DNA from: Acidobacteriota bacterium
GTDB taxonomy: Bacteria; Acidobacteriota; Blastocatellia; RBC074
Assembly: GCA_016196035.1 (NCBI GenBank)
Contig: JACPYM010000131.1
Coordinates: 1-53,653, forward strand
DNA: 53,653 nucleotides
Direction: 5' to 3'
Positions 1 through 53,653 of the stretch are shown piece after piece. A program made the position numbers and the translations under genes. Every line of letters begins with the position of its first letter. The first letter of the stretch is position 1. The notes under the pieces were generated by a model. It worked only from the letters and a program-made list of their open reading frames with translations. It searched no databases and had not been told where the DNA came from.

Positions 1-48
1 CCGCAGGAAGAAATTTGCCAATGTTTTCAAAAAGAACTTAAGCGGTCT

Positions 49-135
49 CCTGCCGGGGCGCGGGGCGTGTGCGCCTGCTTCCGGTGGTTGCGGCGAGGCC
101 TCCACCACCGGCTAATCTCCTGCGCGCCTCCGGCA
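49..135 (-). repeat. Dispersed palindromic element, copy 1 of 2
   Basis: Read on the minus strand, this stretch shares ordered blocks with 53519-53604 at the other end of the window: GCCGGAGGCGCG, TTAGCCGGTGGT, CACCGGA and GCGCCCCGGCAGG. An internal CCGGTGG/CCACCGG stem is visible. The two copies are in opposite orientation. The layout resembles REP-type intergenic elements; no transposase is nearby. Confidence 0.6.
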
Positions 136-166
136 CACAGAATTGTCAAATCCGAGCCGAACTTTC

Positions 167-442
167 TTACGGCGTAACATCAGTAACTAACCCACCTAGC
201 CAACTCAAAAACACTGCCCACCAGCTTCCATTGGCAACAAAAGGCGCGGGTTTGCCCGAAGTGTCTGATTTGGTTTTGATTGGCGGCAAAGGGTCACCAC
301 AAATGCTGGAGCCGTCTTCATTTAATTTACAACCACTACTAACAGCGGCAGTATTCGTTGGCCCGCTTTGAGCAATCGTTCCGGCAACCAAAGCAACCAT
401 CATTACGAAACTGGCGAAAATCATTGTTACTTGTCTTCTCAT
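167..442 (-). CDS. Small secreted protein of unknown function
   Basis: A 91-residue protein. The first 25 residues look like a signal peptide: a basic MRRQ start, a hydrophobic core, and an AQS cleavage-like end. The mature part is about 65 residues with two cysteines (in SSGCKL and SICGDP) that could form a disulfide, then a proline-rich stretch and a hydrophobic tail around WWAVFLSWLGGL. A purine-rich GAGGGAGG lies just upstream of the ATG, which supports the start. I recognise no family. No neighbour within 500 bp suggests an operon. Export is inferred from the N-terminus only. Confidence 0.6.
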   Translation of the reverse strand: MRRQVTMIFASFVMMVALVAGTIAQSGPTNTAAVSSGCKLNEDGSSICGDPLPPIKTKSDTSGKPAPFVANGSWWAVFLSWLGGLVTDVTP

Positions 443-921
443 TTTTCCTCCCTCTCAATTCCATTTATGTATGTGTAGCTATCTTTCACAACCAGCTTTG
501 GTGAAATTATTTGGTTCCATGCTCCGGCTGCGGAATACACAAACCCGAATTTAACCGATGCCCTTCGGGAGACCTCTTAGTTCAAAAGAGCCATTATACA
601 AGCAAGTTTTCAGCAATTGCTGTTCCTTATTCTTCAAATCGAGCTGGTAAAATCCAGGCTCTTTCACGCACGATTGCGCAAAGGTTTCAATAAGTCAGCA
701 ACTCAAGTTATCGTGAATATCCTCACTGCTCGGTTACACCAGAAGATCCAACCCAAGCCCACCGCACTGTAATATCTGATTATTCTGCAGTGCGCCGGGC
801 ATACGTTCAGCGGATGAGGTTTGCCGAGCACTTGCCGGCAGAACCAAGGCTTACTCATCTGCCGTGGCATTCTCCTTGCCGTCTAATCAATTTTATTCCC
901 GCTGCTTTATAGCCTGAATTG
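443..921. other. Intergenic region, no supported gene
   Basis: I see no convincing coding sequence. A 60-codon plus-strand reading frame at 511-693 has no ribosome binding site and no family likeness. The only structure noticed is a short hairpin at 763-794, with CGCACTG pairing to CAGTGCG. Confidence 0.5.
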
Positions 922-1200
922 AATGTTGACGCCGACTGTAACAGAAGACTACGCACGCTGGGCAAAAGCGGCGTTCGCCAAGTTTGATCCGATTCGGTGC
1001 GAAGTCATGCAGGCCATCGGCAAAAGGAGCAGTATGCGATTATCGGATCAGCGCCTGGACAGCAACATCACTGCCAGCGAATTGGCAAGCGTGGCGTGAC
1101 CGTTGAGAGCTTTTCCACGTGCTGCGGACGTGGGCTTCCGTCATTGGTCTGGCGCTGCTGATTGCCGAGGCGTTGTTCAGGCGCGACAACGCCCCGGCAG
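922..1200 (+). pseudogene. Possible remnant of a small membrane protein gene
   Basis: An ATG at 922 opens a 58-codon frame that stops at 1098. In a different frame, at about 1119-1200, the translation turns into a helix-like hydrophobic run (TWASVIGLALLIAEALF) followed by RR. That pattern could be the last membrane helix of a broken gene, for instance of a DUF1772-like family, but the family is a guess. No intact gene spans this interval. It precedes a run of other damaged genes. Confidence 0.2.
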
Positions 1201-1273
1201 CTCTCGGTTGAACCGATGCGCCGAGAGAGCAACCGCATAGGCAAAGCATCCACCAGGAGAGAGGAAAAACATC
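1201..1273 (+). promoter_or_regulatory. Leader with alternative hairpins, copy A
   Basis: About 70 bp upstream of the VOC gene at 1274 are closely similar to the leader of another VOC gene (4437-4510). The stem CTCTCGG (1201-1207) with CCGAGAG (1221-1227) appears in copy B as CTCGCGG/CCGCGAG. That is a compensatory base-pair change (T-A to G-C). A competing stem CGGTTG (1205-1210) with CAACCG (1230-1235) is present in both copies. An AGGAGAGAGG ribosome binding region follows. The layout suggests a structured 5' leader, although a simple duplicated leader is also possible. Confidence 0.45.
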
Positions 1274-1771
1274 ATGCAACTGAAGCCAAGAATTACGCCG
1301 TGTTTATGGTTCGAACAACAGGCAGAAGAGGCGGCGGAGTTTTACACCGCGCTCTTCCGCAACTCCAAAATCAACCAGATTGAGCGTTACGGTGAAGCCG
1401 GGCGCGAAGTTCGCGGCCAGTCGCCGGGGTCGGTGATGACCGTCGCTTTCGAGTTAGACGGGTAGACCTTCACCGCGCTGAATGGTGGCCCCGTCTTCAA
1501 ATTCAACGAAGCCATCTCGCTGCAAGTCAATTGTGAGACGCAGGAAGAAATTGATTATTACTGGCAGAAGCTCGGCGCGGGCGGCGATGAAAAAGCGCAG
1601 CAGTGCGGCTGGCTCAAAGACAAGTACGGCCTGTCGTGGCAAGTCGGCTCCACAGCGCTGGCTGAGATGGCGAGCGACCCCGATCCGGCTAAATCCGGCA
1701 GAGTGATGGAAGCCATCCTGACGATGAAAAAGATCAATCTGGCTAATTTGCAGCGCGCGTATGCCGGATAA
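1274..1771 (+). pseudogene. VOC/PhnB-like protein with in-frame TAG
   Basis: Read through one stop, this is a complete 165-codon member of the VOC superfamily, of the PhnB / 3-demethylubiquinone methyltransferase-like kind. The N-terminal half begins with TPCLWFEQQAEEAAEFY. The C-terminal half contains FTALNGGPVFKFNEAISL, CGWLKDKYGLSWQ and TMKKINLANLQ. The frame is interrupted by TAG at 1463-1465, between ELDG and TFTALNGG, where relatives usually have Gln (CAG). The intact relative at 2364-2849 has the same architecture. Everything after the TAG stays in frame, so a single C-to-T change explains the break. It could be a recent pseudogene, a sequencing error or, less likely, a read-through gene. 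Confidence 0.8.
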
Positions 1772-1853
1772 CCCCGGTTAGATGGAACAGGGTCTCAGTC
1801 CGACCCACTCTCTGTCGAGACCGGCGCGAGACTTGAAAATTGTATACAGCATC

Positions 1854-1873
1854 GTGCGGCAGCAATGCCGCAC
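1854..1873 (+). promoter_or_regulatory. Perfect hairpin with GNRA loop upstream of arr
   Basis: GTGCGGCA (1854-1861) pairs perfectly with TGCCGCAC (1866-1873) around a GCAA tetraloop. It ends 18 bases before the Arr start codon. No T-run follows, so it is not an intrinsic terminator. It could be a 5' leader hairpin; no function is shown. Confidence 0.5.
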
Positions 1874-1891
1874 AGGATAAGGATCGAGCCG

Positions 1892-2307
1892 ATGGCAACT
1901 ATTGACGACCTGAATTCACAGCGTTACTACCACGGTACGAAGGCCGACCTGAAGCCGGGGGACTTGATCGGGCCTGGCTATAATTCTAACTACGGCAAGC
2001 GGAAGCAGGCGGCCTACGTTTACCTGACCGCCACCTTGAATGCGGCCACCTGGGGGCCGAACTGGCGCAGGGCGAAGCACCCGGCAGAATCTATGTTGTG
2101 GAACCGACGGGGCCGATTGAAGACGACCCCAACCTGACGGACAGGAAATATCCGGGCAATCCGACGAAGTCCTATCGCACTCGTGATCCGCTGCGGGTCA
2201 CCGGCGAAGTCACTGACTGGCAGGGGCACTCCCCCGCAGAGCTCAAAGTCATGCATGACCATCTTGAGCGACTAAAGCAACTTGGGATTGAAGCAATTGA
2301 GGACTGA
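1892..2307 (+). pseudogene. arr: Rifampin ADP-ribosyltransferase, frameshifted
   Basis: The product is recognisable as Arr, which inactivates rifampin by ADP-ribosylation using NAD. The first frame gives YYHGTKADLKPGDLIGPGYN, then NSNYGKRKQAAYVYLTATLN. After a run of five G at 2052-2056 the family sequence continues in another frame: RIYVVEPTGPIEDDPNL, DRKYPGNPTKSYRTRDPLRV, then EVTDWQGH and a C-terminus of GIEAIED. Adding one G to the homopolymer restores a full-length enzyme of about 138 residues. The lesion could be a real deletion or an assembly error in a G homopolymer. The start at 1892 is preceded by a weak AAGGA. Arr is often carried as mobile resistance cargo, and here it sits among other stand-alone small genes. 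Confidence 0.85.
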
Positions 2308-2363
2308 GTCCGGCTCATCGTTTTACTGCGGCGTTGGGCGGCTCATAACAATGGAGAAATAAC

Positions 2364-2849
2364 ATGATCAAGCAAGCAAAGAACACGATTTGCCTTTGGT
2401 ACGATGGCGATGCCGAGGAAGCGGCACGCTTTTACGCCAAGACTTTTCCCGATTCATCGGTGGGCGCGGTACACCGCGCACCGGGAGACTTTCCGTCCGG
2501 GAAGAAAGGGGATGTCTTGACGGTCGAATTTACCGTGATGGGAATCCCCTGCATCGGGCTGAATGGCGGGTCGGCATTCAAGCACAACGAAGCCTTCTCA
2601 TTTCAGGTCGCAACCGACGATCAGGCCGAAACCGACCGCTACTGGAACGCCATCGTCGGCAACGGCGGCGAAGAGAGTGTGTGTGGCTGGTGCAAGGACA
2701 AATGGGGCTTGTCCTGGCAGATTTCGCCACGGGTTCTGACCGAAGCGGTAGCCGGTCCCGATCCCGCTGCCGCCAAGCGCGCGTTCGAGGCGATGATGCA
2801 GATGAAAAAGATCGACATCGCTGCCATCGAGGCGGCGCTGCGTGGTTGA
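2364..2849 (+). CDS. VOC family protein (PhnB-like)
   Basis: An intact 161-residue VOC protein of the PhnB/3-demethylubiquinone-9 3-methyltransferase-like group. These have the glyoxalase/bleomycin-resistance fold but usually an unknown substrate. It opens with KNTICLWYDGDAEEAARFYA and carries GIPCIGLNGG, then FKHNEAFSFQV, CGWCKDKWGLSWQISP and a C-terminal MMQMKKIDIAAIEAA helix. Length matches the family. The start is supported by GGAG eleven bases upstream. It is the intact relative of the TAG-interrupted gene at 1274. It stands alone between two broken genes, so its role is not indicated by context. Confidence 0.85.
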   Translation: MIKQAKNTICLWYDGDAEEAARFYAKTFPDSSVGAVHRAPGDFPSGKKGDVLTVEFTVMGIPCIGLNGGSAFKHNEAFSFQVATDDQAETDRYWNAIVGNGGEESVCGWCKDKWGLSWQISPRVLTEAVAGPDPAAAKRAFEAMMQMKKIDIAAIEAALRG

Positions 2850-3006
2850 AGTTGCAATCTTCGAAGCGCGCTTGCCCTGCTATCGAAGTCGTTCCGCAGC
2901 CGCGCGGCCAGCGACCAAATGCGCGCGGGCGAAGGGCCGGAAACTCACTCTTCCGGCATCCTGAAATAGAAGAAAGAACTGTAGCGAGCCTATGGAGGGA
3001 TAAGCA

Positions 3007-3378
3007 ATGCCGGCCAAGAATCCTGAAGAAACCTGTCGCCTGTTTCAACAGGCAATGGCTGCGGGCGATCTCGAGGCGTTGATGAGCCTTTACGAGCCGG
3101 AGGCTGTGTTTCTGAATTAGGCCGGCGAAGTAAAGCAGGGTGCGGAGGAACTGAGAAAAGAACTGGCTCCTTTGGCGGCGGCGCGGGCGCGCTTTGATTT
3201 CAACATCAGGCAGATCATTCAATCGGGCGACATCGTGCTGATGCATACGGACTGGCAGGTCTCGGCGCCGCAACCCAGCTTCGTGTATGCGCTGGAAGTC
3301 GCGCGCCGCCAGCCGGACGGTTCGTGGCGCTGGCTCATCGGCGACCCCTTCACTGTCGGCAGGAGAGTGGCTGTCTGA
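3007..3378 (+). pseudogene. SnoaL/DUF4440-like protein with in-frame TAG
   Basis: The 124-codon frame encodes a NTF2-like (SnoaL/DUF4440) protein if one stop is read through. The N-terminus contains ETCRLFQQAMAAGDLEALM and LYEPEAVFLN; then comes TAG at 3118-3120; then AGEVKQGAEELRKELAPLAA, IIQSGDIVLMHTDWQV, RRQPDGSWRWLIGDPF. Relatives commonly have Gln-Ala-Gly or similar after Phe-Leu/Val-Asn, so CAG to TAG is the simplest lesion, as in the VOC gene at 1274. GGAGGG lies upstream of the ATG, so translation signals are intact. Substrate unknown. It ends 9 bp before the next gene, with which it may be cotranscribed. Confidence 0.75.
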
Positions 3379-3387
3379 AAGGGCTTC

Positions 3388-4371
3388 ATGAAAAAAACGG
3401 CAACCAAGAAAACGTTCCTGGTCATCCTCCTGCTCGTTATCGCGCTGGGCGCGGTCGCGCTGACCAACCAGAATCGCATTGCGGTTTGGAGTGCGCCGAA
3501 AAAACAAGCAACAACTGCGCGCAGCGAGGCTGCCCGTAAGGCTGACGAACTTTTCTGGCAACCCTTCCATCAGGGCGAGTACGTAAAGATTCAGCCCGCG
3601 CTCGAAGCATTGACGGCGGCTTATCTGGCTACGCCCAACGACGCCGTGACGGCGGCGCACATCGCCTGGCTGCACAACTGGCGCACGGCGGAACGCGCGC
3701 GGCTGGCTGCGGTTCCGGCCACCATCACCGATGACACGTTGATAGCTCGCAGATATTTCGCGGAAGCCGTGAAGCTCGACCCGGCAGACGCGCGCACGCT
3801 GGGCTTTCTCGCCGGTCATACCGTTATCGAAGGTACGCTGCACCAGGACGAGAAGCTCACGCGTGCGGGTTATTTCATGTTGCTCGACGCGATCAAGGCG
3901 TGGCCGGAATTCAACCTCTTCACCGCCGGTTTCGTGATGAGCCGGTTGCCTGCCGACTCGCCCCGCTTTCGTGAAGGGCTGGAATGGCAATGGCGCACGC
4001 TGGATTTATGCATCGGGGGAAAACTCGACCGCGCCAACCCGGATTACTCCCGGTATATGGCGCTGGAAACCAAAGAGGGCAAACAACGCGCCTGCTGGAA
4101 CTCCTGGATTGCGCCTCATAACTTCGAAGGCTTTTTCCTGAATATGGGCGACATGTTGGTCAAATCCGGCGATTGGCAACCAGCGCAAAAAATATACGCG
4201 AATGCCGAGCTGGCAAAAGAGCACGCGAGCTGGAAATACCAGGCGTTATTGAATGATCGTATCGCGCAAGCGCAAGCCAATGTCGCGTTGTTCAATGCGC
4301 CGAACGAAACACCACAAGCGAGACTCATGATCAATTCGGAGTTCTCTTGTATGGCGTGCCATCAGCAGTGA
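3388..4371 (+). CDS. Membrane-anchored TPR-like protein ending in a haem c motif
   Basis: A 327-residue protein. Residues about 7-27 (KTFLVILLLVIALGAVALTN) form an N-terminal membrane anchor or uncleaved signal. The rest is helical and TPR-like: A/L-rich paired helices such as AAYLATPNDAVTAAHIAWLHN, ARRYFAEAVKLDPADA and WQPAQKIYANAELAKEHASW. The last residues read SCMACHQQ, so C321, C324 and H325 form a CxxCH haem c attachment motif only two residues from the end. A periplasmic location is inferred from the anchor and the haem motif. It follows the broken SnoaL-like gene by 9 bp. I know no named family with this arrangement. A fortuitous CxxCH cannot be excluded. Confidence 0.7.
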   Translation: MKKTATKKTFLVILLLVIALGAVALTNQNRIAVWSAPKKQATTARSEAARKADELFWQPFHQGEYVKIQPALEALTAAYLATPNDAVTAAHIAWLHNWRTAERARLAAVPATITDDTLIARRYFAEAVKLDPADARTLGFLAGHTVIEGTLHQDEKLTRAGYFMLLDAIKAWPEFNLFTAGFVMSRLPADSPRFREGLEWQWRTLDLCIGGKLDRANPDYSRYMALETKEGKQRACWNSWIAPHNFEGFFLNMGDMLVKSGDWQPAQKIYANAELAKEHASWKYQALLNDRIAQAQANVALFNAPNETPQARLMINSEFSCMACHQQ

Positions 4372-4436
4372 ACGAAGGGCGCAGGAAAGCTGAGACGCGG
4401 AATTGCTTGCGCCGCGTGACCTCACGTATTCGGCGG

Positions 4437-4510
4437 CTCGCGGTTGAAACGGATGCGCCGCGAGAGCAACCGCCCGGATTAAAGCATCCACTTGAAGAAG
4501 GAGAAATATC
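4437..4510 (+). promoter_or_regulatory. Leader with alternative hairpins, copy B
   Basis: Similar along its length to the leader at 1201-1273. Stem CTCGCGG (4437-4443) pairs with CCGCGAG (4458-4464), and the competing stem GCGGTTG (4440-4446) pairs with CAACCGC (4467-4473). Shared blocks GATGCGCCG, GAGAGCAACCGC, AAAGCATCCAC and the ATCATG start context align in both copies. It sits directly upstream of a VOC gene, as copy A does, although the two VOC proteins belong to different subfamilies. Confidence 0.45.
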
Positions 4511-4891
4511 ATGCTGAAAACGAATCGTAACCCAGTCGGGTGGTTCGAAATCTACGTGCAAGATGTAGAGCGGGCCCGCGCCTTCTACCAGAACACGTTT
4601 CAGGTGTCGCTGGAACGGTTGGAGAGTCCTGAGGTCGAGTTGTGGGCCTTTCCGATGCAAGAAAACCAGCCTGGTTGCGCCGGGGCACTGGTGAAGATGG
4701 AGGGCAAAGATTCCGGCGATGGCGGAACCATCATTTATTTCACTTGTGACGACTGCGCAGTAGAGGCGAAACGCGCCATGCAGAATGGCGGCAAAATCCA
4801 AAAAGAGAAAATGTCTATTGGCCAATACGGCTTCATAGCTCTCGTCTTCGATACGGAAGAAAACATGATTGGGCTTCACTCGATGCAATAA
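4511..4891 (+). CDS. VOC family protein (glyoxalase-like)
   Basis: A 126-residue single VOC protein. Sequence signs are NPVGWFEIYVQDVERARAFY at the N-terminus, then EVELWAFPM, CAGALVKMEG, DGGTIIYFTCDDCAVEAKRA, then GKIQKEKMSIGQYGFIALVF and DTEENMIGLHSM at the end. This matches the 'predicted enzyme related to lactoylglutathione lyase' type. Such proteins usually form dimers with a metal site shared between beta-alpha-beta-beta-beta units. The substrate is unknown. AGAAGGAGAAAT precedes the ATG. Its leader is shared with the gene at 1274. Confidence 0.85.
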   Translation: MLKTNRNPVGWFEIYVQDVERARAFYQNTFQVSLERLESPEVELWAFPMQENQPGCAGALVKMEGKDSGDGGTIIYFTCDDCAVEAKRAMQNGGKIQKEKMSIGQYGFIALVFDTEENMIGLHSMQ

Positions 4892-4914
4892 CGAAAGGCT
4901 CGATCATGCAATGC

Positions 4915-5001
4915 AGCTAACCATCGGCGCACGTCCGGGGCTGTGCTTGAGCGGGGACGCAGATCTATCGTACAGGCCAGGCCGCGCGACGGCGGTTAGG
5001 C
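4915..5001 (+). other. Weak integron attC-like site
   Basis: CTAACC (4917-4922) and GGTTAGGC (4994-5001) are inverted outer boxes. The right box GTTAGGC fits the attC core GTTRRRY. The adjoining inner bases pair imperfectly. The span of 87 bp is typical of attC sites. It lies 23 bp after one small ORF and 24 bp before the next, where an attC would fall. The left box (GCTAACC context) does not fit RYYYAAC perfectly, no integrase is present, and no matching sites were found between the other small genes. Confidence 0.2.
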
Positions 5002-5025
5002 GTGGAAGACCAAGAGGAGGGCCGA

Positions 5026-5148
5026 ATGGACGCTGACCTCGATAGGATGTCGCGCGAGGAACTGGTCGAGGAAGTGAAGAAGCTTAGATCGGTTTTCACT
5101 TCGGTGTATGGCAAAAGCCGCGCAAGCGGGACAGTACCGCGCGCGTGA
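5026..5148 (+). pseudogene. Small gene truncated by a palindromic repeat
   Basis: A strong GAGGAGG ribosome binding site precedes an ATG opening with MDADLDRMSREELVEEVKKL. That resembles the start of small conserved proteins that normally continue well past this helix. After SVFTSVYGKSRA the frame enters the left arm of the repeat at 5127 and ends at TGA 5146-5148 inside it (GTVPRA). The 3' part therefore appears replaced by the repeat. The original product is not identified. Confidence 0.45.
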
Positions 5149-5223
5149 GCAAGCGGCGCGTCAAGTACGGCTGACTGGCGCAACGCCGAAGCGCCGCTTG
5201 CTCACGCGCGCGGTACTGTCCCG
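5127..5223. repeat. Palindromic repeat family 1, copy 1
   Basis: Perfect 33-bp inverted arms (5127-5159 and 5191-5223) around a 31-bp loop. The core of each arm is TACCGCGCGCGTGAGCAAGC. Further copies are at 39125-39243, 42742-42889 and 47754-47849. This copy invades the end of the small ORF at 5026. It could act as a transcript hairpin. Origin is probably a non-autonomous mobile or REP-like element. Confidence 0.85.
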
Positions 5224-5311
5224 GCGCGGCGCGCCTACCATACATGCAACTGAAAACCGATCTAAACTACGTCGTGTCAGCAGGCGGTTTGGTTAAGACT
5301 TTAGCGTCTCG

Positions 5312-5431
5312 TTAGTTGTTCTTTTGGCGGCGCGCTTCTAAAAACGCCACTCCCACGATTAAACCCAACGGCACCAGAAAAAAGGGCAGGTAGAGCAGCA
5401 CTACCAGCGTCTTCTCGATGATTTCCATCAT
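5312..5431 (-). CDS. 39-residue single-pass membrane protein
   Basis: A short ORF starting ATGATG, with GGAGG six bases upstream. The product starts MMEIIEKTLVVLLYLPFFLV, continues PLGLIVGVAFLEA and ends with a basic RRQKNN tail. It is a single membrane helix with a short acidic N-terminus and a positively charged C-terminus, predicted to lie in the cytoplasmic membrane with the C-terminus inside. The gene is downstream of nothing obvious; the CNNM gene on the same strand lies upstream in the other direction. Function unknown. The strong Shine-Dalgarno and the clean membrane profile are the support. Confidence 0.6.
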   Translation of the reverse strand: MMEIIEKTLVVLLYLPFFLVPLGLIVGVAFLEARRQKNN

Positions 5432-5613
5432 CGCAATCCTCCATATAACGGGCATATATCTGTGTCGCGAGCGAGCTATACGTTGCCGGCGAACGGGTCA
5501 AAAACAAACCCGCAGCGCACCGCTTAAGCGTCCTCACCAATCACAGGGGCAAGCTGTCTCACGGTCATTCTTCTAGTTTTGGGGGATTCAAATTGATTTG
5601 GGGATGGCGCATC

Positions 5614-6978
<1,365 letters not shown>

Positions 6979-7203
6979 AGAACGCGCGGGATTATAGCCC
7001 AACCAACAGGCAAAGCATAAAATCCCGTTCCCATGATAGCGCCACACCGAAAAGAGTGCGTTAGCGAGTAAGGATAAGTTGCGCGCGACCAAATTCTCTA
7101 CGGATACGCCGCCAAACAATAATGCGCCGCTCTTGTGAGGGCGGTCATCCCAGAGCAATACCAACAACCAATCTGCAACCAATCTTCAAAAGGAGCAAAT
7201 AGC

Positions 7204-7536
7204 ATGGGTAAAAGAATCATTGACAAGGTTAGGGCCAGAAAAGAAGTTGTTCTGGCTGATAAAAAAGCCGCCGAGGAAAATCGCGCCAAATCCGTGGAGG
7301 CTGTCCTGGGCGGCATTGACTCGCCCGCCTGGGAAACATACATGCAGCAATTTGCCGAGACCCCGGAACAACTCAAGCGTTTGATAGGAACCGACGGGAC
7401 ACGCAATGACTTCACGTTGAATGTCAAACGCGCCTACCTCGCCGCCAGTGCGGTTTGCGGCCCGCCGACCACCACAGAATTCGACCGCGAGGTAGAGACG
7501 ATTGATGACCCGCCCGCCAAGCACAAACGCGCTTAG
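7204..7536 (+). CDS. Hypothetical 110-residue protein
   Basis: A small soluble protein with a well-placed AGGAG nine bases before the ATG. The N-terminal third is a basic helix (MGKRIIDKVRARKEVVLADK and KKAAEENRAKS). The middle is ETYMQQFAETPEQLKRLIGT. The C-terminal part has one cysteine and a Thr cluster (AVCGPPTTTEF), then an acidic DREVETIDDPP and a basic end. It lies 175 bp upstream of the lanthionine-synthetase-like lyase-kinase on the same strand. That makes it a possible partner or substrate, but it lacks an evident class III leader motif and has only one Cys. No family recognised. Confidence 0.6.
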   Translation: MGKRIIDKVRARKEVVLADKKAAEENRAKSVEAVLGGIDSPAWETYMQQFAETPEQLKRLIGTDGTRNDFTLNVKRAYLAASAVCGPPTTTEFDREVETIDDPPAKHKRA

Positions 7537-7579
7537 GGCTGGCGGCCTGGGTATTCCACAGTCCATACCCGGAGAGCAA

Positions 7580-7612
7580 CCAAAGCGCGGCCAAAGCGCG
7601 GCCAAAGCGCGG
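7580..7612 (+). repeat. Three tandem 11-bp repeats
   Basis: CCAAAGCGCGG occurs three times head to tail (7580-7590, 7591-7601, 7602-7612) in the gap upstream of the lyase-kinase start. It may be slippage, or a set of protein-binding sites spaced one helical turn apart. Confidence 0.85.
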
Positions 7613-7711
7613 AGAGATTGGCCCTCGCTGATCTCTCCGCGTCCCGGCTGTATCGCCTTGGTTGCGGCGGTGGCCACGCGACGAGCGTTCCAGACAGCCC
7701 GACAGAAAACA

Positions 7712-9151
7712 ATGCAGACCTTTTCGCCTGATTTCTTAAACCCCGCTGTCCAAGGACGCGCGGAGTTGCACCAAACCTGGCTCACACTGTGCAACCGTTA
7801 TTTGCCTGTCGCGCCCGCCACTTCAAGCTGGCGTTACAGCCGTACTCCCGGGCCGGGCGACCCGGTGCAAGGCTGGAAATTGCACTTACCCGCGACCGTG
7901 CTTAATGCCGCGCAAGTCTTGGAGCGCATCGCGCCCGTTCTGACGGAACGCGGCGTACAGTTCAAAGCGCCGGCTTCTTTGCCTGAGTTACAGCGCCTCA
8001 ATGCGGGGCTGCAACAAGGCTACAGCCAAGTGGGAAAATGCTTCACCGTTTACCCGCACACGCCGGCGGAGGCGTTGGCGCTGGCCGAAACCTTGCACCA
8101 ATTGACGGTGGGGTTTAGTGCGCCTTCGGTGCCCTTCGATCAGCGGTTGCGAGCGGGTAGCAATGTTTATTACCGCTACGGCGCGTTTCGACACCTGAAT
8201 CTGACAGCGCCTGACGGAGTTGTGCTGCCAGCCTTGCTTGCGCCGGACGGCCAACTCGTGCCGGACGACCGCAGTGCCGTTAGCCCCGCCTGGGTTTCCA
8301 ATCCGTTTCCGGCGCCCGACCGGGTTATGGCGGCGAACGACAGTCCGCTCAAGACGACTTATCGCGTTTGCCGCGCGTTGACGCAGCGGGGCAAAGGCGG
8401 GGTTTATCTGGCGCGCGATGTGAGTGTGCAACCGGCGCGTTGGTGTGTCTTGAAAGAAGGCCGCAAGAATGGCGAAGTGAGCTGGGACGGACGTGACGGG
8501 CATTGGCGCATCAAACACGAAACAAGCGTGCTGGAACAGTTACGGGCCGCCGGGTTAGCCGCGCCCTGCGTCTATGGCGCGTTCGAATTGCAAGGCAACT
8601 ATTACCTCGTCACCGAATTTATCGCGGGCGAAAATTTGCAGGACATGCTCAATCGCCGTCAGCGGCGGCTGCCGCTGGCGCAGGCATTGCGCTACGGCAG
8701 TGAGTTGGCCGCGTTGTTGGCGGCCTTGCACGCCGCCGGCTGGGTCTGGCGCGATTGCAAACCAGCCAACTTGATCTTAACGGACGCCGGGCATTTGCGG
8801 CCTATTGATTTCGAAGGCGCCTGCCGATTGGAGCAGCCCGACCCGGTGTCGTGGTGCACGCCAGCCTTTGCGCCAGATGCCACGCAAACCGCCCACCCAG
8901 CGCGCTCCAGCGTGGCGGATGACCTGTATGCGCTGGGCGCCGTACTTCATTTTTTGCTGTGGGGCCGCACCCCCGCAGACGCAACTTCCGGTTCCCTCCC
9001 ACACTTGCACAGAGGCATACCCTCAGCTGTGCGCGCAATGATCGAAGCCCTCCTCCAAGCTCCGCCTCACCAGCGGCCCCGCGCAGCAGTGGCAGCCCGG
9101 CAACTGGCTGCCACTTGCCTGAGCCTCAGGCCTACAACTGCGGCAAATTGA
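7712..9151 (+). CDS. LanKC-like lyase-kinase without cyclase domain
   Basis: 479 residues. Residues about 20-200 match the N-terminal lyase domain of class III/IV lanthionine synthetases (RamC/LanKC): QGWKLHLPATVLNAAQVLER, FK at 84-85, GKCFTVYP at 108-115, and YYRYGAF at 153-159. Residues about 212-470 are a Ser/Thr kinase domain with Lys248 (VLKE), a WRD variant of HRD with Asp348, Lys350 and Asn353, and DFE in place of DFG at 366-368. In LanKC enzymes the kinase phosphorylates Ser/Thr and the lyase eliminates phosphate to give dehydroamino acids; a third LanC-like cyclase domain normally follows. That domain is absent, and no LanC gene is in the window. I prefer ATG 7712 because the upstream frame runs through the tandem repeat; there is no strong Shine-Dalgarno. 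The 3' end overlaps the convergent kinase gene by 20 bp. Confidence 0.82.
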   Translation: MQTFSPDFLNPAVQGRAELHQTWLTLCNRYLPVAPATSSWRYSRTPGPGDPVQGWKLHLPATVLNAAQVLERIAPVLTERGVQFKAPASLPELQRLNAGLQQGYSQVGKCFTVYPHTPAEALALAETLHQLTVGFSAPSVPFDQRLRAGSNVYYRYGAFRHLNLTAPDGVVLPALLAPDGQLVPDDRSAVSPAWVSNPFPAPDRVMAANDSPLKTTYRVCRALTQRGKGGVYLARDVSVQPARWCVLKEGRKNGEVSWDGRDGHWRIKHETSVLEQLRAAGLAAPCVYGAFELQGNYYLVTEFIAGENLQDMLNRRQRRLPLAQALRYGSELAALLAALHAAGWVWRDCKPANLILTDAGHLRPIDFEGACRLEQPDPVSWCTPAFAPDATQTAHPARSSVADDLYALGAVLHFLLWGRTPADATSGSLPHLHRGIPSAVRAMIEALLQAPPHQRPRAAVAARQLAATCLSLRPTTAAN

Positions 9152-11738
9152 GGCGCTGTGTCAGCGCGACAAAACGCGGGTCACCGCGCAGACTGTCATA
9201 GAGCGGCTCAACGGTTAAATAAGCCATGGAACCATGCCGCTCAGCTTGCGCCTGTTCGAGCCAGGTAAATGTCTGCTCGCGGTTGCCCAGGCCAAGCTGT
9301 ACGACCGCGAATTCCAAGGGCGGCAGATAGGGTTGCGCCAGTCCTTGCATACACTCCAACACCTGAGTCGCCTCTTTCACCTGGCCGAGCCGTCCGTAGG
9401 TGTGGCCTAGCGCCGCCACCACCAGGCGTAAGTTATTGGGGTTGCGATAAAGCTTTTGAAAGATTTCCAGCGCGGGCGCCGGGCGTCCTTGCGCCAAATA
9501 GACAAAGCCCAGGATGTACCGGGCATTGACGTCATCCGGGTCCTGTTCAAGCATTTCCGAAAAGCACCTGGCGGCGCTGTCAAATTGGCGCAGCCAGTAT
9601 TGCGACCGGCAACGGTTCAAGTTCATGGCTGGTGAGAGCGGGTCCAGCCGCCGGGCGGTCTCGCTTTCGGCCAGCCCCTCCGCGCGCTGCCCCATGATGT
9701 GCAACAGATGCGAGTACCAATAATGCGCCACCGGATCGTCAGGCTTGAGCGCGATGGCGCGTTTGAATTCAGCGTCCGCACCGGCCCAATCCAGGTCGTA
9801 TCTTAGCTTGATGACGCCCAGCGAGGTGTGCGCTTCGGATAGTTGATCATCCAGCATCAGCGCTTTGCGGGCTTCTGAGCGGGCTTTATCCACCGATTCC
9901 CGGGTCGGCATCTGGCCATAGGCCACCGAGGGCAACAGAATGTAGGAATCCGCCAATCCCGTGTAAGCAAGCGCAAAGGCCGGATCAAGCGCAATCGCGT
10001 GTTGGAAGTAGCGAATCGCGGTATTGATGTTTTCCGGGGTACGGCGATGCCAAAAATAACGCCCACGCCAATACTCGTTAAAGGCCTCGTTCCGGACGGC
10101 GCTCAGCCGGCGTTCGTCCTCGCCGCTTAACCGGATGCCTAAATTGGCGGTAATCACCGTGGTCAGCAACTGCTGCAAAACCAGCGCACCCGTTTGTTTC
10201 AGGTCATAGCTTTTATCCCACAACCGCGCGCCATTGGCTGTGCTGATGAGTTGCACATGCAACAGCACGGAGTCGTTTTCGGCGTGCGCCTGCCCCGCCA
10301 AAACGGCGGCGACGCCAAGTTTGCGCCCGGCCTCCAAGGCTTGCTCCGGCGAGCGCCCCAGTTTTTTATCAAAGGTGGCAGGCGCCCTAACCCTCAGCTT
10401 GCCTAACTGGGCCAATTGATTGGCCAGCCCCTCCGGCAAGCCGGCAATGAGAGGCTCTACCTGCGCCTCGTCACGCTCATTGACAAACGGCAACACTGCC
10501 AGTGTCGGCAAGGCCGTCAACCGGTAATAGGTCCACCACCCAGCCGCCATCAACACCACCAACGACGCCACGGCGACCAGCGGGTTGAAGCGCCGCGGCA
10601 CGTGGATGGGGGCTGTCCCTTGCTGCAGGTTCTGCAGGTCAATGATGAGTTCGTTAACCGATTGATACCGGTGCTCCTTGTCTTTGGCCAGACATTTGCC
10701 AAGGATCGGCGCAAAAGCGCGCGCGCGCCCGTTCAGGCTGCGCGGCAAGGGCGGCGGCGCGTTGTGCAAAATCGCGGCAATCGTTTCGGCCTCGCTCTTT
10801 TGCAAAAAGGGATGCCGGCCCGTCAGCAAGGTGTAAAGCACGACTCCGGCGCTGAAAAGATCGCTGCGGTAATCAAGCCGTTCGGCGCGTAACTGTTCCG
10901 GCGACATATAAGCCACCGTGCCCGCAATCAACCCCTGGCGCGAAGCCTGGCTCGGCCCCTCGGCAACGCGCGCACCCGCTTGGCCCTGCACGACTTTGGC
11001 AAGGCCGAAATCGAGCACTTTCAAATGCCCGTTGGCCGACACGATCATATTTTGCGGTTTGATGTCGCGGTGAATGATGCTGTGCGCGTGCGCGGCGGCC
11101 AAGGCGCTCGCCAATTGCAACGCCAGCGACAACACTTGCTCACTGTCCACGCCTTTGGAGCGGCCAGGCGCGTCCCCATTCAGGGCAGGCTGGCCCGTTT
11201 CGGCGGCGGGGACGGCGGTGGGGCGCAACAATTCTGAGAGCACGTCGCCCTCGACGTATTGCATCACGATGAAACTGTAGCCGTCAGTCTCTTCCAACCC
11301 ATGCACGGCGCAGATATTGGGGTGATCGAGCCGCGCGACGGCCTGTGCTTCTTTGGTGAGTTGCCGCCGCGCCCAGTTGTCGGCAGCCAGGCGGCGCGCC
11401 AGAAATTTGAGCGCAACGGGCCGCCCCAGGCGTAAGTCTTCGGCCAAATAGACCTCACCCATCCCGCCTTTGCCCAACAGCCGTTCGACCCGGTAACTGC
11501 CAATCGTCCGGCCCGTGAGGCTGGCCTCGGCTGACAACGCCTTCAGCCCGGCGTTGAAAACCGGCTCTTCTAAAAACGTCAGTTTCTTTTCAAATGCCCT
11601 GAGCAACGATTCAAGCTCGGTGCGTAACGCGACCTCTTCTTTGCAAGCCGCCGCCAGAAAGCGCTCCCGCTCCGCCCCCGCCAATTCCAGGGCCGCGTGA
11701 AAAAGGTCTTCGACATGTTGCCAGTCTTTAGTTTCCAT
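9132..11738 (-). CDS. Ser/Thr protein kinase with TolB-like and TPR domains
   Basis: 868 residues. A short N-terminal helical part is followed by a PknB-type kinase domain (about 80-360): Gly-rich GKGGMGEV at 89-96, Lys111, HRDIKPQN at 223-230, DFG at 243-245, and the MSPEQ segment near 280. A single membrane helix follows (LVAVASLVVLMAAGWWTYY, about 385-405). The outer part starts with a TolB N-terminal-like segment (LAVLPFVNE; LLHVQLISTANGARLWDKSY) and continues as TPR repeats to the end. This architecture is common in Acidobacteriota. The start overlaps the end of the ECF sigma gene by 11 bp, implying coupled translation and a signalling pair. ATG 11738 is chosen because METKDWQ starts the family-like region. 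Confidence 0.9.
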   Translation of the reverse strand: METKDWQHVEDLFHAALELAGAERERFLAAACKEEVALRTELESLLRAFEKKLTFLEEPVFNAGLKALSAEASLTGRTIGSYRVERLLGKGGMGEVYLAEDLRLGRPVALKFLARRLAADNWARRQLTKEAQAVARLDHPNICAVHGLEETDGYSFIVMQYVEGDVLSELLRPTAVPAAETGQPALNGDAPGRSKGVDSEQVLSLALQLASALAAAHAHSIIHRDIKPQNMIVSANGHLKVLDFGLAKVVQGQAGARVAEGPSQASRQGLIAGTVAYMSPEQLRAERLDYRSDLFSAGVVLYTLLTGRHPFLQKSEAETIAAILHNAPPPLPRSLNGRARAFAPILGKCLAKDKEHRYQSVNELIIDLQNLQQGTAPIHVPRRFNPLVAVASLVVLMAAGWWTYYRLTALPTLAVLPFVNERDEAQVEPLIAGLPEGLANQLAQLGKLRVRAPATFDKKLGRSPEQALEAGRKLGVAAVLAGQAHAENDSVLLHVQLISTANGARLWDKSYDLKQTGALVLQQLLTTVITANLGIRLSGEDERRLSAVRNEAFNEYWRGRYFWHRRTPENINTAIRYFQHAIALDPAFALAYTGLADSYILLPSVAYGQMPTRESVDKARSEARKALMLDDQLSEAHTSLGVIKLRYDLDWAGADAEFKRAIALKPDDPVAHYWYSHLLHIMGQRAEGLAESETARRLDPLSPAMNLNRCRSQYWLRQFDSAARCFSEMLEQDPDDVNARYILGFVYLAQGRPAPALEIFQKLYRNPNNLRLVVAALGHTYGRLGQVKEATQVLECMQGLAQPYLPPLEFAVVQLGLGNREQTFTWLEQAQAERHGSMAYLTVEPLYDSLRGDPRFVALTQRLNLPQL

Positions 11739-12288
11739 GGCCCAACTCGCGCGCCAGCCAGGCCTTCGCCAGATTCCAATCACGCATGACCGTGATGGCG
11801 GAGACCTGCAAAACTTCCGCCGTCTCTTCGACGCTCAGCCCGCCGAAATAACGCAATTCGACCACTTGGCTTTTGCGCGCATCTTGCGCCGCCAACCGGT
11901 TCAGCGCTTCATCCAACGCCAATAGATCCACCGAAAATTCCACCGCCTGCGCCTCGGCTTCAACCAGCGAGACATGAATAGCCTGGCCGCCGCGTTTGTC
12001 GCGTTGCTGGTCGCGCGCGTAATTCCATAACACGCGCCGCATCATTTGCGCCGCGATGGCGAAAAAGTGCGCGCGGTTTTGCCACTGCACGCGTTGCTGA
12101 TCAATCAGCCGCAGATAGGCTTCGTTAATCAGCGCGGTCGTTTGTAACAAATGGCCAGCCTTTTCACGCCGCATATAGTTGTGGGCCATCTGATGCAACT
12201 CGCGCTCGACCAGCGGCAACAAGGTCTCTAGCGCTGCCGCTTCGCCATTACCCCAAGCGACCAGCAAATCCGTAATCTCTGACGACAC
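11728..12288 (-). CDS. ECF sigma factor (Sig-70 X6 type)
   Basis: 186 residues. Region 2 contains QMAHNYMRREKAGHLLQTTA and LINEAYLRLID, then NRAHFFAIAAQMMRRVLWNY, a signature of the acidobacterial/planctomycetal ECF group linked to Ser/Thr kinases (TIGR02999-like). Region 4 has VVELRYFGGLSVEETAEVLQ and SAITVMRDWNLAKAWL, a helix-turn-helix for -35 recognition. It is the first gene of the minus-strand unit and overlaps the kinase. The kinase may control it by phosphorylation, as proposed for such pairs; that is inference. A 304-bp gap upstream should hold its promoter. Confidence 0.92.
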   Translation of the reverse strand: MSSEITDLLVAWGNGEAAALETLLPLVERELHQMAHNYMRREKAGHLLQTTALINEAYLRLIDQQRVQWQNRAHFFAIAAQMMRRVLWNYARDQQRDKRGGQAIHVSLVEAEAQAVEFSVDLLALDEALNRLAAQDARKSQVVELRYFGGLSVEETAEVLQVSAITVMRDWNLAKAWLARELGHGN

Positions 12289-12592
12289 AGACGCCCTCCT
12301 CCGCTTTGCCTAGCAAGCTTTTCGTTTAGAAATTGAATCGCCGTATGAGCCGAACTGAGCGCCTTTGCCAACACCAATGCCGAGCCGGAAGCAAAGATTT
12401 ATTCAGAAAGGATGAAAGGTTTTGCAGCCAAGCGGGGCGTTACGTAATGGGGGACGGTCACAAACATGCAGCATTTGCGCCTCCACCGCTTGCACCAAAC
12501 CAAGGCTTCAATCAAGGCGCGGCTTTTATATAACGCCTCTCCGCGCTTGGCAATCAATTTGGCTGGGCGCGTTTGTAAAAACAGGAAACACC
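12289..12592. other. Divergent intergenic region
   Basis: About 300 bp between the ECF operon (minus) and the gene at 12593 (plus). It must hold both promoters. I found no clear -35/-10 pair, operator palindrome or small ORF. Confidence 0.4.
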
Positions 12593-13096
12593 ATGAAAAA
12601 CCATCCATCAGCCACCAGTACACCCAGTCTTCCGCCAGGGCAACCGGCCAGCGCGGAGTTGTCGAATACGCTCAGAAACTGGGTCATGATCGCGCTGACC
12701 GCCATTTTTGTGCTGCTTTACGGTGCGGCGTTGTTGGGCTGGGTCAAGCCGCTAACTGATGAACGCATGGTCGCCCGTTTGGAACCGATCCTCTACGTCA
12801 TCATCGGCTATTACTTCGGACGCCTGCCCGCGCAACAAAACGAGCAATCGTTAAAAGCGGAAATCGGGCGCCAAACCCAAATCGCCGAGGCCGCCCAACA
12901 CGCCAAAGAACAAGCGCAACAAACGCGCGAAGCCTTGGAAGAAAAAGTAAAGAACGTCCGCGTTTCCCTAACGTCCTCCGCCACGACCGGGGCCGCCGTT
13001 TCACTTGCCGCAACTGCGAGTGAAGCGGCGGCTCCGGCTCAGAATGAAGCGTTGCGGCAGCGGGTGGCGCTGGCCTTGAACTTATTGAACTCGTAA
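12593..13096 (+). CDS. Membrane protein with cytoplasmic coiled coil
   Basis: 167 residues. A Pro/Ser-rich N-terminus is followed by a membrane helix (VMIALTAIFVLLYGAALLGW, about 32-52) and a second hydrophobic segment with LYVIIGYYFGRLP (about 68-80). Then comes an Ala/Gln/Glu-rich coiled coil (EIGRQTQIAEAAQHAKEQAQ onwards, about 90-125) and an Ala-rich tail. AGGAAA lies 6 bases upstream of the ATG. The two-helix-plus-coiled-coil layout recalls the larger protein at 16723, with which it may work. No named family. It leads a plus-strand run extending to 17967. Confidence 0.65.
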   Translation: MKNHPSATSTPSLPPGQPASAELSNTLRNWVMIALTAIFVLLYGAALLGWVKPLTDERMVARLEPILYVIIGYYFGRLPAQQNEQSLKAEIGRQTQIAEAAQHAKEQAQQTREALEEKVKNVRVSLTSSATTGAAVSLAATASEAAAPAQNEALRQRVALALNLLNS

Positions 13097-13144
13097 TCAC
13101 ACAAGACGCGGCCGGAGTCGCTTTTATCTCGAAGGAGTCAGAAC

Positions 13145-14611
13145 TTGAACAAGCAAACTTTTTTGATCAGCAGCATCCTCGTACTCGCGCTTTGTGGTGC
13201 AGCTTGCGTGGCGAAAAACGTCGTGGTTCGTGTGCCCCAAAAGGATGGAGCAAAGGTGAAAAGTGAAGGCGTTTTTTATGCCTTGCCGCGCACGGTCATA
13301 AACGTCGAAGTGCCGGTGAATAAAACCACTAAGAAAGAAGGAAAGTACAATAAATTTGCCAAATGTCTTTTTCGCACGGATGAGTTGGAAGGAATAATCG
13401 ATAAATCAGAGATTGCTTTTGACCTCGGCACTCCGGTTCTCACCCCGTCTAGCGAACCAGATCCAAATGAAATATTTCTTGTCAAAATCAAAGGCCATTA
13501 TTTTGAGGACAAGAAGATGTCCTTTGACTGGACGGAAAACAGTGTATTAACGAAAGCCAGTATGGACACAACCAATCGTTTGGTTGATATGGTCACACAA
13601 ACAGTTCAAACCGCAGCCACCTTGGCAGTCAAGGCTGGTATAACCGGGTTTGAAGGCTCGCAGAAATCAGATTTTGAGACCAAGTGTAGCGAGCAACTTA
13701 AGTTACAAAAGGATGATCAGGAACTACAGGACGCGCTGAAAGCTTATGACCAGTATCTCATTTGGCTGGCTGCCCGCACGCGAGTCGTCACCGGAGCAAC
13801 CAGTCCGGGTATTCCAGTAGGCGACTCATTGCAACAGATGCTCAAAGAGATTGACGGCCAAATCAAACTCTATAAAGAATTGTTTTTCGGAACCGCGACG
13901 AAAGAGGTTTGGAACGCGCACTTTGCCGTTACTCCTGACAAGAATGACTGGGACAAGCCTTTTCAATTATTTGAGTTTACTTCTGAGAAAGGGGTTTGTC
14001 TCTCGCCAGATTTGCAAAGCCCATGCGCTGCTCAGCCAAACGACTCGAAGGTAAGTTTCTTGGATGCGGGAGTGCCCAAGAAATTTCAAGGTGTGCAAGC
14101 ATGTCCCTGCAAAGGCGAAATGGTGGCGCTCAAGCTACAACGTGATGACCAGCAATTGGCTACTCAAATTAGCAAGAACGCTGAAAATCCAGATGGCGAA
14201 CGCGGCTTTTACTACCGAGTTCCAGCATTCTCTACCGCCAACATCTTAAAGGGTACGAAGCCAATTCTACGTAACAAATTAGTAATTGCCCAATTCGGCC
14301 CTACGTTTTCATTGCCATCATCCACTGGCGGACGTAAGACTTCGTATGACATAGAACTCTATGCCACCGGTGCGCTGAAAAACTTCAAGCTGGGGTCAGA
14401 AGGCTTACTCACAAGCGCAACGGTAAAAGACCTTGGGAGTGCCGCCGGAACGGTGTTGGACGCGCGCGCGCAAGCCGCGCAAGCCGCGGCTGCCAGTGAT
14501 TTCAATCAAGTCAAACGCATGCGCGAATTACTCGAAGAGTGTCAAAAAATCAAAAATGCGCAAGTTGGTCTAAGCTTGCCCGTGAATTTGCCCGCATATT
14601 GCCCGCAATAA
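13145..14611 (+). CDS. Lipoprotein of unknown function (TTG start)
   Basis: 488 residues. The N-terminus MNKQTFLISSILVLALCGAA ends in a lipobox LCGAAC, so lipidation at about Cys21 is expected. The mature part contains GVFYALPRTVINVEVPV, which recalls DUF4831-type proteins, but I would not assign the family firmly. Further on are AAGTVLDARAQAAQAAAASD and several cysteine pairs (VCLSPDLQSPCAAQ; ACPCKGE). The start is a TTG, supported by AAGGAG eight bases upstream and by the signal sequence beginning exactly there; the next Met is far inside. Codon use is AT-richer than the flanking kinase and enzyme genes, suggesting a different history. Confidence 0.72.
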   Translation: MNKQTFLISSILVLALCGAACVAKNVVVRVPQKDGAKVKSEGVFYALPRTVINVEVPVNKTTKKEGKYNKFAKCLFRTDELEGIIDKSEIAFDLGTPVLTPSSEPDPNEIFLVKIKGHYFEDKKMSFDWTENSVLTKASMDTTNRLVDMVTQTVQTAATLAVKAGITGFEGSQKSDFETKCSEQLKLQKDDQELQDALKAYDQYLIWLAARTRVVTGATSPGIPVGDSLQQMLKEIDGQIKLYKELFFGTATKEVWNAHFAVTPDKNDWDKPFQLFEFTSEKGVCLSPDLQSPCAAQPNDSKVSFLDAGVPKKFQGVQACPCKGEMVALKLQRDDQQLATQISKNAENPDGERGFYYRVPAFSTANILKGTKPILRNKLVIAQFGPTFSLPSSTGGRKTSYDIELYATGALKNFKLGSEGLLTSATVKDLGSAAGTVLDARAQAAQAAAASDFNQVKRMRELLEECQKIKNAQVGLSLPVNLPAYCPQ

Positions 14612-14657
14612 GCATAAGCTTGCTAGCGAGCCAAACCGGCTCGTGGACTGATTGACT

Positions 14658-16679
14658 ATGCCAAAGTACCTCGATTCCAGAGATTACAGTTATGTCCGTC
14701 AAGGAGGTGGGGAAGCATTACGGGCGCGCTTAGAAAACAGCTTGCCAGCAAGGCGTGGCTTTTGGGTTGAGCGTACCAATCCATATACCGGCGCGGCTGC
14801 GGCCTTACACGCCGTCAGCACTAGCAGCAGAACTGGCGATCGGGCAAGTTTAAGGATAACAGACCTTGAGTTAATCAATCTGGCGCTTGAGCAATTACAG
14901 TTACTGTTGCCAGCGCTTGGATTCGCGCCCGGGGAGTCCTTCGAATTCGTACCTGATGCACGCGTCAAAAAGACTGCTATGGGTTGGCGTGCCATCAATA
15001 TAAAGCAGTATTACCGTGGCATTCCGCTCTTTGAGATGGAGCGCGTTCTCGTGTTCGATGAGGCTGGAATTCTTCAATACTCAGTGGGCAACAACGTGGG
15101 TGACTTGTCACCCGGACATGAGACGGCACCCAGCGTTACTGTAGAAACTGCGGCCAGCGCGGCTGCAAAGTATCTAGCACAACCAGACGTATATACCGAT
15201 TCCTGGACGAGCCGCGAGAGTGCCCAGCCCGCGTTCGCGCTGGGTGATTACGAGCCCCAGATACTTGGCAGAATAACAACTGCCACACAGGCTATGGTGC
15301 TCGAACCCGGCCCATTTCGAGAGGCAATTCCCGCGCAACTTGTTTTCTTTTATCAAGGCGCCGCCATCCGGTTGGGGTGGCAATTCCTCATTAGCATGCC
15401 ACGCATGGGTGAGCAATACCGGTTAATCATCGCGGCTGATTCACGCACGCCAAACCCAGATAACCCTGAGTTGCTTTATTGCCACAAGACTACTTGTGAA
15501 ATGGCCGCACCTGTGAAAGGCAATGTCTGGCTCCAGCACCCGGAGGCAACTGGACAACGCCAACTGATTGATTTCCCACGGCCACTTTCGGATTACCCGA
15601 TTACTCCTTTACCCACTGGCTTGCCTGCTGGTTTCCCGTTCCCGTGGATTGATGATACGGCAGAAACCTCAGGCAACAACGTGCTGTCATCTTTTGCCCA
15701 GACAGGCGCGACAATTCGAGGAAGCGTTGAGAACGGCTTCCTTACGTTTAATCCGAGTCATGAAGAGAGCCCAGAGCAAGCGGTGCTCAATGCTTTTTAT
15801 TTTTGCAACTTCATGCACGACTTCTTCTGCTTACTTGGATTTGATGAGGAGGCAGGTAACTTTCAGCGTCTCAATTTCACAGGACAAGGACGTCGGGGCG
15901 ATGAGCTGCGCGTGGCGGTAGAGTTAGGAGAAATCGACATGACAGCCGTTTTGGAAACCGGGGCAGATGGCACAAGAACCTTCATGACGCTGGGCCTGGT
16001 GTCAGCCAGTAATCGCCACACGGCTTTGGATTCAGACATCGTCTTTCATGAATACACACACGGCGTCACCAAACGGCTCGTTGGTAGCCACGGCGACGAT
16101 CATCCTTTGGAACAAGGACAAAGCGCTGGCCTGGGTGAAGGTTGGAGCGATTATTTTGCGTTGACTGCACAGAACTTCTTTCTCAATCAGGAAAAAACCG
16201 TCATTGGCGATTGGGTATTTGACAAATCAGGCGGCAAGCGCCTGGCAAAGTATGACGATAATTATCCCGGCACCTTCGGCCAGATCGGTAAACCCGGCAA
16301 TTATCTGGGAGTTGACGAACGTGGTAACCCGACACCACATCCGCTAGGTGAAATCTGGTGCGCGGCGCTGATGAAAATGAACCGCGACCTAGGCCAAGTT
16401 TTTGGTAACAAACGGCACGGTCATTTATTCGGCTGGCAACTCGTTATTGACGGATTGAAATTATTACCAGCTAGCCCGAGCTTTTTGGACGCCCGCGACA
16501 CTATTCTGAAAGCCCTTAAGTCCCGCGAGCAAACGCTATCAGTAGCAATGTTCGCCCAAGCTCAGCAAGCCGTGCGGAATGCTTTTGTAAAATTCGGGAT
16601 GGGGCAAAACGCCAGTTGCGTTGGGGCGTCATTAGTCAACATTGTCGAGGATCGCGCTTTACCACCGCACTTTGATTAA
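14658..16679 (+). CDS. M36 (fungalysin-like) metalloprotease without signal peptide
   Basis: 673 residues. Zinc motif HEYTHG with His464, Glu465 and His468, and the third ligand in GEGWSDYF (Glu494), are diagnostic of peptidase family M36. The N-terminal ~250 residues look like the FTP/PepSY-type propeptide (LGFAPGESFEFVPDARVKKT; GIPLFEMERVLVFDEAG). Upstream of the zinc site is AVLNAFYFCNFMHDFFCLLG, also family-typical. M36 enzymes are normally secreted, but the N-terminus here (MPKYLDSRDYSYVRQGGGEA) is not a signal peptide. The start ATG has only a weak Shine-Dalgarno, and a TTG six bases upstream is an alternative that does not add a signal sequence. It lies between two putative envelope genes. 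Confidence 0.88.
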   Translation: MPKYLDSRDYSYVRQGGGEALRARLENSLPARRGFWVERTNPYTGAAAALHAVSTSSRTGDRASLRITDLELINLALEQLQLLLPALGFAPGESFEFVPDARVKKTAMGWRAINIKQYYRGIPLFEMERVLVFDEAGILQYSVGNNVGDLSPGHETAPSVTVETAASAAAKYLAQPDVYTDSWTSRESAQPAFALGDYEPQILGRITTATQAMVLEPGPFREAIPAQLVFFYQGAAIRLGWQFLISMPRMGEQYRLIIAADSRTPNPDNPELLYCHKTTCEMAAPVKGNVWLQHPEATGQRQLIDFPRPLSDYPITPLPTGLPAGFPFPWIDDTAETSGNNVLSSFAQTGATIRGSVENGFLTFNPSHEESPEQAVLNAFYFCNFMHDFFCLLGFDEEAGNFQRLNFTGQGRRGDELRVAVELGEIDMTAVLETGADGTRTFMTLGLVSASNRHTALDSDIVFHEYTHGVTKRLVGSHGDDHPLEQGQSAGLGEGWSDYFALTAQNFFLNQEKTVIGDWVFDKSGGKRLAKYDDNYPGTFGQIGKPGNYLGVDERGNPTPHPLGEIWCAALMKMNRDLGQVFGNKRHGHLFGWQLVIDGLKLLPASPSFLDARDTILKALKSREQTLSVAMFAQAQQAVRNAFVKFGMGQNASCVGASLVNIVEDRALPPHFD

Positions 16680-16722
16680 CGGGAGAAAACCAACCAACTT
16701 CAATAACGGAGGAATTAGCATT

Positions 16723-17967
16723 ATGGGCGCGCCGGTAATACTTGGGAAAGCAGCTTTTTTTCTTGTGCCACTTTTGCTCTGGGCGGTTGCTGCTTTTGCC
16801 ACTAAACAAAAAGGCCTCGGGGTCAGAGCCTTCGCATTTATTGCTGGCAGCGACAATCGGCTGAGTTTGGCTAAGCTGCAAGCTTTGGCCTGGACGTTAG
16901 TAATCTTCGGCTCATTCGCGGCAGCCATGATTAGTCATAACCCAATTGCTTCAGGCGGCGAGGCTGAGCAAAAGCAAGCTGTTGCCGATGCCGACAAAGC
17001 GACGCAAAAAGCCGAGGAGTTGAAGAAAGAAGCAGAGAAGGCACTAACAGCAGCAAAGAATGCCCGATCTGAAATGGCTGACGCAGACGAAGCGAACAAA
17101 GACGCCCAAAAAATAATTGAAACGGCGAAAGACGAGGAAAAGACAAAGGCGAAAACTGCCGCCGACAAGGCAGAAGAGGCATTGAAGCTTAAGAAGAAAG
17201 AGTCAGAGAAAAAAAACCAGGCTGAAACTGGCGCAATCACAGCCGCCAAGCAAGCTGAGCAGGCTGCCAGAGAAGCTAACTTGAAAGCCAAAAGTTATAA
17301 CTGGGTGGAAATACCTGCTGCCTTGTTAATGTTGGCTGGTATTGCCATTGGCTCCGGCGTTTTTTCTAGCTTGATTTCGGCCCTTAATGGTGAAGATAAG
17401 ACGGCGCGTGTTACCGAAGTCAAATCCATCATGGCAACGGAGGTGAAATCAAAATGCTCCGATGCCAAGCCCACATCGAATGAAAATGTTCTCTTGCTCA
17501 CCGGAATAGATTTTGGCGCCTCGGGCACGGCCAAATTAGGACGGGCGGGAAATGGCGAAGAAGTTGTGCCGTCCCTTTGTTGGAACAGCACAAATATCGT
17601 CCTTGATGTAAATGCAGCCAAGCTTGATGGCTTGGAATGTCTGTTACTTGAGACCTCCAACGGAAAACTTTGGTATCCGCTAGATAAGGATTTGAGATTA
17701 GGTGAGCAGAGATCCTCTTATGAATTTGCCGACCTTTTTCGGAATGACAAAAATCCGAGTAACTTAGATCTGATGAAATTTCAGATGTTCGGTTGGACAG
17801 TGATCGCCATTCTCATCTACAGCTACCTTTTTCTTACTGATTTGCGTGCAGACATGGATTCGTTGCCGGTTGTCCCGCAATCCATCGTAATTCTGACCGG
17901 CCTGAGTCAGGCCGGCTATCTAACTGGCAAAGGAGTTTCCAATGTCAGCCCGAATGAAAGAAGGTAA
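16723..17967 (+). CDS. Multi-pass membrane protein with long coiled coil and TIG-like domain
   Basis: 414 residues. Helices are at about 6-26 (AAFFLVPLLLWAVAAFAT) and 48-68 (LQALAWTLVIFGSFAAAMIS). A very charged Ala/Lys/Glu coiled coil spans about 80-190, followed by a third helix (IPAALLMLAGIAIGSGVFSS). A soluble domain contains NVLLLTGIDFGASGTAKLG and STNIVLDVNAAKL, reminiscent of an IPT/TIG fold. A fourth helix (FGWTVIAILIYSYLFLTD) precedes ILTGLSQAGYLTGKGV. GGAGG lies upstream of ATG 16723. Function unknown. The segments resemble a class of bacterial membrane proteins ending in LSQxxYLxxK that I cannot name. Confidence 0.7.
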   Translation: MGAPVILGKAAFFLVPLLLWAVAAFATKQKGLGVRAFAFIAGSDNRLSLAKLQALAWTLVIFGSFAAAMISHNPIASGGEAEQKQAVADADKATQKAEELKKEAEKALTAAKNARSEMADADEANKDAQKIIETAKDEEKTKAKTAADKAEEALKLKKKESEKKNQAETGAITAAKQAEQAAREANLKAKSYNWVEIPAALLMLAGIAIGSGVFSSLISALNGEDKTARVTEVKSIMATEVKSKCSDAKPTSNENVLLLTGIDFGASGTAKLGRAGNGEEVVPSLCWNSTNIVLDVNAAKLDGLECLLLETSNGKLWYPLDKDLRLGEQRSSYEFADLFRNDKNPSNLDLMKFQMFGWTVIAILIYSYLFLTDLRADMDSLPVVPQSIVILTGLSQAGYLTGKGVSNVSPNERR

Positions 17968-18069
17968 GCAAGTCTACTACAACGCCAGTTGATCGTATTA
18001 ACCTTCCCCGAGCCTAGGGGTATAACGCTCCAACTTGCATCACGTTACTTAGAAATAAAGGAGACCACT

Positions 18070-19488
18070 ATGCCAACTCTCGATCCCATTCTTTTCTGGA
18101 ACGACGTCGCCCTCGAAGCCAATCGCGTCAGCCATACCAATGGCGCGAAAGAGCAGACCGGGCCACCTCTGAGCGCGCGCGCGCTGGCGGTTGTGCATCT
18201 GGCGATGTACGACGCCTTTGCCGCCGTCGCCAATGATCCGGCCAACTTGCCGGCTTATCTGACGGGGCTACCTGCGCCGCCGCCCGGGGCTGCGCTTGAG
18301 GCAGCGGTGGCGGGCGCGGCGCATACGACCTTGTCCGTTTTGTTTCCGAGCCAGAAAGCCTTCTTCGATTTGCGGCTGGCGCAGGCGGGCAATGTGCTTG
18401 ACGTAGGCCACGCGTTTGGCGTCACGGTCGGCAAAGCCATGCTCGACGAACGCAAACTCGATCCGGGCGTGGAAGCCAGCGGGTATGTCGTCTCGGAAGG
18501 TCGCGGCAAGCACCGGCCCGATCCCGACAATTCGGATCAAGGCATTCACGCGCCGTTTTATGGAGCCAAATCGCGGGGCTTCGCCATCACCAAACGCCAC
18601 GAACTCAAGCCGCCGCCCTTTGACGACAACGACTATCGTCAGGCGCTGCGCGACGTGCGCGGCAAAGGCATCGCGCCGGAGTTGATGGGCACACTACCGG
18701 CGGGCATTGACGCGCGCACGCCGGAAGAAACGGTCATCGGTTTGTTCTGGGGCTACGACGGCGCGGCTGAACTGGGCACACCGCCACGGCTGTACAACCA
18801 GATCGTGCGGGTGCTGGCGCTCAGCAAGAACAACACGCCGGCTGAGAACGCACGGCTCTTCGCGCTGGTCAACACGGCGATGGCCGACGCGGGCATTCTG
18901 GCGTGGGATCAGAAATACATCCATGAGTTGTGGCGTCCGGTCGTCGGCATTCGCGAACACGACACTTCGTTTGGTCCGGCGGCCACGACCGGCGCCCACG
19001 AGATCGCAAAAGAAGGCGATCCGGGCTGGTTGCCGCTAGGCGCGCCCGCGACCAACTCGAAAGGCAAAAACTTTACGCCGAATTTCCCGGCTTATCCGTC
19101 GGGCCACGCGACCTTCGGCGCGGCGGCGTTGCACGTCACGCGGCTCTTTTACGGGGTAAAAGACCGCAAAGCCGACAAGCTGTTTGACGGCCTCACTTTT
19201 GTTTCGGAAGAGCTGAATGGCGTCAACAAGGACAATCACGGCACCGTGCGCCCGCGCCATGTCCGCAGCTTCCCGGACGGCCTGTGGCAGATGATCGAAG
19301 AGAACGGGCGCAGCCGCGTGGATTTGGGCGTGCACTGGGTCTTCGACGCCTTTGCCGTCAAAGGCGGCAAACCCGATCTCACCAAAAATATCGGCGGTGT
19401 GCTGCTCGGCCTGACCATCGCTGAAGACATCTTCAATGGCGGCAGGGCCAAGGGGTTGAAGAAATCCCCGGTCGGGCCGCGCGCGTAA
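18070..19488 (+). CDS. Vanadium-dependent haloperoxidase / PAP2 family protein
   Basis: 472 residues, soluble and all-helical by sequence. The phosphate/vanadate pocket motifs are PSGHATFG (Pro343-Ser-Gly-His346) and GVHWVFDA with His422, the candidate vanadate-coordinating residue. PGWLPLGAPATN and YPSGH spacing fits the chloroperoxidase-like family. Such enzymes oxidise halides with hydrogen peroxide to hypohalous acid. There is no signal peptide. ATG 18070 is chosen for AGGAG at the right distance and for the family N-terminus (LDPILFWNDVALEANRVSHT). It opens the group of oxidative enzymes extending to 30303. A plain PAP2 phosphatase activity cannot be excluded from sequence. Confidence 0.85.
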   Translation: MPTLDPILFWNDVALEANRVSHTNGAKEQTGPPLSARALAVVHLAMYDAFAAVANDPANLPAYLTGLPAPPPGAALEAAVAGAAHTTLSVLFPSQKAFFDLRLAQAGNVLDVGHAFGVTVGKAMLDERKLDPGVEASGYVVSEGRGKHRPDPDNSDQGIHAPFYGAKSRGFAITKRHELKPPPFDDNDYRQALRDVRGKGIAPELMGTLPAGIDARTPEETVIGLFWGYDGAAELGTPPRLYNQIVRVLALSKNNTPAENARLFALVNTAMADAGILAWDQKYIHELWRPVVGIREHDTSFGPAATTGAHEIAKEGDPGWLPLGAPATNSKGKNFTPNFPAYPSGHATFGAAALHVTRLFYGVKDRKADKLFDGLTFVSEELNGVNKDNHGTVRPRHVRSFPDGLWQMIEENGRSRVDLGVHWVFDAFAVKGGKPDLTKNIGGVLLGLTIAEDIFNGGRAKGLKKSPVGPRA

Positions 19489-19496
19489 GCTGCTCA

Positions 19497-19531
19497 CAGA
19501 CCAGCCGTCACGCCACGCGGCGGTTGGTCTG
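19497..19531 (+). terminator. Stem-loop after the haloperoxidase gene
   Basis: CAGACCAGCCG (19497-19507) pairs with CGGTTGGTCTG (19521-19531), allowing one G-T pair, 8 bases after the stop codon. No strong T-run follows, so termination would be partial. It may also be a processing hairpin between two cotranscribed genes. Confidence 0.4.
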
Positions 19532-19568
19532 CGTCAGACAAACATTTTCTAGTTTCCCAGGACTTCCC

Positions 19569-21248
19569 ATGCAAAGACGCTTTTTCAGTACGCCTGCCGC
19601 AATTCCCGTAACCGCGCCCACATTAGCCGAGGCGTTGCATGCCGCCGCGCCCAGCGAGGCCTTTCTGCCGCGCCACGATCCGCCGTTGGAACCGCGCGAC
19701 GACGCCGTTTTTTTGCTAACGGCGGCGGCAGAAATCGAACACGCCTTAATGGTGCAATACCTCTTCACCGCTTACTCGCTGTGGGTGGACAACCCTAGCC
19801 TGACCGCCGAGCAGCGAGCCAAGCTAAGCGACTTGCAGGGTACCGTGATCGGCATCGCCCAGGAAGAGATGGCGCATCTGCTGACGGTGCAAAACCTCTT
19901 GCACCTGCTGGGCGGGCCGCTCAATTTCAATCGTGAGCAAGCACCCTACGCCAGTGAGATTTATCCGTTCCGCTTTAAGCTCGAAGCGCTCACGCTGGAC
20001 TCGCTGGCGAAATACGTCTTAGCCGAAAGCCCGCTCGAATGGCCTGCGGACATTAGCGCCGACGAGCGCGCGGACATCGAGCGCCGCGCGTTACGCTCCA
20101 ATGAGGACACGCCCGTGCGCCATGTCGGGCCCATCTTTGCCAGCCTGCAAGCCTTGTTCAAAGATCACTTGACCGACGCCGATTTCCGCCTTGATACCCT
20201 GGGGTTACAAGGCGGCGACGATTGGGGCAGCGACCCGCTCATCGTGCGCACGTTTGGCGGCGCGGACGTGGCACAAGCGCGGCAAGCTGCGCTGGCGGCC
20301 ATCGCTGACATCGCGCGCCAGGGCGAAGGGCACGAAAATCAGCCCAAATCGCATTTCGAGCGGTTTCTCGACAGCTTCCGCGTCTTCAAAGAATTGTCGG
20401 GTGGCGGACGGCAATTAACCTGGCCAGTGGCGGAAAATCCGAATACGACGACGGCGCGCGAAGTCAGGGGCAGCGGCGCGCCCGTGCTGGAAGCCTTGGC
20501 CGAGGCCCACGAGCGCAAGGGTCGCATCACCGACGCGCGCGCCAAAAACTGGGCGCATCTATTCAACTTGCGTTACCGGCTGTTGCTTGCGCACTTGTCG
20601 CATTATTTGCGGCTCGATCAGTCGCAAGCGCCCGCTCTCGGCACCCAACGCGAGAAACTGCGGGACTGGACGTTTAACGAGATGGTATCGCGGCTTGGCC
20701 CCATCGCCCGCCAGCTCGTGCAAATGCCCAAAGACGACCCGCCGGGCAAGTACCACGCCGGGCCGCCGTTTGAATTGCCCTACACGCTGAATCTGCCGCA
20801 ACGCGAGACCGACCGCTGGCGCATGCAATTGGACGTTGCCAAAGCCGCGCAGGCGCTGGCGCAACGCATGGTGAACGACGGCGAAACTGGCGCTGTGCTG
20901 TCGGGCTTGCTGGATGCGGACGCGCAGCAAGAGTTGGCGGATTTGCAAGCGCTCGCCGCCGGCCATGATCCCTTCGCGGGAGGCGGCGGTGGAACCGGCG
21001 GCGGCAACCCAGCGCCAGCGCCACTCAGTTTTGCCGCTGACATCAAAGACTTGTTTCGTGCCAGGGATCACACCGCCATGCTCGCGCGCGGCCTCGACCT
21101 GCATGACCACCAGCAGGTGTCCGCCCAGGCCGCTGAGATTCTCGCGCGCGTGACTGACGGCAGCATGCCGTGCGACAGCGCCGGGCGTTGGCCCCCTGAA
21201 CGAGTCGCCAAATTCCAGCAATGGATTACCGACGGCAAACAATCGTGA
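19569..21248 (+). CDS. Ferritin-like (VioB N-type) protein
   Basis: 559 residues. The N-terminal half is a four-helix ferritin-like domain of the iminophenylpyruvate dimer synthase type. Helix 1 is TAAAEIEHALMVQYLFTAYS (Glu55, Glu57, His58), the second ligand helix is AQEEMAHLLTVQNLL (Glu99, Glu100, His103), and QGEGHE near 255-260 supplies more ligands. These EExxH-type residues suggest a di-iron site. The C-terminus (from about 490, after a Gly-rich linker) has FRARDHTAMLARGLDLHDHQ and DGSMPCD, a small domain seen at the end of various oxidative enzymes. RebD/VioB relatives couple indole-pyruvate imines; this protein's reaction is unknown. AGGA precedes the ATG. Same strand as the haloperoxidase. 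Confidence 0.8.
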   Translation: MQRRFFSTPAAIPVTAPTLAEALHAAAPSEAFLPRHDPPLEPRDDAVFLLTAAAEIEHALMVQYLFTAYSLWVDNPSLTAEQRAKLSDLQGTVIGIAQEEMAHLLTVQNLLHLLGGPLNFNREQAPYASEIYPFRFKLEALTLDSLAKYVLAESPLEWPADISADERADIERRALRSNEDTPVRHVGPIFASLQALFKDHLTDADFRLDTLGLQGGDDWGSDPLIVRTFGGADVAQARQAALAAIADIARQGEGHENQPKSHFERFLDSFRVFKELSGGGRQLTWPVAENPNTTTAREVRGSGAPVLEALAEAHERKGRITDARAKNWAHLFNLRYRLLLAHLSHYLRLDQSQAPALGTQREKLRDWTFNEMVSRLGPIARQLVQMPKDDPPGKYHAGPPFELPYTLNLPQRETDRWRMQLDVAKAAQALAQRMVNDGETGAVLSGLLDADAQQELADLQALAAGHDPFAGGGGGTGGGNPAPAPLSFAADIKDLFRARDHTAMLARGLDLHDHQQVSAQAAEILARVTDGSMPCDSAGRWPPERVAKFQQWITDGKQS

Positions 21249-21498
21249 GGCCGTTCAACGGCGCGACTTTCAAACGAATCGCCATCTCAAAAAAGAGCGC
21301 ACATGAAAAGTACACATGAAAAATGAAGCCAGAAAAAAAGAAAGTTGAGTAACTGATTGGAACCCCTCGTTTGGGGTTCGGCGACCTCGCCTTGGGCACA
21401 GGGCCGCCTGATTAGCGGGCAAACAACCAGCGGAGTTAACGCAAGGGACGACAAGCGCCGAAGCGAAACTCCCAAATCATCCAAAAGGAGAATGTCAC

Positions 21499-22890
21499 AT
21501 GCCTCTTCCTATCCTAACCACCCCTTTAACCTGGAAAAGTACAGACCCGAATGTCGTCGCGCTGTTTGACGACCTTCAGGCGAATATTCTCAAAGGCCAC
21601 GGGCGTGACCATACCATCAACTTGTTCCTGCAGTTCGACCCAGCCAAACAAGTCCCCATCAAGGCGGCCATTCACCAACTGAGCGGCCAGCTCAAGACGG
21701 CCAAGCAGCAGTTGCTCGAAGCTGAGGACTTTAAGACATCGAAGAAGGATGGCGGCACGGTGCGTTGCTTCCTGCTGACGTTCGCCGGGTATCAGAAATT
21801 AGGGGTGGCCGCCAAGGCGCCGCCAACACTTGCCGGTTCCGCTTTCCAGGCGGGCATGAAGGCGCGCACGGGAATTCTCAAAGACCCCGCTCCGGCCACC
21901 TGGGATGCCCATTTTAACAGTGAGATCCACGCCCTGCTGCTGCTGGCGGATGACAACACGGAGCGTCTCAACGCTGACCGCGATAGTGTCGTAGCTTCGC
22001 TGGAAGCAGTGGGCGTAAAAGTCTTGGGCGAAGAGCGCGGGGATCAACAACGCAACAGCCGCGGCGATGGGGTTGAGCACTTCGGCTATGTGGACGGACG
22101 CAGCCAGCCCCTGCTGCTGACGGAAGATGTTGACCGCGAAAAAGCCCTGACTGACGGTACCTCCATGTGGGACCCGGCGTTTCCTGCCGAGCAAGTGCTG
22201 GTGACCAACGCCGGGGTTCTCCTCGGCAGCTTCTTTGTGTTCCGCAAACTGGAGCAGAACGTGTTCGCGTTCAAACGCAAGGAGGAGGACTTGTCCACGG
22301 CGCTGGGTCTGACGGGCGATGACCGGGAACTGGCCGGCGCAATGATGGTGGGCCGCTTTGAAGACGGCACGCCGGTGGTGCTCCGTAAAGAAGCTGGCAT
22401 CGGGGGCGATGTGCCCAACAATTTCAACTACAACGACGATCTGGCGGGAGTGAAGTGCCCCTTCCATGCGCATATTCGCAAAACCAATCCGCGTGGTACC
22501 GGCGGCGGCGAACCGCAACCCGCCGAACGCGGCCATATTATGGCGCGGCGCGGGATCACCTACGGCGAGCGCGAAGAAGGCCTGGGCGACCGCCCGGAAG
22601 AGAAAGTCGGCTTGCTCTTCATGTCGTATCAAAAGAACCTGGAGAATCAGTTCGAGTTCACACAGCAGACCTGGGCGAACAATCCCGGCTTCCCCATCGG
22701 CCCGGTGCCGCCGCCCGGCATTGACCCTGTGATCGGCCAAGGCGTAAACCCGCCGGGTACCCAGCAGACGCCGCTGCATTGGGGCGATCCGGCCACCGCC
22801 AAGACGCCCAGCAATTTCGCAGGCTTTGTCAAAATGAAAGGCGGCGAGTATTTCTTCGCGCCGGTCATTAGCACGCTGCGAACTTTGTAA
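21499..22890 (+). CDS. DyP-type heme peroxidase
   Basis: 463 residues. The dye-decolourising peroxidase signatures are present: FGYVDGRSQP, with catalytic Asp199 in the GxxDG motif, and PFHAHIRKTNPR with the probable proximal haem His325. The N-terminus has VVALFDDLQANILKGHGRDH, typical of DyPs of this longer type. The C-terminal half carries GLLFMSYQKNLENQFEFTQQ and ends GGEYFFAPVISTLRTL, as in the family. No Tat or Sec signal and no encapsulin-targeting tail are evident. GGAG sits upstream of the ATG. It would oxidise bulky substrates with hydrogen peroxide, matching the peroxide-using haloperoxidase nearby. The 250-bp gap before it holds a small AACCCC/GGGGTT hairpin near 21361-21380. Confidence 0.92.
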   Translation: MPLPILTTPLTWKSTDPNVVALFDDLQANILKGHGRDHTINLFLQFDPAKQVPIKAAIHQLSGQLKTAKQQLLEAEDFKTSKKDGGTVRCFLLTFAGYQKLGVAAKAPPTLAGSAFQAGMKARTGILKDPAPATWDAHFNSEIHALLLLADDNTERLNADRDSVVASLEAVGVKVLGEERGDQQRNSRGDGVEHFGYVDGRSQPLLLTEDVDREKALTDGTSMWDPAFPAEQVLVTNAGVLLGSFFVFRKLEQNVFAFKRKEEDLSTALGLTGDDRELAGAMMVGRFEDGTPVVLRKEAGIGGDVPNNFNYNDDLAGVKCPFHAHIRKTNPRGTGGGEPQPAERGHIMARRGITYGEREEGLGDRPEEKVGLLFMSYQKNLENQFEFTQQTWANNPGFPIGPVPPPGIDPVIGQGVNPPGTQQTPLHWGDPATAKTPSNFAGFVKMKGGEYFFAPVISTLRTL

Positions 22891-22931
22891 GTGAAGGCGG
22901 GGCCAGGCTGAAAACCGGGCCCCGCAAGCAT

Positions 22932-22990
22932 CAGGTTCTCAACCTGTCCGGCATACGCGGTGTCAGTAAGACAAACGGGTTGAGAACCTG
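22932..22990. repeat. Short inverted repeat
   Basis: AGGTTCTCAACC (22933-22944) and GGTTGAGAACCT (22978-22989) are inverted copies, and each is nearly self-complementary. It lies between the DyP gene and the HELIE/PPC gene. It may be a small transcript hairpin or a repeat remnant. Confidence 0.6.
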
Positions 22991-23019
22991 TCCTACCCTT
23001 TCCCGAGGAGGAAAAACAA

Positions 23020-24276
23020 ATGTCTGAATATGACGATAAATATGGTCCGTACCCGATGCGCATCCAAGTAATGCCGGGGTCTGAAGCGGAGTACCGTCAC
23101 TATCGGGCTGCGGCGCGGCACAGTGACGAACGCCTTGAGCGAGAGGCACTGGCGCCTGGCGTCACCGCTTCACCACAGGACGATCTGCTCTTTCGCGGTG
23201 GGAAGACTTTACCGCAGATGGGCTTCCAAAACGTCTACCTGGGGCACTCTAGCGACTTTGCGCCAGGTGATGTGGAGTCCATTGACGATGCCATTACGCG
23301 TCTGATGCGTGACGAACAACTCAAAAGTATCATCCAGCAATACTTCCCTGGCAAAACGCTGTCCTATGACATCGCGCCATCGGTCATACTGGAGGAATCC
23401 AGGCCAAACGAGATGGATGAGCCGGATGTCCAGAACAAGCTTATCGAATTGTTCGACCGTAATCTCATTCTGGGCAGCGACCACGATCGTACCTGCTTCA
23501 ACTTAGTGCTCCCGCCGGACACAGTGCTAAGGTTGAACGGCTCCAGTTCACTGTCCGGGCTGGGCGGTTATCACGGCTCGGTACATTTCTTCCGTAATGG
23601 CCAGACGCAAACACTCTATTACTCGGCCAACGCCTACTCCGCGATCCGCGCGGGCCGCCGCAATGGCATCCCGTTCTTCAACACTCCGTGGAAGAACGTC
23701 GTATGCACGTTGTACCACGAGTTGATCGAGTCCCAGACGGATCCGGACGTTGGTGATGCCATCCGCCAGGGCGACCGGCGCTTCATCGGCTTCAACTCCG
23801 GTCGTGGTCAGGAAATCGGCGACCAGCCTATCTCGGCCAACTCCTTGGACAAAGTTTTCAAAGAGGTGCTCACGCTGCCCGGCCCGCGCCCCACACCTGT
23901 CCAATTCATGTACTCCAATGCGGTGCATGGTGCGGAGGGGCCAGCCGAAAAACCGCCGCAGGAACTCGTCATCAACGGGCCGGCGATCCAAGGGGAAATA
24001 AGCGTCGGGGGCGAGCGTGACCTTTATGCGTTTAGAGTGACGACCGCAGGGCGGTATGCGATTGAGACTTTCGGAAATACGGATACCTTCGTGAGTCTTT
24101 TCGGTCCGAATAGCCAGGCACGTCTGATCGCAGAAGATGACGACAGTGGGCCTGGGACCTTGTCATTGCTGGTTCAGAATCTGACGGTCGGCCAGTATTT
24201 TGTCCGGGTTCGCCATTTTAGTCCGTCAAGTACGGGCCCCTATGGAATCTCGGTACGGTCAATCGCCGCTGCCTAA
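23020..24276 (+). CDS. HELIE zinc-site protein with C-terminal PPC domain
   Basis: 418 residues. Residues 225-270 contain LYHELIESQTDPD (His233, Glu234, Glu237, Asp241) and GRGQEIGD (Glu265, Asp268). This resembles the HELxExxTDP...GxEIGD pattern of EXORDIUM/PHI-1-like proteins, so a metal site is plausible though it is not a classical HExxH. Residues about 320-415 form a pre-peptidase C-terminal (PPC) beta-sandwich: IQGEISVGGERDLYAFRVTT, DTFVSLFGP, LTVGQYFVRVRHF. PPC domains usually sit on secreted proteins, yet no signal peptide is seen. GAGGAGG precedes the ATG. It lies between the DyP and the LodA-like gene, on the same strand. Enzymatic activity is unproven. Confidence 0.65.
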   Translation: MSEYDDKYGPYPMRIQVMPGSEAEYRHYRAAARHSDERLEREALAPGVTASPQDDLLFRGGKTLPQMGFQNVYLGHSSDFAPGDVESIDDAITRLMRDEQLKSIIQQYFPGKTLSYDIAPSVILEESRPNEMDEPDVQNKLIELFDRNLILGSDHDRTCFNLVLPPDTVLRLNGSSSLSGLGGYHGSVHFFRNGQTQTLYYSANAYSAIRAGRRNGIPFFNTPWKNVVCTLYHELIESQTDPDVGDAIRQGDRRFIGFNSGRGQEIGDQPISANSLDKVFKEVLTLPGPRPTPVQFMYSNAVHGAEGPAEKPPQELVINGPAIQGEISVGGERDLYAFRVTTAGRYAIETFGNTDTFVSLFGPNSQARLIAEDDDSGPGTLSLLVQNLTVGQYFVRVRHFSPSSTGPYGISVRSIAAA

Positions 24277-24350
24277 CCGGACGAGCCGGAACCAACCAAG
24301 GCCAATTGTTGAAAAGTCTGAGCCCTCGGATTTTGTGAGCACAGTATTGG

Positions 24351-24483
24351 CAGAACTTACGCAAGACACGAACAAGTTAGCCACAGAGGCACGGAGTCAC
24401 AGAGCTTTTTCACAGTGCTGGCATAGTTCTCCGTCTTTCTCCGTGTCTCTGTGCCCCGGTGGCAAATCTTTGCGTAAGTTCTG
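24351..24483. repeat. Nested palindromic repeat upstream of the LodA-like operon
   Basis: Outer arms CAGAACTTACGCAA (24351-24364) and TTGCGTAAGTTCTG (24470-24483) enclose inner arms GCCACAGAGGCACGGAG (from 24379) and a matching CTCCGTGTCTCTGTG...GGTGGC before 24463. It ends 28 bases before the LodA-like start codon, so it would form a large hairpin in that operon's leader. The inner part resembles common 'accacagaggcacagag' intergenic repeats. Confidence 0.75.
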
Positions 24484-24511
24484 ATTGGGATTATGTAAAA
24501 GGAGCAACGCC

Positions 24512-26173
24512 ATGGCTGAAATTTTGCAGACAATCTTTCTCAATCCGCCCATCGCCATCGCGCGGCTGGGCGACGGCACGACGCCGCAGGAGGCCTACCG
24601 CTGGGTGCAAACGCCCACGCCGCGCAGCCCCGGCGAAACGACGGTCAAACCCGATTGGACACTGGTCGTGCAAACCGACGGTTCGGTCGAACCCGTCATG
24701 CCCGGCCAGTTGAACTTCCGCGACGGTGCGCTGATTCGTCCGGTATGCCCGTTTTTCGAGTTGTGGGCGCTGCTGGGCGAACCGGGCAGCGCGCCCGACA
24801 CCTGGCACGAAACGCCCGTCACGCCCGCTTTGCTCACGCAACACGGCGCGGCGCCGAATGACCTGCTGGTGCGGGTGGACGCGCAAAACCTGAAAGCCGC
24901 GCGGCGGACGTTCGACCCCGCAATGCGCTTCGGCACCTTTCCGCCGGTCGAAGTGCGCGGCGACAATCACGCCGTCGCGCCCTTGCTGGCCGTCTCGCCG
25001 CCGGGCGTGCCCGCCGCCAATCGCCTGATTCCCGCCGGACGCAACATCCCGCTGGGCGCGCTGCAAGTCATGCGCAGCCGTCCGCAACCCGCGCCCGGCA
25101 TGACCGCGTGGAGCGCAGAAGTTAACGTCGAAATCATCCGCGTGCGCTTCACGCCCGCGCGCGGACGGTTTTACGGGCCGCCGGACGCCGCGACGCCGCA
25201 CGTGCCGCCGGGCGCCGCGACGGCGTTCCCGCTGGTCGAAGCCAACCGCGCCTTTTTGAATCCGGGGGCGTCCTGGGTAGGCGCGAATGCGCAAGATCAA
25301 GCCATTGATCAGCCTTCCGACACTTACGACGGCGCCGATGTGGGAACGAACGTCTCGTTGGGCGTGGTGGACGACACCTGCGAAGCGCGGTTGGAATTCA
25401 CGCTGGCGCTGCCCGGCGGACGCACGCTGGCGGCGCACGCGAATGTCTTCGTCGCGCCGCCGGATTTCGCGCCCGACCGCCGCCCGTTTTTATCGCTGGC
25501 CGATGAATTGAACGATTGCGTGGGTGCCGCCGCCGCGCGCAACGCGGGCCTCGACGCGGCCCAGCGCGACGCCTGGGTCGAAGACCTCTTCGAGCGCATT
25601 TATGAAACCGTGTCGCTGTTCAACCTCGATCACTGGCGCGCGGCCAATGCGATTCAGTTGACGCCGGGCCAACAAGCGGCGACGCCGATTCCGCTGGACG
25701 GCGTGCCGCAGCCGCGCCGCGCCATGGGCGGACGAGATGCTTTGCGCAACCGCGACTTCGCGCTGCCCGCCGTCACGGCCAACGCGCCGCTGCCGCTGAC
25801 CGAACACGCGCGCGCGCGGCATCGCTTCCTTTCCGACCTGGAGGCCTTGCGCGATCTGGTGCTGCAAAAGCCGGAGCGCCTCGCACAACTCGTGCGGCGG
25901 CCCTTCGAGGCCGAAGCCGGAGAGGGCTTGCGCCGCACCACCATGCGCATGCCGCCGTTTATGGCGCAATCCACCCCTGCTACGCCGCTCACGCTCGCCG
26001 CCTGGCAATACGATTTGCTGATGGCCTGGGTGGAAGCGGTCAAACTGACGCCGATTCCGTTGGCTGGGCCGCTGGCGGCGGTGGCCGCTGCCGCACCCGT
26101 GCCGCTTTCGGAGGCCGCCGCCGCGCGCCGCGCCGCTGTGTTAGCGCACCTCGGCGCGGGAGGGCAACCGTGA
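24512..26173 (+). CDS. LodA-like protein lacking an obvious CTQ Cys-Trp pair
   Basis: 553 residues. The start NPPIAIARLGDG (11-22) resembles the LodA/GoxA N-terminus, and MRMPPFMAQSTPATPLTLAA then WQYDLLMAW (about 478-506) resembles the LodA C-terminal domain. LodA family members are amino acid oxidases with a self-derived cysteine tryptophylquinone (CTQ). This protein is shorter than LodA (about 726) and has only three cysteines (79, 290, 336), none in the C-terminal region where the LodA CTQ residues lie. The catalytic cofactor may therefore be missing or supplied by the partner at 27501. AAGGAG supports ATG 24512. The stop overlaps the next start (TGATG), so the operon is translationally coupled. 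Family assignment is moderate. Confidence 0.65.
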   Translation: MAEILQTIFLNPPIAIARLGDGTTPQEAYRWVQTPTPRSPGETTVKPDWTLVVQTDGSVEPVMPGQLNFRDGALIRPVCPFFELWALLGEPGSAPDTWHETPVTPALLTQHGAAPNDLLVRVDAQNLKAARRTFDPAMRFGTFPPVEVRGDNHAVAPLLAVSPPGVPAANRLIPAGRNIPLGALQVMRSRPQPAPGMTAWSAEVNVEIIRVRFTPARGRFYGPPDAATPHVPPGAATAFPLVEANRAFLNPGASWVGANAQDQAIDQPSDTYDGADVGTNVSLGVVDDTCEARLEFTLALPGGRTLAAHANVFVAPPDFAPDRRPFLSLADELNDCVGAAAARNAGLDAAQRDAWVEDLFERIYETVSLFNLDHWRAANAIQLTPGQQAATPIPLDGVPQPRRAMGGRDALRNRDFALPAVTANAPLPLTEHARARHRFLSDLEALRDLVLQKPERLAQLVRRPFEAEAGEGLRRTTMRMPPFMAQSTPATPLTLAAWQYDLLMAWVEAVKLTPIPLAGPLAAVAAAAPVPLSEAAAARRAAVLAHLGAGGQP

Positions 26174-27504
26174 TGCTGACGCTCGCACAATTGCCCGCCG
26201 CGCCCGCCGCGCCGCTCTTCAAACGCTTCACGTCCGCCGTGGGCGAACACCTGCTAATCGTGCCGCATTCGCGCCTTTTCGATGTGCCGCCAGAGTTAGC
26301 GGCGGCCCTCGACGCGCAGACCGGCGACGCGCTCCAACTCGTCGCGGCGCTCGCGCAAACGACGGAGCGCGAAGCCGCGTTGGACGCGGTCGTCGCCCCC
26401 ACGCCGCAAAGCCTCTCGCTCAACGTCAGTGCGAGTTGCAACCTGGCCTGTGCGTATTGTTATGCCGGGCAGGGCGCGTTCGCCGGCGCGCAACCGGCGC
26501 CCATGTCGTGGGACATCGCGCGCGCCGCCATTGATCGGTTGTTCGCCACCGCCGATGCGCAAGCGCCCCTGACGGTGGGCTTCCTCGGCGGCGAACCCTT
26601 CGTCAATCGCGCCTTGATTCATCAAGCGGTGACATACGCCGCCAGCGCAGGGGCGGCGCGCGGGCTGGACGTGCGCTTCGCTGTCACGACCAACGGCACG
26701 CTGTTGAATGACGCGGATGTGGCGTTGCTGCGCGCGCATCGTTTCGCGGTCACCGTCAGCGTGGACGGCGGCGCGGCCTTGCACGATGCGCAACGTCCGT
26801 TGGCGGGCGGGCAGGCGGGCAGCTTCGCGCGGCTGTGCGTGGCGTTGCGGCCCTTGCTGGACGAACCGGGGCAGGCGCTCATCGCCGCGCGCGCCACGGT
26901 CAACCGGCACGATTTCAATTTGCGCGAACGCTTCGCCGCGATTCTGGCGGCGGGCTTTCCCGAAGCAGGCTTCGCGCCTTTGCGCAACGCCGCACCGCAG
27001 GCGGGCGCGCTCGGCGACGCGGACTGGCCGCCTTACCTGGCGGCGCTGCTCGAACTGGCGCAAGCCGAGTTCGCGCGCGCGCTGCAAGGCGAAAACATCC
27101 GGCTGACCAATTTCGCCGTCGCGCTCAAACAACTGGCGCGCGGCGCGAGTTCGCCTTATCCCTGCGGCGCGGGCGGCGGTTATTTCTCGGTCGCGGCCAA
27201 TGGCGACTGGTACGCCTGTCATCGCGCCATCGGCGCGGCGGCTTATCGCCTGGGCGACAACACAGGGCTGGACGCGGCGCGGCGGCAGACGTTCTTGACG
27301 GCGCGGCATGTGCACGCACAGACGGACTGTCAAACTTGCTGGGCGCGCTATCTATGCTCCGGCGGTTGTCATCAGGAAGCCGCGCAGCGGACGGCGGCCT
27401 CCTGCGACTTCGTGCGCGGCTGGCTGGAGTTTTGTTTGCGCGCTTATTGCGAGTTGAGCGCGCAGCGTCCGCAATTCTTTTCATCTTTGGAGGGACAGCA
27501 ATGA
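26173..27504 (+). CDS. Radical SAM/SPASM maturase (QhpD/PeaB-like)
   Basis: 443 residues. The radical SAM cluster motif is CNLACAYC with Cys89, Cys93 and Cys96, followed by GFLGGEPFVN and VTTNGTLL, which are family landmarks for SAM binding. The C-terminal SPASM region (about 325-420) has PCGAGGGYFSVAANGDWYAC, then CQTCWARYLCSGGC and a final Cys before DFVRGW, enough for two auxiliary iron-sulfur clusters. The order and the N-terminal domain resemble peptide-modifying enzymes such as QhpD, which makes Cys-to-Asp/Glu thioethers in quinohemoprotein amine dehydrogenase. The likely substrate is the Cys-rich N-terminal part of the adjacent protein (27501). TGATG and ATGA overlaps at either end tie it to both neighbours. 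The specific reaction is inference. Confidence 0.85.
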   Translation: MLTLAQLPAAPAAPLFKRFTSAVGEHLLIVPHSRLFDVPPELAAALDAQTGDALQLVAALAQTTEREAALDAVVAPTPQSLSLNVSASCNLACAYCYAGQGAFAGAQPAPMSWDIARAAIDRLFATADAQAPLTVGFLGGEPFVNRALIHQAVTYAASAGAARGLDVRFAVTTNGTLLNDADVALLRAHRFAVTVSVDGGAALHDAQRPLAGGQAGSFARLCVALRPLLDEPGQALIAARATVNRHDFNLRERFAAILAAGFPEAGFAPLRNAAPQAGALGDADWPPYLAALLELAQAEFARALQGENIRLTNFAVALKQLARGASSPYPCGAGGGYFSVAANGDWYACHRAIGAAAYRLGDNTGLDAARRQTFLTARHVHAQTDCQTCWARYLCSGGCHQEAAQRTAASCDFVRGWLEFCLRAYCELSAQRPQFFSSLEGQQ

Positions 27505-29219
27505 GCCAACAAGACCCCATCAAATTGATTCCCCGCAATGTCGCCGCGCTGCGGCGCGGCCAAAAACCCGCAGACGCCGCCCGGCTGGTAACGGGCAATT
27601 CCGCCGCCACGCGCCTGGAATCCGGCGTGGGAAATTGCTTCCCCGGCCTGGAATGCGATCTGCGCAATCTGGAGCACCGCTTCTTTCCATTTTTGGAAGT
27701 GGAGATTGTGGGCAACACCGTCGTCATCGTCGCGGTTGAACTGGCGGGCGTGCAAAGCGCTGTCGCGGCGGGGCAATTGACGGCGGCGCAAGGCGCGCTT
27801 TATCAACTCATCGCCAACGACGCCAACAGCGCGAGCCAAACCGCTTGGAGAATCGAGCAATTGAGCGGCACGTTTGTCGGCCAACTCGGCAATCCGCCCT
27901 TCGTCCTGGCAGATTTGAACACGCCCAGCATGGGCGCTGGCCGCCGGCCACCCGATGCCTGGGCGGCCATCCGGCTGCTGGCCGAAGACACGCCCGTCAC
28001 GCTTACGGTGCGGCGCGATGGCGCGGCCACCACGCAAACGCTGACCGGCAACCGCGCGCGTTACCTGGACGACAACGGCGCGCTCGCCCAGATGTTCGCG
28101 CCCGGCGAATTGACGCAGTCGCTGTGCAGCCCCTGGACACACGATTTCCGCGATTGTGGCTGTTATTACTGGGCCGCCAATCATCCAGACATCGCCAAAC
28201 CGCCGTCGCTCACGCCGCCGTCCAATGTGCTGGACGCCAACGCCGATGTGCCCTGGGAACGTGTCAACCGCAATTTGACCCCCGCGCCGACCCACGCCAC
28301 CGCCGCTGCGCCGGCAGAGCTGCGACACTACGAAATCAATACGCTCTGGCAGACGCTCAACTTCGTGCTGGAAGGGCGCGAGTTGCTCGGCCCCTACCAG
28401 CCGGGCGCTGTCAGCCCGGCACCGCCCTTTGCCACACAGGCGGAACTGGAAACGCAACTGCGCTATGCCGCCGGTGTCGAACTCGCCGTCATGCACGAAT
28501 ACCTGACGGCGGTGTTTTCGCTGAAAGTGACGGGACTGCCCGCCGCTTTGCGCGATGACGTGACGGCCGCGCGCGCCGAGCTGTTGCGCATCGCCATCGG
28601 CGAGATGCGGCACTTGCGCGCTGTCAACGACGTGTTGGCCGCACTGCCCGCCGCCGCGCCGTTCACGCCGGCTTTGCGCGTGGCGACGAGTGTGCCCGGG
28701 GTACAACCCGGCGCATTTCTCCCAGTGCAGATGCGCCCGGCGCTGCCCGCTGTGATTGATGAGTTCATCGCCATCGAGCAACCGTCACGCTCCGTGGACG
28801 GCGTTTACGCACGCATTCTGGCGACACTGGGACAATTGGGAAGCGACGAGCAAGAGCAAACCATCCGAACCATCATGGCCGAGGGCGAAGATCACTTCGA
28901 GACCTTCCAATTCATCCGGGAATGGCTCGGCAGGCACACTCCCAATGATTACTTGCGCGCGCCCAATCTGGCGCCGCCCCCCGCCGCCAATCTGCCGCAC
29001 CAGACCTTGCAGCAACGTTACCGCACGCTGTTGCAATTGCTCTTCGACGGTTATCGGCTGGGGCTGCCCGCCGGTGCGCCGCAGATCAACGCGGCGCGCA
29101 CGGCGATGCTCGGCCCCACCGGCTTGCAAGGCGCAGCGGAGGCGGTCGCACAAGCGGGCTTTCTGGTGGTCTTTGACGCGCTGGCCGATCCGCGGTTCGC
29201 CCCGCTTAATCACCCTTGA
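27501..29219 (+). CDS. Cys-rich domain fused to a ferritin-like domain
   Basis: 572 residues. The N-terminal ~290 residues are not a standard domain. They carry Cys46 and Cys52 (NCFPGLECDL) and a dense motif at 208-224, LCSPWTHDFRDCGCYYW, with Cys209, Trp212, Cys219, Cys221 and Trp224, followed by AANHPDIAK. Mixed Cys/Trp clusters of this kind are what CTQ- or thioether-forming maturases act on. The C-terminal part (about 315-570) is a VioB-type ferritin-like domain: Glu327, HEYLTAVFSL with Glu333, IGEMRHL with Glu368 and His371, and GEDHFETF with Glu463 and His465. GGAGG precedes ATG 27501, which overlaps the radical SAM stop (ATGA). I infer it is the substrate, or a scaffold whose di-iron domain helps oxidise the crosslink. 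Confidence 0.75.
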   Translation: MSQQDPIKLIPRNVAALRRGQKPADAARLVTGNSAATRLESGVGNCFPGLECDLRNLEHRFFPFLEVEIVGNTVVIVAVELAGVQSAVAAGQLTAAQGALYQLIANDANSASQTAWRIEQLSGTFVGQLGNPPFVLADLNTPSMGAGRRPPDAWAAIRLLAEDTPVTLTVRRDGAATTQTLTGNRARYLDDNGALAQMFAPGELTQSLCSPWTHDFRDCGCYYWAANHPDIAKPPSLTPPSNVLDANADVPWERVNRNLTPAPTHATAAAPAELRHYEINTLWQTLNFVLEGRELLGPYQPGAVSPAPPFATQAELETQLRYAAGVELAVMHEYLTAVFSLKVTGLPAALRDDVTAARAELLRIAIGEMRHLRAVNDVLAALPAAAPFTPALRVATSVPGVQPGAFLPVQMRPALPAVIDEFIAIEQPSRSVDGVYARILATLGQLGSDEQEQTIRTIMAEGEDHFETFQFIREWLGRHTPNDYLRAPNLAPPPAANLPHQTLQQRYRTLLQLLFDGYRLGLPAGAPQINAARTAMLGPTGLQGAAEAVAQAGFLVVFDALADPRFAPLNHP

Positions 29220-29226
29220 GGCGCTT

Positions 29227-30303
29227 ATGTTTCATCCGGATGATTACGACGCTGTCGTGTTAGGAGCCGGGCCGGCGGGGTTATTGGCTGCGTTGGCGCT
29301 CGCGCGCACCCAGCGCACAGCGCTGCTGGCCGACCGGCTGCCTGCCGCGACCGACCCGCCGCGCGTGGAAGCAACCCCGGCGGCTTTGCTGACGCTCTTG
29401 CTGGAATTCGGCCTTCATCCGGCGGAACTCGGCGTGACGCGGCTCTATGAAGCGCGCGTGAGCGCCTGGGAAACGGCTGTGCCGACAACGCAGCCCAGCC
29501 CAGCCACGGCGCATCTCGCAAGACCGGCCTTGGAACTGGCCCTGCTGCGCCGCGCAGCCGCCGCGCCCCGGCTGGACCTCATTCAATGCCGCGTCTCAGC
29601 GCCACTCGTGCGGCAACTCAGCCAAGCCGCCAAACGCGGGGTTCGTTTGCTGGACGCCACCGGACGCCACGCGGTCACGGCCAGTACTCGCACGCAACCG
29701 TCACAGCCCTGGGGAAGCCGCAGTTTTTGGGTCTCAACCAGGGAGTGCCAAGTTGATGGCGCCTTTATGCTGGCGGCGCTGCCAGCAGGCTATGTCTATC
29801 GCCTGGGAACCACTGGCTACGCGGGCATAGGTCTCGTCGGGCGCGGCAAATTGCTGTCGGCGAACGCCCAAGAAATCCAGCCTCAACTCAGGCATTGCGG
29901 GGCGGCCTGGATTCTCGATGGACTGCCCCCGCTTGAACAAATGAGTCAGGGCAAAGCCGCTCCGGCCTCGGTGCAATGGACGGCGGGCGGCCCCGCCTGG
30001 CGGCTGGGCGATGCCGCGCTGGCCCGCGATGCCCTGTCTTCACAAGGTCTCTCTTGCGGAATCTCTGAGGCGTTGTATGCCGCAGCCAAACAGATGCCCC
30101 AAAACGACGGCCTGTTCGCCAGCCGCCAAGCTGAGCAGCGCGCTTTACATCTCCAAGGGCTCGAACAGGTGATCTCGAACTGCCATTACCGCCACCACGC
30201 GGCGTGGAGCAGTTACGCTGATTTCATTCGCAGCCACGCGGCCACCATTACGCGGCACCCCAGCATTGCGCTCAAGGACAATCGCCTCATCCACACCAAT
30301 TGA
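29227..30303 (+). CDS. FAD-dependent oxidoreductase (LodB/QhpG-like)
   Basis: 358 residues. The Rossmann FAD motif is VVLGAGPAGLLAALALART (GxGxxG at 13-18). The second FAD motif is WRLGDAALARDALSSQGLSC, resembling the GDAA...DPLSSQG signature of flavin monooxygenases such as LodB and QhpG and of tryptophan halogenase relatives. LodB and QhpG oxidise the Trp side chain while CTQ is made, which fits the neighbouring LodA-like, radical SAM and Cys/Trp-rich proteins. It starts 7 bp after the preceding stop with GAGG upstream, so it ends the coupled operon. The middle is shorter and more divergent than in classical hydroxylases. Confidence 0.8.
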   Translation: MFHPDDYDAVVLGAGPAGLLAALALARTQRTALLADRLPAATDPPRVEATPAALLTLLLEFGLHPAELGVTRLYEARVSAWETAVPTTQPSPATAHLARPALELALLRRAAAAPRLDLIQCRVSAPLVRQLSQAAKRGVRLLDATGRHAVTASTRTQPSQPWGSRSFWVSTRECQVDGAFMLAALPAGYVYRLGTTGYAGIGLVGRGKLLSANAQEIQPQLRHCGAAWILDGLPPLEQMSQGKAAPASVQWTAGGPAWRLGDAALARDALSSQGLSCGISEALYAAAKQMPQNDGLFASRQAEQRALHLQGLEQVISNCHYRHHAAWSSYADFIRSHAATITRHPSIALKDNRLIHTN

Positions 30304-30453
30304 TTTTCCGGCTTGCCGACGCTACCCTGCGCACGCATTTTTGCTGGCAGTAAACTTCCCCCCGCCAACAGCAACGCTACATCGGCTTGCTGACATTTCC
30401 GTCAATTCAAACGCTTCTTCCTCCAACCCATTGTCCGCTTCAACGTGTGAACT

Positions 30454-33400
30454 ATGCCGCGCCTTTCGTTGATTTTCATCAAACACTTCATGCTTGCCCT
30501 GTTCGCGCTGAGCCTCTGGTTGAGCTACAGCGAAAGACCAACCGCGACGATCATTTCCGCCCAAGCCCTGCCACCGCTCACTTACGACATTGTCTATGTG
30601 CGCGCGCCGCGTTTCGGCGACAACACCAACACCATCTGGCCCGAAGTCTCGACACCGCTGCTGCCCGAACCGAATGCCGATTTGCTGCTGCTACATCCGA
30701 ATGGCAGCGAAGAAGTCCTCTTCGCCGCCGGAGCGAACGGCGCGGTGGTTGATCCATCTGTTTCGTATGACGCCCGGTCGGTGCTCTTTGCGTACTACCC
30801 AAATGTGCGCAACGTGAATACGCAACGCGCGGGGCGTGATCGCGGGCTGTCACGCGAGGGCGCGGATATTTACCGCATCGAAATCGCCAGCCGCCAGGTC
30901 ACGCGGCTGACCTTTCAGGAATTCACGCCCAACACCGGCAACGGCGCAAACTTTGATTGCACACGCGCAGAAACGAATTGTCCGCAGATTGGCGTTTTCA
31001 ACACCGGCCCCGCGCCGTTGCCCGATGGGCGCATCGTGTTTACCTCGACGCGCGACAACTTTGTGCCCAGCAAGATGTTCAACTCGGCCCAGCGCGTGAT
31101 GCAGCTTTATGTGATGGATGGCGATGGCCGGAACGTGCAGAACATCGGCCATTTGAATCTGGCTTCGGCCCTGCATCCGTTTGTGTTGAAAGACGGGCGC
31201 ATTGCGTTTACTTCGTGGGAAGACATGGGCACGCGCGACGAGCGGGCGTTTACGCTGTGGACGATCTGGCCGGATGGTTCGCGCTTTGAGCCGTTCTCAG
31301 GCTTCGGCGATACGCACTTTGCGCATCATTTCATGACGCAACTCTCGAACGGCGACATCGCCGTCTGCCGTTACTACAATTTCAACACCAACGGCTTTGG
31401 CGAGTTGTATCGCTTCCCCGTCGCACCCGACAGCGCGGCGCTCTTTCAACCGATCCCCAACGACAGCGCGGCGGTAGACGAGATTCCGTTGAAGCGCGTC
31501 GGCTACACGCGGCTGACGCCCTTCACCGATGCCGAAGACTTCCCCGCCCCGTGCCGCGTCGGCGATCCGATCTATCCGCCCGTGCCTTGTCCGAACGGGA
31601 ATGCGAACCGCGTCGGCAAATTCACCCTGCCGTCCGCCGCGCCCAACAATGAGTTGCTGCTGGTTTACACGCGCGGCGCGGCCAATCACAACGGCATTTA
31701 CGTCAATCAAGGCTTGGACACGCCCTATTACGACGGCGGGATTTATCGCATGCGCGGCGATCAGGTGTTGCCACGGCCTGAAGATTTGCTGCTGGTCAAA
31801 AACAGCCCGCAATACAACGAACAATGGCCGCGTGCCGTCGTGCCCTACAAACAAGTCTACGGTGTAGACGCGCCCGCCACTCTGCCCGACCTCAAAAACG
31901 ACGGTGCGCTTGACGCCCGCTTGCCCGAAGGCACGCCGCTCGCCCTCGTCGGCTCGTCCTCGCTGATTTCGCGCGACACGCGCCCCTTCAAAGGCGACCG
32001 CTTTTACTGGCACGAAAACTTTGGCGACCGCAACTGGCTTCAGCAAGGCGCAGACGCGGGCGTGTACAGCGACAATGACATTTACGCCGTGCGCATTCTG
32101 GCAATGCAGCCGATCACCGACCGCAGCTATCCCAACGATTCGCGCGCGTTCAATTCGCACCTCAGCGAACGTGTGCGCATCCTCGGCGAAATCCCCGTGC
32201 ACAAAGAGGGCGTGACGGATGTGCAGGGCAACGTTGACACGTCTTTCCTCGCCAAGATTCCGGCGGATGTACCCTTCACCTTTCAGACGCTCGACCGCAA
32301 CGGCCTCGTGTTGAATATGGCGCAGACCTGGCATCAGTTGCGGCCCGGCGAAGTGCGCAACAATTGCGGCGGCTGCCACGCGCATAGCAAAGCCCCGCTC
32401 GCTTTCGCCACGACCGCCGCCGCGCAGGCGAATTACCAAGTCCGCGATCTCAGCGCCACGACGCCGTTGCTCAACGTTGACGGTTCCAACGCGCCAGGCG
32501 TGACGACGCTCAACAGCAAAACCACGACGCTCGAATACTTGCGCGACATTCGCCCGATCCTGCAAGCCAAATGCGCCACGTGCCACAGCACGCAAGGCGG
32601 ACGCACGCCCGAAGCCGGTTTGAATCTGGACATGGACAACCGCCTGACCAGCGATGGCTATCCGGCAACGTATGCCTGGCTGGCGCGGCCTTACACAGCG
32701 GCCAATTTGACCACGCGCTCGCTCGCGCCCGAAGGCTATTGGTTCTTTCCGCAAGTCACACGCTACATCCGCGCCGGACAAGCGCGGCAGAGTTTGCTGG
32801 CGTGGAAGATTTTCGGCAGGCGCTTGGATGGCCGCGCGAACGCTGACCGCCCGACTGAATTGGTGTCGGGCGATCCGTTCTCGGTGCCCGCGCCCTGGCG
32901 TTTCTTTGAATGCGATTTGGATTTCACCGGCACGCAGATGCCGCCGCCCGGCTCCGGCTTCACGCTGACGTGGGAAGAGCGCATGAAGATTGCGCGTTGG
33001 ATTGATCTGGGTGCGCCGCTTGACCTGACGCAATTCGTTGCGCGCCCCTTTGCCGGTTTCTTTGAAGATGACTTGCGCCCGACACTGGCGCTGACACCGG
33101 CAACCGCGCCCGCCAATAACATGCTCACGCGCTTCGTCATCGGCGCGTATGATCTCGACAGTGGGATTGATCCAACCACGCTTACCCTCACGTTGGATCG
33201 TACTGTCGGCAACTTGGCGGCGGGCGCGAATCTCGCCGCAGGTTTGACGCTGAATGACGGCGGCACCGTGACGATCAATCTGCCTGTGATTATCAACCTG
33301 ACAACCGGGCCACTCACGGCGACGTTACAAATCCGCGACCGCGCCGGACAGACAACGAAACTCGTGCGCACCTATCGCTCGACCTCAGCGCCGCTGGCTG

Positions 33401-34116
33401 TCGCCAATGTATCGGCGGCCAGTTACAGCGCGACGCCGCTCGCGCCCGCCGCCATCATCGCGGCCTTCGGCACGAATCTGGCGAGCGCGACGCAAAGCGC
33501 GAATGCGACGCCGCTGCCGACAACACTCGCGGGCACGACAGTGACCGTGCGCGACAGCGCGGGCGTCGAACGCGCGGCCCCGCTGTTTTTCGTTTCGCCC
33601 AACCAGATCAATTATCAAATGCCGCCCGAAACCGCGCCCGGCGCTGCGACGATCACTGTCGTCACTTCGGCGGGCAGCGTTTCGCAAGGCGCAACGACCA
33701 TCGCCGCCGTCGCGCCGGGACTCTTCGCCGCCAATGCCAGCGGCCAGGGCCTTGCCGCCGCGTTGGCCCTGCGCATTCGCGCCGATGGCACACAAAGCTA
33801 CGAGGCGATTGCGCGCTTCGATCCGGCGTTGCAACGGTACGTCGCGCAACCGATTGATCTTGGCCCCGCGAATGAGCAAGTGTTTTTGATCGCGTTTGGC
33901 ACAGGCTTTCGCTTGCGCAGCGGCTTGGCGGCCGTGAGTGCGCGCGTTGGCGGATTGGAAGCGCCGGTGAGTTTTGCGGGCGCACAGGGCGCGCTCATTG
34001 GCGTGGATCAGGTCAATGTGCAATTGCCGCGCGGCTTAAGCGGTCGTGGCGAAGTGGAAGTGATGTTGTTAGTTGATGGAAAAACTGCGAATGCGGTACG
34101 GATTAACGTCAAATGA
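30454..34116 (+). CDS. Secreted propeller/dihaem-motif protein with TIGR03437 C-terminus
   Basis: 1220 residues. A hydrophobic N-terminus (FIKHFMLALFALSLWLSY) is a likely signal peptide. Residues about 40-560 contain TolB-like propeller strands (DGRIVFTSTRDNFVPS; LKDGRIAFTSW). Next comes a haem-binding part with CGGCH (638-642) in NNCGGCHAHSK and CATCH (707-711), similar in order to the middle of hydrazine-synthase alpha-like proteins. Then TQMPPPGSGF may give an axial Met. Residues about 870-980 look Ig-like, and the last ~235 residues match the Solibacter-type TIGR03437 domain (LAPAAIIAAFGTNLAS; FVSPNQINYQMP; QVNVQLPRGL). It is probably an extracytoplasmic cytochrome-like protein; there is no evidence that it makes hydrazine. 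The Shine-Dalgarno is weak. Confidence 0.82.
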   Translation: MPRLSLIFIKHFMLALFALSLWLSYSERPTATIISAQALPPLTYDIVYVRAPRFGDNTNTIWPEVSTPLLPEPNADLLLLHPNGSEEVLFAAGANGAVVDPSVSYDARSVLFAYYPNVRNVNTQRAGRDRGLSREGADIYRIEIASRQVTRLTFQEFTPNTGNGANFDCTRAETNCPQIGVFNTGPAPLPDGRIVFTSTRDNFVPSKMFNSAQRVMQLYVMDGDGRNVQNIGHLNLASALHPFVLKDGRIAFTSWEDMGTRDERAFTLWTIWPDGSRFEPFSGFGDTHFAHHFMTQLSNGDIAVCRYYNFNTNGFGELYRFPVAPDSAALFQPIPNDSAAVDEIPLKRVGYTRLTPFTDAEDFPAPCRVGDPIYPPVPCPNGNANRVGKFTLPSAAPNNELLLVYTRGAANHNGIYVNQGLDTPYYDGGIYRMRGDQVLPRPEDLLLVKNSPQYNEQWPRAVVPYKQVYGVDAPATLPDLKNDGALDARLPEGTPLALVGSSSLISRDTRPFKGDRFYWHENFGDRNWLQQGADAGVYSDNDIYAVRILAMQPITDRSYPNDSRAFNSHLSERVRILGEIPVHKEGVTDVQGNVDTSFLAKIPADVPFTFQTLDRNGLVLNMAQTWHQLRPGEVRNNCGGCHAHSKAPLAFATTAAAQANYQVRDLSATTPLLNVDGSNAPGVTTLNSKTTTLEYLRDIRPILQAKCATCHSTQGGRTPEAGLNLDMDNRLTSDGYPATYAWLARPYTAANLTTRSLAPEGYWFFPQVTRYIRAGQARQSLLAWKIFGRRLDGRANADRPTELVSGDPFSVPAPWRFFECDLDFTGTQMPPPGSGFTLTWEERMKIARWIDLGAPLDLTQFVARPFAGFFEDDLRPTLALTPATAPANNMLTRFVIGAYDLDSGIDPTTLTLTLDRTVGNLAAGANLAAGLTLNDGGTVTINLPVIINLTTGPLTATLQIRDRAGQTTKLVRTYRSTSAPLAVANVSAASYSATPLAPAAIIAAFGTNLASATQSANATPLPTTLAGTTVTVRDSAGVERAAPLFFVSPNQINYQMPPETAPGAATITVVTSAGSVSQGATTIAAVAPGLFAANASGQGLAAALALRIRADGTQSYEAIARFDPALQRYVAQPIDLGPANEQVFLIAFGTGFRLRSGLAAVSARVGGLEAPVSFAGAQGALIGVDQVNVQLPRGLSGRGEVEVMLLVDGKTANAVRINVK

Positions 34117-34128
34117 TTGGCACAAGCC

Positions 34129-34214
34129 GAAGCTGACACCAAAAACCAATCCCCCTACACCTGAATTAGAGCAACCATCAGAGATCAGGTGAATGGTTTT
34201 CGGTGTCAGCTTTC
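34129..34214 (+). terminator. Nested stem-loop after the propeller gene
   Basis: GAAGCTGACACCAAAAACCA (34129-34148) faces TGGTTTTCGGTGTCAGCTTTC (34194-34214), and an inner CACCTGA/TCAGGTG stem sits between. It begins 12 bases after the 30454 gene and ends before the convergent gene at 34263, so it could terminate in both directions. It could equally be a repeat-derived palindrome. Confidence 0.55.
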
Positions 34215-34262
34215 GCAACCCCGTTCAAGCGGCAAGACCCAGACAGCCGCGCCCCCAATGCT

Positions 34263-35168
34263 TTAATGCTTCAACGCCTGCTCAACCGCCTGCGTCATCT
34301 TTTCGTCTTCGGGTTTGTCGGCGCTTTCAAAGCGCGCCAGCACCTTGCCATCGCGGCCCACCAGGAATTTGCCGAAGTTCCATTTGAGGTCGCCGCCGAA
34401 TTGCGGTTGGGTCGTCAGGAATTTGTAGAGCGGATGGATGTCATCGCCCTCGACCGAAATCTTGGCGAACAGCGGGAAGCTGACGTTGTATTTCAGCGTG
34501 CAGAACTGTTTGATCTCTTCGTTGCTGCCCGGTTCCTGCCCGCCGAAGTTGTTGGCCGGGAAGCCGAGCACGACCAAGCCTTGGTCTTTGTATTTGGCGT
34601 AGAGCGCCTGCAAGCCTTCGTATTGCGGCGTGTAGCCGCATTTGCTGGCGACGTTGACCAGCAACAGCACTTTGCCTTTGTATGCGGCCAGCGGCGTTTC
34701 CTGGCCGTCAATGTTCTTCATTGAAAAATCAAGCACGGTCTTTTCCATGATGTTCCCCTTCTCGGCGCTGGCGGCCTTCACGACCTCGAAATAGAGCCAG
34801 AGCTTCTGGAACGGCGCGGCGGGATCGTTGGAGATCACATCGGCATAGCGTTCCGTCTTGCCCATCATCCCGACGGTTTTGACCGTCAGTGTGATTTGCC
34901 CCTCCTGGCCGGGCGCAAGCTGTTTGGTAAAGTCGCTCGCCGTGCAGCCACAGGCGGGCGAGACGTTTTTGATGACGAGTTCGGCGGCGCCTTCGTTTTT
35001 GATTTTGAAGGTGTGGACGATCTCTGCGCCTTCCGTCACCTTGCCGAAATCATGCGCGGCGCTATCCAAGACCAGTTTCGGCTCAGCCGTGGATTTCGCC
35101 TGTCCGAAGGCCGTCACTGTCAGCAACAGCAACGCGCAACTCAAAACTTTCACGTGGTTGATTTTCAT
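34263..35168 (-). CDS. DUF1573-glutathione peroxidase fusion, exported
   Basis: 301 residues. A signal peptide (KVLSCALLLLTVTAFGQA) is followed by a DUF1573 / ASPM-SPD2-Hydin-like domain (about 30-130) with HDFGKVTEGAEIVHTFKIKN and SPACGCT. From about 140 to the end is a glutathione-peroxidase fold: NVASKCGYTPQYEGLQALY with the peroxidatic Cys, then FPANNFGGQEPGSNEEIKQF with the conserved Gln, and WNFGKFLVG with the conserved Trp. It would reduce peroxides outside the cytoplasm, probably with thioredoxin-like partners. The next upstream gene on this strand is a TlpA-like thioredoxin. I choose ATG 35168 over the GTG immediately before it; an AAGGGGGAAG stretch precedes both. Confidence 0.88.
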   Translation of the reverse strand: MKINHVKVLSCALLLLTVTAFGQAKSTAEPKLVLDSAAHDFGKVTEGAEIVHTFKIKNEGAAELVIKNVSPACGCTASDFTKQLAPGQEGQITLTVKTVGMMGKTERYADVISNDPAAPFQKLWLYFEVVKAASAEKGNIMEKTVLDFSMKNIDGQETPLAAYKGKVLLLVNVASKCGYTPQYEGLQALYAKYKDQGLVVLGFPANNFGGQEPGSNEEIKQFCTLKYNVSFPLFAKISVEGDDIHPLYKFLTTQPQFGGDLKWNFGKFLVGRDGKVLARFESADKPEDEKMTQAVEQALKH

Positions 35169-35206
35169 CACGACTTCTTCCCCCTTGCCAGAGTCAATGC
35201 CAAGCC

Positions 35207-35662
35207 TTACCGGTCAAACATGCGTTCGAGCGCAGACTTGATGATCTGCGGCCCGAATTGCCCGACGGCAAAACTCTTCAATTGCCCCTCGGCGTTGAAT
35301 AAATAGTAAGCAGGCACGAAGCCTTGCTCGTTTTGAAACGCATCGCGCAGCTTGTGCTCGTTGTCTACGGCACAAGGTTTGGTGATTTGATATTGCGCGC
35401 GCGCCGCTTTCACCGCCGCCACATCGGTGTCGGCGGGATACCGCGGCATATGCACCGCGACAACGCGCAAACCTTTATCGGCGTATTGCGCGCGCCAGTC
35501 CGTCACCTTGGGCATGTTGTCTTTGCAGATGCCGCAACTGACCGCCCAGAAATGCACCAGCGTCGGCTGGCCGACGCTGGCTTCGATTGCATCCGCATTG
35601 CCAGTCAGCCATTCAGTCGCGCCGGCGAACGAGGGCAACGCAGTTCCGATCTTCAGCGGCAT
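35207..35662 (-). CDS. TlpA-like thioredoxin-fold protein
   Basis: 151 residues. The active site is FWAVSCGICKDNMPKV, a CxxC (CGIC) redox pair. The cis-Pro region is GFVPAYYLFNAEGQLKSF. The order matches the TlpA/ResA/redoxin group. There is no signal peptide, so it is either cytoplasmic or mislocalised by this start. GAGGAGCAAG upstream of the ATG supports it. It lies between a peroxiredoxin and the glutathione peroxidase fusion, all on the minus strand, so electron donation to one of them is a reasonable inference. A palindromic repeat (35680-35765) separates it from the peroxiredoxin gene. Confidence 0.88.
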   Translation of the reverse strand: MPLKIGTALPSFAGATEWLTGNADAIEASVGQPTLVHFWAVSCGICKDNMPKVTDWRAQYADKGLRVVAVHMPRYPADTDVAAVKAARAQYQITKPCAVDNEHKLRDAFQNEQGFVPAYYLFNAEGQLKSFAVGQFGPQIIKSALERMFDR

Positions 35663-35679
35663 AATCTTGCTCCTCGAAG

Positions 35680-35765
35680 TCCGGCAAGCTGCCAGCTTGT
35701 CGAAGTCTCAGTAGCCTGCCAAAAGCTGCAAGGCCGAGACCTCGACAAGCTGGCAGCTTGTCGAA
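35680..35765. repeat. Palindromic repeat family 2, copy 1
   Basis: Arms at 35680-35709 and 35736-35765 share GCAAGCTGCCAGCTTGTCGA, and each arm contains the self-complementary AAGCTGCCAGCTT. A second copy of the same core is at 45563-45653. It sits between the peroxiredoxin and TlpA-like genes, where it could reduce read-through. Confidence 0.85.
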
Positions 35766-35772
35766 CAACCCA

Positions 35773-36321
35773 TCAGACCTTCAACGTTGCCTGCCCCGGA
35801 CGCCATTCGGCCTGGCACAGGCCGCCGGTTTGCAGCGCCTGGATGACGCGCAAAGTCTCTTCGGTCGAACGTCCGATGTTCAGATCATGCACGACGGCAT
35901 AACGCAGGATACCTGCGGGATCAATCACGAAGAGGCCGCGCAAGGCAATGCCTTTGCCGTCAATCAAGACGCCGTAATCTTCGGCCATCGTCTTGTTGAT
36001 GTCCGAACCCAATGGATATTTCAGGCCCGCGACGCCGCCTTTGTCACGCTCCAGCTTCAACCACGCGCGGTGCGAATAAACCGAATCGGTCGAGATGCCG
36101 ATGACTTCGGCGCCGATGCCTTCAAATTCGTCGTAGCGGTCGCTGAACGCCGTCAATTCGGTCGGGCAGACAAAGGTGAAATCGAGCGGATAGAACAGCA
36201 GCACGACCCACTTGCCTTTGTAATCGGACAGCTTGACCGGCTGATCCAGCTTCTCGACGTTTTTGGTGGAAGGAAGAACGAAATCGGGCGCTGGTTGGCC
36301 CACTTTAGCTTTCACAGACAT
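35773..36321 (-). CDS. 2-Cys peroxiredoxin (AhpC/Prx1 type)
   Basis: 182 residues, full length for typical 2-Cys peroxiredoxins. The peroxidatic Cys52 is in YPLDFTFVCPTELTAFSDRY. The resolving Cys169 is in GGLCQAEWRPG near the C-terminus. It reduces hydrogen peroxide and organic peroxides with thioredoxin or AhpF-like reductants in the cytoplasm. GGAGG precedes the ATG. PerR is encoded 156 bp upstream on the same strand, suggesting peroxide control, although I saw no second PerR box in the gap; a 36358-36391 hairpin with a T-run on the plus strand is present there. Confidence 0.95.
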   Translation of the reverse strand: MSVKAKVGQPAPDFVLPSTKNVEKLDQPVKLSDYKGKWVVLLFYPLDFTFVCPTELTAFSDRYDEFEGIGAEVIGISTDSVYSHRAWLKLERDKGGVAGLKYPLGSDINKTMAEDYGVLIDGKGIALRGLFVIDPAGILRYAVVHDLNIGRSTEETLRVIQALQTGGLCQAEWRPGQATLKV

Positions 36322-36477
36322 TTTGTTATGTTGCCTCCGTTAGTGTTTATGCTTGATAGCCGGGTTCCCGCAAAGGCCCCGGCTCTTTTTTGTGTTCATT
36401 GAAACGCGTCAAAGATGCTTGCTGTAGCAGTTGTGCTGAATCTTTTCTGAATCCGGCCCGGCTCATTTGTCCGGGCG

Positions 36478-36894
36478 TCAGTTCGGGCACAACCCATACA
36501 GCGTCAAATGCACCGATTCCGCTTTGAAGCGCGAACGGCGCGCGGCCATGCGCATCAACTCGGCGGTTTCGTCCAACGCCAGATCGGCCAGCAGCCCGCA
36601 TTGCGTGCACCAGGCGTGATCGTGACGTTCGATGCGGCGGTCAAACCGGCTGGCTCCGTTGCCGAAGGTCAGTTCGCTAACCAACCCGGCGGCGGTCAGG
36701 TAACGCAGCGAGTTGTAAACGGTCGCAAAGCTGATGCCCGGCAAGCGTTGCTGCGCTTGCAAATAGACTTCGTTGGCGGTCGGATGCGCGTCGGTGTTGC
36801 GGACAGCCTCCAAGACGCAGGTGCGCTGCGGTGTCAACGCCGCCTCAACGACAGCGCGTTGCCGTGAACTGATTTTAGCTTTGGTGCGCTTCAT
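36478..36894 (-). CDS. perR: PerR-type peroxide-sensing Fur family repressor
   Basis: 138 residues. A winged helix (LTPQRTCVLEAV; ISFATVYNSLRYLTAAGLV) is followed by the metal sites. His37, Asp85, His91, His93 and Asp104 fall at exactly the B. subtilis PerR regulatory-site numbers; Asp85 favours PerR over Fur. Structural zinc cysteines 96, 99 and 136 are present, but the protein stops at 138 (GLCPN). The TGA is at the place of the expected Cys139, and four more in-frame codons follow before a second stop. PerR uses Fe-catalysed His oxidation to sense peroxide. A palindromic operator lies just upstream of its start, so autoregulation is likely. Divergent from egtB. Confidence 0.88.
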   Translation of the reverse strand: MKRTKAKISSRQRAVVEAALTPQRTCVLEAVRNTDAHPTANEVYLQAQQRLPGISFATVYNSLRYLTAAGLVSELTFGNGASRFDRRIERHDHAWCTQCGLLADLALDETAELMRMAARRSRFKAESVHLTLYGLCPN

Positions 36895-36898
36895 GGAT

Positions 36899-36913
36899 TT
36901 AGAATAATTCTAA
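36899..36913. promoter_or_regulatory. PerR box (palindromic operator)
   Basis: TTAGAATAATTCTAA is a perfect 7-1-7 inverted repeat, matching the layout of the PerR box TTATAATNATTATAA with one symmetric substitution per arm. It lies 4 bp upstream of the perR start codon and 48 bp upstream of the egtB start, so it could control both divergent genes. Confidence 0.8.
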
Positions 36914-36961
36914 GGTATGGGGCCGGTCAAATTGAACGGCCCAAGTTTAAGGAGTGCTTCG

Positions 36962-38212
36962 ATGAGCCTCGCCTCTGCATTGTCAACGCGCTATCAAAAT
37001 GTCCGGCACGCCACGGAAAGGCTCGCCGCGCCGCTCTCGCCCGAAGACTGCGCCGTCCAATCCATGCCCGATTGCAGCCCCGCCAAATGGCATCTGGCAC
37101 ACACCAGTTGGTTCTTTGAGACCTTTGTGCTCGAACCAACGCTCAGCACTTACCGCCACTTTCAGCCGCAATTCCGCTACTTGTTCAATTCGTACTACCA
37201 AACCGTCGGCGCACAATACCAGCGCCCACAGCGCGCGTTGCTGACACGCCCCTCGCTGGCCGATGTGCGGGCCTATCGGCAGCACGTGGATGAGCAGATG
37301 GCACGCCTTTTCGCGCCAGATGCCGCGCTTGCCCCTGCGCTGTTGGCCGTCATCGAACTCGGCTTGCACCACGAACAACAACATCAGGAATTGCTCTTGA
37401 CCGACATCAAACACCTCTTCTCGTTCAATCCGCTGCATCCGGCCTATCAAAGCGCGCCGACGGCAACCGGCTTGGCCGCGCCTTTGCGGTGGCAGCGTTA
37501 TGCAGAGGGTGTGCAGCAGATCGGCTACGACGGCGAAGGCTTTTGCTTCGACAACGAAGCCCCGCGCCACCGCGCCTTTCTCAATGCGTTTGAAATAGCA
37601 TCGCGGCCCGTCATCAATCGTGAGTATTTGGAATTTATGCGGGCTGGCGGTTACAGCACGCCCACCCTCTGGCTTTCGGATGGCTGGCACAAAGTGCAGC
37701 AGGAAGGCTGGCAAGCGCCGCTGTATTGGCACCAACAGGACGGGCAATGGTTCACGCATACGCTGAACGGTTGGCAGACCTCGAATGAAGAAGAGCCGGT
37801 GTGTCACCTCAGCTATTACGAAGCCGATGCCTTTGCACGCTGGTCGGGCGCGCGCCTGCCGACCGAAGCCGAATGGGAAATCGCGGCAGCCAACCTGCCC
37901 GTCAGCGGCAACTTCGTCGAAAGCGGCGTGCTGCATCCGCAACCGGCAACCTCCTCAGACGGCGTGCCCTCACAAATGTTCGGCGATGTGTGGGAATGGA
38001 CGCAGAGCGCGTATACGCCCTACCCCGGCTATCAGCCTTCGCCGGGCGCGTTGGGCGAGTACAACGGTAAATTCATGTGCAATCAGTTGGTGCTGCGCGG
38101 CGGCTCCTGTGTGTCGCCGCAATCGCACCTGCGCGCCAGTTATCGCAACTTCTTCCCGCCCGAAGCGCGCTGGCAATTCAGCGGGTTGCGGTTGGCGCGC
38201 GACGTGGGTTGA
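36962..38212 (+). CDS. egtB: Ergothioneine biosynthesis protein EgtB-like
   Basis: 416 residues. An N-terminal DinB-like domain carries iron ligands: a His in AKWHLAHTSWFFE and the pair in LGLHHEQQHQELLL. The C-terminal formylglycine-generating-enzyme-like domain contains HLSYYEADAFARWSGARLPT then EAEWE, and FGDVWEWTQSAY, GGSCVSPQSHLRASYRNFF. EgtB is an iron oxygenase that joins hercynine with a thiol donor in ergothioneine synthesis. No EgtD is in the window. AAGGAG precedes ATG 36962. The shared PerR box upstream suggests peroxide induction. The stop is one base from the convergent beta-lactamase gene. Confidence 0.9.
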   Translation: MSLASALSTRYQNVRHATERLAAPLSPEDCAVQSMPDCSPAKWHLAHTSWFFETFVLEPTLSTYRHFQPQFRYLFNSYYQTVGAQYQRPQRALLTRPSLADVRAYRQHVDEQMARLFAPDAALAPALLAVIELGLHHEQQHQELLLTDIKHLFSFNPLHPAYQSAPTATGLAAPLRWQRYAEGVQQIGYDGEGFCFDNEAPRHRAFLNAFEIASRPVINREYLEFMRAGGYSTPTLWLSDGWHKVQQEGWQAPLYWHQQDGQWFTHTLNGWQTSNEEEPVCHLSYYEADAFARWSGARLPTEAEWEIAAANLPVSGNFVESGVLHPQPATSSDGVPSQMFGDVWEWTQSAYTPYPGYQPSPGALGEYNGKFMCNQLVLRGGSCVSPQSHLRASYRNFFPPEARWQFSGLRLARDVG

Positions 38213-38213
38213 T

Positions 38214-39104
38214 TCATTTCGCCAGCGTCTGATGCACCGTCCGCGCGATGGCCGCGATCAGTTTGTCGCTGTCTCTTTCCCTTTCGATGCCGCGCGTCAG
38301 CACGACCAGCACGTATGGTTTGCGCCCCGGCGCAAAGACAATCGCCGCGTCATGGTTATGTTTAGTGATGGAACCGGTCTTATGCGCCACGCGGGTGTCG
38401 CGCGGCAAGCCAGCGGGAATGCCGTCGTTGAAACGCTGCCCAGCCAGAATCTCGATCATCTGATCGCAAACTTTCCCGCTCGCAAATTTGCGTTCGGCGA
38501 GGGCCTGCAACAACACCATCAAATCATAAGCCGTCGTCGTGTTGTTGATCTTTGCCTGAAAGGCCTTGCCATCTTCCACCCCGCGTTTAACCTGCATGTC
38601 CGTTGCGCCCAGGCTGTGCGCCAGGTCGTTCACCTTTTCGGCGGTCACTTTTTCGATCAACAGATTGGTCGCCAGATTGCTGCTCCACTGAATCATGTGC
38701 GTAACCAATTCGAGGATGGTCATCGCCTGGCCCACGCGGTTGTATGGCTCTTCGTCGCTGTCATCTTCGCGCCGCAAACGATATTCGCTGCCGTCCACGA
38801 CGCTGAAGAAGCGGTTTTTGACTTCGAGCTTTTCCTGCAAATTTAGTTTCTTGTCTTTGACGCGCCGGAAAATTTCCATCATCACCGGCAGCTTCATCGT
38901 GCTGGCCGCGTGGAAGCTTTCGCGTTCGTTGAGCAAAAAGTTCTGTTTGGTTTCCAGGTCATAGAGCGCCACGCCGACTTTTTCAGCGCCTGCAACGGCG
39001 ATGAGCTTTTCAAGTTCGGGCTTCAAACCGGCGAACGGCGTTTGGGCCACAGCCGTGGCCGTCACAGCAACCACGATGAACAAAGTAACAAGTACGCAAC
39101 GCAT
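38214..39104 (-). CDS. Class A beta-lactamase-like serine hydrolase
   Basis: 296 residues. A signal peptide (MRCVLVTLFIVVAVTATAVA) directs it out of the cytoplasm. The active-site motifs are STMK (Ser68, Lys71), WSSN in the SDN position, and HKTGS near 240. The omega-loop region reads RGVEDGKAFQAKINNTT rather than the classical RxExxLN, as in the Beta-lactamase2 group. It may hydrolyse beta-lactams or be a related peptidoglycan-directed hydrolase; sequence alone does not decide. Monocistronic. A family 1 palindrome lies immediately upstream at 39125. Confidence 0.87.
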   Translation of the reverse strand: MRCVLVTLFIVVAVTATAVAQTPFAGLKPELEKLIAVAGAEKVGVALYDLETKQNFLLNERESFHAASTMKLPVMMEIFRRVKDKKLNLQEKLEVKNRFFSVVDGSEYRLRREDDSDEEPYNRVGQAMTILELVTHMIQWSSNLATNLLIEKVTAEKVNDLAHSLGATDMQVKRGVEDGKAFQAKINNTTTAYDLMVLLQALAERKFASGKVCDQMIEILAGQRFNDGIPAGLPRDTRVAHKTGSITKHNHDAAIVFAPGRKPYVLVVLTRGIERERDSDKLIAAIARTVHQTLAK

Positions 39105-39124
39105 AGGAACACCTCATAATTTCT

Positions 39125-39243
39125 TGGCGGGACGAGCAGCGTTGTGGCGGTACCGCGCGCGTGAGCAAGCGGAGTCAGCACGTTTGAACCATTGCGCAAA
39201 CCCTGACGCACCGCTTGCTCACGCGCGCGGTACCGTCCCGCCA
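39125..39243. repeat. Palindromic repeat family 1, copy 2
   Basis: Inner arms 39148-39172 and 39211-39235 match the core of the copy at 5127 (GTACCGCGCGCGTGAGCAAG). Outer TGGCGGGAC (39125) and GTCCCGCCA (39235-39243) extend the palindrome. It lies between the beta-lactamase start and the long gap that follows. Confidence 0.85.
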
Positions 39244-39718
39244 CACGGTGTGCCGGAATGTACCGCAGCCATCATCGGGTTGCCAATTGCCGGTTTACCA
39301 AGTTGGCGGTTTACAAGGTCAGGAGGTTCTGTTACAAAATGCGCACCCCGTTCACTGACGGCACAAATCAAGTTGGCTTCCCTCACCGCGAATATCGCCA
39401 GCGACAAGCCCCGCAATCATCTTTCAGTTTGACAAGCGAATCAGCCGAACTACACACACGGCGTCGCGCCATTACCCAAGAAAAACTTTCCGGCGGCGAT
39501 GCAACCTGCATTTCACTTTGACAATCAGAGGGCCGCAAAAATCGCCAACATAGTTTCAACAGGCATTTGATGCGGGCATTTTGAGGCGGGCAGAAAAGAC
39601 ATCCATTCTCCCCTTTTACGGATGTTTGCGTTCTCTCTGATCCAACGACGATCTAAAACATTTGTGCGGCGCGAACCCCGTCCAGCTTCGCGCGCGCCCG
39701 GCAAACATCGGTTTCATT
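39244..39718. other. Intergenic region upstream of the NHL gene
   Basis: About 475 bp with no supported gene. TTGACA-like hexamers occur near 39429 and 39520, but neither has a convincing -10 partner. A short ACATCC/GGATGT inverted pair is near 39598-39625. Confidence 0.4.
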
Positions 39719-41431
39719 ATGCAAAAAAACTTCTTCGCCTATCGCACGCCCGGCGTGCTGGCGGCGCTCCTGGTTCTCGCCTTCCTGGCTACCTTTGCGC
39801 CCCACAGCACGCGCACCGGCAACGCCCAAAGCAATCTTTTCGTTTACACCTTCGCCGGCACTCCACAAGCCGGTTTTTCCGACGGCCAAGGCACCAGCGC
39901 GCGATTCAATGCGCCGCTGGGCATCTATGTGGATGGCAATGACAACATCATCGTGGCCGATTTCCGCAATGCCCGTGTGCGCCGGATTGATCCGCAAGGC
40001 AACGTCACCACCCTCGCGGGCAGCGTGCAAGGCTATGCCAATGGGCAAGGCGCGGCGGCGCGCTTTTACGGCCCGGCGGGCGTGGCGCTCGACAGTCACG
40101 GCAATATCATCGTCGCCGATTACGGCAACAATCGCGTGCGCAGCATCAGCCCCACCGGTTTGGTCACGACCATCGCCGGTAGCGGCACCTATGGCGCGCT
40201 CAATGGCGTGGGTCTAACGGCGCGTTTCGCCAAACCTTCCGGCGTTGCCGTGGATGCCAATGACAATATCTACGTCTTGGATTCGGGCACGAATCTGGTG
40301 CGCAAGATTGATGCGACGCGCTATGTTTCGACAGTGGCGGGCAGCTACAACGGCTATGCAGACGGCCAAGGCCCGGCGGCGGCGTTCAGTTTCAGCGGCG
40401 CGGCTCCGCAAGTTTGCCTGGATGTGAATGGCGATCTGGTCATCGCCGATTTCTTTAACAGCCGTATCCGCCGCGTGACCGTCGCGGACGGCAATGTCAC
40501 GACCATCGCGGGCGGCGGCGAAGGCGATGGCCCGGCGTTGCAAGCCGGTTTCTTTCTCGCCACCGGCATCACGCGCGACCGCGAAGGCAATTTCATTATC
40601 GGCGATTGGCACAACGCGACAGTGCGCAAGCTGGATGTGCAACGCAACTTCGTCACGACCATCGCGGGCAACGGCGTCGAAGACAACGTGGATGGCCCAG
40701 CCCTGCAAGCCTCCTTCGTCCGGCCCGGCGGTGTCGCGGTCAATTCGCGCGGCGAAATTTTCGTCAGTGACTATTTCACCCACACCATCCGCCGCATCGG
40801 CGGTTTCATCGCACCCACGCCACGTCCGAGCGTGACGCCCACGCCGCGTCCGAGCGTGACGCCCACACCCACACCACAACCAACCGCGACACCCACGCCA
40901 CAACCAACCGCCACACCGACGCCGCAACCCACCGCGACGCCTACGCCAGTACCAACACCCACGCCGACGCCGGGTTCCGGCACGCCGCTGAATGTGATCA
41001 TCAATCCGAGCTTTGAAACGGGTGATACCTTTGGCTGGCGGCTGATCACGTATGCCATCGAAGGCGGCGGCGCGTTGATGGTGACTGACCCGCAATACAT
41101 CACGAATGGTCAGTTTGCGCTGAAATTCCAGGCGAATGGCCGCCGCCTGGCGGATTCGTGCGCGCAAGACATCAGCTTGCCGCCGGGTAATTACACCTTG
41201 AGTTGCGATGTCTGGCCCAGCATCGGCACCGTTGCCACACTAGGCGTGAATTTCAACAACGGCGCGCCCGGCGCCAGCGTCTCGTCACCGTCGGGGCAAA
41301 CTGCGCATCTGGTGCTCAACTTCACCGTGAACGATGGCAGCCGTCCACTGACGATCTTTGCGGTGGGCAATCAGAATCGCTACATCCGCAGCAATTTCAT
41401 CGTAGACAATTTCCTGCTCGTCAAACCATGA
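39719..41431 (+). CDS. Secreted NHL-repeat propeller with Pro/Thr linker
   Basis: 570 residues. A signal peptide ([16 protein letters not shown]) is followed by at least five NHL-type repeats, each with a pattern such as [20 protein letters not shown] then RSISP and VTTIAGSG (about 45-365). A low-complexity linker rich in [11 protein letters not shown] and PTATPTPQ repeats (about 367-420) leads to a C-terminal jelly-roll-like domain ([29 protein letters not shown]) resembling carbohydrate-binding modules. The protein is probably extracellular and binds or scaffolds rather than catalyses. The DNA coding for the linker (40815-40970) is itself tandemly repeated. ATG 39719 begins the signal sequence. 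Confidence 0.85.
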
Positions 41432-41445
41432 ACCCGCGAAGTTCA

Positions 41446-41559
41446 AGCCAGTTCGTTGAAGAGGGGCATGGGTGAAAGGCCGGGCGCAGGCCTGAAGGGG
41501 ATGCCAGGTGTTGGTGAATGCCTATCCTTTCGCCCATTCACCTCTTCAACTGGCTGGCT
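41446..41559. repeat. Imperfect palindrome downstream of the NHL gene
   Basis: Arms 41446-41479 and 41526-41559 pair through GTTGAAGAGG and ATGGG...GAAAGG with a few mismatches. It lies 15 bases after the NHL stop and may serve as a terminator. Confidence 0.6.
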
Positions 41560-41570
41560 CGAAACAAAAT

Positions 41571-41662
41571 GGGGAGCGTGAGCGGCCTGCGCCTCGGCAT
41601 TGGACGCAATGGAGAAATCCCAAGCAGTCTTAATCCCAAGACTCAGGTCACTCACGCTCCCC
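41571..41662. terminator. Stem GGGGAGCGTGAG/CTCACGCTCCCC
   Basis: A perfect 12-bp stem (41571-41582 with 41651-41662) encloses 68 bases. It ends 9 bases before the convergent lipoprotein stop at 41672, so it probably separates convergent transcripts. No T-run is present. Confidence 0.5.
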
Positions 41663-41671
41663 GTACTGCTT

Positions 41672-42523
41672 CTAGGTATTGAAATTCTGCCGCACTTCTA
41701 ACTCCTCGCCTGTGACCGCATCTACATAGACCGTCCACGTCATCCCGCTGCCAACTTCAACCGGGTAAGCGAGATGCAGCGACAGGCGATTGCCTGATTG
41801 TTTCGGATACACGACCAAATCCTTGACCCTGACCTCGTCGGGCTTGGCAACTTTGTAACTCATCGGCTGCCCGGCAAAGCTGCTGTAACTGAAGGCGCGT
41901 CCGACGAACTTGCCCGGCAAGTCTTTGGCGGCAATCAGGGTGCGCACGGGCAGCTCCAGCTTCGGCAACAAACGGCTGTTCCATTGCAACAGCGTACCCG
42001 TCTTGCTGATGACCAGCATCAGTTCGCCAAAACCGTTGGCCAGCGGATAGGGGAAGCTGCGTTGCTGATAGACGGCGCGATACAGCGAACCTTCCTTGCT
42101 GAAGGTCATCAACGACAAATCCTTTAACGAAGCCGCCGACTCGCGCCGCCCACCGCTGAGCAGCACCGCATAGCGTTCGATGAAACGGCGCAACGCCTCT
42201 TTGGCGGCCAATTCGTCCAGCGGGCTTTCTTGCGGGCTGAGTTTGATACGACCCGCCAGGGCCAATGGCAAGGCGCGCGGCGTGTTCAGCACCGGTTCGG
42301 CGTCAAATTGGGTTTCGGGCAATTGGAATTCGGTGAGCAAGGCGCGCCAAGCGGTCTCGGCTTCTTGCTGTTGTGCGGCTGTTGCTTCAAAGGCGGGGGG
42401 GTAATCGCTGCCGCGTTGTTGCGGCGTTTTGACGCCGACCTGGCCGGGCGCGGCGCAAGCCAACAGCCCCAGCGAACCCAATGACAACCCACAACACAAC
42501 GCGGTAAATCCAGCCATTCTCAT
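41672..42523 (-). CDS. Lipoprotein with PepSY-like C-terminus
   Basis: 283 residues. The N-terminus MRMAGFTALCCGLSLGSLGL ends in a lipobox LLAC, so it is probably lipid-anchored. The C-terminal ~100 residues contain SGMTWTVYVDAVTGEELEVR, like the last strand and helix of PepSY/YpeB or FTP-like domains; YKVAKPDEVRVKDLVVY precedes it. The middle is helical (ALRRFIERYAVLLSGG). No catalytic residues are evident. GGAG seven bases upstream supports the start. Propeptide- or inhibitor-like roles are known for PepSY domains, but no protease gene is adjacent. Confidence 0.72.
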   Translation of the reverse strand: MRMAGFTALCCGLSLGSLGLLACAAPGQVGVKTPQQRGSDYPPAFEATAAQQQEAETAWRALLTEFQLPETQFDAEPVLNTPRALPLALAGRIKLSPQESPLDELAAKEALRRFIERYAVLLSGGRRESAASLKDLSLMTFSKEGSLYRAVYQQRSFPYPLANGFGELMLVISKTGTLLQWNSRLLPKLELPVRTLIAAKDLPGKFVGRAFSYSSFAGQPMSYKVAKPDEVRVKDLVVYPKQSGNRLSLHLAYPVEVGSGMTWTVYVDAVTGEELEVRQNFNT

Positions 42524-42559
42524 CGCGGCTCTCCCAGTAAAAACGACGGTGACAGTTCA

Positions 42560-42620
42560 GCCGCAAAAAAGCACAAAAGGCGCAAACACGTTTGACGTTC
42601 GTTGCGCCTTTTTGCGGCTC
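42560..42620. repeat. Hairpin with A/T-rich stem
   Basis: AGCCGCAAAAA (42560-42570) and GGCGCAA (42580-42586) face TTGCGCC (42603-42609) and TTTTTGCGGCT (42610-42620), giving a long bulged stem just upstream of the lipoprotein gene. A second small hairpin (GCGAGCGTGA/TCACGCTCGC) follows near 42638-42660. Confidence 0.6.
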
Positions 42621-42741
42621 GCTCAGTTGTCAATGCGAGCGTGATGATTTCACGCTCGCTGGCTGAACGCAAGCAACCGACGGGGACGCTGGTGATGGGC
42701 TTAGAGCGGTTCTCACATCAGTGTCTGGGAAAAGCCGCGCA

Positions 42742-42889
42742 GCGGGGCGGTACCGCGCGCGTGAGCAAGCGGCGCATTAAGCCAATGCCGTTGGCCGAAC
42801 CGCCCAGGCTCCGCTTGCTCACGCGCGCGGTACCGCCCGGCATAAACCGCACAAGCTCCGCTTGCTCACGCGCGCGGTACCGCCCCGGC
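42742..42889. repeat. Palindromic repeat family 1, copy 3, with an extra right arm
   Basis: Left arm 42742-42772 and right arm 42811-42836 match the other copies, and a second right arm follows at 42859-42887. The loop resembles that of copy 4 (TTGGCCGAA block). The duplicated arm suggests internal recombination or slippage. Confidence 0.85.
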
Positions 42890-42923
42890 ACAACGTATTC
42901 CGCAAACGCAATTGCAACCCGCT

Positions 42924-43661
42924 CTAATGCCCTTCGCGTTGTTGCAGAAAGTAATCAATTAATTCATCCGCCGAGTTGTTCATCTCGACCTCGAACCCAT
43001 GCACGCGGCTGGTGAAGTAGTTGAACATCCACACCGCCGGAATCGCGACGACCAAGCCAAAGGCCGTCGTCACCAACGCCTCGGAAATGCCGCCCGCAAT
43101 GGCGCTGAAGCCGGAGGTTTGCTGCTGGCCCATGACTTCAAACGCGTGAATGATGCCGATGACCGTGCCGAACAGGCCGACAAAAGGCGCGGTTGAACCG
43201 ACCGTCGCCAGGGCGGAAAGCCCGCGTTGCAACTCGGCGCTTTTCATGGCCGCCGCGCGTCTGACGGCGCGTTTGGCCTTGCGCATTTGCCGTGCGGGTT
43301 TAACGAGCGCCGTGCTAGCAGCCAATTCCTGCAAGCCCGAATTCACCACCACGGCCAGATGGCTGCGCTGATAGGTTTGCGAGAGCTTCAACGCATTCTC
43401 CAGTTGCGCCTGCCGCAACAACTCCGCCACTTTCGGCGCAAACTCGCGCGATTGCCGCGCCGCCGCCTTGTATGTCAGGTAGCGTTCCAGCATCAGCGCC
43501 AGCGAATAGATGGACATCAACAACAGCACGATGACGACCGCGACACCGAGCCAACTCATACTTGTAATCATATCGCGCGGATTGAGCGACAGCACCGATT
43601 TGGCGGGCTGTTGCAGCGCCAGCGCAAACGATACAGACAACCAGCAGAGACACGTAGCCAT
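42924..43661 (-). CDS. MotA/TolQ/ExbB family proton channel
   Basis: 245 residues. A hydrophobic N-terminus is followed by a helix (WLGVAVVIVLLLMSIYSLAL, about 37-56), a cytoplasmic loop, then GSTAPFVGLFGTVIGIIHAF and SEALVTTAFGLVVAIPAVWM, the two conserved helices of ExbB/TolQ. These proteins use proton flow to energise TonB or Tol systems with an ExbD/TolR partner. No exbD/tolR or tonB gene lies next to it, so the partner must be elsewhere. GGAGGAATC supports ATG 43661; a later Met31 is an alternative. Confidence 0.9.
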   Translation of the reverse strand: MATCLCWLSVSFALALQQPAKSVLSLNPRDMITSMSWLGVAVVIVLLLMSIYSLALMLERYLTYKAAARQSREFAPKVAELLRQAQLENALKLSQTYQRSHLAVVVNSGLQELAASTALVKPARQMRKAKRAVRRAAAMKSAELQRGLSALATVGSTAPFVGLFGTVIGIIHAFEVMGQQQTSGFSAIAGGISEALVTTAFGLVVAIPAVWMFNYFTSRVHGFEVEMNNSADELIDYFLQQREGH

Positions 43662-43818
43662 AAACGATTCCTCCGATCCGTTCAGCAGAGATTGATTTGT
43701 TTTGGGAAAATGAAGCGGCCAGCAACAACCACGCGCGCTTAGACGCCGTTACGATCAAGAAGTTCCCAACCAGGCTATGGCTTGCAACCAATTGCCGCCA
43801 TCCGCATACTCACGCCCC

Positions 43819-44583
<765 letters not shown>

Positions 44584-44609
44584 GCAAGGGCACAGTTTTT
44601 CGCATTTCG

Positions 44610-45518
44610 ATGACCGGTAATCAACAAACCAAAGCGGCGGCGCACTTCGGGCGCGTGCCACTCATTGTCAACGGCGACGATTTCGGTTATTCCGACGGTG
44701 TCAATCGCGCCATTCTGCAAGCCCATCGCGAAGGCATTTTGACCAGCGCCAGTCTGATGGTGAATGAAAGCGCCGCCGCAGAGGCCGTCGCACTCGCCCA
44801 AGCCAATCCCACACTCGCGGTCGGCTTGCACTTGGTGCTCGTGCTCGGACGCGCCGCCTTGCCGCACGCTGAAATCCCTCACATCACCGACGCGCAAGGC
44901 CGTTTCACCGACAGTTCGTTTCAGGCGGGCATTCAATACTATTTCAGCCAGGCCGCGCGCCGTGAAGTGCGCCGCGAGATGCGCGTCCAGTTTGAAAAGT
45001 TCGCGGCGACCAGCCTGCCCTTTTCGCACGTTGACGGCCACACGCACCTGCATCAACATCCCGTGGTTTTCGCCGAACTCATCCGCCTTTGCGAAGAGTT
45101 CGGCGTCCGGCGCGTGCGCGTCGTGAAAGGTGAAATGCGCTTGAGCCTGCGCCTGGATCGCCGCCACCTGCCGCTCAAGCTGGTCTGGGGCACGGTCTTC
45201 AACCTGTTGGGCAACTGGTGCGAGCGGCAATTGCGCGGGCGCGGCTTTGTGCAACCGCAAAAGGTTTACGGCCTATTGCAATCGGGCGACCTGAACGAAG
45301 ATTATTTGCTCGGACTGATTCCACGCATGGCACAAACGACGACGGAAATTTACGCGCATCCGCTGGCGCCTGATGCTGACGCCGCCGCGCAAAGCGAGAA
45401 TCCCGGCGGCGCGCGCGAGTTGCAAGCATTGACGAGCGCGCAAGTGCGCCAGGCCATCGAACAAGCTGGCTTTGCGCTGACGACATACGAAACAGCGGTG
45501 CAGTACCGGGAGCGGTAG
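44610..45518 (+). CDS. hpnK: YdjC/HpnK-like carbohydrate deacetylase
   Basis: 302 residues. The metal and catalytic motifs are VNGDDFGYSDGVNRAI (Asp23, Asp24), GLHLVL (His73) and SHVDGHTHLHQHP (His140, Asp142, His144). These mark the YdjC/ChbG deacetylase family, and ordering with an HpnI-like gene suggests the HpnK role of removing an acetyl group from a GlcNAc-modified lipid. The last six codons (QYRER stop) lie within the left arm of the palindrome at 45500-45680, so the native C-terminus may have been replaced. Shine-Dalgarno weak. Confidence 0.85.
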   Translation: MTGNQQTKAAAHFGRVPLIVNGDDFGYSDGVNRAILQAHREGILTSASLMVNESAAAEAVALAQANPTLAVGLHLVLVLGRAALPHAEIPHITDAQGRFTDSSFQAGIQYYFSQAARREVRREMRVQFEKFAATSLPFSHVDGHTHLHQHPVVFAELIRLCEEFGVRRVRVVKGEMRLSLRLDRRHLPLKLVWGTVFNLLGNWCERQLRGRGFVQPQKVYGLLQSGDLNEDYLLGLIPRMAQTTTEIYAHPLAPDADAAAQSENPGGARELQALTSAQVRQAIEQAGFALTTYETAVQYRER

Positions 45519-45680
45519 CGACCGGGTGATTTCGGTTATGCACAACTCGAAGGTCGCTTGTCTGTTCGACAAGCTGCCAGCTTGTCGAAGTTCCGGCTAT
45601 CAACCTAATGGACTAACGGCCACGCTTCGACAAGCTGGCAGCTTGTCGAACAACCCGGTCGCTACCGCTCCCGGTACTGC
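45500..45680. repeat. Compound palindrome: outer arms plus family 2, copy 2
   Basis: Outer arms 45500-45526 and 45654-45680 are perfect 27-bp inverted copies (core TACCGGGAGCGGTAGCGACC). Inside them is a second palindrome, arms 45563-45591 and 45625-45653, of the family seen at 35680-35765. The left outer arm overlaps the end of the hpnK coding sequence, and the right arm ends 15 bases before the next start codon. Confidence 0.88.
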
Positions 45681-45695
45681 ATTAAGCTCCGCATT

Positions 45696-46094
45696 ATGAA
45701 AACGCTCGTTGTCCTGTTCATCGCCATCTGCGCCCAAGTGCTCGGCGATGTCTGTTTAACCAAAGGCATGAAAAGCATCGGCGAGATCAACACGCTCGAC
45801 CCGGTGGCGCTCTTTCACCTCGGCGTGCAGGTCTTCACCACGCCGTATGTCTGGCTGGGCATTGCATCGCTGACGCTGTTTTACCTGCTCTACCTGGTCG
45901 CACTCTCGTGGGCCGATTTGAGTTTCGTGTTGCCGGTGACGGCGTTCGGTTACGTGCTAAATGCGGCGCTGGCGCGTTGGCTGTTGGGCGAGCACGTCTC
46001 GTTGGGGCGCTGGCTGGGCACCACGATCATTTGCGTGGGCGTAGCCATCGTCTCGCGCACCGAACAAAAAACCACCGGAGGCGCGGTGGCGTGA
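45696..46094 (+). CDS. Small four-helix transporter (EamA/SMR type)
   Basis: 132 residues with four membrane helices: LVVLFIAICAQVLGDVCLT, YVWLGIASLTLFYLLYLVAL, SWADLSFVLPVTAFGYVLNA, and WLGTTIICVGVAIV. This is a half-size EamA/SMR unit like ArnE/ArnF, which flip lipid-linked sugars across the membrane as a pair. Its stop overlaps the next start by four bases (GTGA). The next protein begins with a second such unit, so a heterodimer is likely. The substrate is inferred to be the HpnI/HpnK product. Confidence 0.82.
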   Translation: MKTLVVLFIAICAQVLGDVCLTKGMKSIGEINTLDPVALFHLGVQVFTTPYVWLGIASLTLFYLLYLVALSWADLSFVLPVTAFGYVLNAALARWLLGEHVSLGRWLGTTIICVGVAIVSRTEQKTTGGAVA

Positions 46095-47713
46095 AAACCT
46101 TTCTGCTGTTGTGCAATCTGATCGTGTGCAGTTCGCTGGGCGAACTCCTGTCGGCCAAGGGTATGCAACAGGTCGGCGCGGTTTCGTTGCGTCCGCGCGC
46201 CTTGGCTGGCGCGCTTTGGCGGATGTTGCGCAATCCCTTTTTGTTCGCGGGCGTCGCCTGTTTGGCTGGCGCGTTTTTCACGTTTATCAGTTTGCTGAGC
46301 TACGCCGATCTGAGTTTCGTCGTGCCGCTGACGGCGGTCAGTTACATTACGAACACCTTGGGCGGGCGCTTCTTTTTGCACGAACGCATCTCGCGCGAAC
46401 GCTGGTTGGGCACGTTGCTGGTGGCAGGCGGCGTGGCGCTGATTTCATTATCCAGCACAGTTGAAACACACGCGCTGCAATGGTGGCAGGCGTTTTACGC
46501 CTTGCTTGCGCCGGCGGCAGTGGTGAGTCAAGCAACCGCGCCGTTGCTTTTCTGGCTGCTCTTCGCGGTGCGCGTCGTGTTGCTGGTCTGTGTGACGGCG
46601 GCCTGTGTTTACTACAGCGTGGCCCTGTTGGCGGGGCTGTTCTGGTTTCGCGACCGGCGGCGGCAGCGCGCGTTGGGGTTGAGCTATACGCCTGCCGCCA
46701 CGATTTTCAAACCGGTGCGCGGGGCCGATGCGCATGCGTATGAAAACTTCGCCAGCTTTTGCCGGCAGAATTTCCCGGTCTTCCAAATCGTCTTCGGTGT
46801 GCAGGACACCAGCGATCCGGCGCTCCCGATCATCGAAAAGCTGCAACGCGATTTCCCTGCGTGTGACATTGCGCTGGTGGTTTCGCCCAAAGAAATCGGC
46901 TTCAATCGCAAAGTTTCAAATCTGCAAAATATGCTCGCGGCGGCCAAACACGAAGTGCTGTTGCTCGTGGACAGCGACATCCGCGTCGGGCCGGATTACC
47001 TGCGCCGCGTCGTCGCGCCGTTGCAACAGCCCCGCGTCGGCATGGTCACCTGTCTCTATCGCGGCACGAATGCGACGACGTTGGGCGGGCTGTTGGAGAA
47101 CATCGGCATCTCGTCAACTTTCGGGCCGGAAGTCTGTGCGGCGCGCACGCTCGAAGGCATCAAATTCGCTCTCGGTTCGACCATCGCGTTGAAACGGGCG
47201 TTGCTGGAAAAAATCGGCGGCTTCCCAGCGGTGGCTGATTATCTGGCCGATGATTTTCTGCTCGGCAATTTCACGGCGGCGGCGGGTTATGAAGTCGTGC
47301 TCTCTGATTACGTCGTCGAACACGTTACCGGGCCGGATTCGTTCGGCGCGATGTTGCGGCATCAATTGCGCTGGGGCCGTTCGACGCGTATCTCGCGTCC
47401 CTGGGGCTATCGCGGCTTGATCCTGACGTATGGCACGGTGACCGCGCTGCTGTCCCTGCTGGCCTGGCAATTCAGCCCGTTTGCCTGGGGCCTGCTGGCG
47501 CTGACGCTCGTGATTCGCGCGCTGCCGGCGTTTGTCGTCGGCGTGCTGGGCTTGCAAGATTTCGTCTTGGCGCGCTGGTTCTGGCTGGTGCCGGTGCGCG
47601 ACCTGATTACGTTTGGCGTTTGGCTGGCCAGCTTTATCGGCGACGAGATTCATTGGCGCGGGACGAACTTCCGCGTCTTACCGGGCGGCAAACTTGCGCC
47701 CACAGGAAGGTAG
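46091..47713 (+). CDS. hpnI: SMR unit fused to HpnI-like glycosyltransferase
   Basis: 540 residues, starting at a GTG that overlaps the preceding stop. Residues 1-120 are a second EamA/SMR four-helix unit (LADLSFVV-type motif SYADLSFVVPLTAVSYITNT). After a membrane helix near 155-175 comes a GT21-like domain (about 190-450) with VDSD (Asp294, Asp296), ADDFLLG and QLRWGRSTR (Gln425-Trp428), the DxD / (Q/R)xxRW motifs of ceramide-glucosyltransferase-like enzymes including HpnI. C-terminal hydrophobic segments end the protein. HpnI adds GlcNAc to a hopanoid. No hopene cyclase is in the window, so the lipid acceptor is unknown. Confidence 0.85.
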   Translation: MKTFLLLCNLIVCSSLGELLSAKGMQQVGAVSLRPRALAGALWRMLRNPFLFAGVACLAGAFFTFISLLSYADLSFVVPLTAVSYITNTLGGRFFLHERISRERWLGTLLVAGGVALISLSSTVETHALQWWQAFYALLAPAAVVSQATAPLLFWLLFAVRVVLLVCVTAACVYYSVALLAGLFWFRDRRRQRALGLSYTPAATIFKPVRGADAHAYENFASFCRQNFPVFQIVFGVQDTSDPALPIIEKLQRDFPACDIALVVSPKEIGFNRKVSNLQNMLAAAKHEVLLLVDSDIRVGPDYLRRVVAPLQQPRVGMVTCLYRGTNATTLGGLLENIGISSTFGPEVCAARTLEGIKFALGSTIALKRALLEKIGGFPAVADYLADDFLLGNFTAAAGYEVVLSDYVVEHVTGPDSFGAMLRHQLRWGRSTRISRPWGYRGLILTYGTVTALLSLLAWQFSPFAWGLLALTLVIRALPAFVVGVLGLQDFVLARWFWLVPVRDLITFGVWLASFIGDEIHWRGTNFRVLPGGKLAPTGR

Positions 47714-47753
47714 GACAGCCTTTAGAGCGGTTTGCCACGAGAGCAGCTCGTGC

Positions 47754-47849
47754 CGAGACGGTACCGCGCGTGAGCAAGCGGCGCGTCAAGCTGACGCCAT
47801 TGGCCGAATCGCACAAGCTCCGCTTGCTCACGCGCGCGGTACCGTCTCG
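47754..47849. repeat. Palindromic repeat family 1, copy 4
   Basis: Left arm 47754-47781 and right arm 47820-47849. The left arm lacks one CG of the GCGCGCG run seen in the other copies. The loop is close to that of copy 3. It ends 40 bases before the Sco1-like gene. Confidence 0.85.
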
Positions 47850-47888
47850 CTGCCAGGCAGTCTGTCCTACCAGCTTCAGAGGAGTCTT

Positions 47889-48755
<867 letters not shown>

Positions 48756-48784
48756 TTCATCAGCAAGGGATTTCCCGACAAAGA

Positions 48785-48879
48785 CTGAATCCTGAATCCC
48801 GGTTCCTGATCCCTGGCAAACGAAAAATGCTGGTGGGTTTTTACTGGTCAGGGATCAGGAACCGGGATTCAGGATTCAG
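48785..48879. repeat. Perfect 31-bp palindrome
   Basis: Arms 48785-48815 and 48849-48879 are exact inverted copies (containing TCCTGAATCCCGGTTCCTGA) around a 33-base loop. It lies in the gap between the Sco1-like gene and the cupin gene. No second copy was found in the window. Confidence 0.88.
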
Positions 48880-49071
48880 CCCTGCACAAAAATGGAAAGT
48901 TGGAACGACTGAGATTGTTTGGCCACCGGATGCGGTGCTTCGTGGTTGCATTTTCTGACTGCCTTTAACGCCAACTGACATTGACAAAACCGTGCCCTCA
49001 GTTTCCCCTAGCACGCGGCAAATCCGCGCCGCACTTTTCGATTCAATCTGTTTACAAGGAGTCTCTCAACG

Positions 49072-49566
49072 ATGAAGCTAAGTTTGCTACTGTCACTGGT
49101 TCTCTGTGTGTTGGTCGGCGTGGGCGCAGTGCTTGCCCGCCGCCCTATCGCCGACTTGCCCAACTTTGGCTATTGGAGCGCGAAGGAGTTGCGCGATTAC
49201 GAAAAGCCGTTGCGCGAAAAGACCGGCGGCCCAAATAAAACCTCCAGCGTCAAACTAGGTGACTACGGTTCCAGCAACGTCGCCATCAGCCACCGCGAAG
49301 CCGATGGCATCGCCGAAGTCCACGCCCAAATGGATGATTATTTCGTCGTGCAAAGCGGCGCGGCCACCCTCGTCATCGGCGGCGAAGTCGTCAACGCCAA
49401 GCTGGTCGAACCCGGTGAAACGCGCGGCGAGGCGATCAAAGGTGGCGAACGGCGCAATTTAGCTGCTGGCGATGTCGTGCACATCCCCACGAACATGCCG
49501 CACCAATTGCTGGTGGAAAAAGGCAAGGTCTTCACCTACTTCGTGATTAAGGTGAAAGCGAAGTAA
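49072..49566 (+). CDS. Exported cupin-domain protein
   Basis: 164 residues. A signal peptide (MKLSLLLSLVLCVLVGVGAV) is followed by a single cupin barrel: HREADGIAEVHAQMDDYFVV holds the first metal-ligand block (His, Glu, His and Asp/Asp), and GDVVHIPTNMPHQLLV holds the second with a His. The function is not predictable; cupins serve as enzymes or sugar/metal sensors. AAGGAG supports the start. It lies between two palindromes and before the large cytochrome c lipoprotein, which may be its partner. Confidence 0.82.
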   Translation: MKLSLLLSLVLCVLVGVGAVLARRPIADLPNFGYWSAKELRDYEKPLREKTGGPNKTSSVKLGDYGSSNVAISHREADGIAEVHAQMDDYFVVQSGAATLVIGGEVVNAKLVEPGETRGEAIKGGERRNLAAGDVVHIPTNMPHQLLVEKGKVFTYFVIKVKAK

Positions 49567-49570
49567 TTTC

Positions 49571-49676
49571 CTGGGTACGCAGCGCTTCCAGCGTGCGGTC
49601 TCGGCATTAGATGTATTCCCACCGGTAGAAAAACGTCTGACGCCGAGACCGCACGCTGGAAGCGCTGCGTACCCAG
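49571..49676. repeat. Perfect 35-bp palindrome
   Basis: Arms 49571-49605 and 49642-49676 are exact inverted copies (starting CTGGGTACGCAGCGCTTCCA) with a 36-base loop. It lies 4 bases after the cupin stop and 37 bases before the next start, so it can act as a terminator or attenuator. Confidence 0.9.
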
Positions 49677-49713
49677 GGCTGGCCGTAGTCTCTCGCTCCG
49701 TCTTCCTGCTGTT

Positions 49714-52700
49714 ATGAACGCATCTTCCAAACACCAATTCGTTTTGAAACTCTTGCTTGTGACTGCTGTGCTCGTGGCCGTCACGTTCGCCGCCTGCCAC
49801 AATCAACCTACGACAAAAACCGGCGCAGGCCCGCAGGCACAAACCGCGCAGGGCGAACTCAAAACCTTCAAGCTCAGCGAAGCTTCCAAAGCCGAACTTT
49901 TTTTGAGCGAGCCAAAAGTCATGAGTCCGACCGAAATGGCGTGGGATGAATTCGGCAGGCTTTATGTCGCCGAGATGCTCGACTATCCCGAAGACCCGCC
50001 GCCCGGCACACCCGCGCGTTCGCGCATTCGTATGCTCGAAGACAAGGACGGCGACGGCGTGTATGAAACTACCACGATCTTCGCCGAGCACGTGCTCGAA
50101 GTCAGCGGCTTGCATCCGTGGAAGGGCGGCCTGCTGGTCACCGCCGCGCCCGACATTTTGTGGCTGAAAGACAATGACGGCGATGGCAAGGCCGATGTGC
50201 GCCAGGTGCTTTACACCGGCTTCCCAATGGTCAACCCCGAAGCGCGCATCACCAATTTGCGGTATGGCCTGGACAACTGGTTTTACGGCGCGCAGAACGG
50301 CAACGATGGCAAAGTGACTTCGCCCGCTCACCCCGAACGTCCGCCGATTCTGATTCGCGGGACTGATTTCCGCTTCAACCCGACGCGCGACCTGGCCGAA
50401 GCCGCCAGTGGCCCGGCGCAATTCGGTTCGTCGTTCGATGATTTCGGCAATCAGTTCATCACACAAAACACGATTCATCTGCGCCACGTTATTCTGCCAA
50501 TGCAGTACATTCGCCGCGCGCCGTTGTTGGAAGTGCCTGCCTACGCCTTTGACATTTCCGATCACGGCAAACCGTCGGCGCAAATCTTCCCGCTGACCGA
50601 GCCGCAGGAATGGCGCAAAGAGCGCACGGCGCTGCGCCAGCAACGCTACAACGAGAACGGCCTGAATCGCGTCGAGCAGGTCGGCGGCTATTTCAGCGGC
50701 GCGAGCGGCGGCACGGTTTATAACGGCGACAACTTCCCTGCCGAATATCGCAACAATGTTTTCACCGGCGATGTCAGCGCCAACCTGATTCACCGCGACA
50801 TCGTCAAGCCGGATGGCGTGACGTTCACGGCGTCGCGTTCATTGAACAACACCGAGTTTCTGGCCGCGACCGATGTCTGGTTTCGCCCCTGCAATTTCGC
50901 CAACGCGCCTGACGGCAATTTGTACGTGATGGACATCTACCGCCTGTTCATCGAAACGCCTGAATCCATTCCTGAAGAAATCAAGAAAGGCATGGACTTT
51001 TACGCAGGCGACAAACTGGGCCGCATCTGGCGGATTGCGCCGAATAAACCGAATGTGCAACGCGGGCTGAAAGTGAATCTGGGCACGGCCAGCACGGCGG
51101 AACTGGTCAAGACGCTCGAACACGCGAACGGCTGGCACCGCTTCACCGCGCAACGCTTGCTGGTCGAACGGCAGGACAAGGCGGCCATTCCGTATCTGAA
51201 AGAGTTGGCGGAAAAGAGCGCGTCGCCGCAGGGCCGCTTGCATGCGCTGTGGACGCTGGAAGGGCTGTCAGCCTTGGACGAAGCGTTAATCTTGAAGGCG
51301 TTGAAAGACAGCGACGCGCATTTGCGCGAACATGGCTTGAGATTAGCTGAAAGCTTCTTGCTCAAATCAAAAGCACTGGCTGACGCCACACTGGCAACTG
51401 CCAAAGACAGCGACTTGCGCGTGCAGTTCCAAGCAGCCTTTACGCTAGGCCAGTTAACAGATGTGCGCGCGTTGAATGCGCTGGCCGACTTGGCGTTGCA
51501 ACGCAGCGATGATCAATGGTTCCGGCTGGCAATCTTGAGTTCAGCAGCCGATTCCGCCTCGCAGTTCTATGCTTTATTGCGCACCAAGAAACCGGATTGG
51601 GAGAACGCCGACCTCTTCACGCAACTGGCCGCGCTCGTCGGCGCGAAACACGAGGCGGGCGAATTGACGCGCTTCCTCGCTTCGCTCAACAAACTGAAAA
51701 AGCCCGAAGTCGCGCTGGCCGGACTCGCCAAAGGCATCAAGCTGGCGGGCGTCAAAAACCTGCAAGCCGCCCAGGCCGAAGCCTTGCTCGCGCCCTATCT
51801 CAACCACAGCAACGACAAGGTGCAGGCCGCCGCCTGGGATTTGGCGCGCTATTTTGAATTGCGCGCGCTGGTCACCAAAGCGACCAACGATGCCGCGAAC
51901 ACGGCGCTGACCATGCCCAAGCGCGTCGTCGCCGTGCGCGCCTTGCGCGGCGGCCAATTCGCGGCGGTACAACCCATCCTGGCCAAGCTGCTCGTCGCGC
52001 ACGACACGCCCGACGTGCAGAGCGCCGCCATCGAATCACTGGCCGCCTTCGACGAGCAAAACATCGCGCCGCTCTTGCTGGCGCACTGGAAAAGCTACTT
52101 GCCCGATGCGCGGCAAAAGGTGCTCAACGCACTGCTGACCAATCAGGAATGGATGCGCGCGCTGTTGCAAGCCGCCGAAGACGAGCGCATCGAGCGCACG
52201 GCCTTCGACCCGGCGGCCCGCGCCCGGCTGGTTGATCATCCCGACAAAGCCATCTCGGAACGCGCGCAAAAGTTTTTCAAAGAAGAACTGAGCGACCGCG
52301 CCCAAGTCGTCACCGCCTACCTCGACGCCGCCAAACTCACGGGCGATGTCGCGCGCGGCAAGAAATACTTCGAGGACAACTGCGCCAAATGCCACCTGCC
52401 CCAACGCGAAAAGGCCCGCATCGGCGCCGACCTTTCGGGCATCAACAACAAAACCAAAGAAGAGTTGATCACTTCGATTCTCAATCCCAGCAAGGCCATC
52501 GAGCCGCGCTTCGTGAATTACATCGTGACGACCAAGGACGGCCACATTTACGACGGCGTGCTGGGCAATGAGACGCCGGGCACGCTCACCTTGCGCGGCG
52601 GGGCCGAAGGCGACGTGACGATTCTGCGCGCCAACATCGCTAACATTCGCGCCTCGGCGCTTTCGTTGATGCCGGATGGGTTTGAGAAGCAATTCGATCA

Positions 52701-52746
52701 GCAGGCGCTGGCGGATATTTTGGCGTATTTGCGGGGCGGGTTGTGA
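49714..52746 (+). CDS. Propeller-HEAT-cytochrome c lipoprotein (membrane-bound dehydrogenase-like)
   Basis: 1010 residues. The lipobox FAAC anchors it (about Cys28). Residues about 60-440 form a sugar-dehydrogenase-like propeller with SPTEMAWDEFGRLYVAEM, the calcium-type loops DKDGDGVYE and DNDGDGKAD, and FAPDG-like GNLYVMDIYRLF. Residues about 470-850 are HEAT-like helical repeats. The C-terminal cytochrome c domain has CAKCH (Cys890, Cys893, His894), a LSGINNKTKEELITSILNPS segment and FVNYIVTTKDGHIYDGVL, as in TIGR02603-type haem domains. It is likely to be a periplasmic electron-transfer dehydrogenase of unknown substrate. Confidence 0.9.
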   Translation: MNASSKHQFVLKLLLVTAVLVAVTFAACHNQPTTKTGAGPQAQTAQGELKTFKLSEASKAELFLSEPKVMSPTEMAWDEFGRLYVAEMLDYPEDPPPGTPARSRIRMLEDKDGDGVYETTTIFAEHVLEVSGLHPWKGGLLVTAAPDILWLKDNDGDGKADVRQVLYTGFPMVNPEARITNLRYGLDNWFYGAQNGNDGKVTSPAHPERPPILIRGTDFRFNPTRDLAEAASGPAQFGSSFDDFGNQFITQNTIHLRHVILPMQYIRRAPLLEVPAYAFDISDHGKPSAQIFPLTEPQEWRKERTALRQQRYNENGLNRVEQVGGYFSGASGGTVYNGDNFPAEYRNNVFTGDVSANLIHRDIVKPDGVTFTASRSLNNTEFLAATDVWFRPCNFANAPDGNLYVMDIYRLFIETPESIPEEIKKGMDFYAGDKLGRIWRIAPNKPNVQRGLKVNLGTASTAELVKTLEHANGWHRFTAQRLLVERQDKAAIPYLKELAEKSASPQGRLHALWTLEGLSALDEALILKALKDSDAHLREHGLRLAESFLLKSKALADATLATAKDSDLRVQFQAAFTLGQLTDVRALNALADLALQRSDDQWFRLAILSSAADSASQFYALLRTKKPDWENADLFTQLAALVGAKHEAGELTRFLASLNKLKKPEVALAGLAKGIKLAGVKNLQAAQAEALLAPYLNHSNDKVQAAAWDLARYFELRALVTKATNDAANTALTMPKRVVAVRALRGGQFAAVQPILAKLLVAHDTPDVQSAAIESLAAFDEQNIAPLLLAHWKSYLPDARQKVLNALLTNQEWMRALLQAAEDERIERTAFDPAARARLVDHPDKAISERAQKFFKEELSDRAQVVTAYLDAAKLTGDVARGKKYFEDNCAKCHLPQREKARIGADLSGINNKTKEELITSILNPSKAIEPRFVNYIVTTKDGHIYDGVLGNETPGTLTLRGGAEGDVTILRANIANIRASALSLMPDGFEKQFDQQALADILAYLRGGL

Positions 52747-52768
52747 GAGCGCAGTTGACAGGCCTGAA

Positions 52769-52834
52769 ACCACGAAGCGACGAAGAACACGAAGCAGGCT
52801 GATGGCTTTCTTCGTACTCTTCGTCGCTTCGTGG
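52769..52834. repeat. Palindrome between convergent genes
   Basis: Arms 52769-52794 and 52809-52834 pair over 26 bases with two mismatches (containing CCACGAAGCGACGAAG). This type of intergenic repeat recurs in many bacterial genomes. It lies between convergent genes and could terminate both. Confidence 0.8.
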
Positions 52835-52867
52835 TGAAAAGCAGTTTCCAATATTGCGCGAACCGCT

Positions 52868-53389
52868 TTAGAAAAGGTCACCCACACGACAGGTAAACCC
52901 GGGTAGCAAGTCGCTGGTCAGTTGATCGTCTTCGCTCAGGATGCGGTCGCGGGTGAGCGATTGATAGATCGTCACCAGCTTGGTTTCCGGTTCGACGATC
53001 CAAACTTCGCGCACGCCAGCGTTGAAATAGTCACTGAGTTTGGTTTTGACGTTGGTGTAAATATCGTTGGGCGAAATGACTTCGACGGCGAGGTCGGGGG
53101 CAATGTCCCATTTGCCAAACGGCACGCCTTCTGCGGGGATGCGTTCTTTGGCAAGAAACGCCAGATCAGGCAACCGCTCATTCGCGCCAATGAGAAACGT
53201 AGTGTCCGGGCTGTACATATCACCAAGCTGGTTTTGCTCGACGTGCATCGCCAACCGCCATCCCAAACGCATAATCGTGCGTCCGTGCAAAGCTCCGGCC
53301 ATTTTGACCTCCTTAACACCATTTACAATTTCGTAGTCGCTGTCATCAATGACGGCTTCGGCCACCGCTAATTCTGCAACTGCAGTCAT
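52868..53389 (-). CDS. Uma2 family (DUF820) putative nuclease
   Basis: 173 residues, full length. Uma2 features are IVNGVKEVKMAGALHGRTIM at the N-terminus, DTTFLIGANERLPDLAFLAK, then PDLAVEVISPNDIYTNVKTK, in which the Asp, Glu and Lys fit a PD-(D/E)xK nuclease core, and AGVREVWIVEPETKLVTIYQ. These proteins are multi-copy in many soil and cyanobacterial genomes, and their biological role is unknown. GGAGGAACTACG upstream of the ATG supports the start. Confidence 0.92.
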   Translation of the reverse strand: MTAVAELAVAEAVIDDSDYEIVNGVKEVKMAGALHGRTIMRLGWRLAMHVEQNQLGDMYSPDTTFLIGANERLPDLAFLAKERIPAEGVPFGKWDIAPDLAVEVISPNDIYTNVKTKLSDYFNAGVREVWIVEPETKLVTIYQSLTRDRILSEDDQLTSDLLPGFTCRVGDLF

Positions 53390-53518
53390 CGTAGTTCCTC
53401 CACTTAAAGCAAGAATGGGACGAGGCGGATTTTAGCCGCAGCAATACGGCGCGGCAACAGAAGAAGACAAAGAGGAGGGGAAGCCAATGGCCTTGTCATT
53501 ACCCACATCTGCTCTCTT

Positions 53519-53604
53519 ATGCGCCGGAGGCGCGGCGGATATTAGCCGGTGGTGAAAACACCGGAGGCTTGTCGTTATTGCCTTTGCGCCCCGGCAGGGG
53601 CGCG
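53519..53604 (+). repeat. Dispersed palindromic element, copy 2 of 2
   Basis: Shares blocks with the minus-strand element at 49-135: GCCGGAGGCGCG, TTAGCCGGTGGT, CACCGGA, GCGCCCCGGCAGG. It ends in a perfect GCGCCCC/GGGGCGC hairpin with a GGCA loop, and contains an inner CCGGTG/CACCGG stem. Confidence 0.6.
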
Positions 53605-53653
53605 GGACGAGACATGACCGGCAGTGGATTTCGTGACCTGACGCTACGTCCGG

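Follow-up and report, generated by a model that had tools for sequence, protein, structure and literature searches.

A putative split LodA-type quinoprotein encoded with radical SAM and flavoprotein genes in an Acidobacteriota operon

A four-gene operon of an Acidobacteriota bacterium probably encodes a split LodA-type oxidase together with its own maturation genes, the cysteine tryptophylquinone (CTQ) being matured by enzymes of the quinohemoprotein amine dehydrogenase (QHNDH) type. The operon lies at 24512-30303 of the window, the whole stretch of 53,653 nucleotides that was analysed (contig JACPYM010000131.1, assembly GCA_016196035.1). Its layout was confirmed, and all open reading frames and junctions were as first described. 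Gene A (24512..26173, + strand, 553 aa), predicted to supply the N-terminal half of a two-part LodA/GoxA-type quinoprotein and devoid of the CTQ residues, overlaps gene B by TGATG at 26171. Gene B (26173..27504, +, 443 aa), which encodes a radical SAM/SPASM enzyme nearest to QhpD with CX3CX2C at residues 89-96, overlaps gene C by ATGA at 27501. Gene C (27501..29219, +, 572 aa), in which the predicted CTQ-bearing C-terminal LodA half is fused to a PF12902 ferritin-like domain, is separated by 7 bp (29220-29226) from gene D (29227..30303, +, 358 aa), encoding an FAD enzyme of the QhpG/LodB kind with GAGPAG at residue 13. Shine-Dalgarno-like purine-rich stretches precede A, B and C, and a promoter scan found 0 promoters (shuffle mean 0.8). 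The original prediction was right that the four genes overlap or abut (at 26171, 27501 and 29220) and in its numbering of Cys209, Trp212, Cys219, Cys221 and Trp224 of C. Its family labels for B, D and the ferritin-like domain of C were borne out as nearest models, with B and D below the curated cut-offs.

A and the N-terminal domain of C are almost certainly two halves of one split LodA/GoxA-type quinoprotein. A profile of A matched the N-terminal part of an alignment of ordinary LodA proteins (probability 97.5, E 5e-12, a single comparison) as well as GoxA (E 1e-3) and LodA (E 3e-3) in the PDB. Neither A nor the N-domain of C reached the cut-off of any Pfam or NCBIfam model; A had one weak NCBIfam match, to GoxA, and no Pfam match at E 0.1, LodA_N included, and LodA_N was matched in 3/7 relatives of A, with E values as high as 1. 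Single-sequence PDB searches with A and with C gave only rows of E > 1. Although the structure model of A is weak (mean pLDDT 57, TM-scores to GoxA/LodA of about 0.2), the best 45 of the 50 Foldseek matches listed were GoxA/LodA chains (E 2.5e-4 to 0.02). Structure alignment of this modest model to LodA gave a Z of 9.0 (192 residues, rmsd 4.7), to be read against the aligner's documentation, which calls best Z values of 7-8 commonplace. The match to the QHNDH alpha chain 1jju (Z 4.4) was level with immunoglobulin folds (4.3) and was set aside as evidence. As had been predicted, A lacks the LodA Cys/Trp pair, and that region of LodA matches C instead. A reading in which A, as a LodA relative, carries a cofactor of its own was ruled out: A contains three Cys (79, 290, 336), and it is C that aligns with the Cys/Trp region of LodA.

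The profile of C matched the C-terminal part of the ordinary LodA alignment (E 1.2e-8, a single comparison). Its hairpin profile found LodA in the PDB at E 7e-4, and alignment to the ordinary LodA hairpin by hhalign scored 62.5, a value reached by 0/400 column shuffles. Over the Cys/Trp motif of C, Pfam PF18417 (LodA_C) scored 17 bits (range of LodA_C scores 17-19), below its cut-off of 25. In the structure model of C the hairpin is of low confidence (block pLDDT about 30-40), and the PDB matches listed were nearly all ferritin-like, with neither LodA nor QHNDH among them. Since ferritin matches fill this list, the missing LodA and QHNDH are no evidence either way; for both reasons the fold of the LodA-like half of C is unconfirmed by structure. 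Further support for a split enzyme is provided by a natural A:C fusion, a single 720-aa ORF with ferritin-like, radical SAM and FAD genes adjacent (L011/L068, one relative). This fusion and the profile comparison indicate that the N-domain corresponds to the C-terminal part of LodA and is not, as first supposed, a separate new domain. Because it matches the part missing from A, it should form an enzyme with A; of the earlier proposal that the cofactor built in the 27501 protein acts with, or on, the LodA-like subunit, "with" is favoured over "on". The system resembles the CTQ amino acid oxidases LodA/LodB and GoxA/GoxB (PF17990/PF18417) in the positions of the CTQ Cys, Trp and Asp, in the adjoining FAD enzyme of the LodB/QhpG kind (the LodB model itself scoring below cut-off) and in the model of A, which appears closest to GoxA/LodA chains. 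It differs in having two genes instead of a single chain with LodA_N and LodA_C above the Pfam cut-offs, a fused or linked PF12902 domain, two extra conserved Cys and a radical SAM gene, which was found at 0/14 ordinary lodA loci.

The predicted quinone hairpin of C (Gly202-Asp230, 28104..28190, + strand) was assigned by the hhalign comparison and by conservation in 22/22 relatives. The quinone very likely forms at Cys219 (28155..28157, +) and Trp224 (28170..28172, +; the second W of YWWP), which by alignment, for Cys219 to 3weu, correspond to LodA Cys516 and Trp581. The CTQ role of these two LodA residues is described in the available extract of PMC4417212. Trp212 was ruled out as the quinone Trp; it aligns with LodA Trp509 of PWQADF, whereas Trp224 aligns with the WWP Trp. 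Cys209 (28125..28127, +) and Cys221 (28161..28163, +), like Cys27 and Cys41 of QhpC, are candidate thioether cysteines, and QhpD-type thioethers are rather likely, judging from the sequence, at Cys209-Asp215 (Asp codon 28143-28145) and Cys221-Asp230 (28188-28190). Cys209, Trp212, Asp215, Cys219, Cys221, Trp224 and Asp230 were invariant in 22/22 aligned C relatives, which are 25-59% identical to the window protein and include rows (L043-L045 and others) found via the Cys/Trp motif. Cys was present at positions 209 and 221 in 22/22 split C relatives and in 0/15 ordinary LodA relatives; the latter all fit the CTQ Cys/Asp/Trp pattern, with no Cys between the CTQ Cys and Trp, and 5/15 also have the Asp230 equivalent. 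Conservation of Cys and Trp in the 27501 N-domain, a test set beforehand, was strict. Comparison thus supports the 27501 protein as the predicted carrier of the modified residues. The expected new protein-derived cofactor is most simply CTQ, with Cys219-Trp224 as the predicted pair.

In QHNDH, QhpD makes the thioethers Cys27-Asp33 and Cys41-Asp49, and the C209/D215 and C221/D230 spacings resemble these. The radical SAM enzyme nearest to QhpD and the flavoprotein nearest to QhpG are further likenesses, as is a hairpin of the form LC.P...D...C..C..W, then PD, with a spacing one residue shorter in the split system. The Cys221-Trp224 and Cys219-Trp224 spacings are 3 and 5 as against 2 and 6 in QhpC, the split hairpin lies in a LodA_C-like domain, and nothing strictly equivalent to the QhpC pair Cys7-Glu16 is present in split C, where Cys46 is Cys in 17/22 relatives and Glu51 is Glu in 22/22. 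Direct comparison of QhpC (profile of 5 of the 7 QhpC found) with the split hairpin was weak, the score being reached by 11/400 and 9/400 shuffles; that of QhpC with the ordinary LodA hairpin gave a probability of 94 and a score reached by 0/400 and 0/300 shuffles. The link between QhpC and the split hairpin thus appears to rest mainly on ordinary LodA as an intermediate comparison. The first ordinary LodA set (9 sequences) had been picked by a pattern demanding WWP, which favours QhpC, and the comparison was therefore repeated with 15 listed sequences, all fitting a looser pattern. QhpC itself (PF08992) had 0 matches in the window's genome and none in the control genomes of the same search; this model finds matches in 3/40 and 4/249 other genomes. 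PF09098, the domain of the heme-binding alpha subunit of QHNDH, likewise had 0 matches in the window's genome, and one control genome, Thermus composti, was matched. The idea of a gene set drawing its maturation parts from both the LodA and the QHNDH systems is supported by comparison.

We found 27 related loci in several phyla. Besides the window's own phylum, where 4/297 genomes carry the system, the window's genome counted, the gene set is found in Pseudomonadota, Cyanobacteriota and Actinomycetota. In three other samples, split C was present in 1/249, 5/249 and 2/244 genomes, and in each sample one of these genomes was already known to carry it. Related genes also occur on rhizobial, Nostoc, Mycetohabitans and Streptomyces plasmids, in Paraburkholderia and elsewhere, and plasmid matches H2, H8, H9, H11, H13, H15, H16, H18 and H19 stand outside the counted loci. 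Left out of the counts were second copies (L001, L010-L012, L024-L031, L053, L055-L059, L065, L066, L075, L097), ferritin-only matches (L013-L015, L032-L035) and L071, where the contig ends after C. L074 has no A gene. Among viral contigs, 43 stretches fit a search pattern and none encodes a relative. In the 16 type I loci the ferritin-like domain is by definition fused to C; in type II the ferritin-like protein is mostly a separate gene (separate or fused in 8/11).

B is nearest to the QhpD model, TIGR03906, and is not a member of that family (267 bits, curated cut-off 453). PapB (NF047865) was the second-best model at 223 bits, below its cut-off, and the same order was seen in 5/5 further B relatives (255-319 bits to TIGR03906, cut-off 453). 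In its own genome B was the top of three TIGR03906 matches. Both QhpD and PapB make Cys-Asp/Glu thioethers, according to extracts of PMC7876137, PMC8172795 and PMC9413430. PapB ranthipeptide maturases, which share this chemistry, tolerate spacings from CX0D to CX6D, the extremes being inefficient (PMC9413430, in extract); they act on a short peptide, whereas B is predicted to modify a large protein domain. Using a profile built from 8 of the 25 scored split loci (window excluded), a B relative was found in 25/25 of these and in 0/14 ordinary lodA loci, absence being less certain at the five loci under 10 kb (L079, L080, L081, L084, L087). At L006 the radical SAM gene lies ~3 kb off on the opposite strand. 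The neighbourhood check proposed for relatives of the 27501 N-domain returned a QhpD-like gene in all scored split loci and, by profile, a nearby QhpG/LodB-type flavoprotein gene in 22/25.

D scored 64 bits to the QhpG model NF049967 (cut-off 240), 32 to GoxB and 20 to LodB, none above cut-off. For type II flavoproteins QhpG was the best model in 5/5, above cut-off in 4/5 (238-285 bits against 240), and 0/4 type I flavoproteins tested reached the QhpG cut-off. As a control, ordinary LodB proteins matched GoxB or LodB best in 4/4, with QhpG scores of 125-186 bits, none above cut-off. In a flavoprotein tree with one QhpG included, the type II proteins clustered with ordinary LodB (94/92), apart from QhpG, a grouping at odds with the QhpG assignment that the model scores suggest. 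On qhp loci the D profile found an FAD gene in 1/6, and no FAD gene was recognised within 14 kb at L072 and L073.

The ferritin-like domain of C (about residues 309-559, 28425..29177, + strand) matched PF12902 at 47 bits, above the gathering cut-off of 22.3, and its model aligned to 3hl1 (Caulobacter CC_0557) with a Z of 21.0 over 224 residues (rmsd 2.6). Candidate di-iron ligands, chosen by eye, are Glu327, Glu368, His371, Glu426, Glu461 and His465; all are kept in 8/9 rows (Asp allowed at 461), the exception, L009, lacking two. A stand-alone PF12902 protein is encoded at 19524..21248 (+ strand), third gene upstream of A, and may belong with A-D: its product is 35-40% identical over 434-501 aligned positions to proteins of L043, L044, L045, L068, L069 and L071, and the separate ferritin-like genes of type II make up its full-length relatives in the split loci searched. 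We tentatively place the PF12902 domain of C after the oxidase step, with the imine product or the peroxide as its substrate. In the VioA-VioB pair, by analogy, a PF12902 protein stands beside an amino-acid-oxidase-like protein; the VioB model scores only 18 bits here against a cut-off of 1250, and the partner here is quinoprotein-like. Catalase-like domains are fused to some LodA proteins. PF12902 genes are also found near fungal lodA/lodB genes (extract of PMC4417212), which, with those fusions, suggests a ferritin role connected with the oxidase product.

In the proposed mechanism, A would form the N-terminal body. The N-domain of C would contribute the C-terminal portion, which includes the quinone hairpin, and would associate with A into a LodA-like enzyme, as homology and the one natural fusion suggest. 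B would first link Cys209-Asp215 and Cys221-Asp230 by thioethers, so that the hairpin is caged in the manner of QhpC after QhpD action; spacing, invariance and co-occurrence point to this step. D, by its family, would then hydroxylate Trp224, and Cys219 and Trp224, placed by alignment, would presumably become cysteine tryptophylquinone. By comparison with LodA/GoxA, the mature enzyme would oxidise an amine or amino acid and release H2O2, and the PF12902 domain may then take over the imine product or the peroxide.

A split LodA in which CTQ arises in the ordinary LodB manner, the radical SAM enzyme making another bond (Cys46/Glu51, or a cyclophane) or having another substrate, is improbable. 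In its favour, the LodA-site Trp, Cys and Asp are all retained, D also scores to GoxB/LodB, the tree places the type II flavoproteins with ordinary LodB, and the QhpC and split hairpins align weakly. However, the extra Cys pair is seen with the radical SAM gene and is absent from ordinary LodAs, whose scored loci lack that gene, and the top two models of B are makers of Cys-Asp/Glu thioethers. It is also unlikely, though less so, that the ferritin-like domain is a di-iron oxygenase of maturation that introduces the first hydroxyl on Trp224, replacing the autocatalytic step of LodA. This would agree with its fusion to the quinone-bearing chain throughout type I, its presence in most type II loci, the conserved carboxylate/His set and the two loci without a recognised FAD gene nearby; on the other hand, the fungal gene neighbours and the LodA-catalase fusions point to the oxidase product, and L009 lacks two candidate ligands. 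Apart from the ferritin step, it is compatible with a split oxidase matured by QHNDH-type enzymes.

A quinone-free reading, in which A is a scaffold and C a structural or radical SAM RiPP-like protein, is very unlikely. Several models near B are indeed peptide maturases, but the CTQ Cys, Trp and Asp occupy the same positions as in LodA, and the QhpG/LodB-type flavoprotein is near in most loci. The sporadic distribution could be taken for that of a decaying lodA operon split by mutation, which is hardly credible given open frames, overlapping starts and key residues strictly kept across phyla. The split LodA-type oxidase with QHNDH-type maturation is the preferred reading.

Nothing like this system was found in the searched literature, which covered titles and abstract openings among the matches listed and few subscription journals. 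The novelty lies in the divided architecture and in the route of maturation, the cofactor itself being most simply CTQ. Known tryptophylquinone systems are described, in the extract of PMC7876137, as convergently evolved. A common ancestry of the LodA-type and QHNDH CTQ sites, with split LodA as a surviving intermediate that is thioether-caged, dihydroxylated in the QhpG manner and equipped with a ferritin-like extra catalyst, is conceivable, if on balance doubtful. A LodA-type scaffold with QhpD-like and QhpG-like enzymes and QhpC-like Cys would connect the two CTQ routes. Two ways of making the cofactor, previously thought separate, are apparently combined in one operon. This opens to experiment the effect of a thioether cage on the quinone and the maturation of an oxidase by a dehydrogenase route, and the natural two-chain split may make CTQ assembly easier to study.

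The four genes lie on the + strand of the window and overlap or abut, as the original prediction had claimed and as a re-reading of the coordinates bears out. Gene A (24512-26173), encoding a LodA-like protein, is nearly blank in library scans at the single-sequence level. Gene B (26173-27504) encodes a radical SAM/SPASM protein (rSAM) whose closest model is QhpD (TIGR03906, 267 bits), followed by PapB (223 bits). Protein C (27501-29219) has a ferritin-like domain (PF12902) and, at residues 188-230, matches LodA_C below threshold; D (29227-30303) is a flavoprotein (FAD) with QhpG as closest model (64 bits). The window's genome has no match to PF08992 (QhpC), to the heme subunit PF09098 or, at E 0.001, to LodA_C, which argues that the operon is neither a quinohemoprotein amine dehydrogenase (QHNDH) nor an ordinary LodA system.

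Profile and model comparisons identify A and C as the predicted two halves of a LodA-type quinoprotein, which would assemble with one another. A PDB profile search with A matched GoxA and LodA (E 1e-3 to 4e-3), and the C hairpin profile, searched against 177,635 PDB sequences, matched LodA (E 7e-4). Against a 12-sequence alignment of ordinary LodA proteins, the stretch matched was 159-247 for A (E 5e-12) and 431-472 for C (E 1.2e-8), both on one 564-residue reference. Aligned by eye, A stops at the segment preceding the CPGIE region of LodA and C starts with that region. In one genome (G107, L011/L068) both halves form a single 720-aa open frame, with a ferritin-like gene before it and rSAM and FAD genes after it. 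AlphaFold2 modelled A with modest confidence (mean pLDDT 57, 7 sequences in the alignment). With this model, GoxA or LodA filled rows 1-45 of the best 50 in Foldseek (E from 2.5e-4 to 0.02, TM-scores near 0.2), and VIA-align superposed 192 residues on LodA (Z 9.0, rmsd 4.7), roughly double the Z of the unrelated structures ranked after it. In the same comparison the QHNDH alpha chain 1jju (A residues 4-322) came right after LodA/GoxA at Z 4.4, tied with immunoglobulin folds; this is possibly a second link between LodA and QHNDH.

The PDB alignments place GELTQSLCSPWTHDFRDC of C opposite PGDLTKRMACPWQADFFNC of LodA, the final Cys of these being LodA Cys516, and LodA Trp581 corresponds to the second Trp in SYWWPPQ; these two residues form the CTQ (cysteine tryptophylquinone) of LodA (PMC4417212). 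Cys219 and Trp224 of C would thus provide the CTQ; their spacing of 5 equals that of the CTQ Cys and Trp in ordinary LodA relatives with a short hairpin. All 22 split C proteins in alignment A4 have Cys at 209, 219 and 221, Asp at 215 and 230, and Trp at 212 and 224, an invariance partly aided by selection, as some rows were found via the Cys/Trp motif. The CTQ Cys, CTQ Trp and Asp215 equivalent are kept in 15/15 ordinary LodA relatives, several of which are mutually close. These have Ala, Gly or Val at position 209, Asp at 230 in 5/15, and Cys neither at 221 (0/15) nor anywhere between the CTQ Cys and Trp.

QhpC contains the thioethers Cys7-Glu16, Cys27-Asp33 and Cys41-Asp49 and the CTQ Cys37-Trp43 (PMC8172795), and QhpC proteins of seven genomes share [SN]LCQPMEADLYGC[SA]DPCWWPAQVPD. 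In C, the spacings Cys209-Asp215, Asp215-Cys219 and Trp224-Asp230 equal those of Cys27-Asp33, Asp33-Cys37 and Trp43-Asp49, respectively, whereas Cys219-Cys221-Trp224 is shorter than Cys37-Cys41-Trp43. Spacing, invariance and co-occurrence make Cys209-Asp215 and Cys221-Asp230 of C candidate thioether pairs. In hhalign, QhpC scored 36-37 (prob 94) against ordinary LodA hairpins, reached by 0/400 and 0/300 shuffles, and 18 against the split hairpin, reached by 11/400 and 9/400. These scores, chiefly that of QhpC with ordinary LodA, suggest that the CTQ hairpins share an ancestor.

When genome contigs were searched with C as query, relatives were found in 8, from Paraburkholderia, two unassigned Proteobacteria, a Pseudanabaenales cyanobacterium, Ferruginivarius, Streptomyces, an Acidimicrobiia MAG and Aquabacterium. 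BLAST detected rSAM and C in all eight loci, A in 7/8 and D in 5/8; the single locus without A (L005) is a 4.6-kb contig starting at the rSAM gene. With a profile made from the five loci where BLAST detected D and the window, a FAD gene was found in 8/8. Matches occurred in 19 plasmid records, 5 with query coverage of at least 80%. The system is rare in a whole-genome sample of the window's phylum (4/297 at E 1e-10, including the window's own genome). Three other samples gave 2/249, 9/249 and 3/244 matches at E 1e-3; split C was present in 1, 5 and 2 genomes, each figure including a genome previously known to be positive, and the weak matches subtracted (L054, L060-L064, L067) are ordinary LodA.

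In total 27 split loci were obtained, one per genome and counting the window. In type I (16 loci) the order is A, rSAM, C (fused to the ferritin-like domain), FAD. Among its variants, L005 lacks A because the contig is cut, L006 has its rSAM gene ~3 kb off on the opposite strand, and L008 and L039 have the FAD gene upstream and divergent; no FAD gene was recognised within 14 kb in L072 and L073. In type II (11 loci) A is followed by C without ferritin, rSAM and FAD. A is present in 9/11 of these; L076 is cut, and no A gene was found within 14 kb of L074. A separate PF12902 gene lies 5' of A in six type II loci (L043, L044, L045, L068, L069, L071), adjoins A on the opposite strand in L041 and forms a fusion with the C domain in L074; in L042 (12.6 kb) no such gene was seen, and L070 and L076 are not judgeable. 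In the type I locus L038 a PF12902 domain stands in for the N-terminal part of A (A-gene relative at 4043-5677). Because such rearrangements recur (fusion, separate gene, within A), the ferritin-like protein appears tied to the quinoprotein. The 433-aa ORF of L074 (6652-7950, - strand), with rSAM and FAD genes nearby, combines the N-part of a PF12902 protein with the LodA_C hairpin; it may represent a reduced version, the outcome of a deletion, or an artefact.

An rSAM profile derived from the window plus 8 of the 25 scored split loci matched 25/25 split loci (window excluded; L071 left out at a contig end) versus 0/14 ordinary lodA loci. Thus, the extra cysteines 209/221 and the rSAM gene co-occur. 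QhpD was the best model of 5/5 further rSAM proteins (255-319 bits), with PapB second. As described, QhpD joins Cys to Asp/Glu within QhpC (PMC7876137), and PapB forms a Cys-Asp or Cys-Glu link at CX3D, accepting CX0D to CX6D with the two extremes incomplete (PMC9413430). A midpoint-rooted rSAM tree places type I (97/92) and six QhpD sequences (100/100) in groups of their own, with a long branch between them.

On the same loci the FAD profile matched 22/25 split and 11/14 ordinary ones, and L045 has an additional GGGPAG ORF beyond this count. QhpG is described as hydroxylating Trp twice within a QhpCDG complex (PMC7876137). It was the best model for 5/5 type II flavoproteins tested (238-285 bits, 4/5 above cut-off), and also for four type I flavoproteins and D (42-98 bits); a QhpG from a qhp locus scored 406 bits. 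Four ordinary LodB proteins had GoxB or LodB as best model (4/4) and scored 125-186 with QhpG. Against these scores, type II falls together with ordinary LodB (94/92) in the flavoprotein tree and the single QhpG lies outside, so D may act in the manner of either QhpG or LodB.

The ferritin-like domain of C was modelled confidently and matched Caulobacter CC_0557 (3hl1, Z 21.0); candidate iron ligands are retained in 8/9 rows, Asp at 461 permitted. Upstream of A the window holds a vanadium-chloroperoxidase-like protein (17989-19488; PF17897, 78 bits), a second PF12902 gene (19524-21248) related to type II ferritin-like genes and, between this gene and A, a DyP-type peroxidase (21499-22890) with relatives in 3/26 loci compared (L002, L037, L038). 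By analogy with VioA-VioB we favour a role of the ferritin-like domain with the imine product or the peroxide of a putative peroxide-forming activity over one in maturation: PF12902 genes are described close to fungal lodA genes and some LodA proteins as fused to catalase-like domains (PMC4417212), and the window has the second PF12902 gene and peroxidase-type genes.

Directly 5' of A lies a protein with a weak PPC-domain match (23020-24276); a relative (48% identity, 304 aa) is also directly 5' of A in L002. The Nostoc plasmid locus L038 has a 38%-identity relative of the vanadium-chloroperoxidase-like protein 5' of its split LodA genes. In L090 a ferritin-like ORF (7363-8877, - strand; 17.7 bits) adjoins an ordinary lodA gene, rSAM being absent. 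The window also encodes a fungalysin-type M36 metallopeptidase (14652-16679; PF02128, 203 bits) and a 1220-aa protein (30454-34116) that matches a hydrazine-synthase-alpha middle domain and, weakly, cytochrome c, and that has a Solibacter C-terminal domain.

No description of a split LodA-type system with QHNDH-type maturation genes was found in the literature searched. Judged from sequence, this conserved split LodA-type quinoprotein, accompanied by a ferritin-like protein and by maturation genes of the QHNDH type, would constitute a new variant of the CTQ quinoproteins.
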